From contig JAZBRS010000020.1 of the NCBI GenBank assembly GCA_037176725.1, positions 101,822,501 through 101,886,500 of the forward strand: 64,000 bases of DNA, read 5' to 3'. The notes below the pieces were generated by a model. It ran no database searches. It saw nothing but the letters and a program-made list of their open reading frames with translations, and was not told where the DNA came from. A program made the position numbers and the translations under genes. Positions 1 to 64,000 of this stretch are shown piece by piece (position 1 is the first letter of the stretch; each line of letters opens with the position of its first letter). The stretch comes from Posidonia oceanica. Lineage: Eukaryota; Streptophyta; Magnoliopsida; Alismatales; Posidoniaceae.

Positions 1-308
1 ATGTCTCTCAAGTTTCGAGAAAGAGGAAGAAAGATGATTATTTCAGTGTGATAAATATCAAAGCACATGCCTACATTGTTATGGCCGACGAAGCTCCAAA
101 TAACGAGTTTGAAAACTTGTATCAACCTGACTACGAGTCTCCACAACCGATAGTTGTAGATGATGCTCTTGATCAAGTCTCTACAATTCCACCTAATTCG
201 ATGTTGTGGCAAGCTGAAGATAAAGAATGAACATTTGTAAAAGATGAAGGTGAAGATGATGAAGAAAATGAACAAAAAGAGAATGTTGATTATAATGACG
301 AAGACTAA
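1..308 (+). pseudogene. Probable C-terminal tail of a CACTA (TNPD/TNP2-like) transposase, partial
   Basis: The reading frame enters from the left edge and encodes a segment with residues INIKAHAYIVMADE, then an Asp/Glu-rich tail. It is broken by a TGA at about 228 and ends at a TAG near 306. The acidic tail after a short hydrophobic strand resembles the C-termini of plant CACTA transposases. This identification rests mainly on context: a Ptta/En/Spm-type gene follows on the same strand at 7537 and a CACTA-like subterminal block at 9797. There is no catalytic region in the window, so the family call is tentative. It could also be the end of an unrelated host gene. Confidence 0.35.
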
Positions 309-1259
309 GAGAATTTCTTATCAAGAACTTGAATAAGAGAATAAGATGAGAGTGCTGATTTGAAATAACTACACTAGAGGAAATAAGTTTTGTTTGTTAT
401 TTATACTATGGTGTGATCTATCATTTCTACATAAGCACTTGCATTCTATAGAGAGGTGGTCACTGATAATTTAATATTCTAATTAAACATAAATCCGTTG
501 CAATTATAATATTATAAGATAAAAAGGTTCTTCTAACCTTCTCATTGTCTTCTTATTAGATTTTCTATCAACTTCCTCCATCCTTGTGTTGACCCAAAGA
601 CCCATACCCATTCCCATACCTCACAGACAATCACTTTTTCATCTGTTAACAAAAATAGTTCTATGAGGATAAGAGGTGAGGACAATAGCAAGAAAATTAC
701 CTATTCATACATTAAGTGTATATAATGCACTCATATTGAATGAACATCATTACCTAAGTAATGCAGAATCATTTGCCTTCCTAGAAAAACATTATTACTT
801 AAACACTATCGCTGCCTAGCCACACCTCCCAACAAAGCATATGTGTGTTATGTACGTCAATGGGAAGAAGAGCCAAAACCACCCAACACAAAGGATATTC
901 CTGATGAATAAATCCTTCCTCCACTTTCTCCATGATGCATAACCAGCTGACTCCCATACCAAGCAAGGAAATCCCAAATGGCGAAAGATAGGCCAAGAAT
1001 ATAAATTCATTTCATTTATCATAAATGCATAATACCTTTTTGACCATCGTTTCTTGCAAAAACATTGGGTTGACAGACATATACCAAGATTCCATTACAA
1101 GTTGCACATGATGTAACAAAAGCTGTAAGCATGTTGGTCACGCTAGTGACCGTGAATCCTATTCTCTGTTGTCTATTTTTAAGGTAATTATATAATAATG
1201 TGTTGTCTTAGTATCTTTAGCGAAAAAGACTGAGAATCTTACTTCAGAGATCTGATTAG
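309..1259. other. AT-rich non-coding DNA between the CACTA tail and the copia insertion
   Basis: Nothing coding was recognised. If the nested-CACTA reading is right, this is the left half of that element's intergenic spacer, continuing at 6795 after the copia insertion. Short open frames near 799-1022 on the minus strand have no recognisable domain. Confidence 0.5.
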
Positions 1260-1264
1260 GCCCT

Positions 1265-1741
1265 TCTTGGATTAAAATGTAATTAAATATAAGTCAATAT
1301 AAAATCAAATAAAGTATTATAAACTATTTTGTGATTAGTTCATTAAAAGTGATATATTTAGTTTTAAATTGAACCTATTGACATCTTAAGTAGTGTGGTT
1401 TAATGTGTAGAGACCATTTAGGTATATTTCTATTTGTTGATGAGTAGAATTGAAAATATGTAAAATTATAGAGTTCTATAAATAAGGGGTCATGGTCGCT
1501 AAATCTAAGACTTTTAGCCTCCCTTCTCTCTCACGCCCGTCTTGAGAAAGAAAAAGATAAGAGAAGTTTGGTGGTTTAGAAGACCAGATCTCGAGCACGT
1601 GATCATGGGTGATATCTTCGATTTTCATCATAGATTCAAGTACGCTTCCGTTTTATGATTTAATCCTTGTTGTTTTATCATGATTATATCCTGTATAGGA
1701 AGAACAATAGATTTATTCCCTTTTATATTCTTCCTTCAATA
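1265..1741 (+). repeat. 5' LTR of the copia element
   Basis: The start is fixed by the target duplication; the canonical TG has become TC. The right end is placed at a ttcaata just before tggttttga, a poor match to the usual TGGTATCAGAGC primer site, so it is uncertain by some tens of bases. A tataaataag TATA-like motif lies near 1478. This copy is about 477 bp, much longer than the 3' LTR because that copy has lost an internal block. Confidence 0.75.
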
Positions 1742-1905
1742 TGGTTTTGATATGTTAATCATCTTAATATTCCAAATAAATCGATTTACACAAGGGAGGC
1801 TACTTTGGTAACATCTTGCTTCAATTAATCTATTCAGAGATATCAGACATCCAAAAGGAATAAACACCAAAAATTGAATTATTATATTTGGTAAAACTGT
1901 GCTCT

Positions 1906-2062
1906 AGCGAACGTCCGCTCGGACGTCTGCACATACACTGAATGCACAAAGTTGCCCTAGCGGACATCTGCACAAACATTGAAGTCAATAGGAAAGTAGC
2001 GGACGTCTGCAGCAGACGTCTGTTATTTCCCTAACCTCTACAAGGATCTAATGGACGTCTGT
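1906..2062. repeat. Inverted-repeat cluster with GACGTC cores in the copia leader
   Basis: About five copies of a GGACGTCTG-like motif lie between the 5' LTR and gag. The unit at 1998-2024 has arms AGCGGACGT and ACGTCTGTT around a 9-bp spacer, and the one at 1906-1931 pairs ACGTCCG with CGGACGT. GACGTC is itself a palindrome of the type bound by bZIP factors. The remainder of 1742-2340 shows nothing coding. Confidence 0.7.
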
Positions 2063-2344
2063 TTAATACTTGATTCAAAACAGAGATCCAACGGATAGTA
2101 ATCGATCCAAAGGAAGGTTAATATTTGGCCGAATACCAAGCACACCTGTGGTAATAAATATGTGATGATCGTCAGATTTTCCATGTGGGTAACTAGTTGA
2201 CCCAAAGGAAGGCTTATTACTTGACTGGATTTATTGTCAATATTTGATTACTACATTGAGAGTACCATTTACAAGTTGACATTTCTACCCAAAGGCTAAA
2301 TGTCGATATTACGTTAGGTATCTTGAGATGGGCCCCACCATAAA

Positions 2345-5300
2345 TTGAATTTATTTGTTGTTTATCTATGGGAGCGTTCCAATCGACTCGGTCTGATGAT
2401 CATGAGGCGTGCCATTCCAAAGACCTTTAGGGGCACAATGTCCGAAGAGACGAATGCCAAGGAATTTCTTAATGACCTTGAGAAACGATTTGCCAAAAAT
2501 GAAAAGGTAGAAACTAGTATGCTTTTAGCAAATTTAGTTTCTATAAGGTACAAGGTCAAGGGAAACATAAGGGAGTACAATTTGGAGATGTCTAACATTG
2601 TTTCAAAACTAAAAGCACTTAAGTTAGAGCTGTCAGAAGACTTGCTCGTGCATTTAATTTTGATCTCTATTCCTACACAATTCAGTTAATTCAAGGTCAG
2701 TTACAACTGTCAGAAGGAGAAATGGACTCTTAATGAGCTCATTTCGCATTGTGTGCAAGAGGAAGAGAGACTGAAGCAAGACAAGACAGATAGTGCTCTC
2801 CTGGCTTCCACTTCTAAGGACAAAGGCAAAAGAAAGCTAAAGCTCAATAAAGCTGCACATGCTCCATCCAAAAGGCAACAGCAGTAGAATGAGTTTCTCT
2901 GCCACTTTTGCAAGAAGGGTGGGCACAAGAAAGATGATTGTACCAAGTATCACGCTTGGCGTGTTAAGAAAGATACAACTTTTGCTTTGGTTTGTTCTGA
3001 TGTCAATATAGCTTCTATACCTAGACACAGTTGGTCGATAGATTCTGGTGCTACTACTCACATAAATGTGTCTATGCAGGATTGCCTAAGTTGTCGGACA
3101 CCAAGAAATGGCAAAAGATACATCTTTCTGGGTGACGGCAATAAACTAGAAGTAGATGTTATTGGTCATTTTAGATTGTTGTTAAGAACGGGTTGTAATT
3201 TAGACTTGAAAGAGACCTATATTGTACCATCATTTAGGTGGAATTTGAAATTTGTTTCTGTATTGGACAAATTTGGATATTCTTGTCTTTAAGGAAATAG
3301 AAAATTTAGTCTTTTTCAAGATTCTAATCTTATTTGTACTGGTTCTTTGATTAATAATGACAATCTATATTTGCTTGATACAATAGCTTCTCATAATGAA
3401 ATCTTGCATTCTACATCAAGAGTTACAAAGCGAAAATTCAGTGAGAATTCCACTTTGCTATGGCATAAGCATTTATGTCATATCTCTAAACAACGAATAG
3501 AGAGGCTTGTGTCAGATGGAATTCTTCATACTTTAGACTCAGTAGATTTTCAAGTTTGCATTGAGTGTATTAAGGAAAAACAAACCAATGTTAGGAGATT
3601 AGGTGCCAATAGATGTTCAGATGTCTTAGAACTAAAACATACGGATATTTGTGGACCATTCCCTATAGCATCTTGGAATGGTCAACAATACTTTGTTACG
3701 TTCATAGACAACTATTTATGTTATGGCTACCTATACCTCATTCATGAAAAATCACAGGCCTTGGATGTGTTCAAACAATTTAAAGTTGAAGTTGAAAACC
3801 AACTCAATAAAAGAATTAATGTCGTTAGATCTAACTGTGGTGGCGAGTACTACGGTAGATATGACAGATCCAATGAACAACATTCAAGCCCGTTTGTCAA
3901 GTTCCTGGAAGAGTGTGGTATTGTTCCTCAATACACCCGTCTTGGTTCTCCAGCCATGAATGGTGTTGCCGAGAGGCGCAGTAGGACACTTAAGGACATG
4001 TGACAAGTATGATTAGTCATTCTACCTTACAAGAATCTCTCTAGGGCGAGACACTTAAGACTGCAGCTTACATATTAAACAAGTACCAATTAAAGCATTG
4101 GCTAAAACTCCTTATGAATTATGGATTAGGAAGAAACCTAGCATAAAGCATCTTCATGGGTGGAGTTGTCCAGCAAAGGCTAGGCCTTACAAGCCTAATG
4201 AAAAGAAACTAGACACTAGGGCCGTTAGCTGCTACTTTGTTGGATATTCTGAGAGGCCTAGGGGCTTTACGTTTTATGATTCCACTGCTAAATCATTTTT
4301 CAAGACAGGTAATATTAGATTTCTTGAAGAAGTAGAGTTTGAGGGGGAAGATAAGGTTAGAGGAATTTATTTCTCTTCCTACAGTTGTTATTGACGATGA
4401 TCAGGAATTAATTCTTGACATTGTTTAATAGGCAAATCTGGAGCAAGACATTATTGATCCTCTCCCCATTCAAGAAGAACAAACTCAACTCCCTCAAGAG
4501 CCAATACCACTTAAGAGGTCCGGCCACTAGGGAGAAGAGAAGTGTGATTTTAGATGATTATATCGTATTTCTCCAGGAACATCAAGAAGATAACGACTTG
4601 ATGGACGATGATCCAATCAACGTCCATCAAGCAATTAATAGTTCCGACTCTCAAATGTGGATAGATGCCATGAATGATGAGTTTAAATCCATGAAGGACA
4701 ATAATGTTTGGGATCTTGTCCCATTGCCTGAAGGCACAAAACCCATTAGTTGCAAATGAATATTTAAAACCAAAAGGAATTCGCAAGGTAATATAGAAAG
4801 ATATAAGGCTCGTCTTGTCGCTAAGGGATTTACTCAAAGGGAAGGCATTGACTATAAAGAAACTTTCTCTCCGATTTCATCAAAAGACTCTTTTCGGATT
4901 ATTATGGCATTAGTTGCTCATTTTGACCTTGAGTTACACCAATTGGACGTAAGAATGGTGTTTCTCAATGGTAACATTGATAAGACGATCTATATGGTGC
5001 AACCAGAACACTTTGCATTAGGTGATGCAAAGAAAACGATTTGCAAACTTAAGAAGTCCATTTATGGTTTGAAATAAGCATCCCGTCAATGGTATCACAA
5101 ATTTCATCAAGTTGTCATCTCATTTGGTTTTGAGATGAATTTGGTAGATGATTGTGTTTACCATAGTTCAGTGGGAGTAAATATATTTTCTTGGTCTTGT
5201 ATGTTGATGACATACTCTTTGCCATTAATGATATGGACTTACTTAAAGAGACTAAGAAATTTCTCTTAAACAAATTTGAGATGAAAGATATTGAAGAAGC

Positions 5301-6180
5301 TTCTTTTGTATTAGGAATCTAAATACTTTGGGATCATTCTAGAAGTGTTCTTGGATTATCACAAAAGAGCTATATAGAAAAAGTCCTTAAAAAAGGTATG
5401 GCATGAGTGGATGCAAGCCAAGAAATACCCATGTGTCTAAGGGAGACAAGTTTAGTCTCAAATAGTGCCCTAAAAATGATTTTGAACATAAAGAAATACA
5501 AAAGATTCCATATGCTTCGACAGTTGGGAGTCTTATATATGTTCAAGTTTGTACGCGTTCAGATCTTGCGTACATTATTGGCATGTTAGGCAGATACTTA
5601 AGCAATCCACGTATGGATCACTGGGAAGCTGTTAAGTGGGTCATGCAGTATTTGCATAGAACTAAAGACTCTGCACTTGTGTATAAGAAATCAGATCAGT
5701 TAGAGATCATTGGGTATTCTGACTCCTATTTCATCGGATGCCAAGATAGTCGTAGATCCGCTTTAGGCTATGTATACTTGCTAGAAGGTGGAGCTATATC
5801 ATGGAAAAGTGTCAAGCAGACGCTAAAAGCTCCTTCTACTATGGCAACTGAGTATATAGCATGCTATGAGGCATTTAATCAGGAAATATGGCTAAGGAAT
5901 TTTGTCACAAGTCTACGAATTATAGATAGAAGTGAAGACCACTCAAGTTATATTGTGACAATAAATCTATGATGCTATATTCCAATAACAACAGAAGCTC
6001 ATCAAAGTCTAAGCATATAGACAATAAGTTTCTTGTTGTGAAAGAAAGAATCTAGAATGGCCAGTTGTCTCAAGAGCATATTGGGACAAACTCCATGATT
6101 ACGAATCCGCTTACTAAGGGTGTACTACCCAAGGTCTTCCATGAGCATGTCGCTCATATGAGTGTTGTACTATTTGATGA
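2345..6180 (+). pseudogene. copia gag-pol polyprotein, multiply interrupted
   Basis: The gag part starts abruptly (its N-terminus appears deleted) and runs in pieces to a zinc knuckle at 2900-2941 with CX2CX4HX4C spacing. Protease follows with the active-site triplet DSG at 3041. The integrase core has its first Asp at 3644 in HTDICGPF. The expected second catalytic Asp (RSD-x-GGE context) is Asn at 3833-3835, and the Glu is in GVAER at 3971. Reverse transcriptase shows the YVDD box at 5200-5211, in a frame shifted from its upstream part. RNase H has the GYSDS motif near 5715 and a recognisable end near 5970; homologous sequence may reach about 6180. Stops at 4757 (where Trp is expected) and 5075 (where Gln is expected), plus several frameshifts, show it is dead. 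Confidence 0.92.
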
Positions 6181-6560
6181 TGTATCGGTTTAATGGGAGT
6201 TTGTATTTGGATGTTTTATTGTAATAGACATTATTTTCTGCAGAAATAAAGCTTTTAGATGTTTATATTCTAGATATTTATGTTGATCTCACTAAAGTTT
6301 AAGGTTGGACCAGTTGAATATGGGTGTGTTTAGATTACTTCGCCTAAATTTCATGTTATACATCCACATTTGATCCATGTCGTTGGTTGTATTAGCAATA
6401 GTGACCATTGTGGGTTGAATTACGTCTAAAGTATTGAAAATCTCTTTGATCTTATGTTGGTACAGTTAATAGACTGGACTGTAAGATGTCTTTGTTTAAA
6501 TAGCCATTTTGAGCTCATAAGGTTTTAATACTTTAATTGTTAATTTTATGTGTGGCTCTA

Positions 6561-6569
6561 GTAGGAGAT
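6561..6569 (+). other. Polypurine tract of the copia element
   Basis: gtaggagat lies directly before the 3' LTR start TGTTGGG, the usual plus-strand primer position in plant copia elements. Confidence 0.75.
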
Positions 6570-6789
6570 TGTTGGGTTAAAATCTAATTAAATATAAGCC
6601 AATATAAAATCAAATAAAGTATTATAGGCTATTTTGTGATTAGGCTCATTAAAAGTGATAGGATTTTATTTAATCCTTGTTGATTTATCATGTTAAGATC
6701 TTGTGTGAGAAGAATAAATGATTTTCCCTTTTATGTTCTTCCCTATTTGTTGGTGAATATCAAATCTATGTGATATATTTTTTTCAACA
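6570..6789 (+). repeat. 3' LTR of the copia element, internally deleted
   Basis: It starts TGTTGGG and ends TTCAACA, followed by the gccct duplication. It matches the first about 90 bp and the last part of the 5' LTR, but about 290 bp between them, including the promoter region, is missing. Near its end it also carries about 40 bp not aligned to the 5' copy. Confidence 0.88.
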
Positions 6790-6794
6790 GCCCT

Positions 6795-7536
6795 GACCTA
6801 TGGCAGTTTTAAAGTTCAGAAAATGATCAACGTATATATCATAAGAACAAGGATCAAAATGGCATTGGAAGTGAGAGTTTTAAACCAAGAACTAATTTAG
6901 ATACTCCCGCTTTAGTAGTATTAAATTGAACTAGATCTTTTACATCTGGAAATAATGTTGAAGTATCCTAGATTAGAATCCCTTAGTTTAGACTTGACAA
7001 TGCTTATTACTTGAAAGATTTGCTACATCAACCATACAAAATAATTTTAAAACACCCAATGATATTAAATCATTAAGTTAGTACATTCCATTAGAACATT
7101 TGCCGCAGAATATCTATTCAAGGAGTCAAGTGCAAAAATTGAGTCAGACTTTGATTACCAAGCTTGGGAGCTGAGATGCCAAGGTTAGGAGTCAATTCTC
7201 AATAGTCATATTCCGGCCTTGCTTTTGTTACGACATATAAACCCACACCAGCAAGAACACTCATTGCTTAAGTCTTGTATGAGTGAATGACTGTCTTGGG
7301 AGTTGTTTTGTTTAAAGTTTGTAACCTATTATGTTATCTAATTTACGTGTTTATAAAACAAATGTGTAAGGCTGAGAAATGGTATTCTTATTTAGCATTG
7401 TCGTCGCTCTTGTACTTGTAAGTATCATCAAGCTCCTTATTTAAATTAACTTGTGATTTTCATATTAGCTCCTTGTTTATTCAGCAAATTAAATAAATCT
7501 TACATGAATATTTTGATGTCTTGTTTATAGTATTAG
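6795..7536. other. Non-coding spacer right of the copia insertion
   Basis: No coding or structural feature was recognised. It probably continues the CACTA spacer interrupted at 1264. Confidence 0.4.
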
Positions 7537-8500
7537 ATGGCCGGGTTTAGTAGAGGTGGTCGATGTTCTAGTAGATCCAGTGGACGTGGTTCATCGGAGG
7601 ATCGAGTGATCGATCCTACTACTTTCATGAGCACTAAGTTGATTGAATACATGCACTCACAGGATGTACCACTACCTTGAGCAGAGTAGGCACCTCCGAC
7701 CACTTCGGTTCTTGCTCCCACCTCCCCTCTTATGATTAGGCATAGTACTACTCCACAAAGTAGTACTACACGTCAGGTCCAACCTCATGAGGTATTTTCT
7801 CTGACTCCAGTTTTAGGTAATTAATATAATGAAATTATAGTTTTTACGTCTTGATATTAACTATACATATTGACATGTGTAATTTTCATGAAAATTAATA
7901 AGAACAACAAAAGCAAGGAAGGCATGCTCAAGTTTCTCAGAGACCCAGACCTATTCTAGAGCTGATGTTAGATGGGTAACTCATTTTTCTTTTTAATTTA
8001 TTGTTGGTCAACATGTTGCCTATTTTTTGTACTTAACTTGATTTTAATGCAGTACCTTCAAGAAGAGTAACAAGATCTCATCCAAGATCACAAAAATATT
8101 TAGATCTTATGCATCAATCATCGAGTATCGATGGACACATTTGCATCCAGATGAGAGAGAAAGAATGTTTGATGTCCTATTGATAATAAGTAATCCTTAG
8201 AGTTATCTTTAGTGTAAATAATCAATATATTAAATTAACAATCATGTTAGATTTATACAGAATAAGTTTACTCTTTCATCTAGGTGTACTAAGGAGGATT
8301 ACCCTACTCCTTTTACAAAATTAATCAAGAAAAGGATGAATGATATATACTATAGGGCAAGGATAAATGCATTAGCAAAATGCCTTGAGCCTCATAATGA
8401 TTATTAGGCAGCCAAGGCATTTCTTCACTTTGGTGTACTGGGGAGAGGTAATTAATATTTATATTAAATTGGAGTTGTGTTTATCAATGTATATATAGGA

Positions 8501-8531
<31 letters not shown>

Positions 8532-9549
8532 GTTGTTTAATGTTAAAATTAGGTGGAATGGACTCTGTAATCTTTTTGCTACAAATACAAAGTTCCAAAG
8601 AAGGTCCACGGTAAGGAAGATAAACCCCGGAAAGCAAGAATTCGCTCCACAAGTGGATCAAAAAGTCACAACAACCTTCGTGGTGAGTTGGTAAGAATAA
8701 TAGAGTATAATTTAAATAAAATTGTAATTAGGATATCCATTAAATTAATAACATGTGTTTCAATTGTTACAGACCACTCAACATGGAGAGAGCCTACGGT
8801 GGCAAAGTGGTGGATTGCATCCCACACTAGTGAGGGAATCAGGTGTGGTCAACTCCTGTTGCGGAGGATGTACTTCGAAGTAATTATCATAGAATTAAAT
8901 TTGCTTTAATAATATACATTTCTATTTTATCATCTCTAACTAACTTCATGTGTTTATTTTTACAAGATAGGTACAATGAATTGTACCAAGAAAAATATGG
9001 GAAGGACAATCTTAGTAAACACCCAACATTTGACAAGAAAACTTGGAAGTAAGTTTCGAAGGAAAGAAACATTGGTAGTTCATCAAGAAAGCAAGGCCTG
9101 GGTGGTCTTCATCTGTACTACTTAGAAGAGTTTACTATTAGTTCTTCGACGGCTTCTACTGTGCATATTGGATGTTCAACTCAGGCTTCTGGCCCACTTG
9201 ATCGAGAATTTTTTGTTCCCAATTGCCAAAGATGGCAACTACAATATGTTCAGAAATAAGGGATGAAATGAATACTTTAGAGGACCAACTTGTAAGGTAC
9301 CGTTTTATATAGTTTTGAAATTTTTAATATGCATTTGTTATGTTGAATTAAACCTTTTAATATAATGGTTATTATTCATAACATATTGTAAATTTATTTT
9401 TTATGATCAGAAAATATGAGAATGAGCATGAGGTCGATTTGTCGAATGACGACGATGAGCATTACGAAGAGTATACACATGACCATCATTCCATCAATGG
9501 ATCTTCCTCAAAAGGTAAAAGAAAGCAAATCGGTACAAAAAGAAGATAA
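7537..9549 (+). pseudogene. Ptta/En/Spm-type plant transposase-associated gene (CACTA second gene), decayed, multi-exon
   Basis: The ATG at 7537 opens a Ser/Gly/Arg-rich N-terminus (MAGFSRGGRCSSRSSGRG), typical of these proteins. Exon-like blocks follow, separated by AT-rich introns with gt/ag ends. About 8050-8200 encodes an Ile/Lys-rich segment ending YRWTHLHPDERERMFD. About 8285-8450 encodes a TPFTKLIKKRMND segment. About 8555-8690 contains the family hallmark TSGSKSHNNL. About 8970-9050 encodes RYNELYQEKYGKD. The last block, 9412-9549, is acidic and ends in KGKRK and TKRR, a likely nuclear signal. In-frame TGA and TAG at 7678 and 7687 and a frameshift in the TSGSKS exon show it is a pseudogene. 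The family is known from CACTA elements; placement in one element with the flanking parts is inference. Confidence 0.7.
8505..8531. repeat. (TA)n microsatellite
   Basis: An uninterrupted TA run inside an intron of the CACTA-type gene. Confidence 0.95.
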
Positions 9550-9796
9550 CTTGTACTATATAGTTATGATTGGATATGTAAAACCTTTTCATTGTTGTAT
9601 TATATTTAATGTTGTAAATAAATAGATATGTAAAATCATTTCATGTAATATTAATTGGTAATTTTTTTATAAATTGCGTGGATGTGTAATATATGTATGA
9701 TTTAGTATATTTGTTGTTGCATTTGAATATGATTTTAGCATGTATATTCAGTTAATTTCAATCAATGATAATATTGATCTATTTTTTTCAATTGTC

Positions 9797-10203
9797 TAGA
9801 AATTGCGAAGACTTTTCCTCACAATGTCCTCGCCAATCTAGCTGTCTATTGCAGAATTAGCGAGGACACAGTGAGGAAACTTTCTCGCAATTTCCTCGCT
9901 AATCTAGTTGTCTATTGCAGAATTTGTGAGGAAAAGTCATCGCAATTTCTAGCACAACAATTATATTTTTACAACTTTAGCGAGGACATGGCAAGCATTT
10001 TGCAAGGAGATCGTGAGAACATGGCGAGGAAGTATGTCCTTAAAAAATAGTTCACGTGCATATTACGAAGAAATGTCCTCACAACATCGATTTAACGACG
10101 ATAGGTATTGCAAGAACAGAATGTCCTCGCAAAGTCCTTTAGTGAGAACGTTGCGAGGACTTTGCAAGTACTTTGCGAAGACATTTGATCTCGCGATTTC
10201 TTG
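9797..10203. repeat. CACTA subterminal repeat block with degenerate 3' terminus
   Basis: About a dozen copies of a short motif occur in both orientations: gcgaggac and its complement gtcctcgc, with variants gcgaagac and gtgaggac. Dense short subterminal repeats in both orientations are characteristic of CACTA ends. The block stops at tttcttg (10197-10203), the start of the usual TTTCTTGTAGTG 3' terminus, after which the match is lost. The last bases of the element appear mutated or truncated. Confidence 0.65.
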
Positions 10204-11251
10204 TTTTTCTATTATTGGCCATAAATACAAGCAACTAACAAGAAGCTTGATTATTCAAAAGATCCTCAATTCGATTACATTTCAATTCTCCACATACATC
10301 ATAAGGGTGCTCTAAGGGCTACAAATCAACCATGAAACTCTCTCTTTGCACTGATCCTAAGGTGGCCCAAACATGCCATACATATGCACAACCAAAACAC
10401 GTCACACAGACGGGCGACCCAAACACACCAAAGATATGTGCAAACTCCAGAAAAGAAAAGAAAAATTGAGTATGATATAAACTATAAATGAATATATAGG
10501 ACTATGGCCTAATCTAAAAAAAGTGATTTTTCCCAAAAAAAAAATCTATCCTATCATAGTCCCACACCTATTCATGTATTATGGTATAGTTATTCTTTAT
10601 TTCATTCACTTTAAATACATTCAACTAGAGCCATCATTATAATAAGTTTATAATTTCTTTTGAACCCATGATAATTTGTCGGTAACTTTATATTTGACAT
10701 GCATTTTGATATCCTTCTATTATGTTCACATGCATCAACTCTTTTTTCCGCTACTTTTAGATATATCTTTGATTACAATCACTAGTATTTTTCTCATGCA
10801 ATTTGATATCTATCTGTCTACTTTTTTCTCCATGCTTCACGTAAATTTTCACTTTTTAAAATCTAATTCTTTAAAACATGGATTTTATGCTCGTTTAATA
10901 CCTACGTCTTTAAAGCATGGATTTTACGCTAGCTTACCTAAAATCTAGGTCTTTAATTACAATATCATTATCTCTACTTTTCTTAATTGAAAATTTTCTC
11001 ATGAGGCGATTCTCGCCATCCAAAATGTGAGCACGGACAAAAGCAGGAAGATATTGGGATCATGTCACAATACAAGAGTTGCATTGTCACACCTGAATGA
11101 ATCGTGTCCACAAGACAAGAGTTGCAGTTCTTATTTTACTAAACGAAAAGGCCTACAATCTTGGTCAAGAAAATCAAATGTTTCAGGGAAAAAAGATGTG
11201 AAAGGCATGAACTTGTAGATTGCAAGAGCGCTCTTGTATGCGTAAAACAAC
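10204..11251. other. AT-rich intergenic DNA upstream of the protease gene
   Basis: No gene was recognised. A short direct repeat of about 30 bp, around aaacatggattttatgct, occurs at about 10868-10898 and again at about 10908-10937. Confidence 0.6.
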
Positions 11252-11264
11252 TATATTTATATAT
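11252..11264 (+). promoter_or_regulatory. Candidate TATA box of the aspartic protease gene
   Basis: tatatttatatat lies about 60-70 bp before the ATG at 11322, giving a short 5' leader of a plausible size for a plant gene. Confidence 0.5.
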
Positions 11265-11321
11265 GGAACCATATAACAAAACAAAGACAATCACCATCTT
11301 ACGATCCACCAACTTCAACCA

Positions 11322-12701
11322 ATGCATCGTTACCCATGCTCTCTCTCCTCCATTCTTACGATGTTGTCCCTCCTCTTCTTGGAGGCAACATTTGTCACCA
11401 TCTCCGCATCCACCACCACTGCATTTAGCCTCGAGCTCATCCATATCGACAACGAGAAATCCCCATTCTACATCGCCAACCTTACCAACCAAGAGAAGCA
11501 CCAGAGACTTCATGGGCTCTCCGAATATCGAATGCGATGGCTGGAATCCTCCATCACCAACAATGCCACATGGCTTCCAACTGTAACACGAAATCTGAGG
11601 GGCTTACTCCAGCTTAGGGCAAAGATGAAGCTAAGCGTCACCGGCACTACCCATCTGGTGAAAGTCGGCATCGGCACACCTCCAAGAATGTACCATCTCG
11701 AGCTTGATACTGGTAGCGACCTAGTATGGATACAGTGTGATCCAGTCTTGAGTGGTTTCAGTCAAGCAGATCCCCGCTTCTTTCCATCCAGGTCTCGGAC
11801 CTACAGGAAGGTCTCTTGCCCGAACCCTCTCTGCCAACCTCCTGCGTTTGAGTGCGCTCAGAATAGGTGTATTTACAATCGACGATACCTTGACAGTGCC
11901 ATTACCGGTGGGATTCTCTCAAGAGAGACGTTTACGGCCCCATCGGTTCATGGAAACCAAGACACCACGGTCGAGAAGAAAGCCTTCGGTTGCAGCCGCA
12001 AAACCCGTGGTAGTTTTCCTCCCGAGGTAGCCGGAGTAGTCGGCATGGACTTTGGACCCGTTTCTTTTGCGTCACAATTGGCACGACGATTCTCCTACTG
12101 CTTGCCAGAGAGACAAGGCGTTGCCACTTCTCTTCGATTCGACGATGACATTCCTGGACCACGTGGCACGATGATGGCATCCACCCCTATCATTCGACAG
12201 CCGGGGAAGAACCATTTCTATATGAACTTGCAAGACATCAGCATCCTTGGCCGTCGGCTAAGACTTTCCCCGGGTACATTCGACATTGATCATCGCAATG
12301 TAGGTGGATGTGTCATAGATGGTGGATCTTCTCTTATGCACATCATCAGACCTGTTTATGACCTGCTAAGGAGCAGCATTGAAAGCTACTTCGAGCAACA
12401 TCACCTCGTATTGGCTGTTGATGCGGTGAGACATGCGATGCGTCTTGATCTTTGCTATGTCAAGAAGCAAGGGTTTAGAAACTACCCGAACATGGTTTTG
12501 CACTTCCAAGGTGCTGACATGGCCATTCCGGCCAAACGGTTGTTCATCATGGAGAACAGTTTGGGTGCATTCTGCCTTGCCATTATTCCTTCAAATGTAG
12601 TGACGTTAATTGGGAACTACCAACAAAGAAACGTCAGATTTATCTATAACATGGCAACGAGTGTTCTAGAGTTTGGCCCAGAGGATTGCAATGCAGATTA
12701 A
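11322..12701 (+). CDS. Nepenthesin/CDR1-like A1 aspartic protease, intronless, 459 aa
   Basis: This is an A1-family (pepsin-type) endopeptidase of the plant atypical group, expected to be secreted. Residues 9-30 form a hydrophobic signal segment. FSLELIHIDNEKSPFY (35-50) matches the propeptide signature of CDR1-like proteases. The first catalytic site is DTGS at 129-132, followed by the WIQC strand, and a Cys-rich nepenthesin-type insert follows (Cys166, 171, 178, 183). The second catalytic site reads DGGS at 333-336 instead of the usual DSGT or DTGT: the Asp is kept but the next residue is Gly (codon ggt; agt would be Ser). The first Cys pair of the insert after WIQC is also missing. The C-terminal core ends in a typical IGNYQQRN and FGPEDC region. 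The frame is complete and full length. It is host-gene-like among transposons. It could be catalytically weak or inactive. Confidence 0.9.
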   Translation: MHRYPCSLSSILTMLSLLFLEATFVTISASTTTAFSLELIHIDNEKSPFYIANLTNQEKHQRLHGLSEYRMRWLESSITNNATWLPTVTRNLRGLLQLRAKMKLSVTGTTHLVKVGIGTPPRMYHLELDTGSDLVWIQCDPVLSGFSQADPRFFPSRSRTYRKVSCPNPLCQPPAFECAQNRCIYNRRYLDSAITGGILSRETFTAPSVHGNQDTTVEKKAFGCSRKTRGSFPPEVAGVVGMDFGPVSFASQLARRFSYCLPERQGVATSLRFDDDIPGPRGTMMASTPIIRQPGKNHFYMNLQDISILGRRLRLSPGTFDIDHRNVGGCVIDGGSSLMHIIRPVYDLLRSSIESYFEQHHLVLAVDAVRHAMRLDLCYVKKQGFRNYPNMVLHFQGADMAIPAKRLFIMENSLGAFCLAIIPSNVVTLIGNYQQRNVRFIYNMATSVLEFGPEDCNAD

Positions 12702-13733
12702 GTTTATTAACGTTCGACTAGCAATGGATTTCATCTATCCAAGGTAATAAGTGCATATTATTGTGTCTCTCTATGAATTATCAATAGTGTGGTGATCAAA
12801 ACACATAAATATGTTATTTAGTGATTAAGCTTTTTGTTTTTGCATGACCATTATATTTTTATCAGTTGTTTCGAATATCGGCATTGTGGAGTTATATCCT
12901 TTTACTCCCTCTTTATTTACAAAAGGAAAATAATATATATAATTAAATCATCGAGAGATTATGCACTAATAGCTAAAAATTGAAGAAAAATCCAAAAGTG
13001 ACGTTGTCAATTAAACCACCCAAACATGAAAATAGCAAAATTCAAAATATCAGATTCTATTAGCATTATAATTAATACAAATATTTCTACACCTTATTAA
13101 AACCACAACTATATCATTTATTAACATAACTAACTTATAATATCCAACATTAACTAAGAATAGGACATAAGTTACAAAACTAGTGTAACAAAATATTTTA
13201 AAACAAGAACGTGGATCACACATAGGAGTAATCAGTACACTACTCCTACAACAAGGATTAACCTTACCTAATCAATACATTGGGATAAAATACTTTTTTT
13301 TTCCAATGACGGTTTCTGACACACTATTATGTTGAATAATATAAACAAAAGAGTAATTACGTAAACATTCAAAATCATCCATTTTAGCTCATAATGATTG
13401 AACTATATTTATTCCATTTGAATCAATAAAAAAATTAATGTGTGTAAGAATCATAATTAATGTTTCTTATTTAAAACAACAAATAAACTTATACTTACCA
13501 AAACATTGGTTAAACTTGATAAATCCACATATATTTCCATATGAACAGATATCCATCTAGATATCATCTTGAAAACCATAGTGCTTGGTATAAAGCAATT
13601 GAATTAAGTGAGTTTTATGGATGATTTAGGATATGTGTCCATATAATTAAGCCTTTGCATTTATGTGTCGTGCACTTAATTAAGTGTTCAAAGGCACAAG
13701 CAAGGTGTAGGATGTAGATAGTTCTGTGTTTTA
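12702..13733. other. AT-rich intergenic DNA downstream of the protease gene
   Basis: It includes the 3' flank of the protease gene. No other feature was recognised. Confidence 0.6.
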
Positions 13734-15050
13734 TGTAAAACGCAGGACGCACAACGTTCTACACTTTACTATAGAAACCTTAGTTTTTGTTGCTTACTTA
13801 AGATAGTCTTTGAGATCTTAGTATGTTGGGTTTTGCTGAATTTTCTGGAGTTCTATGTTGCACTGTTCTGCTAGTTCTTTACAGCAGTTTTCTTCCATTC
13901 TATTTCTTGTGTAGAATGGTGAATGTTTTATGCTTCAATTGTTTTTTCTGTGGTTGCATGCTGGGGGTTTGAATGGAACTTCAGGTGCGTTGTTGGTCTG
14001 TGTTGGGTACTCTGTGGGATGCCAGAATTATCTAGGTGGATCCGCTCGTATGGACCTAGTGTATGTATCATGTGTTGTGTTCGTGTGTATGGTCCACGCA
14101 TTTTGGCCGATATAGCAGGATGTTGTGGCCTGATGTGTTGAAGTGTGGTTTTGGTTTTATTCGAAATAAGTTTTCGAATGTTTTTCCACCATTTTCTATT
14201 TGTGGAGATCACCAATAGGCCGAGGAGGTTCAGGTTTGTGGACTAATAAAACTGAGGCTGAGATCTGAGAATCAAGAATGTTGGAGGATCGTGTTGACGA
14301 ACCAGGGACGATTAATATCTCTAGAGGGTCATGTGTGAGGCCCAAGTTGAGCTTTCAAGTCAAGTGTTGGCAAGGTTAGGGATGTGAGTGTAACGCCCTA
14401 GTGCCACAAACTAGCATCAACTACCCATAATCACTTAATTAACTAATTAACTAGACAATAATGTAGAAATTTCAACAAAATAAATCTACACTACCTAGAA
14501 CCTGTGGTATGCGGCTACGTGGCTCCAACTATAAGCACCAGGATGGACTGTAATACCTTAAATGCACCTGTAACAAAATCATAGAGAAAACACGCATGAG
14601 TGACATCTATTGTCACCCAGTACGTGCCTACTAAAAACCAAACAGGGAAACATCAAAACCTTGCAAAGCACAATAACTGGTTATCCAAGGAAATCTTTCT
14701 TTCAAATATGCCTTTCAAAACATAATATTTACTTTCTTTAAAACACATGTATTTTGGAAATCACTTAATGCACACTCGCACAATAAAAACCACGGCTAAA
14801 ACCGCCTCAAAGTCACAACTCACGCACACTACGTCCAAAAACCTGTCGAGTCACCCTGGCCACAGGCGACCGACCCAACCACAAGCAGCCGCTAGGGGCT
14901 CCTACCTTTACCATGCATTGCACTGCTGCATTAGAACCACCTTGTGCAGGAGTTCACCGCCTCAGATTTGTGCACCACGAACCCTCAAATTCCTCTCTAG
15001 ACAAACAAACACACAGGGTACACCCTATCAGTGTCTTAAGTATTGCGACC

Positions 15051-15181
15051 ACCTGGGGACTCTAACCCCAGACCTTGGGCTACCTGGGGACTCGAACCCC
15101 GAACCCAACAGTACCAAGTTGGGGCCACTTGGGGACTCTAACCCTGAACCATGAGCCACTTGGGGACTCTAGACCCGAACC
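15051..15181. repeat. Short tandem repeat, four units with core ctggggactctaacccc
   Basis: Units start at about 15051, 15082, 15127 and 15158. Each opens with acctggggactc or acttggggactc and continues into a C-rich half. Spacing is 31, 45 and 31 bp. Confidence 0.85.
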
Positions 15182-15386
15182 CTACCAGCGCTCAGCTCAA
15201 AACCACAGAAAATCACTTTCGAAATCCTTTGCAAACTGATGCAATTCCTTTTTAAAACATTTTTCCAAAAATCACTTCCAAATCATATTTATATCACCAA
15301 ATCCTCCATGAAACAAATACACCAATTATCATTAATTAATAAATCAAAACCCCACTGAAAGCTACTCAGAATGAGTTCAGGGGCCT

Positions 15387-15600
15387 GATTCGGCAGACCG
15401 AATTGGTTCTGTCAACCGAATCATGAATCTGGACCATGGTCCGGCATGTCGATTTGCTTCGGTCGACCGAACCAACGCTTTGGCTCAAACCAGGGAACCA
15501 GATCAGTATACCGAATGGGTTTAGTATGCCAATTTCTAGGTTCAGAGGCTTCCCAAGAACAAGATCAGCATACCGAATTGAATTCGGCATACCAATTTTG
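15387..15600. repeat. Cluster of inverted repeats with ATTCGG/CCGAAT arms
   Basis: 15387-15422 pairs GATTCGGCAGAC with a right arm whose complement is GATTCGGTTGAC. TTCGGTCGACCGAA near 15458 is a perfect 14-bp palindrome. A further pair, ATACCGAATT and AATTCGGCAT, lies near 15571-15591. All are inside the putative solo LTR. Confidence 0.75.
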
Positions 15601-16011
15601 TCGAGGGCAGAGAACCAGCCAACCCTTGACCCAAAATCACCCAAAATGGGAACCTTGGGCAGTCCCACCACTCACAATCACAAAATCCACAAAAATATCC
15701 AAAACAAAGACATGGAAGCACTCTACGATTGGACATGAGAATCACCACAAACCATTCACCATAGTCCAAGATATAAAATCTCAAAGATAAGAAGCTCAAA
15801 TGGATACACAATAGCTATACCAACGATAAATCACTGAAAAATCCTTCAAAAATTCCATAAAATTCCATAATCTCTACCACACCACATATTCATGTCATTC
15901 TACTCATTTCTACCATGTTTACATAAAACAGGAGGAGAAAAGAAGGGTAGAACACGTACTCTCCAATTGCCAGCGAACTCTCCTCCTCCTCCGGCCGACT
16001 GCAACCTCTAC

Positions 16012-16085
16012 TCTCTTTCTCTCCCTCTCTCTCTCTCTCTCGCACTCTCTCCTCAGGCCCAAGCTCTCTCTCTCTCTCTCCCTTC
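16012..16085. repeat. (CT)n-rich microsatellite region
   Basis: Several CT runs interrupted by short spacers. Open frames across it are composition artefacts. Confidence 0.9.
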
Positions 16086-16881
16086 TCTCTTGCCCTCTGC
16101 CTGAGGCTAGCCACCTCCTTTAATCAATCTCCCACCGTCGATAGTCGCCCAAAGACACGGCGATGTCACCAGCAGGGTGTGGCCGCATGCAGAGTATGGC
16201 GTGCATGATGGCTGCAGCGGGAAAAACACGCGCGCCACTGTGCTCACTTGGCGTTATTTCCCACATTAGGTCCCACACACATACAGACCACAATACGCCA
16301 AAATACCACATAGTACAGAGAGCCAAGAAACTACAAATACAACAGGAGAGGACAAACACAAATCCATTATGATTACTTAAAGAATATAACTACAATTACA
16401 AGCAATCAAACTCTGTTATAACACGGGAATTAATTCCCCAAATCCAAACTAACAACATCTGGATTTCTAAACTAACGGGTCGTGCCTGCATTTCGCGTCA
16501 ATAATCTGTGCCATAAATTCACGCTAAATACCCACGCTAAATATACTCGTTTGTTCTAGACAAACCCAAATATTACAGTGATTCCCTGGGTGGCCCAAGT
16601 GTAGAGACCAGGGTGCTAACAGGGTCAGGGGTCTAGATTTCCCTAGGTGGCCTAAGTATTAAGGACTTCGATAGTGCGTACCTTGTGAGAGTTGGTCAGA
16701 ACGTAATATGCACGTGCCTCACTTCTGGTGACATCCCATAATGGACTGTTGTGAGGGTTCTTCAAAGAGGAGGGACCCGAGATGGGTAGGCTCCTTCGTA
16801 AGGTGACTCGCTTGTGGCAGTGCAGTGCATTTCACCGGTTGCTTGTAGCCGATGTCGGTTGCTTGGACCCGAGTAATATAA

Positions 16882-16883
<2 letters not shown>

Positions 16884-16915
<32 letters not shown>
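16884..16915. repeat. (GT)n microsatellite
   Basis: An uninterrupted GT run of about 15 units. Confidence 0.95.
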
Positions 16916-16917
<2 letters not shown>

Positions 16918-17516
16918 GTTGGGGTGCGCTGTATGCAATAGAACATTCGAACACTGTTAGCTATTTGAACCTACATAACTGCACGTTAAGTATGCAGGTT
17001 CAAACCGCATGTTTTGAGTTGCTCAAAGATAATTGAGTGCTCTGTGTTGTGTTGAGCTTTTTGACGGTTTTAGTATAGAGTTTAGGATGCATGCTTTTAT
17101 GAGAAGGTGTATTGTGTTTTTCTATGCTTTGATATTTGAGAAGCACAGTGGACCTGGTTTTGGTAGTTTGAGTTGAGTGGCTTTGAGATGCATGTCTTAG
17201 AGTTTTACATGCATGCACCTGGTATGGTTTTGGTTGTTTGTGTTTTGTTCCTTGAATGGGATCTGGGGCGGATTGTAGACAGAGAATCTATAATTTGTCT
17301 GGCGTGTTGGAATTGCGAGTGTGAGGCACGTGTTTCATGTGTGTGTTTTTAACAAGTTTGTGGTTATGTTGAGATTTCAGTAGATTTAATCTTGGTTTTT
17401 TTATGCATATCTTTGTGACTTGTATGCATCATGATTTCAGAGGTTTTTAGTAGATTTTTAGGGAATCAATATTGGGATGCTAGTGTTATCTAGAGTTGTG
17501 GATTTTGAGTCAGTTT

Positions 17517-18925
17517 TGTTAGGATCTAGTGATACTCTAGAGAGGGGGTGAATAGAGTAATTAAAAGTTTATAGAATTCTTTGATGAATTTAGCTTAAAA
17601 TTAATTACACAAATGTACTTGTACAATCTATGGTATTGAATTTTATTCTAGAACATGCAAAGAAGGAGAAGAGAGGCAATGTATAACTCAGTTATGTATA
17701 GTGGTTCAGCCATCCGGCCTAGTCTACTCTCAGATTCCCTCTGGAGTTCTCTTAATCTTAAATCATAGTAAACTACACTTGATGAAGATTACAACCTCCT
17801 CTGCAAACACCGCAGAGCCCTTCTCTCAACTGGAGAAGAATACCACGCTTGTTACAAATTGCTCTATAATAAGTAGCTCTTTTGATCTCCCACAATACAC
17901 TTAGCACTTGAACACTCTAGTTGATGCACTTGATAGCTTGCTAATAAGAAATCTCACTTGTAATTGGATTTTGAAGCTTGAGATATGGAGTATATGATAT
18001 CACTTGTATTGGTACTTTTTAGTGAGGTCCTTGGGGTCCTATTTATAGGTTTTAGCAAGGTCACAAAGTGTGTCTAACGGCTAGCTCAAGGATAGACCAA
18101 GACAACTGAATCAGTATGCCGATAACGATCGGTTGACCAAAAGACTTAACGATCAACAGTATCGGTGGACTGATGAATTATGGTTGTGCCAAAAAACTAT
18201 AACGGTCAAAAACAAATGATCTTCCGATGAACCTTAAATTGGTATACCGGTACAAAATGGTTTTGCCAATTTTGACCTAATCCCCTTTTTCTCAGTATAA
18301 CGGCTAGAAGTAAATGATTTTCTGATTAACACTAAATCGGTATGCCGGTAAGAAAGGTTTTGCCGATTTTGACTTAACTCCTTTTTCTCAGTGTAACGGT
18401 CATAAGTAAATGATTTTCTAATCATCTCTAAATCGGTATGCCAGTAGAATATGGTTTTGTCGATTTTGACCTAACTTCTTTTTCTTAGTATAACGGTCAT
18501 AAGTAAATGATTTTTTAATTAACTCTAAATCGGTATACCGGTAGAAAAACGGTTTGATGATTTTGACCTATCTTCTATTCTTTATCTTTTCTTATATGAT
18601 TTCTTCTAGTCCTTGGATGTGGATATATCCTAAGTTCTTTTTAGGACACCTTACACCTTAGGAGATCTATTACATTTCACATAGTACAATAATGAAGAAA
18701 AATCATACAACATATTACAACAATAAAAATGATCTTCTTATCATTTCTTCTTGTCTTCATGAAGGCTTTGATGTGGTATTCTTTTCTGCTTCTGATGCTT
18801 CACTTGACGAGTATCATGTGTTGATGTTTTCCAGATATATTTCCTATCTTAGAATAAACTCAAACATAATAACTTAAGTAATTTGTTATCATCAAAATTA
18901 AATATCTCATTGATTATTTTCAACA
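17517..18925. mobile_element. Probable solo LTR, 1409 bp
   Basis: It begins TGTTAGGATC and runs into a gagagggggtgaatag box common at the start of plant LTRs. It ends in ATTTTCAACA after a tgttatcatcaaaatt motif common at LTR ends. The flanks agttt (17512-17516) and ggttt (18926-18930) agree at four of five bases. No coding domain is inside. The 97-bp tandem repeat at about 18199-18575 is part of it. Confidence 0.6.
18199..18575. repeat. 97-bp tandem repeat with palindromic GGTATACC/GGTATGCC cores
   Basis: Units begin with taaatcggtatgccggt-like sequence at 18235, 18333, 18429 and 18526 (periods 98, 96, 97). Within a unit, AAATCGG at the start pairs with CCGATTT about 30 bp later. The first and last units are partial. 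Confidence 0.9.
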
Positions 18926-19352
18926 GGTTTTTCCGTAGATTTCTGGTATTTGTGTTACGATGCATGCACAAGTGGTTCGGTGCATCGCGTCTTTCCATGG
19001 TCCTGGCTTTCTACAACGATGTTGTGATGTCAATTCTAGATTTGTGGGTTTTGCACGTTGACGTAGCGCATTCCATCAGCATGTTTGGTTTAGTTTTTAG
19101 TTGTTTTGTAGAGTTGGATTCTGCATTGAATTGCTTTTTATTTTGTTTTTGGTGGATGTGTGCTGCGTGCCTTTTTAGTGGTCACTCATGTGTATTTTGT
19201 TTTGTATTTTTACAAGTGCAGATTAGAAAATGGAATTTCTTAGTATACTATTATTAATATTTCAGTATTTGAATTAGGATCCAGTGTTTCTTTAAAAGAA
19301 GAGAGAAGAGATTATGTGATTTATTAGGTGTGTGGCGACTGAGGTCATTACA

Positions 19353-20268
19353 TATTAATTATCAAAAAGTATCTACAATTGTCAAGTATGTCTAGTATAA
19401 CCACAACTAAAATAAATTGATTACAACTTAACATCACCCAATTAGTGTTTGTATATGTCCAGAAAATTCATTTCAGTTCCTTTTTTTTGTGAAAGTTACT
19501 ATCTACTCAAGTTAAACTTGTTTTTACCAATGATACCTCAAAGTAATCAAACTTAAGGCATGTTTCCTATTCATTTCTACACAAAAATCTAGGACTTTTT
19601 AAAGGTTTTGTCACTAAAAATATTGTTGATCTGACTTTCATATCTTTAGGAAACTTAACTTTGAAAGTGACCTCTCAGAAGTGAGATACGTCCTGCAAAA
19701 ATCTTGATCAACTATGCCGTGAAAGAGTTCAACAACCTTTGTTGTTGTCAAACTTCTCAAATTAACTCATTGTTAAACCTACAAACAAAAGCCCTAATTT
19801 TCTCCACTCAATAGACCACAATAACAAGAAGGAAAAAAGGAGAGGAGTGGAGGAAGAAAAAGAAGAAGAAAGAAAACTAAAACATGCAACTCCTACAGTC
19901 CTTACTTATACCAAAAATTCAAGTTATTTCGAAACATTTAGTTTAAAGATCATGTAAATGACAAATCCAATGGTTTTAAAGCAATAATTACTTTCAAAAT
20001 CAAAATGTAATTTATGAATTTTAATCTACATCATCTAGACCATGTACACATCAAAATTCACGTTATTTAGAAACTCCTAATATACATATTTATTTATTTA
20101 CAAATTCAATGGTTGTCTATGTGTTATGACAAACTATAACATGTATTAGATTCTTAAACTTGACTTTTCAAAATCACTTGAAATTTCATCTATGTGCATC
20201 CTAAAGAGTGTAGATGATATCTAATGGTTTAGATTTAGTGGTTAGATATTGAGCTCTAAAAGGTTGTC

Positions 20269-20299
<31 letters not shown>

Positions 20300-20579
20300 A
20301 ACACACACACACATGAAAGGTTTTAATGCACATCCATCTTGTAAAATTTTCAAAACAACATTCTTAGTCTAATACATATGCTATATTACACCATGTAACC
20401 AATATTTAAAACCAATATCCATTGACTACTTATATATCTACTTAACTACACAATACTTAAGTTGAATACAAAAGTCCTTCAAAAAAATTTAGTAACTTCT
20501 AACTAAGATATAACTTTTCTTAACAAAAAGCAAATGTCACGTTTTATCCTCCTTAAAAGAAATTTCATTCTCAAAGTTT
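19353..20579. other. AT-rich non-coding DNA with a compound microsatellite
   Basis: A CT-TA-CA compound microsatellite is at 20271-20313. No gene was recognised. Confidence 0.6.
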
Positions 20580-21548
20580 ACAATATATCAAACAAATGCG
20601 AGTAGTTTGATGAGACATCCTCTTCTCATTCCCATGCAACTTCTTTGACTCCAAGATTTTGCCATTAAACTAAAACAAGTGAGGTGACCTTGTTTTGTAA
20701 TTCATATTCTTTTCAATCAAGGATCTAGACAGGCTCCTCCTCTAAAGGCAAATCCTCTTGTCATTTGAGTAACCAATAATCAATAACATGAGAATCATCT
20801 ACTACATAATGCATGAAAAGTGAATCATTAAAAACAATATGAACTGTAGAAAATTATGAAGTAAAGCAAGCCTATACACCACTTTTTCAGCTCATTCTGA
20901 GGTCCTGAATGGTTCAATATAATGAGTATTCAGCCTATATTCCTTTCTGAATATAACAGCACCCATTGTCTGTGATATTTTCAAGAATACATTATCCCCA
21001 ACTTCAAATCGTATAAGTCTCCCATCATGATCAACATAATCTATGGACTTTGGGGTACTAATAATCTTTAGAAAGCAAAATCTACTTTGTCAGCAAAAGC
21101 ATGTACAATCTCTGGCCCTAGATGTTTACATTCACCAATGTCACTACAATACATAGGCAACCAACAAGGTTTGTCGTACAAAGCTTCACAGTGTATCTGA
21201 TAATTATTATTGTAGGCCAAATCAAGTAAAGGTAGCTGTTCATCCGATGTATCCGTTCTATCGTTAACACAAGCCCACAATATGTCCTCTAATGTATTAA
21301 TTGTTCTGTCAGACTATTAATTAGATCGTGGGTGACATGTTGTGCTAAAATCAATTTAGAGCCAAATGCCTCCTGCAAACCTTTTCAATATTTAGAAATG
21401 AAACAAGTATCTGGATCAAGCAGAATAGGACAAGCATCCCATGTAATAGGTCAATCTCACAAATATAAAGGTTTGCTAACACTTTTCCATCATAAGTGGA
21501 CACTATGGGCAAAGAGTGGGCTAATTTAGTGAATCGATCAATGATCAC
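20580..21548 (-). pseudogene. Ty3/gypsy chromovirus remnant: integrase C-terminal half and chromodomain
   Basis: On the minus strand from 21548, the sequence encodes an integrase core strand (MIIDRFTKLAHSLP, with the catalytic-region Asp). A segment follows with LLDLAYNNNYQ and LGPEIVHAFADKV, typical of the region after the catalytic Glu in gypsy integrases. A GDNVFLKISQ GPY-type segment is at about 20910-20990. Last comes a chromodomain-like stretch, WQNLGVKEVAWE, at about 20600-20680. Many stops interrupt it. Protease, RT and LTRs are missing, so it is a fragment. The terminal chromodomain points to the chromovirus branch. Confidence 0.75.
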
Positions 21549-23690
21549 TTACATAGAATCACCTTTCTCAATCAAAGGTAGACCATAAAATAAAATACAT
21601 TATGATGTGCGTGTCATTTCCATTCTAGAGAATCCAAAGGTTTCAACGCACCCACTTAGTTTTGTATTCTATTTTCACATTTTCAAGAGTTATTTAAGGA
21701 TAAGAAACTTTAAAGCGTCTAAAATCACATAACTAAGTATATTTAACATATATTTTATATTTTCCATAATCACTATAAAAACATTACTTAATGCGAATTT
21801 GTTAATTGTGCCAGAACTAACAGTTCAAATTAATGACAGATTTGAGTATCTTAACAATAAAAAATGTTCTTACCATTTTATGGAATTGTCTAAGATTATT
21901 TTGGATTTTTAATATACCTCTCTAGATTAGTGTGCAAATATTATGGAAAACGGGAAACAAATGCAAGAAACAAAATTGTAGCCACAAAAACAGACAACAA
22001 CAATTGTTGCCTGTTTGAGACGCATCAACTCTTGTTGCCACTCTAAATAGCGTTAATCGTAATTGCCCTTATCGATGGCACAAACCTACTTTATTGTTTT
22101 TGGTGTACTTTTAGGTTATCTTGGACTTTAATATGTTTTCTAGATTTTTCTAAAATGCTTTATATTTATTCCCAAAATAATTCATGTTTATACTAAATCC
22201 TAGAATATTTTAATGAACATTAAAATATGTACCTAATGTTTTTGGGAGTATTAACTTAAAATATCAAAATTAAATATCCTATGACATCACTACTATTGCA
22301 AGACGTATTTTAAAATAATATTTTCCTAGCAATTAAGTACAATGTCATCTATTTTAAAAGGAAACAAACTAATAAATTAATATAGAAAATTCCTATAAAA
22401 ATCTAAAAGTGGTTAGTTTAGATATTATCTTCAGTTAACAAAGTTCTAGAATAATGTGGTGAAATAAAATCAAGATAACTGATTTAGATATTAATTTTAA
22501 AGATATAGTCTTTTAAGATAATATCTATAATCTTTTAAAATTGTAAATAATTAGGGAAAATTCTAGAAAATCAATGAGGTCCACTTTAAAATAATATTTG
22601 AGAATCTTTGAGCTAAAACATGAATTTTAATGTAGATATCACTCTTTTAATGATTATAACTATATCTAAATTAAAATAATATTAAAAAGCCAAGATAATC
22701 CAAAATATCCAAGTAATTACGAATTTAGATCAACTTCAAAATATTCACAAAACCAAATAACCTCCTCGACTAAATTATAGAATATAATTGTTTTAAATTT
22801 AGGTTGTTTAATGAGTAAGTTTGGGTTTAAAATAAAAATTTATTATAAATAGATTTTCGTTACGAGAAATATTTAAAAAATTGGTATTAAGTCCTAAACG
22901 GTTTCTAAATTTGTAATAAATTCATTCAGATATTAAATTCTAACAAACTCAAGGTTTAAAAGTAGTTGCCTGTGCTACAAGTGACAACCTTAAAACAACT
23001 ATTTTATCATTATTTTAATAGGTTTTCCACATTATGGAAACAAATATCTCAAGAATATCTAAGGTAGTCGCCTTTCCTATCGGCAACAACTTTGAAACAT
23101 CTTACTTCAAATAATTTAAAGTTAAATCTAAGTTTAAAATTGGATTTTACCTAGATCTACACGTCAGGCCCTAAGATCCTACATAAACACCCCTTGACCT
23201 AGGATTAAAAGGAGGGAATTAGAAAGCACATTACAGATTTTAGAGAAGCTTTTTGAGAGAATTTAAGAGACACGTGAGAGATCCATAGCCACATACATTG
23301 TCAAATCCTTCGGAGAAAATTAAGATCTGGAGAGATTGTGTCCATTTCGAGAGATAGATTTGCCTCGAAAGTTCTGTCCACATCTTTGTTTCCTCATTAC
23401 ACGTCATATAGTACCAAAGGTGAAGATAGTATTTGTTCTATTTTTCTTATTTATAACATTATTGTATTTCTTAGATAGGTCATTGCATATATATGTGGAA
23501 AACCACTATTGATTAGTATTATTAGTATTCATTTATGTTGTTGAGTTTTATTCATGGAGTTATTTATTACACGTAGCCTGATCTAGATCTTTTCTTTTTG
23601 TTTATTTTGAACGAAAGAACATGCACGCTTACGTAACACGAGGATACTACTGGATGACATCCTACCATACGTCGATTCAGTGAACTAAGG
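21549..23690. other. AT-rich non-coding DNA, possibly containing an LTR remnant
   Basis: No coding region was recognised. At about 23180-23420 a cataaacaccc TATA-like motif is followed by a purine-rich stretch resembling an LTR R/U5 region, but no partner copy is present. Confidence 0.4.
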
Positions 23691-23889
23691 GTGTGTTTGG
23701 ATGGGCTTATGTCCTGAGGTGGCTTCGCTTTTTGGGCCCAGCGTTTGAGTTGGGCTTTCAGATTGTAAAATTCTAGGATATTGGAATCTTGTTTGGGAAC
23801 ACATGTTTAAAGAAGCTTTCGGTGTTGTATATGTTTTTGAATGACCACTTTGCCCTTAAAATAAAACCCTAACATATTTCCTCCTCTCT

Positions 23890-24230
23890 TCTATCTTCTT
23901 CAACGTCCTCCTTCCTCCACTCTGCTGTCACCACATCTTACACTGCCGCTACACCTGATGTCGCCCTCACCCTCACCCTCGCCCTCCTCATCTTGATCTT
24001 GACATGGAGGAGCTCGAAGCTAAGGAGGTCGAGGGCGTCCTTGGCGTCGTGGGACAAGCTTCAGAGGTCATGCAACCATAGCTTGACGGAGTCGTTTTAA
24101 ATGTGCAGCTCCTCAATGTCCTTGAGGATGGCTTGTATGTGTTCCCGTGTGTGGCAACGCTCTTTCAGGTTGGATGCTAGAATGGAGAGCTCTGATGGGG
24201 AAGGTGTCCTGGTGTGATGTGAGTTTCGAG
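23890..24230 (-). pseudogene. Fragment of an NLR disease-resistance gene: Rx-type N-terminal coiled-coil domain
   Basis: Read on the minus strand, the sequence encodes TREHIQAILKDIEELHI, then a stop, then NDSVKLWLHDL, a second stop, and SLSHDAKDALDLLSFELL. This order (IQAVLKDAEE, then VKLWL-DL, then YDAEDVLDEF) is the Rx_N domain of CC-NBS-LRR proteins. Only this about 100-residue N-terminal part is visible; no NB-ARC (P-loop) or LRR follows before the sequence becomes non-coding. It is a truncated pseudogene or a piece captured by a transposon. A ggtgtgtttggatgggc sequence at about 23694, typical of the ends of some hAT-type non-autonomous elements, lies on its 3' side. Confidence 0.7.
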
Positions 24231-24399
24231 ATTACAGTGTCCATTGTTGTATCAATGCAAGAATCAGAAGGAGAGATTGTGAAGTGGAAGAAGAAGAACT
24301 TTGCTCAGTGTGTTTTGTCAACTTTTGTGTAATGAAATCCAATTAGTGTATAGTAGCTGACAACTTTTCCTAGCATGTTCATACAAGAAGAAGGTCCAG

Positions 24400-24590
24400 T
24401 TCCACTTGTTGTCTATGCACATGGAAAGAAGAAGTCCTTTATTCATTTTCTTAGAGTGTGTTTTGGTTGCTTCAAACTACAAATGTTGTAGTTTCCGAAG
24501 GCCCATATTCATGTTCTTCCTTCATTCATTATTGTGTGTGCACATGGAAAGAAGTTCTTTATTCATTTATTTGTATTCATTAGTAGTTTC
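24400..24590. repeat. Diverged direct repeat of about 40 bp
   Basis: gcacatggaaagaagaagtc followed by ctttattcat at about 24417 is repeated as gcacatggaaagaag followed by ttctttattcat at about 24540. No function is apparent. Confidence 0.6.
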
Positions 24591-24692
24591 ATAAATGGAT
24601 TGAACATGTATTTATTTGTTCATTATGTATTTGTGTTTCTTCGATATGTAATACAATCTCATCTAAACCTTGAAAAAAAAACAAAAGGTAGT

Positions 24693-26022
24693 TGTGGATA
24701 TGGGGTTTTCGGTTAGGAGAAGAAGAAGGCTTGCTTCTTTGTTTCTATCTGCTCCTTCTTGGGGTCCCTTTTTGTTGTATCTGACTTCTCCACTCCACGT
24801 GTGTCGAAGTCAGTATGATCGCCACTCTTGGTTTGCTTTCACTGGCCCTCGAGACGCCTTAGGGAGATGTGTGATGGTTGTGAGTTCAGCTACCTTGGGA
24901 CAACGCCTGCGTTGTCCAAGGATGCCCGTGCTTGTTGAATCTCTTCTTCTTTCTTCTTCCTCCTTGTATGACAAATGTTAACAAAACAAACAGAAATGAC
25001 ACAAATATGAATCAATATAGTGTAGTAACTTATTCAGAATAAATAAAAAAAGGACATAAAGAGACACAACGAAATACTTACCTGAGGGGTTTGATCCCCC
25101 CGGTTGCAACTAATGGAAATGTATGCTTAGCTACAACAATATATGAAATGAATATGCTTGATTATACTACGGAATTAAACATATGATATGAAAAGAGAAA
25201 AATTAAAGAGAGTCTCCTTTTTATCTATGCACGGAGTGCAAGACATGTCGACATGATGTTACTGACGACAAAGGGAGACTCAAGCTCTTTCAAAGACTCT
25301 ATCCACTTTCTCAAAGTTCTCTCAAAACGTGGTTTCTCTCTCTAGGGATCTCTCCACTATTTCAATTCTCAAGAATCTCACCTCTCTCTAAAAATCCGTC
25401 CCCCACCCTGTGGGGGTACCCCTGCTTTTATAGAAGCAGGGGAGGAATAAAAAAAGAATTGAATGAATAGACCAGCAAACTTTCCAATTCAGGGGGTGTT
25501 ATATGCTGGAAAACCAGCGAATAACGTTATACGTTGGGAGTCTAGCAGATAACGGCCTCCGAAGCACAGCTGCCAGGATCAAGGAATATCCCCTAATTAA
25601 AACTCGATTAAATGTCATTAAGCTAGTGTTAATTGCATTGACTGGTCAACAAAGTCTAAAGAAGGCAAAAACATGAATTTTGTATTTGACCAAATAAAGA
25701 AAGTTTGGGGCTGACTGGGTTACCACGTTAGACGCTGGAAAACCAGTGGCCAATGTTAGCCGCTGGAAAACCAACGGCCAACGTTATAAGCTGGGAATCC
25801 AGCGTATAACACCCTCAGTCAGTCCATCTTCCTAATTTGGTCAAGAAATAAAGAACATTCAAGTTGTTGACACTTGAGGCTTAAATAGGGATAACGTTTT
25901 GAACTGGAGAATGGATGTTTGGCTCAAGTGAGATGCCTTAGATTGAGCAAAGAGCTTCTAAGGGCGACCCAATGCAATAGACTATACTACTATGCAGGGA
26001 GTGCCAAAACGGGGTATCTACA
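24693..26022 (-). repeat. 3' LTR of element A
   Basis: On the plus strand it starts TGTGGATATGGG and ends GGTATCTACA, paralleling the ends of element B's LTR. The adjacent sequence tattgctcctccttgaag is homologous to the polypurine region of B. A TATA box in minus orientation (complement of gcttttatag) is at 25424-25433. A primer-site-like tgatcgccactc is embedded at about 24815-24826. Flank gtagt (24688-24692) should be the target duplication. Confidence 0.7.
25498..25810. repeat. Five 28-bp inverted-repeat modules in element A's LTR (U3)
   Basis: Exact 28-bp units occupy 25498-25525, 25526-25553, 25727-25754, 25755-25782 and 25783-25810. Each consists of two 12-bp arms and a 4-bp loop. Example left arm GTTATAAGCTGG, right arm CCAGCGTATAAC; 11 of 12 positions pair. 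The units abut head-to-tail in groups of two and three. They lie upstream of the LTR's minus-strand TATA box. Confidence 0.93.
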
Positions 26023-26040
26023 TATTGCTCCTCCTTGAAG
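26023..26040 (-). other. Polypurine tract of element A
   Basis: On the minus strand the sequence reads cttcaaggaggagcaata directly before the LTR's TGTAGATACC. This is a purine-rich plus-strand primer site. Confidence 0.65.
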
Positions 26041-26204
26041 ATGGCTTCGGCACGAAGCTATCTACAAGGCGAGACGATACTCCCGTGTGGCGCTACCTAG
26101 AGATTCTAAATGAAAACCAATGCCTGCTGCCACCAGACTTGGACAAGACACAAAGAGGGTCGACTAAAGAAACACGGCCAAGGGCGTTGCCCAAGGGGAA
26201 CAAA

Positions 26205-26405
26205 CTAAAGACATGTCCACGGGGGTTGCTTGCAGGGGTCAAACTAAAAGACTTGCCACAGGAATTGCCCGCGGGGGTCAAACTAAAAGACTTACCACGG
26301 GGGTTGCCCGCGGGGGTCAAACTAAAAGACTTGCCATGTGGATTGCCCACAGGAGTCAAACTAAAAGACTTGCCACAAGGGTTGCCCGCGGGGGTCAAAC
26401 TTAAA
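26205..26405. repeat. 39-bp tandem repeat, five units
   Basis: Units with gacttgcc starts lie at about 26210, 26250, 26289, 26328 and 26367. The period of 39 bp (13 codons) keeps a frame open on both strands, producing a Leu/Pro/Gly/Lys repeat peptide that is probably not a gene. It is related to the larger array at 27181. Confidence 0.92.
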
Positions 26406-26614
26406 AGATGGATAGTTAATGTCTCCGACGACCACTCAATGCAAATGCGATACAATGCGAATGCAATACAATGCACTATGCATGGATGCATGCTAACAGG
26501 AATGCGAAGGAGGTGATCATGATATGCAATGCTTTAATTTGTATACTGGGTTGGCTCAGGAATTTTTCTCACTACCTAAGGCGGACTGACACATGCGAGA
26601 ATACAATTTGTCAT

Positions 26615-27100
26615 AATCAGGTGCCCTTTCATCAAGTGTAGCTTACACTCTCCATAGGGACCGTCGTCTTATGATACGCGGGTTGGTGAGCGAGAGGTCC
26701 ATGATTCTCCCAGGCAAAAGGAGATTGATTTCTTCTCTGCTAGCCGCGTTGGCTCTATTTGTCATAATCAGGTGTCCTTGCATTGAATGTTGCCTACATT
26801 CTCGACAGAGACCATCGTCTTGTGATCCGGGAGTTAGTGAATGATGGGTCCACTAATACCGTTGGCTTGATTCGCCAAAATCAGGTGTCCTTTCATCGAA
26901 TGTTGCCTACATTCTCGACAGAGACCGTCATCTTCCGACCTGGGAGTTTTGAGTGATGGGTCCACTAATACCATTGGCTTTATTCACCAAAATCAGGTGT
27001 CCTTTCATTGAATGTTGCTTACATTCTCGACAGAGACCGTCATCTTCTGACCCGGGAGTTAGTGAGCGGTGGGTCTACTAATACCGTTGGCTTTACTTTG
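26615..27100. repeat. About 113-bp tandem repeat, four units
   Basis: Units opening aatcaggtgtcctttcat start at 26615, 26766, 26879 and 26991. The last two periods are 113 and 112 bp; the first is longer and more diverged. Element B has a single homologous copy near 41036, so the block expanded in A's family. Confidence 0.88.
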
Positions 27101-27180
27101 TTGACCCGGTGGTGCTCCGGGGTACCTGCTTTTGGATTGTTTGCTTTGCTAACCCGGTTGTGCTCTGGGATTCTTTAAAA

Positions 27181-28515
27181 GACCTGCCGAGGGGACTGCC
27201 AAGGGGGTCAAACTGAAATTTAAATGACTTGCCTAGGGGATTGCCCAAGGGGGTCGAACTGAAATTTAAAACATGACTTGCCGAAGGGATTGCTCAAGGG
27301 GGTCGAAATAAAACATGACTTGCTGAGGGGATTGCCTAAGGGGGTCGAACTGAAATTTAAAACATGACTTGCCTAGGGGATTGCCCAAGGGGGTCGAAAT
27401 AAAACATGACTTGCCGAGGGGATTGTCCAAGGGGGTCGAACTGAAATTTAAATGACTTATCGAGGGGATTGCCCAAGGGGGTCGAACTGAAATTTAAATG
27501 ACTTGCCGAGGGGATTGCCCAAGGGGGTCGAACTGAAATAAAACAACGACTTGCCGAGGGGATTACTCAAGGGGGTCGAACTGAAATTTAAATGGCTTGC
27601 CGAGGGGATTGCCTAAGGGGGTCGAACTGAAATTTAACATGACTTGCCGAGGGGATTGCCCAAGGGGGTTGAAATAAAACATGACTTGCCGAGGAGATTG
27701 CCCAAGGGGGTCGAACTGAAATTTAAATGACTTGCCAAGGGGATTGCCCAAGGGGGTCGAACTGAAATAAAACATGACTTGCCGAGGGAATTGCCCAAGG
27801 GGGTCGAACTGAAATTTAAATGACTTGCCGAGGGGGTTGCCCAAGGGGGTCGAACTAAAATAAAACATGACTTGCCGAGGGGATTGCTTAAGGGGGTCGA
27901 ACTGAAATTTAAATTACTTGCCGAGGGGATTGCCCAAGGGGGTCGAACTGAAATAAAACATGACTTACTGAGGGGATTGCCCAAGGGGGTTGAATTGAAA
28001 TTTAAATGACTTGCCGAGGGGATTGCTGAAGGGGGTCGAATTGAAATAAAACAATGACTTGCCGAGGGGATTGCCCAAGAGGGTCGAATTGAAATAAAAC
28101 ATGACTTGCCGAGGGGATTGCCTAAGGGGGTCGAACTTAAATTTAAATGACTTGCTGTGGGGATTGCCCAAGGGGGTCGAACTGAAATAAAACAACGACT
28201 TACTGAGGGAATTGCCCAATGGGGTCGAACTGAAATTTAAATGACTTGCCTAGGGGATTACCCAAGGGGGTCGAACTAAAATTTAACATGACTTGCCGAG
28301 GGGATTGCCCAAGGGGGTCGAACTGAAATAAAACATGACTTGCCGAGAGGATTGCCCAAGGGGGTCGAATTGAAATAAAACATGACTTACCCAAGGTGGT
28401 CGAACTAAAATAAAACAACGAGGGGGTTGCCCCAAGGTAAAGCCGAAATAAAAGTCACCAAGGGGATTGCCTAAGGGGAAGCTGAAATAAAAATCACCAA
28501 GGAGGTTGCCCAAGG
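27181..28515. repeat. Minisatellite of 41-48-bp units, about 30 copies
   Basis: The consensus opens gacttgccgaggggattgcc, continues with caagggggtcgaactg and ends with either aaatttaaat or aaataaaacat, so two unit variants are interleaved. The last three units (from about 28420) are shorter. Long open frames on the minus strand repeating LGNPLGKS-like peptides are a by-product of the period and not genes. Confidence 0.95.
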
Positions 28516-28597
28516 GGATAAAAGAATACTTCTTTGGCTTTGTTTGCCCGGTTGTGCTCTGGGATTCTTTGATTTGCTCTCAGTTCTGCTTTGGTTC

Positions 28598-28681
28598 GTT
28601 GGACGCTGGATTTGTGGCATTCAACGTTGGACAGATTAAAAGCCGCGGCTAACGTTGGACGGCAAGACGGTTGCGTATAAC
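28598..28681. repeat. Three contiguous 28-bp GTT...AAC modules upstream of PMD gene 1 of element A
   Basis: Units 28598-28625, 28626-28653 and 28654-28681 each start GTTGGAC and end AAC. They abut exactly. Arm pairing is weaker than in the LTR copies. A candidate TATA (ctatattaaa) for the following gene lies at about 28783. Confidence 0.9.
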
Positions 28682-28854
28682 GTTGTGAGACAGACTGCCT
28701 TTCTTTCTTGTTCTAGTACCACCGTTTTGGCAGTAAATCTCTGATTTTCTTCGTGTTTCCTTTCTGATGAAGGTATCACAGCCTATATTAAACCCCTTTT
28801 TGGCTTGCATCTGTAAAACAAATACTGATCTTTCTCTCTTTATTGATTTTTGCC

Positions 28855-30204
28855 ATATGCAAGGAGTTGCGCTTCCTCTCATGGATTTGAACGATATCCC
28901 GCGTCATGCTTTTCAAGTGGCTGTCTTTTCTTCTCCTTCCGATACAGTGCAACTTCGGCTGAAGGCTATACCTAATCACTTGGCGAACCTTTTGGTGCAT
29001 GAGAAGGTATTTTCCGCTTTTGTTATTACTCCATGCTCTTATTCTTGTATCCTTTTATTTCTGCTGATTTTTCTACTCCATAACCCTTGGCTTCTACAAA
29101 TAACAACCGCGATTCGAAAGCCTACCAGTTGGACTGGGTTCAGCACTTTCGTTCTTGGGCGTTGAAGAAGTATCGGGAGTGCTTGGAGGAGGCTAGCCTT
29201 TGTCAAGCTCTCCATCAATTGCGGCAACCTGTTGACTGGAAGGTGCTTTTCGGCCTCTGCGGGCTGTGGAATCTTCTGACCCACACATTTTCACCTATTC
29301 AGGGGAGTTGACTATTCTTTTGGAGGAGGTGAGCGTCCTTTTAGGCACTCGACAAGCCGACCTGTCCATTTATTGCAGAGACACCTATCTTTTGCCAATC
29401 GGGGTGGTAGGCTCTTTCTCTCTCTTAAAGTGCATCTTCGGCCCTATTGTTGTGCTGGAGGACCTGGTGCTAGACGGCTGTATCAGCCTTGCCTCTTTGT
29501 GGAAGTTTTTCTGGAAGCAGCGCGATAGCATCCGTTCCAAGGCTTCTTGCTTGGAGTGCATCTTCATTCTGATCGGGGGGCTGGTACTCTTCCCAAATGA
29601 AGCCCTAACCATCAGCGCCTATCATGCTGAGCTCATGTGCATCTGTGTTCGCAACCTGGAGAAATGCTTGAGTCAATCTGTGTTGGCTTTTACTATCTAG
29701 GGCTTATCCAGTGCCTGTCTCGGGGAACTGTTCTTCGGCTCACCTTTCCTAGTTCTACGCTGGCTAGAGGAGCATTTCCTGCTGTCTGCTCTTGATGCCA
29801 ACCTTCCCTTGGAGGAGTACATTCGCCGACTATGTGCCTATGAGGTCAAGCCCCAGATGGACTCCTTCAGTCCTCCTTCGTCTTTCAGGACAATGTCTAA
29901 CCCAGAGTACTTCCTAACGCTGATTGGGGTGACTGAGTTTGTGAGGTACAACCCCCAGCGATGCTTCTCGATGCTGGGCACTCCCCGAGCCATACCTCCC
30001 TTGCCTCGTTTCTCTGACATGATTCTCCCGTGCTTGAGAGGCACCCCTGGGGACATCATTCAGGTTTTTTACCAGGCTGGCACTTGGGACGGGAAGGGAT
30101 GGAACCATGTCCAAGCCATCTCCCTTGCTACTCATGATGCTTGGTATGAAGGCGTGAGGCCTAAATTATTTATTGAGTTTCCTACGAAGAAGCGAAAGTT
30201 GTAA
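28855..30204 (+). pseudogene. PMD-like additional gene 1 of element A, antisense to the element
   Basis: A short first exon (ATG at 28855, or an upstream one at 28767) encodes an N-terminus ending LANLLVHEK. A gt-ag intron follows to about 29100. The second exon carries a plant-mobile-domain-like order: a WKVLFGLCGLWN segment, then LTILLEEVSVLLG, which matches the W-x-LL-x-AL-x-x-W and LT-x-EDV-x-x-LLGL pattern of aminotransferase-like PMD proteins. Helical segments follow and the C-terminus is basic, PTKKRKL, a likely nuclear signal. Damage is light: one frameshift near 29270 and one in-frame TAG at 29698. It lies downstream of 28-bp modules, which suggests its own promoter. Function is unknown. 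Confidence 0.7.
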
Positions 30205-30335
30205 TCAGTGTTTTAGCTTTAATCATCAATAAAGTCGTTTTTTATTTTCCTTTGCCTACTTCCCCTTCTTCTGGCATATCTTCACAGTTTTTATCAAAGA
30301 GAACTTAAGTTCAGAAAACTCCCTGTATTAGAGGT

Positions 30336-30485
30336 GTTGGATGCGTGAACTGCTGCGTCCAATGTTATCCGCGAGGGTTCCTGCGTATAACGCTTTCCCT
30401 TCTTTGGAGCGTTGGCCGCGTCAGTTTATGCGGACAACGTTTCAATGCCTCCAACGCGTTGGACGGCCCAACTCACGTGTATAAC
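30336..30485. repeat. 28-bp modules upstream of PMD gene 2 of element A
   Basis: Full units lie at 30336-30363, 30364-30391, 30411-30438 and 30458-30485. A 19-bp short form occupies 30439-30457. For example GTTATCCGC at the start of one unit pairs with GCGTATAAC at its end. The last unit ends about 10 bp before a TATA box (tataaaa, 30495-30501). Confidence 0.93.
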
Positions 30486-30494
30486 ATTGAATGA

Positions 30495-30501
30495 TATAAA
30501 A
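30495..30501 (+). promoter_or_regulatory. TATA box of PMD gene 2 of element A
   Basis: tataaaa sits immediately downstream of the module array and about 135 bp before the ATG at 30634. Confidence 0.6.
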
Positions 30502-33489
30502 CCTTCGTCCTACGCAACGGGCAACCACCTTTCCTTCTCTTCTCCTCTTCTCCGGCAACTGCGAGCTCTCCCTGACCTCCAGCGAACTCGGCGTGCGGTG
30601 GTCTCTTCATTCCTCTCTCCTTTCTTTGTGAAAATGCAACGGTTTGGCAAGGTATACATGAAATCGGCAAAGCGTGCCCAAACGGGACCTGGGCCGTCAT
30701 CCCCCAGTGAGCTTGGGGCAGCTCCGACAGAACCCCCGGTGGTGACAGAGGTGGTGACGATGGTTGTGGAGGGCATGGCCATGGTGGGCACGGCTATGGT
30801 GGCTGAAACGGCTGAGGTGGTGCCTGTGGGCACGACGGTGGAGGTTGGAACGGCCAAGGTGGAGCCTGTGGAGGCGGCGGTGATGGCCGTGGAGGCTGCG
30901 GAGGTGGCGGAGACCACGGAGACTGGGACGGTGTCTGAGGCCGTGGTGGTGGGTCCGGCTACTGTGGAGGCCGGCAAGGCGGTTCCGGCTACTGTGGCAA
31001 GTCCAGCTACTGTGGAGGCTGGCAAGGCAGCTGGCGGCTAGGCCGCGAAGGCCGAGGCGGAGCTGGGTTCTGGTTCTAGCAGCTCCTTAAGCTACGAGGA
31101 CTCGGAGGAGGAGTCCGAGGAGATGGTCTTGGAGGTGAGGTTCGAGGCTGGTTCGGACGAGGCGGGCCCCGTGGTGGAGCCAGAGGCGAGGCCGGTCGAT
31201 CCCGTCATTGCGCAGTTCGGTGAAGATGACGGCTGATTGCGGAACATGGTGGATTTCGTCTGACAGGAGGCAGAGGGTGGTGCAAGGGATCCCCCGGACT
31301 ACTGGTGGGACCAGATCCCTTGAGACGAGGTGCAGGTGTCGGGACCGTGCAGGGACGCGTCTCGATTGGAGTATGCTACCGCCACATTAGCCTCGAGAAG
31401 GCAGGTAGTCACCTTTCACTTTTCGCTTGTTTGATTTAAATATTTAGCTTGATTGACAGCCCCTCCATTTTTTTATTTTTGCAGAGTCGAGCACCTACCG
31501 TGACCCGCTGCTACTGGGGACAGGTCCACCGGTCCTATGCCTTGCTGGCTCCCTTCTAGCAGGAGCATCTGGATCGGATGGGATTCGGACACTTCCTGTC
31601 CATCCCGGACTTCCCCCTCCGTCCGATGTTCTTGGAGGCCGTTGTGGAGCGATGAAACTTCCATACCAACTCGATCGTCACGAGGGCGAGTGAGTTTATT
31701 CTTTCTCTTGAGGACATGGTGCGGCTGACCGGTCTACGGGTCACAGGTCGGCTGGTGACGAGGTGGGTGCGCTTGGACTACTCGGTCTTGGCGCGGGAGC
31801 TCGTCGAACGACAGCTGGCTATGAGCAGGCAGTAGCTCGTGGTGATTACCTCTGCTGTTCGCCGAGTCAGTGCTTTGGTGGAGACGGTGGTTGGACCGGG
31901 TGTGGAGGCTGATTAGCAGTTGCGGGCCTTCTTACTGGTGCTATTCGGGGAGGTGCTCTTCTCGCACGCCTCCTCGAAGTTGTCTGCGTGGTTCCTCCCC
32001 CTCCTGGCGGACTTGGAGTGAGTGGGAAAGTATGCTTGGGGTGCGGCTAGCTTGGCGCACCTGTACTCCACCCTCTTCCACTTTACAGATGGCAGTTCTC
32101 GCCAGCTAGGCGGGAACTTGTCGTTTCTTCAGGTAAAAATGCATGCTTTAAATTTGTAACTTTCAGAAATATTGTTGGACATTATGTGTTACTGAAAGCT
32201 TCCTCGTTTTCTATGCAGATGTGGGCATGGGACCACTTCGCTTTCTTGTGTCCTACCCCTCCTCCAGTTCCTCCAACCGGCGTTCCTTTCCCCTGAGGAT
32301 TATTCTAGGCTGATGCTGAGCAAGCCCTTGAGCCTGTGGATGACAACCGCTATGTTGGTCGCCTGCTTTTCGAGTTGCTAATCCTGGCTCAAGTAACTTG
32401 CTTCTTTCGATTTTTCTGCTTATTCATTTATGCTGCTTGCTAACCTATATTGCTCCCTTCAGGTGATCTGGCGTCCATATGATGAGGGAGGGCATGCAGA
32501 CGTCTCTGAGATTGCCCGTGATTGGGTAATTTTTGACTGAGATGTGTGGATCCACTGCTGGAACCACTACCATTTCCAGCAGACTGGCAGGGTGCTACGA
32601 CAACTGGGGCGCCGGCAAATTTAGCCTCTACCTCCCCCTCACAGGGTTTGGCGAGAGACTCGGGGTGGAGGTAGCTGTGCTCGTCACTGGGCGGATGTCT
32701 ACGGTCCGCAGCTCCTAGACTAGACTTGCCATGGTTCTCCCGCTCCGACAGACGCGATAGAGGAGGATGAGGTGGTGTGGGCCGAGTGGATGGACCGAGA
32801 GTTCTCTTCTTTGGTGGTCTTCCACCGGTCCCACTTCCTTGGGCGCGGGAACCTTCCTTTGGGGGACACAGATCCCGGGGAGGCAGTGATGTCCCGTGCA
32901 GCTCTGTTGGGTGAGGCGCGGTCCTATTGAGCCGAACTGGAGATAGCGGTGAGCTTCTGAATTTTTAATTTGTAACTTGTGATTCACATTTTGATAACTT
33001 GCTGACTTGCTTTCCTTCCTTCGTAGCTCAAGGTGGCAGATGAGCGGGCTCAGCAAGAGCGTAGTCTGACTCAATAGCTCTCCGCTCTGACCAGAGAGAT
33101 CGAGTGCCTGTGCGCTTCCGCCTCTCAGGTATCTTTATATTTCTTGTAGCTTTTATAGTCTGATTATGAACTGTAGCTGACTGTATTTCTTTTCTTTGCA
33201 GCCCTCAACTAGCACCGCCCCTCCTCCGGACCATTCAGAGGAGATCTCCCATCTCCAGGATAAAGTATAAATCTCTTTATTTTTCCTTTCTGCCTTTTAG
33301 CTGAATTCTCCCTGGTTCTGACATTACCGCTGTTAACACCCCATTTTTGACTCCTGTTTAGTAGCTCTCTCTCTCTCTAGTGGAATGACTTAGAAAACCC
33401 CCACACAAAAAACCAGAAAATTAAAAACTTAGAAAACTAAAACAAAACCCTAGGTTAAAAACCTAGGTAAAAAGCCATCTAAACCCTAG

Positions 33490-34130
33490 AAAAGCACTAG
33501 GTCACAAAACCTTTCCTTCCCCCTATTCCATCTTCCTTTCTTTCTTTCTTTCTTTCTTTCTTCCTTTCTTTCTTTCCTCTCCTTTTCTTTCTTCTTCTCC
33601 TATTTCTTTTCTTTCTCTTCCTTTTAAATCAATTCAATCCAGCCCACCAACTCCTCCTTCCTCCTTATTTTCTTTTTTTTCTCTCTTTTTAAACCAAGCC
33701 CAGCCCACAGCCACCAACTCCTTTTTTTCCCTTTTTTTTCATTTCAACCCAGCCCACCAACTTCTCCTCCTCCTTTATTTTCTTTTTTCTTCTTCTTCCA
33801 AAGCCCAAGCCCAAGCCCCCAACTTTTCTTCCTTTTCTTCTCCTTCTCTTCTTCTTCCTCTTCCCTTTTTTTTTTCTCTTTTTTCCTCTCCTTTTCCCCT
33901 CCTTCCAGGCCCAGCCCACCTTCTCCTTTTCTCTTCCCTTTCTTTTTCTTTTTTTCACTCCTTTTTTGCTGGCCCGACCCGTTTCCTTTATTTTCTTTTT
34001 TTTCCTTTTTCAGCCTCCAGCCCAGCCCACGGCCTCCTTCTCCTTCCTCTTTTCTTTTCTTTTTTCCACAGCCTGCCCGACACTCCTCTTCCTCCTCTTT
34101 CCCTCCTCTTTCGAAACCCAACACCCAACA
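33490..34130. repeat. Pyrimidine-rich low-complexity tract with (TTTC)n
   Basis: About 640 bp with strong pyrimidine bias on the plus strand, including a clean TTTC run at about 33536-33560, punctuated by agcccagcccacc blocks. Open frames on both strands here are artefacts. Confidence 0.9.
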
Positions 34131-35216
34131 CTCAATCCCTCTACACTCACCACCCCTCACACCAACTCCCAGCAACCCACACTCCACCTCTGCCGCACGC
34201 CACTATCCGACGGTGGCCGTCTCACAGGACCACCCATGCCCTCTGCCCAACACACCACCATTACCCTGCCAGCCACCTTCAGCTCCTGCACGCCCCATTC
34301 CCACTCAGGTGCCCAGCCTAGAATAAAACCATCCATCCTTATCTCTTCAGAAGGTGGAAGAAGAAGAATTCAAAAAAAAAACCACAACCAGAACCCATTT
34401 GCTCCCACACAGCATAGTAACCTCCCTTCTTCCTCCGAGCACCCCAGCCACTCACAACCTCCACAAGCACCTCCATCCTCTTCCTCAGCCATCCACCAAT
34501 CTAGAGAGACATCCACAAACACCTAGAGAGCCACAGACCGCCGAAGAGAGCTAGAAATTCACAGTGCACCCAAAAATTCGAATCCCAGTTTTGCACGGCC
34601 AAACGGTCTTCTGGATAGCTCTGGACCTTCCTCACGACACCAGGAATCGCCTCTGATCGCCGCGCGTAGCCACCGTCGCCCGTAGCGCCGCCGCGACCTC
34701 CACCTGCACTGTCGAACCCACCTAAGGTCGACGGCCCTCCTCAACCATCGTCACAGGTAATCCAAGCTATATTTAAGTTCTTTGCATGCTTCTCGTGCTT
34801 CCTAGGCAATTAGAAATAGGTTTAGGGCTTTAGTGCATCGTTTCACCTTCGCCGCTACAATCGTCTTCTCTAGCGAGCCTCTGCAGCGCCGCGGCGCTCC
34901 CGGCCAGCTCCGTTCCTGCCGACCGCACCCCGAGCTTCGCCCAACCTCCGGTAGCTCAGCCCTGTACTCCCCGAGCGCCACAGCTGCTTCCAGCACCAGC
35001 TCCGCCCACAGCAACCTTCTGCAGAACTCCGCCGAGGCCGGCAGAGCAGCCCAGCCGCCGGCGCCTCTGTGGAGGTCCCCTCCAGCTTCCAGGAGCCCCA
35101 ACTTGGCCAGAGACCCGCCAACACCGTCGCAGTAGCTTCTTCTTCCCCGGCGATGGTGCTGAAGTGTCGGGCGACACTGTAGCACTATAGCAAGCTAATG
35201 TTATAATTTTGTTTTG

Positions 35217-36650
35217 GTTTGATGCATTGAATTAAATTACAGCAAGTTATTTTATTTACTTTCAGGTCCAGCTTTCAATTGAAATCATTTAATTTCTGCT
35301 TTTAAATTTACTGCATTACATTTCAGTCCTCAAGTATATTTATTTTGCATGTTAGTCCTGCAGTTGGTTTGAAAATCATTTAATCTAGAATTAAAATCAT
35401 ATTGCATTGAATTAAAATGTTGCAGGTTTTCATATTTACTTTCTAGCCCTCTTTCAGTTGATAAATCATTTAAATGTCATTAGAAACATATTGCATTGAA
35501 TTAAAATGCTGCAGGTTTTCATATTTACTTTTTAGTCCTATTTCAATCGATAAATCATTTAAATGTCATTTAGAATCATATTGCGTTATGATAAACTACT
35601 ACATGTTTCATTTATTGCACTTTAGTCCACAAACCATGCATTTAATCATTTAAATCACATTTTTTATCTTACTGCATTACATTTTAGTCCAACATTTTAG
35701 TTTAATTGCATATAAGTCTAGAGCATGCATTCACAGCATTTAAATGTCATCTTTTATCTTAATACATTGCATTTTCATCCTGTCTTTTATTTCATTTGCA
35801 CATCAGTCCTATTCTGTTGTAGATTTCGTTTAATTCATGTTTTAAAACTATATTGCATTGCAGAAAAATCCAAAAATATGTTTTAATTGCATGTTAATCC
35901 TATCAATTGTGAATCAGTCATTTAATTTTGCATTTTACCTTACTGCATTGCATAAAAATCCAGAAAAATATTGTAATTGCATTTAAGTTTATCTACAGTT
36001 CATCATTCATTTAATTCTGCATTTTAACCTTATTGCATTGCATAAAAGTCCAGAATCATGTTTTAATTGCAAATCAATCATCAGAGCATTCATTCATGTC
36101 ATTTAAATCTGGTTTTTTATCTTATTGCATTGCAGAAAAACCCAGAAAAATGTTGTAATTGCATATCAGTCCATATTGCTTTGAATCACTCATTTAAATT
36201 CTGTTTGAACTATATTGCATTGTTGTTTCGTCCAATAACTTGTTTTTATTGCATTTAGGTCCAATTTGCATCCATACATCATTTAAGTTGCATTTTTGAA
36301 CCATATTGCATTGCTTAAATGTCCTCCATGTTTTTAAAATTACATGTAGGTCCTTTTATTGCTTTATCGCATGCCCGCCTTTTGTTTAACATTGTATTTG
36401 GCTCCATACTCTGCTGCATCTACATTTTAGCATGCATTTGTCTTGTTGCATTGCATTTTGCCATGTTTTTGCATGTAGGCCCCTGCATTTTATTCTAATT
36501 GCCTTTAGGCCCCTGTATTTCATGTTTTTGCATGTAGACCCTGCATTTTATTCTAATTGCACTTAGACCCCTGCATTTTCCTTTAATTGCACTTAGGCCC
36601 CTGCAGTTCTCTGTAATTGCACCTAGGCCCTTGTCTTTGCATCTTTACAT
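35217..36650. repeat. Tandem repeats inside the 4.5-kb LTR
   Basis: About a dozen diverged units of roughly 90 bp, with a ttgcattgaattaaaatg core and a tagtcc box, run to about 36360. Then from about 36470 come shorter units of about 35 bp with core ttaggcccctgcatttt. Confidence 0.8.
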
Positions 36651-38408
36651 GCATAACATCCCCGTATCATTCCATACTACACCATTGCACTTGTTTGAGC
36701 ATTGTTAGCCTCATTGCATGTAGGACACCCTGCATTGCACACACATAGGGGTCATTTGCACTTAGGCCCCCACTTAGATCACTTTTTCTGGTCCTTGAGC
36801 CATCTGACTTGAAACCTGAATAACTTTTGATCGGATCATTGGATCTTCACGATCTAATTATTCAGGTCTTCCTGGTTGAATGATCTTTCATTCTAACCAA
36901 AGTTATTTCAGATCAGGCCTCAGATCTTCAAGATAAATCCATCTGAATCACTACATATCACTTATTGCTTGTCACTTTCACTGCATGCATTGTTTTCGTG
37001 CCCTGCTTTCTCGTGCATGTAGATTAGGGTTTTCCGCCCCTATTTTCTTCCCCTTTGCTTGTTTTACACTTGCATTGTGTGGTTTTACTTGGCTTTTTTG
37101 CCCTTGTCTCCTTTTCCCCTTTGCAAGTTGAACTTGCAATGCGTGGTTTTATCGGCGTTTTGCTTTACCGCCTGCATTTGCATTAGGGCAGTGATGCTTA
37201 CTGTCTGGAGTTCTCACGAACTAGGGTTCACCTAGTTCGGAACACTGACAACGCTGCTGAGCACATAGGTTGCATGTTTATTTTCTTCGTGCATCACATC
37301 ACTTAGAGCGTACATTTGGGCAAATAATCACAACATACATGGCATTTAGCCATTCAGGCATACCTTTTAGCAATCATAGCATGGCATTAGCATTCCTCGT
37401 CCCTTGGACGTGTGGTTAAAGGCAATCACTTGTCGAATTCCTACAAATGCGAGCATTTAGCCAAGAAAGACCGATTCCAGGCATGTAGGGGGTGCCTAAC
37501 ACCTTCCCTGCACGTAACAGGAGTCCTTGCCCTTTCTCTGGCCTATAGTGACCATTTTGCCCTCATCCTTGGCACGAGTCATCCATTTCGCATAGCATTG
37601 CATTCATTTGCTTGTTTTCTATGCTTTTCCTTGGTTTTCCTCGCCTTCCCAATAATAGACTAGGTGGCGACTCCCTTTTGTCTTATCTTTTTTTTATTCG
37701 TGTTTTCCCGGTGTTTTCGAGTTGAGTTTCTCCTTGGATTCGTTGCTGATCGCGACTTCCCTCCCTCTCTCACGGCACGATCGCATCGCGAGCTATGGCA
37801 GCGTTGCGAGGCCCGCCGTGGGCCCAAGCGGCGGATGGTCACAATCGCTTGTAGGTTGCTTATCTGGAGAGTGAACTGAAGGAGCAGGCTGGTGACTTCA
37901 TTGCTGCTAGCTTCGTTGGGAGGTTGGAGGAGCTGGAGGGGACCGTTGCTTCTCAGGCTGCTCGGATCTGGGAGTTGGAATAGCAGGAGGGGACTGTTGC
38001 TTCTCAGGCTGCTCGACTCCAGGAGCTGGAGCAGCAAGGTGCTGACAGGGATGCTGAGATTGCCCGGACTCAGGCAGTATGATTTGATTCAGCGTTCTTT
38101 TATTTCTACGTCCCTGCTTGTGTTTGATATTTTGATCATTTCCTTTCTCAGAGTTTGCGAGGCACGAAGGTGTTCGCCTCTTAGCTTCAGCAGAGCTAGG
38201 GCACTACCGGGTGTATGCCTACGAGTCTAGTGCCAGGTTGGGGGAGACCGTTCCTCCTGCACCGAGCTACCAGTCAAGTAGCCACCGCTCCCGATCTGTT
38301 TCCAGGGCTCCGTCGGGCCTTTCCGTTTGTCAGTCGCCTTGGCCTCCTACAGCTCCTTCTCCGGCTCCTCCTTCAGCTCCTAAGGATGAGGGAGAGAGTG
38401 GTTCTTAG

Positions 38409-38849
38409 TTCTTGTACTTCAGGGGTATGCCCCGGTGATCTTGTAGAACAGTTATATTTTGAAATGATATAGATTTCTGCGCACTCAGCAAAACTAGTCA
38501 AATGTCTCTTTTAAAATACCTTTCTCGGAGTTAAAATGAACTTAAGTGACCAATATAGCAAAATAATGGCCCTTAATTCAAATTAACTTGAAACCAGCAT
38601 ATTCATGTGAAATAAGATGTAAATGGCATAGTTGTAAAGAAAGATTTCACCTGGAAGCTTTAAAATCAAGTTTTGAAGTTGTCGACGCCTTAGCGAGCCA
38701 TTAACTTGATGAAATGAGTAACCCATGATTCTGAATGACCCGGATGTCCAAAAAAATATGAAACCAACACTCACACATGTATTTCAACTTACTTAAACCC
38801 ATGGGACTGATAAAAATGGTTTATGCAACTTAATCACAGATTAGGGGGT
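38409..38849. other. Spacer of element A left of the element B insertion
   Basis: This is the 3' flank of PMD gene 2 and nothing coding was recognised. It continues at 60874 once element B is removed. Confidence 0.6.
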
Positions 38850-40428
38850 TGTAGTGTGGAATTTGGGGGGTGTGTTTTGAGAAGATGTCGGCGCTTCCAC
38901 GTACATCGTCAACTCCGTTGTGATCGCCACTCGCCTTTGGGTAGACAAGACACCTGGGGGGAGATTATGATGATGTGGGTCCTCGGACCACTAGATCGAC
39001 GGCAGGATATCGTCTAGCGGCTTCCTCATGCTACATAAATTCCTTCCTTTCCTTCAAAACAAAACAACATAGATCTAAATTAGCTCAAGTGCAGTAGTTA
39101 GCAACCGAAGTGAATGAAACGACATAACTAAAAGAAAACAAATACTGACCGGGGGTTGTTCCCCGCATGCATATGCTATGGGTCCTATGTTAAGGAATGT
39201 AAAAAAATGCAGTAAGAAATTAGATTGGAGGAAGATACTCCCTTTCACCCTTATGCTGTATGCAATGAGGTTGGAAGGAAGCACGGTCGGAGCTCTGGCG
39301 TAGTTGAAGATTTCTGGGATCGAAGGTAGAAGCTCAAGTTGGTAGCCTATTGGGGAGAGGAGATAGAGTTTCTGGATTGGAAATCTAGCTCTCTGAAGGT
39401 GGCTCACAACTAACAGGGCTCTACCTCTTTTGGAAATTCCTCTCTGGGGGAAGGATTTCTCTCTCAAAAATTCCGACCAGGGGGGATTTCTCTCTCAAAA
39501 ATTCCGACCCTCAAACCACCAGCCTAGAAGGTCTATTTATAGACTCTAGGGGGTGAGGACGGTTGGAGTTCAGAAAATTCTAGAAAAATGGCAATTAAGG
39601 TTAGTCACCGGTTCAGGTGGCGACTAAGACTAGCAACCGCTTAGTCAAAGTGTGGGAGGACCCGGGAACGAGGCCATGACTGTTAGTCGCTGGTTGAGCT
39701 GGTGCCTAACGGTCGAGGGGGGAGTGGGAAATAACTATGGAAGAGTGGTTCAAAAGGAGCCACGATTGTTAGTCGCCGCATGGAGTGACGCCTAATGGTC
39801 AAGGATCGTGGGAAGACCGAGGCAGTTCCATAACCGCTCAGCTGCCTGATGAGCTGGCGCCTGAGGGTTGAGGGGATCATGGGAAGCAACCGCTGCCCAC
39901 GATCGCCCAGTCGCCTTTCCAGGTGGTGTCCAGGTGGGTCGCCTCCTCAGATGGCTTTTGACTGAGGCGCTTCCTCAGATGGCTTCTAGAGAAGTCTGCT
40001 AGGCAATGGGTGATGGGCCTAGTTGCTGCTTTAGGTGGCAACTATATGAGTCACCTCCCCAACTGGCTACTATCAAGCTTAGGTCATTTCTAGCCCTTTT
40101 TCCGGATTTTTGTCAAAGGAAACATGATAGAAGGCCGGAAAACTACAGATAGTCTATGAAATCAAGGAGGCATCTCTGTTAACTCAAATCTAATTTTAAA
40201 TCTGAGTAGAAGTGAAGGATACCCAGGGTACTCGGACTTGTTACGAGCCTAAGTGAGTTAGCCCTGCCACAGCCAACAACCTGAGTCTAGGTAGGATCAA
40301 ATGATGCTTTAAAGAAGTCAAGGAATATCTGGAAGACGCGTTATCAAAACTTAGGCACGAGATTTGGGGCGCCTCAAGGTTTCTACCTTCAAAAGAACTC
40401 TCAGAAATGCGAAAATAGGATATCTACA
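38850..40428 (-). repeat. 3' LTR of element B (1579 bp)
   Basis: It begins TGTAGTGTGG and ends GATATCTACA on the plus strand. A minus-strand TATA box (complement of tctatttatag) is at 39531-39541. It carries a 33-bp internal duplication around ggatttctctctcaaaaatt (about 39450-39500) absent from the other LTR. A primer-site-like tgatcgccactc is embedded at 38921-38932. Confidence 0.96.
39601..40073. repeat. Nine 27-bp inverted-repeat modules (9-9-9) in element B's 3' LTR
   Basis: Units start at 39601, 39683, 39769, 39838, 39907, 39935, 39963, 40019 and 40047. A 19-bp short form occupies 39628-39646. Best example: arms TTAGTCACC and GGCGACTAA around ggttcaggt, which becomes a perfect pair, TTAGTCGCC with GGCGACTAA, in the other LTR. 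Each unit keeps 9-bp arm, 9-bp spacer, 9-bp arm. They lie upstream of the LTR's TATA box. Confidence 0.94.
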
Positions 40429-40446
40429 GATGCCCCTCCTTGGAGT
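40429..40446 (-). other. Polypurine tract of element B
   Basis: On the minus strand this reads actccaaggaggggcatc directly before TGTAGATATCC, the start of the 3' LTR. Confidence 0.75.
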
Positions 40447-41268
40447 TGATCTTGGAACAAGATCGGGTCCAAGGCAAGAACGATGTTCTATTGAGCATTT
40501 CCTGAAAAGGGGAACTCCATCTCAAACAATTTTGCCACTAAAGTAGCCAAAGGAAAGATAAAAAGAGGGTTTAAATCGCCGTTAAATTGGAGACTCAAGC
40601 ATGGAGGGGTCAAGTCGGTTTCGGATCTTGTGTCGCAGCCGAAGTCAAGACCAGGTCAACCATGTGTCTTCCAACGGGCAAGCACTAAGGAGGAAATCGT
40701 GGGATGTTATTCCGGCACGATCGAAAGGAGAGTGTGGCATCTTGTTTGAGACTTCACTCAAATAGGAATTGATAAGAGGATAGGTATGAACTGGGTTGAC
40801 TCTAGGAGAATCATATGCCTAAAGGGTTTCTAACACTCTTGAAGAACAATGCTCCGTCCATGCTCCACTTCCAATGGTATGAGAAAATGCATGGATGCAT
40901 GATTCAAACACACGATGATAATGCAAGGTCAACATGCAATGCAATGAATGGTCCATATGCTAGGTTAGGCCGGTGGGGTACGGTTGGTCCCAAACCATAT
41001 GGACATATGCAAAATGAATGAATGCAATTCGTTGTGGTCAGGTGTTTTCCGTCCTTGAGTGTGACCAGCACTCTCTGGAAAGGACTGTCGTCCCACAGCT
41101 CGATTTGGCAAGTAAAGAGGTTCCGTGCAAAGAGAACCAGGTGAGGGAGTGAACCCTTTATTTGCCAACCCAATGTGTCGTCTGGTGTTCGCAGTGGTTG
41201 CGGCAGGTGGTGCGTGAACTCAAGGCAAGAGTTCACTCTTTGGCTTCACAGTAGTCTGTTCTGATGGG
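40447..41268. other. Spacer between element B's 3' LTR and its first antisense gene
   Basis: No gene. At about 41036-41120 there is one copy of the unit that is tandemly repeated in element A at 26615-27100, recognisable by tggtcaggtgttttccgt and the ggactgtcgtcc stretch. Confidence 0.6.
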
Positions 41269-41323
41269 TTAGTCGCCTTTGTAATGGGCGGTTGTGCTAG
41301 TCGCCGGTTGTTGGGGCGACGTG
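41269..41323. repeat. Two 27-bp modules upstream of PMD gene 1 of element B
   Basis: Units 41269-41295 (arms TTAGTCGCC and GGCGGTTGT) and 41297-41323 (arms CTAGTCGCC and GGCGACGTG). A gataaaag TATA-like box follows at about 41384 and the gene's ATG is at 41450. Confidence 0.92.
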
Positions 41324-41449
41324 TGATCTCCTAGTTTATTTAATTCAAAAACCGTTTTAAACCCTGATTCTTTTGATAAGGGGAGATAAAAGACGGCCGT
41401 CCTTGCTTTTTAGGAAGCATTCTACACAAGTAAACCCCTTATCTTGACC

Positions 41450-42808
41450 ATGAAGCTTCCTTCCTTCTCTTCTTCGACCTTCCAAGTGAAGAGGGTGGTT
41501 GATATCCCCAACCACTTGATGAAAGCTATCCGAGATGATCAGGTATGTCCTCCTCTTGGTCTTTGCATGCTTTCTTTGTGGTTTAGCCTCTGAAGGTTGC
41601 TTGTTTAGGCCGTAGTGAACCTCACGGGATGCCCGGATTTCCACAATTCTTTTCAGTATACTCTACCGTGGGTGGCTGGCTTGATCATTCATGCAGAGAA
41701 TAACAGGCATCTCTTCGGGTGTAGTGGTTTCGACAAGCTACTTGATTTGATTCGCACGCCTGCGCCTTGGCCACTGTTGCATGCCTTGATGGCTTTCTGG
41801 AATGGTTCTTCCAATACCTTCAATCTTCCTTGTGGGGAGACGTTGATCACATGTGAGGAGGTGTCCTCTTTGCTTGGGTTGGCGGCAGAATCTACTGAGG
41901 CTGCAGATGATCGCTTCGCCATTTCTGTTGAGACAGTGGGCTCCAGGAAGATAGGCAGGTATCTAGCAATGGATCAGGAGGCTAGCAAGGCTTTGATGCA
42001 CTCGGGGAGACTCTTTCTTTGAGGCCTGTGGGAGGTTCTTAGCACCAGGCAACTTGCTGAAGCTAAGCTGAGGAAGTGCTTGTTTGTAGTAGTCGGCGAC
42101 CTTGCCTTGTTTGTAGATGCAAATTTCACAATGGATCTTCACCATGTGGATCTCCTGATGTTGGTGGCTGTTCGTCCAGATTTGTGCTTGGCTCCTACTG
42201 TGTTGGCTTACACCATGGAGGGGCTCACCAGTGCCTCTTGTTCAGGGAAATTCTTTGGTTCTCCACTGCTGCTACATAGGTGGTTCATGTCTCATTGCTG
42301 TTGTGATACAGATTTTACAGGCTTGAGCTTCCATGACTGCATTCTCCGCCTTGGACGCTTGTCACTATAGGATTTTGACTTCGTTCCGAAGCTGCCTGGA
42401 GATCATAAGGCACGGGTGATGAGCACAGTTCACAGTGACCTTGAGCTCATCCTGGTGGGTGCCACATCGTTAGTATTGTATCCCATCCATCGTTGTCCAC
42501 GTCTGCTGAATCAGGAGCTAGTTGTCCAGGCTGATGCAGTTCTGACCCCTCCGATCCACGTTCGCAAGGAAGATGATGACCGGGATGAGCGGATGGTCTT
42601 GGAGTACATTGCACGTTGGGTTTACATTGGCAGACGAGTGTCTCTAAGTGCGCCTTGGCTTTCTGCAACTGCTCGGGAGTCCTAGGAGGCGAGGTATGTG
42701 AAGTGGTATGCACGGTGCTGCCCCACTCCTCAGAAGTATGTTGATGACAGGCGGGAATTCCTGAAGATGCTTGGGCTCAACTACTCGAGCATGGCAATGC
42801 ATGGTTGA
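41450..42808 (+). pseudogene. PMD-like additional gene 1 of element B, antisense to gag-pol
   Basis: Exon 1 (41450-41542, 31 codons) encodes a short N-terminus ending LMKAIRDDQ. A gt-ag intron covers 41543-41608 and exon 2 starts at 41609 in phase 0. Exon 2 contains APWPLLHALMAFWN and ETLITCEEVSSLLGL, the W-x-LL-x-AL-x-x-W and LT-x-E-x-V-x-x-LLGL pattern of plant mobile domain (aminotransferase-like) proteins. A further conserved block is PLLLHRWFMSH. The frame is continuous to 42808 except for three nonsense codons (42020 TGA, 42368 TAG, 42683 TAG). Each is explicable as a C-to-T change of CGA or CAG. It is homologous to the genes at 28855 and 61275. Its role is unknown; nuclear DNA association is inferred from the family. 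Confidence 0.75.
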
Positions 42809-43012
42809 TTTAAATGTTAATTTTAAGTTGAGTTGAATCATGTCTTAGTTTTAAGTTCAAGTTTGGGTTGAATTATGTTTCTGTCCTTGAATTTGAGTTT
42901 GGGGTTGAATTACATTTTAGCTTCTGAGTTGTGTTTTGTCATTTGTTAATGTATAGGCTTGTGTTTTAGAGGAGATTTGAAGGAAGAAACCCTCTGCTGT
43001 TATTAGCCGCCG

Positions 43013-43178
43013 CTCAATATGGCGTCTGGACCAGTCGCCTCCTTTTAGGGCGTCCAGTGTCGCGCCTCCCTTGAGGGTTCAAACTGAGGCGGGAAAGTTG
43101 CCGCGTGCGATGCTGAAGGGTCAGTCGCCGATTACGGAGGCGCCCGTCTGAGTCGCCTCTTCTTCTGGCGACCAGGGT
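43013..43178. repeat. 27-bp modules upstream of PMD gene 2 of element B
   Basis: Clear 9-9-9 units start at 43013 (arms TTAGCCGCC and GGCGTCTGG) and 43041 (CCAGTCGCC and GGCGTCCAG). Two more follow in about 43120-43178 (TCAGTCGCC with GGCGCCCGT, and TGAGTCGCC with GGCGACCAG). They precede the putative first exon of the next gene. Confidence 0.9.
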
Positions 43179-43352
43179 ATGAGTCAGTTGCAAAACTGGA
43201 CCGTTACCCCTTTGTTCCAGAGCTTCCAACTCTTTTCTTTTCCTTCTCCTTCGTCTGGCAGTGCTCTCCGGTGTTTCGACGGCAATCTCAAGCGTGGTGC
43301 GGCAGCTTCCGGTGGTACAACGGCTTCGCTTCCCCTTCCTCCCCATTCTCCA

Positions 43353-46300
43353 ATGGCAAGCGGCGGCAACGGAGGTGACGCGAGCGGTGGCGGTTCGGAC
43401 GGTGGTTCTTGGCGGCGAAGGAGGTACCATCCTCCATCTTCCTCTCCCCTTGTTCTTGTGACGTGGTCGGCGGGATCTGTAGCCGACCGTGACTTCGCCG
43501 GAGGAGGGCCGTCGGCGGGCAGTAGCAAGCTTTAGGGCTTCTTGCCCTTTTTTTTTTGTTTTCTTATTGTTAATCCTGTTAATTTGGATGAGTTAGAATG
43601 GTTTCAGGTTTCGAACTCATCACAGAAATTTTTAATTTAGGTTTATTGTGGACATTTTAATTTCAGTTTTAGTTTAATTAAGATTCAGTTTTTAATTAAA
43701 GTCCAGTTTCAGTTTTGGTTCAATGAATTCAGTTTTTGGTTGAAATTTGAAATTCCGTTTCTTGGTTAAATTCTATTTTTGGTTAAAGATTCTGTCTTTT
43801 GGTTAAACCTGGATTCTTAAGTTCTAATTGTGGAATTTTTTAGATTTAAATTTGGCTTAGTTGTGGAAGCTTATATTTAAATTTAGTTGTGGAAATTTAG
43901 GTTTAAACTTAATTTGGTTTAAGTTCATGGAAAATTGGTTTAAATTTAGGCTTTAATTCAATTATTTAGAGTTATGCTTTAAATGTTAAAATGATGATGT
44001 GAATGTGAAAGGGGAATGGTAATTTTTATGTGGAATGTGAACGGAAATCCATTTTTATGGAGATTTGGACGTTTATTTAGTCTTTTTTATGGAAATGTGC
44101 ATGTATGTTGTTGATTTGCAAGAAAATGAAAATTTTTTTGTTGAAATTATAGGGGAGGTTATGGCAAATTTTTCCCAGAAATGGAAGAGATTTAAATGGA
44201 ATTTAGATTAATTTTTGGAGACTTTATGGAATTAATTTTTGGAGACTTTATGGAATGTAGATTAATTTTTGGAGACTGTAGATTAATTTTTGGAGACTTT
44301 ATGGAATGTTAATGGTATTTTTGTTACCTAAATGGATTAATGAAAGCCTTAAGTTGGTTTAGAGTTGGATTTTTAATTTTTGAATTTTAGGGTCAAAGTT
44401 GGGGTTTAAAGATGATCTCTTTCTTTTTTTTTAGAACTTTAAAAGGATGAATTTCTAAAGGTGGATTTTAAAGGACGGATTTTAAAGATTGATTTCAAGG
44501 GTGGACTTTTAAAAGATGGACTTTTAAAGTTTGATTTTAGAAGATGGAAAGAAAGATTCTAAAAAGATGGATTTGAAAAAGGAAGATTTTAAAAAGAAAG
44601 ATTTTTTTTTAAAAAAAAAAGAAGATCGATTAAAAAAAGAAGATCGATTAAAAAAAAGATGGATTTAAAAAGAAAGATTTTAAAAAGATGGATTTAAAAA
44701 GATGGATTTTAAAAAAAATGGATTTAAAAAAGATGGATTGAAAAAAGATGGATTGAAAAAAGATCGATTTAAAAAGATGGATTTCAAAAGAAGATCGATT
44801 AAAAAGATTGATTTATAAAAGATGGATTTCAAAAGAACATCGATTTAAAAAGATGGATTTCAAAAGAAGATCGATTTAAAAAGATCAATTTTAAAAGATG
44901 GATTAAAAAGATCGATTTAAAAAAGATCAATTTTAAAAGATGGATTTTAAAAAGGTCGATTTTAAAGTTGAATTAAAGTTGAATTTTAGGAGTTTTAATT
45001 TTAAGGATTTTTAAGGATGAATTTAGAGGGATCATCTTTAAGGACTGAATTTTAAGTTTAAGTGGGTTAGTTAAAGTGATGTCTTTCCTTTCCCTTTTTG
45101 TTGGTTATATAGATTACTTAATGTTCAGGGAAACAATTAAGGGAATTATTAATGACTTTAACTGACTATGCTCTACTTGTGACACCATTTCAGGGCTTCT
45201 GACGAGGAGGCTGAGACGAGGAGGGACGAGGCCGGTCCTTCCACTGCAGAGGCGAGCTCCTCTCGTCCCCGCAAGCTCCGGGCGAGGTGTCCATGTGCGC
45301 CATCTCCTGTCCAGCCTGAGGTTGGTGACGGAGGTGTCCCCGACTCAGGTGCGGTCCCTTCTCCTCCCAGGAGAGCCCGTACAGCGCTAGAGCTCGCAGA
45401 ACTAGGACAAGTGAGGTTATTTTATGTGTTCTTGGCTTTTATTAAGTTACTTTGCTTGATTGTTATTAAGTTACTAATGCTTTAATGTTTTCTTTTATGC
45501 CAGATGCCATTGCCGAGCCGGACGCGCTCTAGCTGGGAGGATTTGCAGGAGACGTACATCAACCTCCTAGAGTTCCAGCAGGCGAGACTTGCGGGGATGG
45601 GCTTCGGCCACTTCTTGGAGATCATGCCCTTTGAGATTCACCTTGGACTTCTGGTTTCTTTTGCTGAGAGGTACAACAGGAGTTCTGGCAGCTTCATCTT
45701 TAGCGTGGGCGAGATGATGATTACTCTGGAGGACGTAGTTCGGCTGGTGGGCTTGAGGATTGACGGAGAGCCTGCGGTGGCGCCTTCGCAGGCCTGCTAT
45801 GGTGACGCGCTAGAGGCCTGTTATGGTGCACGACCTCCCCCTTCTGGTCGTTACCATACACGCGTCAACGTCAAGTGGCTGAAGGACCGACTAGACGACC
45901 TTCTTCTTGTTGACGAGGTGACCCCGGACATAGCGGACCAGCAGCTCCAGCTCTTTTTGTCCATTCTATTTCATAGACTCTTTTTCGGCACATCTTCATA
46001 GATGTTACATGCCGGTTTTGCTCCTCTCCTTCTGCATGTGGAGAGGATTGGTAGATACTCCTGAGGCTCAGCCGTGTTGGTCTATTTGATCTCCCGACTG
46101 GAGTCTTTTGCTGCGGGCAAGACCCGTTCTCTTTCGGGCTGTCTACCCCTTTTTCAGGTTTGTGCTTTACTTATGAGCTTGTTTTCTGTTTAATTGCCTG
46201 CTTCTGACTTGGAATTATTGCTTTGTGTGACAGACCTGGATCTTCGAGCACTTCGTGTACCTCCGACCTGAAGTGCCAGGAGATGGACCCGTCGAGTTTC

Positions 46301-48057
46301 CTCGGGCTCGACGATGGAGTGATATGCAGTTGGCTCCAGAGCGGATTCGCCCTGTGAGACATCTGGGCCGCTTTCTACTAGAGATCCTCCCAGAGGAGTG
46401 GGTGAGTTTTAGTGCTTAGACCCTTCTTTTCCCTGCATAGTTTACTGGTTTCTGACTGATTTGTGCTTGCAGGTTGTCAGGAGACCCTACTTTGAGGGTG
46501 AGCATGCTGATGAGGAGCCCGTGGTGTGCGGTTCCCATTTGTTCCTTCGGGAGTGCTGGCTCTTTGGCCTCTTCCTATGTCACTACAGCCAGGTGGGCCG
46601 TGTGCTGCGACAGTTTGGTCTTCAGCAGGTTGTTCCGGTGGCAGGTCCTGTGGATTCCTCCCGGGGATCCATTTGGGGAGGTCGGACTCATACTCCTAAG
46701 CGGTTTGATGAGCAACTCGTGAACTGGTGCTCGGGTGGTACAGCGCCCCTTTCTGATGGTTTTGTAGAGACGGAGGCGGCGTGGAGGACCTAGTTTGATT
46801 CTCAGTTTGGCCATTTGATTGTCTTCCACTGCACCATCTTTTATGGTCGCTCCAACGTACCGATGGGCGCTGGTCCTAGTGTGAGCGTTGGTGACCTTTG
46901 TCACGAGTTGGCGATTGCCCACAGCTGCATTAAGGAGCTGGTAAGCAATCCCTTTTGGTGTTGTGTTATTTCACTGCTCCTTTACTTGTTCATTTGCTTA
47001 CGCATCTCCCTTGTTTACGCAGATGGATGCTTCAGAGGGGATGACTGAGGCGTTCAGGACCCAACAGGAGCAGCACTCCTTGAGAGTGGTGGAGCTGGTG
47101 TGGGAGAGGGACGAGCTCCTGTCCCAGATGGATGAGCTTCGAGCATGAGTGAGTCTAGTTTCCCCTTGTTAGTTGTTTGTGTCTGTTTCTACTTGTCTAA
47201 TTGTTGTTTTTTGCTTTGATACAAGCTGGGGGTGCTTCGACGAGTGTAGAGCCTGCCCTTACTGCCACCACAGGTCCAGCCACTTCCCATGCCGAGGGCA
47301 TGCTTGCTGAGGAGGTCTGGGCTCGCGATTCAGAGGTACTACCGCACTTTTCTTGCTTTAAGTGCTTTTAAATACCTGTCCTCTAACTTGTATGGCTTTA
47401 TTGTGCAAATTCAGGCGATGATAGATTTGATCCATACACCTCCGGCCACTGGTCCTACTCAGAGCCAGCTGGACGATGCCTTGGGGCGTACCGAGGAGCT
47501 ATAGGGGCGCCTCAGTCAGGTGGAGCAGGAACATGATAGCCGCGTCCGGGAGTTGGAGGCCCGTGTGGTTGCATCTGACGCAGCCATGGCTCGGGTTCAG
47601 TTTGAGGCTTCCTCTATGAGAAGGGTACTTCTGTTCTGCTTTAATACTTTAGCTGTAGTTAGTTTTTCCTGCCTTTCTTTGCTGATAAACTGCTTTGACT
47701 CTTTGGCTTGCTGTTTCTTTTTGTAGTTGAGTGACTTTCGGGCACAGCAATTGCGGGACATGGAGACGCAACTGATGCAAACGGAGATGGCAGTCGTGAC
47801 CCTTCTTTCTCGATTCTGATATAGCTGGTCTGATGCTGCCCCCTGTTACGGCAGCTCCTGCGGGGTCAAGGCATTCTAGGGCTCTGACTGCTGAGCAGAT
47901 TTCGAGGGCACGATCTTCTCCTCATCTTGAGATGGTTCGTTCTATACTGAGCGCGTCTCGGGAGAGGAGCCAGAGCAGAACGACGTCTTCTGTGGCGCAG
48001 CCTGCGTCGAGGCCTCCAGGCGGCGGATGCGAGGGTAGCGGTGAGTCTAGCCATTGA
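43353..48057 (+). pseudogene. PMD-plus-coiled-coil additional gene 2 of element B, intron-rich
   Basis: The start is uncertain: a candidate ATG at 43353 opens a Gly/Ser/Arg-rich exon. The secure part begins about 45194 with an acidic, Arg-rich exon ending AELGQ at 45410. A gt-ag intron (45411-45503) follows. The next exon (from 45504) holds LAGMGFGHFLEIMPF and MITLEDVVRLVGLRIDG; later exons at about 46234-46401 and 46473-46940 hold the PMD signature VVRRPYFEG and QVGRVLRQFGLQQVVP. Short coiled-coil exons follow at about 47023-47145, 47416-47625 and 47727-47815, and a Ser/Arg/Pro-rich tail ends at 48057. It is homologous to PMD proteins of the phosphatase-7-long-form type. In-frame stops at about 45999, 46060 and 46791 show decay. 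It is antisense to the element's own gag-pol. Confidence 0.7.
43540..45193. repeat. AT-rich region with A-rich GATGGATTT-type simple repeats, probably an intron
   Basis: From about 44450 to 44970 the sequence is a chain of short units such as aaaaagatggatttaaaaag and agatcgatt. Its end, tttcag before the acidic exon, looks like a splice acceptor. It is much longer than other introns of the gene and may include an insertion. Confidence 0.6.
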
Positions 48058-49485
48058 GCTTGTACCTTTCTTTTTGTCAGAGTCTGTACTTTCCTTTTGC
48101 CAGAGTCTGTACTTGTGAATTTCATATGAATGGTTTTTTTGTTTCGCTTTGTTTCCTGCACATGCTTACTTTTCTTGTTAGTAATCAATGAGCATACCTT
48201 ACTTGGCAAAAGATTTGGATAAGTTAACTAATTAATCAAAGAGAAGATATGTCAAATGCAAAGATTTAGGCTAAGTTAATTAATTAACAAGGGGCATAAC
48301 AGATGTTAATGCATGCTTATTTTAAATGAGTGGAAAGAATTAATTTCTGGCCTTAGCTAAAGAGATGGAAATCAGAGCCCAGTAGATGCTGATTATGCGT
48401 CATCTGTGGATGCTCTAAAGATCATTATGCGAGTAATGTCTTTGTTGAGAGAGTGCACCCAAGTCGTGAGACACGCTTGAGTAGGACGCTAACTCCGAAT
48501 CCTGGTGAGTCGATGGTTGCATCATCGGCTAGATTAATTCCAGTTTTCCTACTTACTAAGTTCTCACTTGTAGGTAGGTTGGACGTCTTGGTTTTTTTTT
48601 TTCTAGGTTTTGTAATCTTTTTTGGTGTTTTGGGTTATATGTTTTCTTTTCTTTTTTGGATTTTGGTTTTTTTTATTTTTTTGGATTTTGAGTTTTATGA
48701 TTTTTTGGATTTTGAGTTTATATGATTTTTTTGGATTTTGGGTTTATATGATTTTTTGGATTTTGGGGTTTTCTAATGGGGAAAGATGAGTACCTACCTT
48801 AAACATTAGCCTCGGGGTCTACTTCAACCAAATGAGTGGGCCCTACATTCGTGGACGTGTCCCTTGGGCCATGCCTGCACCCTTTTAAAGACTTTGGTTC
48901 ACACACTAGTCCTTATTTGGGTTGCTACTCCATGGGCCTTTTTAGTCCTGGAGCACCTGGGGTTGCTTACTCCTTACCTGTTAGTGAGAATAGGACAGGG
49001 GAAGTTTCAGGATATAGTGAACTCTCGGTTTCAGCTTAGGCCTAGATTCCTGCTTGCCTTTCTTTAGTCCTTAATGCGTCTTTCTATGGTTTATACTTTT
49101 AGATGCATAGGCAGCTTTTGCCATGCTCTTTTCCGCTCTTTGGACAGCTCTTTGCTGATCTCTTTTAGTTGGACAGTTTCTTTTGCTGTCTCTTTTCGTT
49201 TGTTCCTTACTTGGACAGCTTCTTTGTTGCCTTCTTTCCTCTCTATTTGGGCGGTTTTTGCCACCATCTTTTCTTGACACTTTCTAGGTTGCTTTGGCAA
49301 GCAGTTCATACTCTAAGCCTCTGCTCTGAGCCTACTTTTCCCTTACCTTCCCATGCAGTGTGTACGTGGAGATAGGACAAGGTATGGGTCCCCCAAGTGT
49401 TCCTCTTCCTATTGGCTTTGGGAATCTCTCCCTTTTCTGGCTTAGTGTTAGGCCCTAGGTCTCTTCAATGATATAGACATGCTGA
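48058..49485. other. Spacer between the converging PMD gene 2 and pol of element B
   Basis: No gene was recognised. At about 48590-48775 there is a T-rich tandem repeat of about 26 bp with core tttttggattttgagtttatatg, five or so units. The region lies between the 3' ends of two opposed genes, so it probably contains both termination regions. Confidence 0.6.
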
Positions 49486-50620
49486 TCAAGGGTAGTACCT
49501 TTTCAAGTGCATTGCATTCCAAGGGTCAGGAAGATCTGTTCCGTTATGGGACAATCGATAAGCGTTCCTTGGATATACAGCAACCACTATGTAGGGTCCT
49601 TCCTAGTTTGGCTTTAACTTTCCCTTAGGGTGGGGCTTATTATAAGGCAACACTTCTTTAAGCACTAGATCACCAATTTTAAACTTGCGTTCAATTACTT
49701 TCTTTTGATAAGCCTTGGTTAACCTTTGTTGGTAGACACGCGTATGCTCAGCGGCTGCCAGTCATTTCTCATCAAGGAGTTCTAAATGAAGGAGTAAAGC
49801 TTGCCTCTTTTTTTCGGCAGACATTCTCCTATCAATCTTAACTCTTAATGAGGGGATCAGGATCTCGTATGGGACCACTGCTTCCATACCAAAGGCTAAA
49901 GTATAGGGGGTTTGACCCATTGCCGTCCTTATGGTGGTGCAGTATGCCCACAACGCATTAACAAGCTTATCTGACCAATCCGATCCCTTAGCGTCTTCTA
50001 CCGTCTTTTTAATGATTTTGATTAAGGTTTTATTAGTAGCTTCTGCTTGACCGTTCCCTTGCGGGTAATACGGGGAAGAGTGGTGTAGAGTGATACCAAA
50101 TTTTCAGCATATCAGCTTGAACTCTTCTAAGATGAAGATCAGTCCGTTGTCTGCTACCAAGACTTTAGGCACCCCAAACCTTACGATGATATTTCGCTAT
50201 ACGAATCGGCACAGGGTTGTGGTCTTGATGCTTGCGAACGCCTCTGCTTCCGCCCATTTGGTGAAATATTCTATCGCCGTTAGGATGAAAGTGTTGCCCT
50301 TTCTCTGATGGATGGGTCCTACCACATTGAAGGCCCACATGGAGAAAGGCCATGGTGTTGATAAAGCGTGAAGTGCTGAAGCTGGAGCATGGATCTTGTT
50401 GGCGTGCAGTTGGCGGCTCTTGCACCGCTTGACTTTACTTGCATAGTCGGCTTCCATGGTAGGCCAGTAGTACCTCCTTCTGATGATCATTTTAGCCATG
50501 AATTGGGAGTTGATGTGGCCCCCACAGATTCCCTCATGCGTTTCCTTGAAAATCTCGGCTGACTCAAATGCATCCACACATCGGAGTTCGATCCCTAGGG
50601 GTGTTCTCCGAAAGAGTGTG
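49486..50620 (-). other. Integrase domain of element B pol
   Basis: It starts with an HEGICGGH zinc-finger start and a degraded CKSR in place of CxxC. The catalytic triad positions are Asn (50326-50328, expected Asp), Asp (50149-50151, in VADNG) and Glu (50041-50043, in GQAEA). The C-terminal part has a GDLVLKE segment and no chromodomain, as expected for Tat. Stops include a TGA in the LDEK-LAAAEH context at about 49759. Confidence 0.9.
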
Positions 50621-50829
50621 TTGGCTCTAATGTAGTACTTTGTAGCCATCCTCCTCAGTGTTTCTCTGTCCTTGGGAGTCGCATAGGCTGGGAAGGCGCG
50701 ATCTTGTACATAATTCTGTATGTCATAATACCACGGGTTGCCATCGTCATTTACTTCTGTAGCTCCTTGATAATACACCTCTGTGCATATTAAGCTTTCC
50801 TGGTTTAGTTCTTCTCTGAGTTCTTGAAC

Positions 50830-51375
50830 CCATTCAGTGGTAGACCCCACTGTTGGAGTGTTGGTTCTTCGCACCATAATGGATTGCTCGTCTGCCTCTG
50901 AGCTGAAGGGGAGCGAGGATGCCAATGAGGCTAATGAATCAGCCAGGATGTTGTTGCTTCTAAGTGCGTGCACGTACATAACCCTATCAAATTTCTTTAG
51001 TAAGGCTTTAGCTAGGTTGTGGTATACCTGCAGTTTTGGCGAGAGGGTCTTGTATTTGTTGAGGACTTGTCGTATGACAAGCTGTGAGTCCCCAACCACT
51101 TTTAGTCTTTTTGCCCCTAAATCGAGAGCCATTCGGAGTCCTAGAATGAGTGCCTCGTATTCTGCAATGTTATTACTCACTGAGAAGAGTAGTTGAGCTG
51201 CAGTGGGGAGAACAATACCCTCTGGAGTGACGAGTGTTGCCCCTACTCCGGCGCCCTGTGAATTAAGTGCTCCATCGAAATAGAGAATCCATTCTCTAAT
51301 GAGTGGCTTGACACTATTGATTGCCAGTATTTCCTCGTCTGGGAAATCTATTGATACTGGCTGATACTCTGACAC
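50830..51375 (-). other. Archaeal-type second RNase H domain
   Basis: It reads WILYFDGALNSQGAGVGATL, then YEALILGLRMAL and VVGDSQLVIRQV, giving the Asp, Glu and Asp of an RNase H fold. Position between RT-RH and integrase marks the Tat lineage. Confidence 0.88.
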
Positions 51376-51435
51376 AGGTAGCCCGGTGAGTTGATCCGCG
51401 ATAGCTTGCCCCTTGACCGCTTTCTGAGTGATGAA

Positions 51436-52728
51436 CTATAGGTCGAACTCAGTAAGGAGCATTTGCCATCGTGCTAGCCTTCCGGACAATGCTGGTTTCT
51501 TGAACATGTACTTGATAGGGTCCATCTTGGCTAAGTAGCAGACTTTATGTGCAAGAAAATAGTGCCTGAGCTTTTGTAAGGCCCATACTAAGGCTAAGCA
51601 GTGTCTCTCGATCTGGGAGTACTTCCTCTCGTATTCAATGAATGTTCTACTAAGGTAATAAACTGCTTTTTCCTTCCTCCCAGTCTCATCGTGTTGTGCA
51701 AGGACGACACCCACTGAGTTATCAGTAACGGCCAAGTAGAGTAGCAATGGCCTCTTGGGGACCGGAGCAGTCAATACTGGAGGGTTGAGAAGGTAGAGTT
51801 TTAGCTCATCGAAGGCCTTCTGACAGGTATGATCCCACTTGAATTCTGCACCACCTTTTAAGAGCTCATAGAATGGTCTACACTTTTCCGCATGCTGAGA
51901 GATGAATCTTCAGATAAACTGTAGCCTCCCTATGAGTCATCTGAGTTCCTTGACATTTCTTGGCAGTGGCATGGCTGTTATAGCCTTGGCTTTGGTGAGG
52001 TCCACTTCTATGCCCCTTTTGCTCACTATGAAGCCAAGCAGCTTTCCGGTAGTGACCCCGAAGACACACTTCTTGGGGTTCATTCTGAGATTGTACTGGT
52101 CTGCCCTCCGAAGTACTCTTTCTAGTGCTTCAAAGTGTCCCTCTTTTGTTTTTTACTTTACTAACAGATCATCCACGTAGCACTCCATGCAATCGTGTAT
52201 CATGTCATGAAAGATTGCCATCATAGCCATCTGATAGGTGGCTCCGGCGTTCTTTAATCCGAATGGCATGACTACATAGCAGTAGGTCCCCCATGGAGTG
52301 GTAAATGAGGTTTTCTCTTGATCTTCTTCTGCAAGTTTAATCTAGTTGTAATCGGAGAAACCGTCCATGAATGAGAGCATCTCATGGCTTGCAATATTGT
52401 CTATGAGGATGTCTATGTGTGGAAGAGGGAAATCGTCTTTTGGGCATGCTTCATTGAGGTTTCTGTAGTCAATGCACACGCGCACTTTGCCATCCTTCTT
52501 CATCACTGGAACTATGTTGGCAATCCATTCTGGATACACCACAACTCTGATGAACTTTGCCTTGTGTAGCTTATCTATCTCTTCTTTAACTTTTAGAGCA
52601 AGGTCTGGACGTAGACGTCGGAGCTTTTGCTTCGCTGTCTTAGCGCCTGGCTTGAGAGGGAGCCTGTACTCCATCAGTAGTGAATCAAGCCCGGGCATTT
52701 CTCCATAGGAGAAGGCCAGTAGCTTCAT
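51436..52728 (-). other. Reverse transcriptase and first RNase H of element B
   Basis: RT motifs include VRVCIDYRNLN, the YVDD box (52168-52179) and LLGFIVSKRGIEVD. RNase H reads PLLLYLAVTDNSVGVVLAQH. In-frame stops lie at about 52340, 52153 (TAA), 51945, 51911 and just before 51433. Confidence 0.9.
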
Positions 52729-53089
52729 ATATTTTTTTTAGTTTTTCCATTCTGATCCATTCACCTGAGTTGAGGGCAGAGCTTATCCAGACTGGTCTCG
52801 GATCATCTTCAGTGCCTAGATTGACTTCCTCTGTTTCTTCAGCGGCAGCCTTGGTCTGCTCATCATATTTCTTCATCATTTCTTCGAAGATGGCAGGGTC
52901 TACCGATTCTTCATCTGAGTCTTCTTCTGTATCTACCAGCTCGAAGACTTCATAGTTTCCAGTGTTTTTCCAGGTGATGTTTGACACTTCTTCGACCAGG
53001 AAGATGGCATGTGACGTGGCTAGCTCCCGTGGCAATGCTGTGGTATAGTGACATACTCTGTTGGGTGATCGGCTCCTTCCTGTTCCGGC

Positions 53090-53267
53090 CTGCACACTGG
53101 GTAGAGTGATTAGATACATTTTGCGAGGACACGGTGGTGGTTAGGCCGTCCCTGCCTTGCCCTCGTTTACCTTCCCCACTACTAACTAAACTAGGAAGTA
53201 AATTGCTGGAGAGTAAATCATGCGAAAACAAAATGCAGGAATTAAATGCGGGAAAGAAATTCTTTAC
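53090..53267 (-). other. Putative 178-nt intron between protease region and RT
   Basis: On the minus strand the donor is CTT before GTAAAGA (intron begins at 53267) and the acceptor is GTGTGCAG (intron ends at 53090). Both flanking exons are in phase 0, so splicing would join PRGKPPTL to AGTGRSRS. Ogre elements are known for an intron between protease and RT, which supports it. Confidence 0.55.
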
Positions 53268-53333
53268 AAGGGTAGGGGGTTTGCCCCTAGGTTTGCCCTC
53301 GCGGTGGAGGCGGTTCGCCATCAGGCGTTCAAT

Positions 53334-53652
53334 CTGTGGCCCCGGCCCCTTCTTGCTTAGAGGGGCAAGGTCGTAGGTTGCTGAAGAGACAGGTGAGCTT
53401 GCAGGCGAGGTCGAAGTCCTCTGCTACAGTGCCTTCAATGGAGGTTCCGGAGGAATCGCTTGCTTGGATGTCCGGAGGTAGGGGAGTTTAATCTGTGGCC
53501 CTGGTCCCTTCTTGCTTCAAGGGACAAGGTCGTAGATTATTGAAGAGGCAGGTGAGCTCGCAAACAGGGTCGGAGTCCTCTGCTTCAGTGCCTTCAGTGG
53601 AGGTTCCGGAGGAATCACTTGCTTGGATGTCCGGAGGTGAAGGAGCTTCTGG
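53334..53652 (-). repeat. Tandem duplication of about 160 bp in the protease-RT linker
   Basis: 53334-53492 and 53493-53652 are near copies, recognisable by ggaggttccggaggaatc and gcttggatgtccggaggt at the same offset. The encoded Ser/Thr/Glu/Pro-rich linker is thus doubled. Confidence 0.9.
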
Positions 53653-54015
53653 GGATGCCAGGAGAGTAGCAGGGACCTCTTCTGTGCAAGAGGTTGACGC
53701 TCCTTCCTCGGGCTTTGTCCAAGCGTTGAGGATGGTTGGAACTTCTTCTAGGCAGGAAGAAGGAGTTAGTGCCGTCTCGGGATCTGTAAAAGCGCCAAGG
53801 ATGATGGGCTTAGAGGCTTTTGCAGCTGTTGTTGTTGCTGGGAAGTTGGGAACTGTGTCTGACACCTACTTGTCGTGCACTTGTAGCCCAACTGATATGA
53901 AGTGGTTGGCAAGTGACCATGCTAGAAGTCTGCTTGGATCTGGTTGCCCAAGGTACCCTAGCCCGATACAACTGCGCTCCTCAGGTATTTCAAGCGCGTC
54001 CCTTATTCCTTGTTC

Positions 54016-54747
54016 TTAGCGGCCAAGTCCTTTCCCCGGGGTGTATCCTATCTTGAGGAGGATCTCCCAAGGCCTTTTCATGTGGTCGAGGTAATCGTAT
54101 TGATTTATATCAATACTCTTGGGAGCAAAGACCTTTTTGACATTGTTTATGGCCTTGGTAGTTGAGTCCCTGATCAATGGTGCTGGAGTGGTAGTCGGGA
54201 CTGTTACCAGGTGGGCTTCAGCTTCCACTGACTCGTCTCCCCGTATTTTGATTATTTTCCCTTGGTAAGGGAACTTCATGCATTGGTGGCACGAGGAGGT
54301 GACTGCCTTGATTTCTTCGATCCATTGGTGCCCTAAGATGAGCCGATACGAGATTGGGGCATCGACTATTATCAGTTCTGTTTCCATTTGGAGAGGGCCA
54401 ATGGTAACTGGGTCTATGATCTTCCCCAAGGTTGCTTTTTTGTTGTTGTCATACCCTGATATAGTTAAGGCTACTGGGCATAATTGAGATTCTGTTAGCC
54501 TAATTAACTGTAGGGTTTCTAGGGAGCATACGTTTAAAGTTGCCCTGGTATCGACAAGCACACCAGAAAGTTTGTAACTATTTATTACAATAGTAACACT
54601 TAAAGGTAAGGTCCTCCTCTCAAGGGGAGCTAATTCAGAGTCGGTGAAGATGATTGTAGGCTCCATGAACACAGCAGCGGCGACGACAGCCATAGCTTCG
54701 ACGGGCATGTCTTCTGGTACCTGGGCCTTCTTCAATACCTCCATCAA
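54016..54747 (-). other. Second retropepsin-like domain (canonical Ogre position) plus G-patch
   Basis: It is preceded by an EQLRKTQAKISIYELIR-type segment, the usual lead-in to the Tat/Ogre protease. The active-site region reads VLVDTRATLNVCSLETL, so the flap-side Gly of the D-T/S-G triplet is Arg (AGG; GGG expected). A LILGHQWIEEI strand follows as in retropepsins. The G-patch GYTPGKGLGR ends this piece. Confidence 0.85.
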
Positions 54748-55269
54748 GATATCTCGGTGCTTCTCCGAGGCTCTGATCAGCTCGTAGATGGAGATCTTTG
54801 CTTGTGTCTTTCTAAGCTGCTCCAGGATGTCGAAGGTGCCTTCTATCCTCTGGGGTATGTGGAACTCTTGTTGAGGTGGGGAACTGGCTCGTTTTGCATT
54901 AGGCGGGGGCGGTGTGGCTTGGTTGGAGATCCGCCCTATTCTTGTGATGGGGGCTTGCTGAGCTTGGTTGTGTTCTCCCTTGGCGTGACCGGACTTAAGC
55001 AGAGACAGAGGTTTCCTGAGAAGAGACTGCCCCTAATTTATGGGCAGCTGAGATGAGCTCAACAATGCGGGCCTCTGGATCTGGGTATACCCTTGGGCTG
55101 CTTGATCATTAGTGAACTGCTGGAATCCTTGGATGCTTGGGGCTTCATCGTCCCAGTCATCGATCCTGCCACCTGTGCCATTTAGTGCTGGATCTCCTAT
55201 GTGAAATCCCTCCAGATAGGGTCCCCAGATCATTTCCAGGGTCGTTTCATGGTCTGCTTGGATAGTGAT

Positions 55270-55867
55270 CATCTCCCCTTGAAACTTGAACTTTAATAGC
55301 TAGTGTCGGGGACGCAACTGCACATATTTCCTCTAGCCAAGTTCTTCCCAAGATCAAGGGTTCTGCTAGTTCGCATTCTACCACCATGACCTTGGTAATG
55401 CTGGTGAGGGGGCTGATGGTAATCGCTAGCTAAACTGTCCCTATCACCTCTGTCTAGCTGTTATCGAAGCCCTTGCAGAAGATCCTCTCCTTGGTGATCT
55501 CTTCTTCTTCGACGTCCAGGTAGTCGAGTGTGTTCAGAGAGTACGCACTGCGACTAGCCCCTGTGTCCACAAGTATGCCAGGGAGGAGGTAGCCGTTGAC
55601 CTCTACGGTGATCACCAAAGGCCAGAGCTGTTTCTCCGGAGTCGGTAGTTCTGAGTCCTTGAAGACTATATTTCTCTGCTCATATTCTTTGATAATCTTC
55701 CTGGCTAGTTCCAAGGGATCTGTCTCGCCATTCTGCTCTTGGGATTGACCTTCTCTTGGGAGGAAATTGAAGCATCTAAGGAGCCCTAGGTCATTCGCCT
55801 CGCTTTCTTTGTCTGGTATCACCTCTATTGGGAATTCCCATTCTATGGATCCCTGTTCAGAGTACAC
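55270..55867 (-). other. First retropepsin-like domain, a duplicate of the second
   Basis: It reads IVFKDSELPTPEKQLWPL, then GILVDTGASRSAYSLNTLDYL with an intact DTG, then LILGRTWLEEICAV. The order and spacing match the domain at 54016-54747, so this is a diverged tandem copy. A frameshift lies near its end. Confidence 0.82.
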
Positions 55868-57919
55868 CTCGACGTCATTGCTTTCCGCAATGGAGGAAGC
55901 TAGCTCCGGCTCTCATTCAATTAGGCACATGGTGACGGTCTCGGCCTCAGGTAGACTGCCTTCTGCCTCCAGGTGCGCCATCGGGTGATTAGGCAAAGGG
56001 TTCTGGTGTATCTGCAACTTGTGTTGTCCCGTCCTAGCCTTTTTTAATCTATCTTTGAGGGCCGACCACATTATTTCTCCCTTATCATTTAGATCATATA
56101 TTCGATCTTTTAACACATAACATTCTTCAAGTGTGTGCCCGTTTTTCTGGTGGTATGCACAGTACTTGGACATGTTTGCGTTGGGAGCATTTGGCTTTGG
56201 CATTGGGAGTTGTAAGTCCCCACTTTCGACCAGCATTCTGAAGATGTCCGGCATCGTCTCTGGAAGTGGTGGGTAGCTCTGTCTCCTTGGTCCTCTAGGT
56301 GCCTGTGGAGGAGGAACATTGTGGTAGTCCCTCTGCCCTTGCGGTGGTGCTTTGTATTGACTGATGTTCTGCCCCTGTTGGGCATTTACTGGGGAATTAG
56401 AGTGCTGGGGTTGGAATTGTTGGAATGGCTGCCTCTGCTGTTCCATTTGATATTGAGGCTGCTGGAAGTGTTGCCCTTTCCATCCCCTTTGATGCTGTGT
56501 GGTTAGCTGTGCCATGTTGCCAGTGACACCTTCTATTGTATGCCCCGCAGTCTTCTTCTGGCTTTTTGCTTCGAGCTCCAGGAATGGCAGCTCTTCTCTG
56601 TTCCGCATTACCTTGGCGGCCCATTCATATAACTGTGGATAGGTGTGGAAGTCACCTACCAATAATCCAGCACTGAGTGCTCCCATGGTATTTCTTGCGA
56701 TTATTTCCACGGCTTGGCCTTCAGGTATGTAGCACTCTGACCTAGCGGCCATGTCCCTCCACTGGCTAGCGAAGGTGACGAAGTCCTCATTAGACCTCAT
56801 CCTCTCAGCTGTGAGGTCGCCTGTAGTGGGTTTGTGTGGCACCCGGTGACTGTACTGATTTAGAAATTTCTCTTCAATTATCCTAAAATCCTAGAGATCA
56901 TAGGAAGTCAGGGTGTCAAACCACTTTAAGGCTTCTCCCTCAAGCGTCTTGAAGAAGAGGTATGCAGTTAGCCCAGCGTCATAACGGTACGGCAGAGTAT
57001 CCATAGTGAAGGCAGCTATGTGGTTCCTAGGATCCTCTGTACTGTTATATCTCCTCATCTTTGGCATTTTAAACCCTAGGGGAAGGGCAAAGTGAGGGAA
57101 CTTGGAGATGTCGTAGCCGATGGGCGTCTTTGAAGTGACTCCGGCCTTCGTTAGTACTTCGGCGATCATCCTCTTAAGATCAGTCCCTGATGCGGCGTAA
57201 TGCCCCTGGCTCGGGTGCTGATGTGTCTGTGGGAATGGTGATAGTGATGGGTTATGTTGTGGGGGAAAGAGGGATGATTGGGGTCATGTAGGGTAGTACG
57301 GTGTGTTAATGGGAGGTTGTTGTGGATGGAAGAATGATGGTGGAGGTGGAGTAGGGTAGTATGGCGTGTTAGCGGGAGGTTGTGGTAGGTATGGGGCTAC
57401 ATATGGCGGAGTTGGATGGATATAAGGGTAGGTGGGCGTCGTGTGATATGGTGGATAGGAGCTTTGGCTAGGGAAGGCAGGGTGAGGTATGGCATGTGTA
57501 TAGACCGGCGTGTGGAACAGGTGGTTGTGGTGTTCTTAGAGGGTGGAGGTTTGTGGGCTTGTGTGCGTGAAATGTTGTTGAGCCAGGGATTGCCGGACCT
57601 CGTAGGTCTCCTCCTCAGTTGGATAGGAGGTAGTCACAACGTGAGGCACAACGTTGGAAGCTGCCTCGGGATGTGTGACCTCGGGCTGGATGTTCATTGC
57701 TCGGGACTGATCCGCCTCCCTTCCTTCTTCATTTGTATCGGTGTGGTAATCGAAGGGGATGGAGGCGTGTGGGAATCTTCGCCTGCCGGCGGCTCGTGGG
57801 AAGCCGGGGGTTCCTGGCCCTTCCGTTTGTAAGGTTGAGCCTCTGAAGAAAGACCCATTCGGGCCTAGGCCTTGCTGTGCCATGGAGGTAGAGGTTGAAG
57901 ACGTGTTCATGTGCTCCAT

Positions 57920-59300
57920 TGTCCTTTTCTTTCTCTCTTTTTTTCTTTTTGTATTTTCTTTTTTTTTTCTTTTTCTTTTTCTTTTTTTTTGCTTTTGTCT
58001 TTTCTTTTTGTTTTTTTTTTGCTTTTGCCTTTCTAGACTATTACAAAAGATAAAAAAGAAATTACAAACTCAAGGAACACAAATTAATACAGACTCGATG
58101 GAATTAAAAAAAATTAACAAAAATTGAAACAGTTGTGCTTATAGCCCTGTGATCAGTAATGTGCCTAATCCCTGCAAGCAATGCACTGAAACGTATGGTC
58201 CCCTATAGCCGCCTGTTTTACAGGCGGCCGGACAAGTCGCCGATTTCACCGGCAGCTCAGCGAGGTGCCTCCTGAACAGGCGGCTGTGCCCCTTGTTCAG
58301 TCAGTAAACCAGGTCTGTCTTGGATAGACCACGCAACAGCCAGGAAAGAAAATGAGAACATATTTCAAACAATGCATTGCTTTTACTTGTTTAAGTGTTT
58401 AATTAATGGATTGATTAATTAAACCTGCGTGGGTCACAAGTAACTGGGATTGCTTGGCTTTAAGGTACTCCTCCTTGACCTTCTCTAGGGTCCACCAAGA
58501 GGGGCCTAGATGGGGGGCTTGCCTCTCTAAAGAGGGACCCTCCACCTAGGACTCTGTCCTTAGGCTCGGCACTTAACAAACCATGAAGCAGGAAGTAAAC
58601 ACGAAGTACTAAGGTGTAAAGTATCTACCAAGTTTCACTATTGGCTCAGGGAGAGAGAGGAGCCAATAACAACACTTGGGACACCTTGAGATCTTGATCT
58701 AACTATTGCAGCTAACACTGAGTATGGGAGAGCGACTTGCACTGGCCCGGGTTCGCTCAGGTTAACTGTTCTAGCTAGAGGAAGACTTCCTCAAGGGACT
58801 TCCACTTTAATACTAAACAATTAGTTTCCACCTTAAGGGTGGACACAAGCAAATCTAAAAACTATTAAAAAACTAAAACACAGTGGACATGGAGAGTTGT
58901 TTCTAATTTTTTTTAATGCTACTATAGATCTAAAAATACAACACAAAATACAGGAAAAAAACCAAAGCTCTGCAGTAAAAAATGGACTGGTGAAGTCGCC
59001 TGTATAAATGGCATCTCTGTTAGTCGCCCTCTGGAGGAGCGACTAGGACAGGCGCTTCTAAGACAAGCGGCTAGCAGCACAGTGTTCTGACCTCAGTAAA
59101 ATGGTCTCAGTTGTTGGAGCTTGGGATTTTACTGATGTTAGAAATAGAAGAAGAGAAAAAAAACGAGAAAAGGTTTGGGGTATCGTGAAAACCTAAGCGT
59201 ACGATTACCCGAACCCAAAAAAAACTACTCCTAAATCTATGAGAATGATGGAAAGGAAGGGAGGAATTGACTCACGTAGCACGGGGGTTGGCTAAAGCCG
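57920..59300 (-). promoter_or_regulatory. Leader of element B with six 27-bp modules
   Basis: Two groups of 9-9-9 modules lie between primer site and gag. They start at 58205, 58233 and 58261, and at 58992, 59020 and 59048. The first has arms ATAGCCGCC and GGCGGCCGG with a tgttttaca spacer, and GCCGCCTG pairs perfectly with CAGGCGGC. A T-rich tract is at 57920-58030. No open gene was recognised. Confidence 0.85.
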
Positions 59301-59320
59301 AGTCCCACCGTGATCGCCAC
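59301..59320 (-). other. Primer binding site of element B
   Basis: On the minus strand GTGGCGATCACGGTGGGACT starts 7 nt after the 5' LTR. It resembles the TGGCGACTCNGCTGGGG-type sites of Ogre/Tat elements. The tRNA was not identified. Confidence 0.6.
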
Positions 59321-59327
59321 TTCTGTC

Positions 59328-60873
59328 TGTAGTGTGGAATTTGGGGGGTGTGTTTTGAGAAGATGTCGGCGCTTCCACGTACGTCGTCAACTCCGTTGTG
59401 ATCGCCACTCGGCTTTGGGTAGACAAGACACTTGGGGGGAGATTATGATGAGGTGGGTCCTCGGACCACTAGATCGACGGCAAGATGTCGTCTAGCAGCT
59501 TCCTCGTGCTACGTAAATTCCTTCCTTTCCTTCAAAACAAAACAACATAGATCTAAATTAGCTCAAGTGTAGTAGTCAGCAACCGAAGTAAATGAAACGA
59601 CATGACTAAAAGAAAACAAATACTGATCGGGGGTTGTTCCCCGCATGCATATGCTATGGGTCCTATGCTAAGGAATGTAAAAAAATACAGTAAGAAATTA
59701 GATTGGAGGAAGATACTCCCTTTCACCCTTATGCTGTATGCAATGAAGTTGGAAGGAAGCACGGTCGGAGCTCCGGCGTAGTTGAAGATTTCTGAGATCA
59801 GAGGTAGAAGCTCAGGTTGGTAGCCTATTGGGGAGAGGAGATAGAGTTTTTGGATTGGAAATCTAGCTCTCTGAAGGTGGCTCACAACTGACAGGGCTCT
59901 GCCTCTTTTGGAAATTCCTCTCTAGGGGGGATTTCTCTCTCAAAAATTCCAACCCTCAAACCACCGACCTAGGGGGTCTATTTATAGACTCTAGGGGGTG
60001 AGGACGATTGGAGTTCAGAAAATTCTAGAAAAATGGCAGTTAAGGTTAGTCGCCGGTTCAGGTGGCGACTAAGGCTAGCAACCGCTTAGTCAAAGTGTGG
60101 GAGGACCCAAGAACGAGGCCACGACTATTAGTCACCGGTTGAACTAGCGCCTAACGATCGAGGGGGGATTGGGAAATAACTGTGGAAAAGTGGTTCAAAA
60201 GGAGCCACGATTATTAGTCGTCGCATGGAGTGATGCCTAATGGTAAAGGATCGTGGGAAGACTGAGGCGGTTCCATAACCGCTCAGCCGCCTGATGAGCT
60301 GGCGCCTAAGGGTTGAGGGGATCATGGGAAGCAACCGCTGCCCACGATCGCCCAGTCGCCTTTTCAGGTGGTGTCCAGGTGGGTCGCCTCCTCAGATGGC
60401 TTTTGACTGAGCCGCTTCCTCAGATGGCTTCTAGAGCAATCTGCTAGGCAATGGGCGATGGGCCTAGTCGCTGCTTTAGGCGGCAACTATATGAGTCGCC
60501 TCCCCAACTAGCTATTATCAAGCTTAGGTCATTTCTAACCCTTTTTCTGGGTTTTTGTCAAAGGAAACAAGATAGAAGGCCGGGAAACTACAGATAGTCT
60601 ATGAAATCAAGGAGGCATCTCTGTTAACTCAAATCTAATTTTAAATCTGAGTAGAAGTGAAGGATACCCAGGGTACTCGGACTTGTTGCGAGCCTGAGTG
60701 AGTTAACCCTGCCACAGCCAACAACCTGAGTCTAGGTAGGATCAAGTGATGCTTTAAAGATGTAATGGAATATCTAGAAGATGTGTTATCAAAACTTAGG
60801 CACGAGATTTGGGGCGCCTCAAGGTTTCTACCCTCAAAAGAACTCTCAGAAATGCGAAAATAGGATATCTACA
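59328..60873 (-). repeat. 5' LTR of element B (1546 bp)
   Basis: It has the same ends as the left copy. The minus-strand TATA (complement of tctatttatag) is at 59977-59987. The module array lies at about 60046-60515, upstream in transcription sense; here the first unit pairs TTAGTCGCC with GGCGACTAA perfectly. The target duplication ggggt follows at 60874-60878. Confidence 0.96.
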
Positions 60874-60917
60874 GGGGTGATCCAGCCAAGTTCAGTGAGT
60901 TAAGTCACTGATAAAAC

Positions 60918-61049
60918 GTTATACACCTCATCTGGTGTGGCCAACATTATCCGCTGCATTTTGTGCGTCCAACGTCGGAAAGCTGATTTAAACATTATAC
61001 GCCTCATGTGGCGCGGCTAACGTAGGACGCGCTATGTCTCGTGTACAAC
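60918..61049. repeat. 28-bp modules upstream of PMD gene 3 of element A
   Basis: Units 60918-60945, 60946-60973, 60994-61021 and 61022-61049 are exactly 28 bp and framed by GTT or ATT and AAC. A 20-bp short form fills 60974-60993. The first pairs ATACACC with GGTGTGG at five of seven positions. A TATA box (tataaaag, 61163-61170) follows. Confidence 0.93.
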
Positions 61050-61274
61050 GAAGCGAGCCCAGAATCTTTTCTTTCCTTTCTTGTTCTTGGCTAATCTTTT
61101 GGAATGCTTCGAAATTTTCTCAATGCCCACGTGGGGAGATTTCCCACGATTTTTTCTGTGCTTATAAAAGCCTGGCCACCCCTTGGAATGCGTGCATACT
61201 TGCCCCTTGCATCCTTGCTTGTTGGTGCACTTTTCTCTTGGCTTGAGCTTCTTCCCCTCTTCTCCCTTGCTCTC

Positions 61275-62622
61275 ATGGCTTCTAGTTCAGTCCCCAACGT
61301 TTTCATGCACAACAAGAAGGGAGTTGCAAAACCTTTAGAGGAGATTGAAGGGCATATGATGTCCCATATCAAAGTGGGGAAGGTATGATTTTCCTTCATT
61401 GGTCCTTCCATTCTCTCTTGTTCCTCATGCTTTCAAATTTGTTTTGCAGGAAATCCTCAACTTCACAAAAACGCCCTGCTTTGATAATGACTTCCCTTAC
61501 TATTCTCATTGGGTGAAGGACTTTGTACTTTGGGCTCGGAAAAGGAAATCCATTTTGACCCGTACACGCTTTGGTGGACTTCTGGATTTATTGGACACCC
61601 CCTTGGACTGGCCTCTACTCCATGCTTCATGTGCTTTCTGAAGTACTGAAACTCATACCTTCTTCCTTGGGGGCTGTGAGATGACAATCCTAGTGGAAGA
61701 TGTTCATGGCCTGCTTGGTGTGACTCAGATTGGAGTGGCTCGACCAGATATTGATTTTCCATTGCCATACAGGACAGTGGATATGCAGACATTCATAGAC
61801 CGTATCTTCACTGCTCCGCCTACTTTCCCAGTGATGAGAAGTCACAGACTCAACTTGGCACATTTGTACTACAGCTTTCGGCAGATTGAGGACTCCGCTT
61901 CCCAGGATCAGTTGCTGATGTGTCTGCACTTGCTGATAGGAGGCCTTACTGTGTTTGTCTCCAGAGACTTCTCTTTGGATGTCTACCATACTGAGTTTCT
62001 GATGGGCCTTACTGAGCACTTCTGGCGTTCTCCTTCGGTCGCCATCCTTGCTGCTACATACCTTGGTCTGACCAATGTCTCAACTGGAAGGGACTTTGTA
62101 GGCTCTCCTTTTCTTCTTTCCAGGTGGCTGCAGGTCCATTTCCTGAGGCTCGAGCCTGCGAGGACTGATTTGGTCGAGGAAATGGGTTGTTCTTTGTCTT
62201 CTGCCCCTATTGATGTCTTCGCACCTTCCACGCCTTTCTATCATAAGTACCAGGCACGAGGCTCTTCAGTTGAGTTGGAGTTGATAGGGCCCACTCACTT
62301 TGTGGTGTACAACTCCCATCGCTATTTTGAGATGGTGGGGTGGAAGAAAGGGGTGCCACCTCGGCTGAGTTCTATTCCGCGTATCTAGGTTCAGGAGCGC
62401 AGTCTTCCATCTGATGCAGTGATGGTGTACTACATCCGGGCTCTTTGGTCGTCTCTGGACCGCCATGATGATTCAAATGGGACATCAGCTGCTCCCTTGA
62501 CTTGCTGCCTACTACGGGAGGATGCGCACTGGAGTTGGTATTCAAAGCTACTGCCCAAACCCGAGGAGTGGGTTGAAGCGACCGGCGTGCTGCGCAGGAA
62601 AAGGAAGAAGACAATTAGATAG
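61275..62622 (+). pseudogene. PMD-like additional gene 3 of element A
   Basis: Exon 1 (61275-61382, 36 codons) ends HIKVGK. A gt-ag intron covers 61383-61449 and exon 2 continues in phase 0. Exon 2 carries LDWPLLHASCAF and EMTILVEDVHGLLGV, the same PMD-like pattern as the genes at 28855 and 41450. A FLLSRWLQVHF block and a basic C-terminus LRRKRKKTIR (likely nuclear signal) follow. The frame is unbroken to 62622 except for TGA at 61639 (Trp expected) and TAG at 62386 (Gln plausible), both explicable as transitions. It is the best-preserved PMD copy here. A TATA box at 61163 and 28-bp modules upstream suggest its own promoter. Function is unknown. Confidence 0.75.
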
Positions 62623-62812
62623 GCAATTATTGTAATTCTTTTCATTTTTGGACCATGTATCTTTTATTTTCAAGGAAATAAATATCTCTTTTATTTTTCA
62701 TCCTTGTTCATGTGCTTTGGACTGCACTGAGTTTAGAAATACTCCCTGGTGATTTCAGCATGGGATCAAGCCCCCTCTTTAAAAATTCTGCAGCTTAAGT
62801 CATAGTTAAAAC

Positions 62813-62939
62813 GTAAAACACTCAAACTGGAACTTATAACGTAAGACACCTCATATCTCGCGGTTAACATTCCTCTAGTGATCGTTGTCCGCTCCAAATG
62901 GCGCGTCCAACGTTGGACGCTGAGTTTTGCTCGTTTAAT
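62813..62939. repeat. 28-bp modules downstream of PMD gene 3 of element A
   Basis: Units 62813-62840, 62841-62868, 62884-62911 and 62912-62939 are 28 bp each. A 15-bp partial lies between the second and third. By analogy with 30336-30485 they should precede a further gene, which the next LTR and the window edge interrupt. Confidence 0.92.
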
Positions 62940-62989
62940 GCGTCTGAACTATTTTCCTACACAATCTTAGCGACTTCGTTATTCCATCT

Positions 62990-64000
62990 TGTAGTAATCC
63001 TGAAATTTAGATCGTCCATGCACGATGCCAAAGCTCACGTGCACCAATCGGAACTAGGGTCACTATATGCAGGTGAATCCGAGGAAGAAACTCGACTCAA
63101 AAGACACCGAAAATAGGGACGAAATCAAAGGGAAAAGGAAAGAAAGGGAGTCGCCATCTAATTTTATTAAAACCGGAAAAAACTACGAAAAATGGGTAAA
63201 GAAGATGCAAGGAAAGCAAAATGCAATTAAAAAGCGTGCAAAAGCAATGCAGATGCGCGACACAAGGTCGATGCGACCCAGAGAAGGGTAAGGACTCCTG
63301 TTATGTGCAGGGAATGTGTTAGGCACCCCCGACATGCCTGAGGAATCGGTCTTTCTAGGCATTCTCGCTCGTAAATGCAGAAATGTCGACAATTGCTTGC
63401 CTTTTACTGTACGCCCTAGGGCGATGGATGCAATGCATGCCTTAATGCTTTAAATGCCTAAGTACTTGAAAGCTATGCAGGGGGAATTAAATGTGCAACC
63501 TATAGGCTCAGCAACGCTGCTAGGGTTTCGAATGGGCAAGTCCTGGTTAGTAAGAGCACGTAGGCAGTAAGCATCACTGCCCTAATGCAAGTGTAGGCGA
63601 TAAAACAAAATAGTGGGGAAAACCGAGCAATACAAGCGACATGCAAAGGATAAAGCAAAAGTGGGCACGGAAAACGGTGCAATGCAGATGATATGCAAAG
63701 GAAAACAAATGTAGACGTGCAAAACGGTGCAAACAATGTGAAAGTGGCATGGAAAATGATGCAAAAGTGGCACAGAAAATGATGCAAGCGACGCGGAAAA
63801 CAATGCAAGTGGCACGGAAAATGATGCAAAAGCGACATGGAAAACGACGCAAGCGGTGCGGAAAATGATGCAAAAGCAGTGCGAAAAATGATGCAAGCGG
63901 CACGGAAAACGATGCAAGCGGTGCGGAAAACGAGGCAAGCAAGCGGCATGCAAATGAAGGTGCGAAAAATGGTGCAATGCAATACGCGAAAACGGTGCAG
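62990..64000 (-). mobile_element. End of an Ogre-like LTR in inverted orientation to the solo LTR, continuing past the edge
   Basis: Read on the minus strand, about 63050-63620 is homologous to 37150-37750 of the plus-strand LTR at 33331-37843. Shared landmarks are the tggcgactccc box, the gccgattcc-type stretch and the ggtgcctaacac motif. The left boundary is placed at TGTAGTAATCC (62990), but only one end is visible, so the boundary is tentative. Confidence 0.6.
63600..64000. repeat. About 21-bp tandem repeat in the right-edge LTR
   Basis: Units such as ggcacggaaaatgatgcaag and variants (gcgacatggaaaacgatgca) repeat about 15 times up to the edge. The homologous part of the other LTR lacks this expansion. 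Long minus-strand open frames here are repeat artefacts. Confidence 0.9.

Follow-up and report, generated by a model that had tools for sequence, protein, structure and literature searches.

Of the 13 Sirevirus consensus RM boxes printed in PMC2829016, which are 10-20 bp long, 12 have a CGG-CCG core with short intervening stretches, and in maize the palindromes of Sireviruses have been proposed as a trigger of small RNAs and silencing (PMC10760457, citing Bousios 2016). The target motifs of VANC proteins evolve by tandem repetition together with the protein (PMC5735166, PMC10398659). For the antisense genes of plant Ty3/gypsy elements, the function of which is called unknown (PMC7264820, PMC11963269), a regulatory, DNA-binding role has been proposed in the case of Retand, where an antisense TRP28 domain (PF04195) occurs in 97% of clusters (PMC11963269). 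These sources are cited, here and below, for the portions of their text that were available.

The locus considered here is a stretch of 64,000 nt from Posidonia oceanica (GCA_037176725.1, contig JAZBRS010000020.1, 101,822,501-101,886,500, forward strand), referred to as the window; for this stretch the original prediction had proposed at least 20 units of exactly 28 bp in five arrays, matching no named feature. All 20 units were found at the predicted positions, with 5 in 25498-25810, 3 in 28598-28681, 4 in 30336-30485, 4 in 60918-61049 and 4 in 62813-62939. As for a named feature, a literature search outside subscription papers and supplements found no description of these modules, and among the matches listed for papers containing the half-site 9-mers none was, by title, on plant transposons; the Sirevirus RM boxes (PMC2829016) and the VANC target arrays (PMC5735166) are, however, close precedents in the available text of those papers.

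Anatomy and setting of the 28-bp unit

The unit is composed of a 9-bp half-site, GTTRKMCGC, a weakly conserved gap of 10 bp and the inverted half-site, GCGKMYAAC. With up to three mismatches, the pattern GTTRKMCGC-N10-GCGKMYAAC finds 20 matches in the window, where shuffles lead one to expect 0.21; 19 of these fall within the arrays and one elsewhere, at 47552, and the pattern misses the unit at 62813. Leave-one-out matrix scores of the window units range from 11.2 to 30.9 bits. The claimed constancy of unit length and framing is thereby supported, and 28-bp units do abut head-to-tail as proposed, but the interval in the LTR is broken by a spacer of 173 bp (25554-25726), and the supposed short forms of 19-20 bp act, judged by start-to-start distances, as spacers and not as short units. 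The irregular distances between window units are 47, 47, 48 and 43; in all loci assigned to element A (see below) successive unit starts are 28 apart in 106 cases, 43-48 apart in 23, and 29, 55 or 91 apart in 7. Tandem Repeats Finder reports a period of 28 at U3 modules 3-5 (25727-25810). The junction palindrome AACGTT was considered as the unit and rejected, because arrays begin with a GTT-like and end with an AAC-like half-site and because isolated units exist. Substitutions within the CGC part of the half-sites are mainly C to T or G to A, a bias that would fit the decay of methylated CG sites.

The arrays lie in element A, for which a Tat-type setting had been proposed. In Tat-type Ty3/gypsy elements, pol contains two RNase H domains ahead of the integrase. 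Pol domain order and antisense genes both support the assignment: element B, which is nested in A, has dual RNase H pol pieces at 50200-51909, with RT_RNaseH followed by RVT_3 and Integrase_H2C2, and the similar pol of element A lies beyond the window (L007 4226-5925, minus strand; L numbers denote fetched loci), being 57-76% identical to that of element B. Between pol and the 3' LTR lie antisense genes, which are PMD-like and on the plus strand, with pol on the minus strand; protein searches found PMD relatives. Element A itself is in minus orientation, and its antisense genes begin at 28.9 kb on the plus strand; the insertion of element B splits it, and to the right of B it resumes. Matches to the gag-position ORFs of element B, which are gag by position only and have no Pfam match, are present in L007-L008. 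The features of element A in the window are as follows, with strand where one applies:

24693-26022 (left edge approximate), minus strand: 3' LTR of element A (Tat-type), from LTR homology and its right end
25425-25433, minus strand: LTR promoter TATA box CTATAAAAG, 65 bp from the nearest module
25498-25553: U3 modules 1-2, gap 10, from pattern and matrix
25727-25810: U3 modules 3-5, gap 10, from pattern, matrix and Tandem Repeats Finder
28598-28681: array 1, three modules upstream of antisense gene 1
28784: TATA-like box TATATTAAA of antisense gene 1
28857-30204, plus strand: antisense gene 1, PMD-like, interrupted, start codon read directly
30336-30485: array 2, four modules upstream of antisense gene 2
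30634-33270 (extent approximate), plus strand: antisense gene 2, PMD-like, degenerate, TATA box at 30495
60918-61049: array 3, four modules upstream of antisense gene 3
61275-62622, plus strand: antisense gene 3, plant mobile domain, TATA box at 61163
62813-62939: array 4, four modules in the interval that separates the 3' end of gene 3 from the 3' side of pol

The LTR homology covers 24693-25300 and 25407-26022 against L028, and the right end, 'tatctaca', read directly, adjoins a polypyrimidine stretch. Antisense gene 1 has no Pfam match of its own and is 37% identical over 103 aa to the protein at 61642; in antisense gene 2, 31470-31751 is 39% identical to the PMD protein at 45486; and antisense gene 3 matches PF10536 at 61642-62385 with E=5.7e-6, at 26.2 bits and so below the curated cut-off of 34.9. 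The same plan is seen in L011, a relative without B at this place, which has the LTR array, array 1, PMD gene 1, array 2, gene 2, array 3 and PMD gene 3. In L016 three further sites lie in the leader, between the 5' LTR and the gag-position ORF, and a donor-like AAG/GTGAGT at L016 5880 suggests that these modules are in or near a leader intron.

Several other sequences share the window. Tandem repeats of 39, 46 and 113 bp, without modules, occupy 26177-28518 between the LTR of A and array 1. Extra DNA is present within element A at 33300-38350, 37158-37541 and 63278-63610; the piece at 37.2 kb is similar, in inverted orientation, to that at 63.3-63.6 kb and to pieces of many fetched loci, and near pieces like it in L027, L030 and L031 there are gap-11 modules; these pieces are another repeat family. 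Outside element A, an open frame of 474 aa at 11277-12698 with TAXi_N and TAXi_C (aspartyl protease-like) is probably a host gene, and 3293-4000 is a Ty1/copia-type fragment with gag_pre-integrs and an rve match below the curated cut-off.

The units had been described as hairpin modules, and the arms of the five LTR units do pair, at 10, 8, 8, 10 and 11 of 12 positions. The window and L007-L031 together supplied 213 distinct gap-10 units, and when the arms of these were examined for covariation against 200 shuffles they proved nearly independent: pairing at the mirrored positions 1-9 is close to the expectation from independent columns, save for an excess at positions 4/25 (0.61 versus 0.50 expected, none of the 200 shuffles reaching its mutual information) and 5/24 (0.53 versus 0.44). 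In the 130 units without a TGG/CCA (LTR-type) centre the excess at 4/25 is gone (0.54 versus 0.50), and pairing at 5/24 is below expectation (0.32 versus 0.43), slightly beyond the shuffles. The strongest covariation is that of the centre of LTR-type units, which we read as shared ancestry, and since the arms are independent beyond this centre the module is a DNA dyad rather than a hairpin.

The mark of a structured RNA hairpin, compensation of a change in one arm by a change in the other, is accordingly missing from this set, and we regard it as improbable that the modules serve as RNA hairpins, be it as a packaging signal or as structures triggering small RNAs and silencing. The capacity of the LTR units to pair at 8-11 of 12 arm positions would suit such a role, as would the small-RNA excess of Sirevirus palindrome clusters (PMC10760457, citing Bousios 2016, in the text available) and the fact that U3 modules of the 3' LTR and leader modules would fall within the genomic transcript; besides the behaviour of the arms, however, transcription starts downstream of the U3 modules of the 5' LTR, and each of arrays 1-3 in element A precedes the TATA-like box of its antisense gene.

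Spacing of the half-sites and its change between families

The spacing between half-sites was followed through 2.96 Gb of the genome. Exact half-site pairs number 50,815 at gap 10 and 110,980 at gaps 11-17 together, against 397 in the sum of gaps 1-9 and 491 in that of gaps 12-20; at least 110,489 pairs must therefore be at gap 11, and the exactly spaced exact copies at gaps 10 and 11 exceed 160,000. Reversed-pattern controls of the four counts gave 0, 0, 0 and 1, and about 3 exact pairs per gap would be expected by chance if base frequencies are taken as equal. Viral contigs contained no exact tandem pair of modules. At closer range, L011-L026 have 173 half-site pairs at gap 10 and 20 at gap 11, with 21 in total over the other 40 spacings from -4 to 37, and of the 310 exact half-sites in the 309 kb of fetched loci, 304 are matched by an inverted half-site at gap 10 or 11. 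The fetched sequence contains 328 modules, compared with 1 in the reversed sequence; 72 of the 328 are exact, and extrapolating from this fraction, in loci chosen by exact matches, the true number of modules in the genome is probably several hundred thousand.

Confinement of the modules to one Tat family had been anticipated and was not observed: element B, overlooked in the original prediction, has a module of its own, and a sister family, D, has a version of 29 bp, so that unit length is nearly fixed within a family and different between families. At L028 a copy of A stands beside a copy of D which continues into L032; 10 of the 11 units in the A copy are at gap 10, and 29 of the 30 in the D copy are at gap 11, the D units being distributed over the LTR, the leader and the region before the 3' LTR. 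When 16 A and 5 D LTR copies are aligned, the U3 is homologous and D has one additional central base at all four homologous modules; the window copy and the D copy of L028 share a sub-array spacer of 173 bp, a length that varies in some other copies. Over the loci assigned by hand, A has 209 gap-10 and 9 gap-11 units and D has 52 gap-11 and 2 gap-10 units, in an assignment that was partly guided by spacing and left a few edge gap-11 units out of A; we therefore rely on the single-locus comparison and the LTR alignment as the clean tests. Half-site positions 4-6 read GGA or AGA in 94 of 108 cases in D, with a matrix that, as for all these units, was trained on A, and in A (n=436) they read ATA in 118, GGA in 89, GTA in 45, GGC in 39, AGC in 35 and AGA in 33.

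Mixed spacings also occur, as in the family at L027, with 11 units at gap 11 and 3 at gap 10. Within A itself a gap-11 unit recurs in the leader (L016 7330, L022 7441, L015 2583, L008 1977, L024 2618 and L028 1664), where its neighbours have gap 10. The D copy extends over L028 5333-10000 and L032 1-9821, and its LTRs are 96.6% identical over the aligned 1.3 kb; it has a gag-position ORF match and one PMD-like antisense gene, and between its LTRs no match to the pol pieces of B was found.

Element B, the ends of which were likewise read directly, is flanked by a 5-bp target duplication, GGGGT, read directly at 38845-38849 and 60874-60878, and its module has the form TTAGTCGCC-N9-GGCGACTAA, with a 28-bp period in arrays (41269/41297, 43003/43031, 43121/43149). 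Its exact copies in the genome number 2,082 at gap 9 versus 5 at gaps 10-18. In the window the pattern with up to three mismatches has 14 matches versus 0.20 expected, and a matrix built from 12 of B's own units places 26 of the 27 window units above threshold inside B, with a control rate of 0.5 per 64 kb. The TTAG-CGC of the B half-site is common to the A half-site (TTRKMCGC), and by this the two modules look related, though distinct in letters and geometry. The features of element B are:

38850-60873, minus strand: element B, nested in A, with LTRs at 38850-40428 and 59328-60873 that are 94-95% identical by self-BLAST
39601-40073: B-type modules, 8 units, in the U3 of the 3' LTR of B, upstream of a TATA box on the minus strand at 39541
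41269-41323: B-type modules, 2 units, upstream of B antisense gene 1 (PMD-like match at 41810-42493)
43003-43175: B-type modules, 4 units, upstream of B antisense gene 2 (PMD match within 45486-45998, E=2e-16)
58205-59074: B-type modules, 5 units, between the gag-position ORFs and the 5' LTR
60046-60490: B-type modules, 7 units above threshold, 5' LTR of B

Placement of the arrays

It had been proposed that the arrays lie upstream of the LTR TATA box and of each antisense gene. Both placements are found, but the array at 62813-62939 precedes no identifiable gene; this array 4 and the leader sites are without a known adjoining promoter. In element A the distance from array to nearest TATA-like box is 65 bp in the LTR, about 100 bp for gene 1, about 10 bp for gene 2 and about 115 bp for gene 3. 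A TATA-like box stands beside 9 of the 14 arrays inspected, including all four in LTRs, and by pattern none was found for the remaining 5, namely array 4 of the window, both B antisense arrays, array 1 of L011 and the array of L032. Not one of the 328 modules overlaps a match to pol, PMD or gag-position ORFs, matches which cover 36,478 of 309,000 bases (11.8%) and hence only part of the coding sequence.

Conservation was compared at two levels. Among LTR copies the half-site columns have a conservation of 0.865, the inner columns 0.888 and the flank 0.827, so that a test for stronger constraint on half-sites than on inner bases came out against it. Units taken from different window arrays (159 pairs) have an identity of 0.32 in the inner 10 bp and 0.68 in the half-sites. 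That the arrays are a neutral minisatellite, a by-product of tandem duplication, could account for the first of these results and for the variation of unit number by whole units, one being missing from LTR copies in L013 (5001-5285) and L015 (5001-5295) and one extra being present in one L026 LTR (1276-1359); it is hard to reconcile with the contrast between window arrays, with exact spacing in more than 160,000 copies and with the absence of modules from the matched coding sequence, and we hold it to be very improbable.

Inverted half-sites at a fixed gap are typical of recombinase core sites, and the dyad layout of the modules is like them. Sites for an element recombinase, transposase or integration-related protein are nonetheless a most unlikely explanation, as the modules are in U3, leader and antisense upstream regions and not at the element ends, and among 19 ORF pieces scanned with Pfam no such domain was found in the A and B pieces besides those of pol.

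The U3 has a second palindrome, TTGACC/GGTCAA (25638-25649 in the window), which lies in the sub-array spacer and is kept in 20 of 21 LTR copies of A and D. We take it to resemble the W-box of WRKY factors, and its retention suggests that host sites are probably used in the U3.

A proposed reading and its relation to known systems

The modules are real and exactly spaced, their half-sites are almost obligately paired, they are placed in the U3 of LTRs, in leaders and before antisense genes, and half-site and spacing are specific to the family. Exact inverted pairing, independence of the arms, avoidance of matched coding sequence and repetition near promoters give them the look of binding sites for a symmetric dimer, and the lack of arm covariation beyond the LTR-type centre fits protein contacts made in DNA. 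On balance we lean towards reading the arrays as binding sites for a dimeric, family-specific factor, probably encoded by the element, that would act on promoters or chromatin; the factor is postulated from the pattern of its sites. A symmetric dimer of a family-specific DNA-binding protein would sit on each dyad, and the arrays would raise the occupancy of this putative binder. The binder would most likely be the product of one of the antisense genes: PMD-type genes are present in A, B and D, and the concerted switch of one base between sister families suggests that the binder changed with the family and is hence probably element-encoded. No DNA-binding fold was evident in the PMD-type genes by Pfam and two structure predictions, the AlphaFold models of two PMD pieces (mean pLDDT 38 and 46) being too poor to use. 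Binding may control or protect the sense LTR promoter and the antisense promoters together, protection here meaning anti-silencing, as by VANC for VANDAL, and the element would then form one self-recognising regulon; activation, autoregulation and anti-silencing are all candidate outcomes.

Rather unlikely, in our estimate, is the use of the modules as enhancers bound by host transcription factors, with different families recruiting different ones. A dimeric factor of MYB- or NAC-like type is one example of what might bind the dyads. Stress factors are used in this way by other plant LTR elements, modules stand beside TATA boxes at 9 of the 14 arrays inspected, and the same U3 keeps the W-box-like palindrome in 20 of 21 LTR copies; for the repeated motifs of Sireviruses their authors recovered, in the available text of PMC2829016, mainly host stress-factor sites. 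Against this, spacing differs by one base at 4 of 4 comparable LTR modules between the sister families, where the W-box-like palindrome, unlike the module spacing, is unchanged between A and D, and half-site preferences differ between A and D as well. A fixed set of host factors is disfavoured because it does not predict these shifts in spacing and half-sites.

Extending the reading of the arrays as sites for an element-encoded dimer, we tentatively suggest that each Tat-type family might possess a private operator code, made of half-site letters and a spacing exact to one base, which its own antisense-encoded protein would read so as to free or regulate all promoters of the element. A change in geometry, with the matching base change at every module, might then have divided a single family into two, neither of which recognises the other any longer. 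The exactly spaced target in the LTR and before antisense genes offers a testable candidate target for these genes, and gap-10 and gap-11 sister families in one genome are a ready-made comparison of specificity. Were a VANC-like system to operate in an LTR retrotransposon, sequence-specific anti-silencing would have originated in both great classes of plant transposons; the more than 160,000 exact copies could, moreover, seed regulatory sites near genes.

In the available text of the sources, the Sirevirus RM boxes are the closest structural precedent for the modules and the VANC targets the closest functional one. The Sirevirus boxes are likewise palindromic, element-specific, present in many copies and CG-containing at the core (PMC2829016), and they cluster upstream of the LTR TATA box with extra copies upstream of an additional ENV-like gene, an arrangement that recurs here. 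The modules differ in having half-sites of 9 bp that end in CGC and are separated by 10 or 11 bp, in units abutting at 28 or 29 bp, with GTTRKMCGC / GCGKMYAAC in place of a CGG-CCG core, and in being found also in the leader and before several antisense genes; moreover, Sireviruses are Ty1/copia elements, whereas the elements here have the Ty3-type order, with RNase H domains before the integrase zinc domain.

The VANC targets, as far as PMC5735166 and PMC10398659 describe them in the text available, are short motifs arrayed in non-coding regions (introns, intergenic and terminal parts) of one family and different between related families, and the modules too are arrayed in non-coding regions and differ between families, and the location of the latter in LTR, leader and intergenic regions resembles the localisation of VANC21 (PMC5735166). 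VANC targets are bound by a protein of their own element, with loss of methylation; they have the same orientation, however, and belong to VANDAL transposons, whereas the modules are inverted pairs (304 of 310 half-sites) in LTR retrotransposons, with a binder that is putative. Retand has TRP28 proteins and variable arrays of 8-100 bp, in contrast to the PMD (PF10536) antisense genes found here (PMC11963269); the scan of the 19 ORF pieces, in which the antisense genes are only partly represented, gave no PF04195 match at E 0.01, and PMD was found instead. A motif common to the LTR and the antisense upstream regions, as observed here, is absent from the available part of the Retand description (PMC11963269). 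What sets the modules apart from these systems is their exact two-state spacing and their use across the sense and antisense upstream regions of Ty3/gypsy elements.
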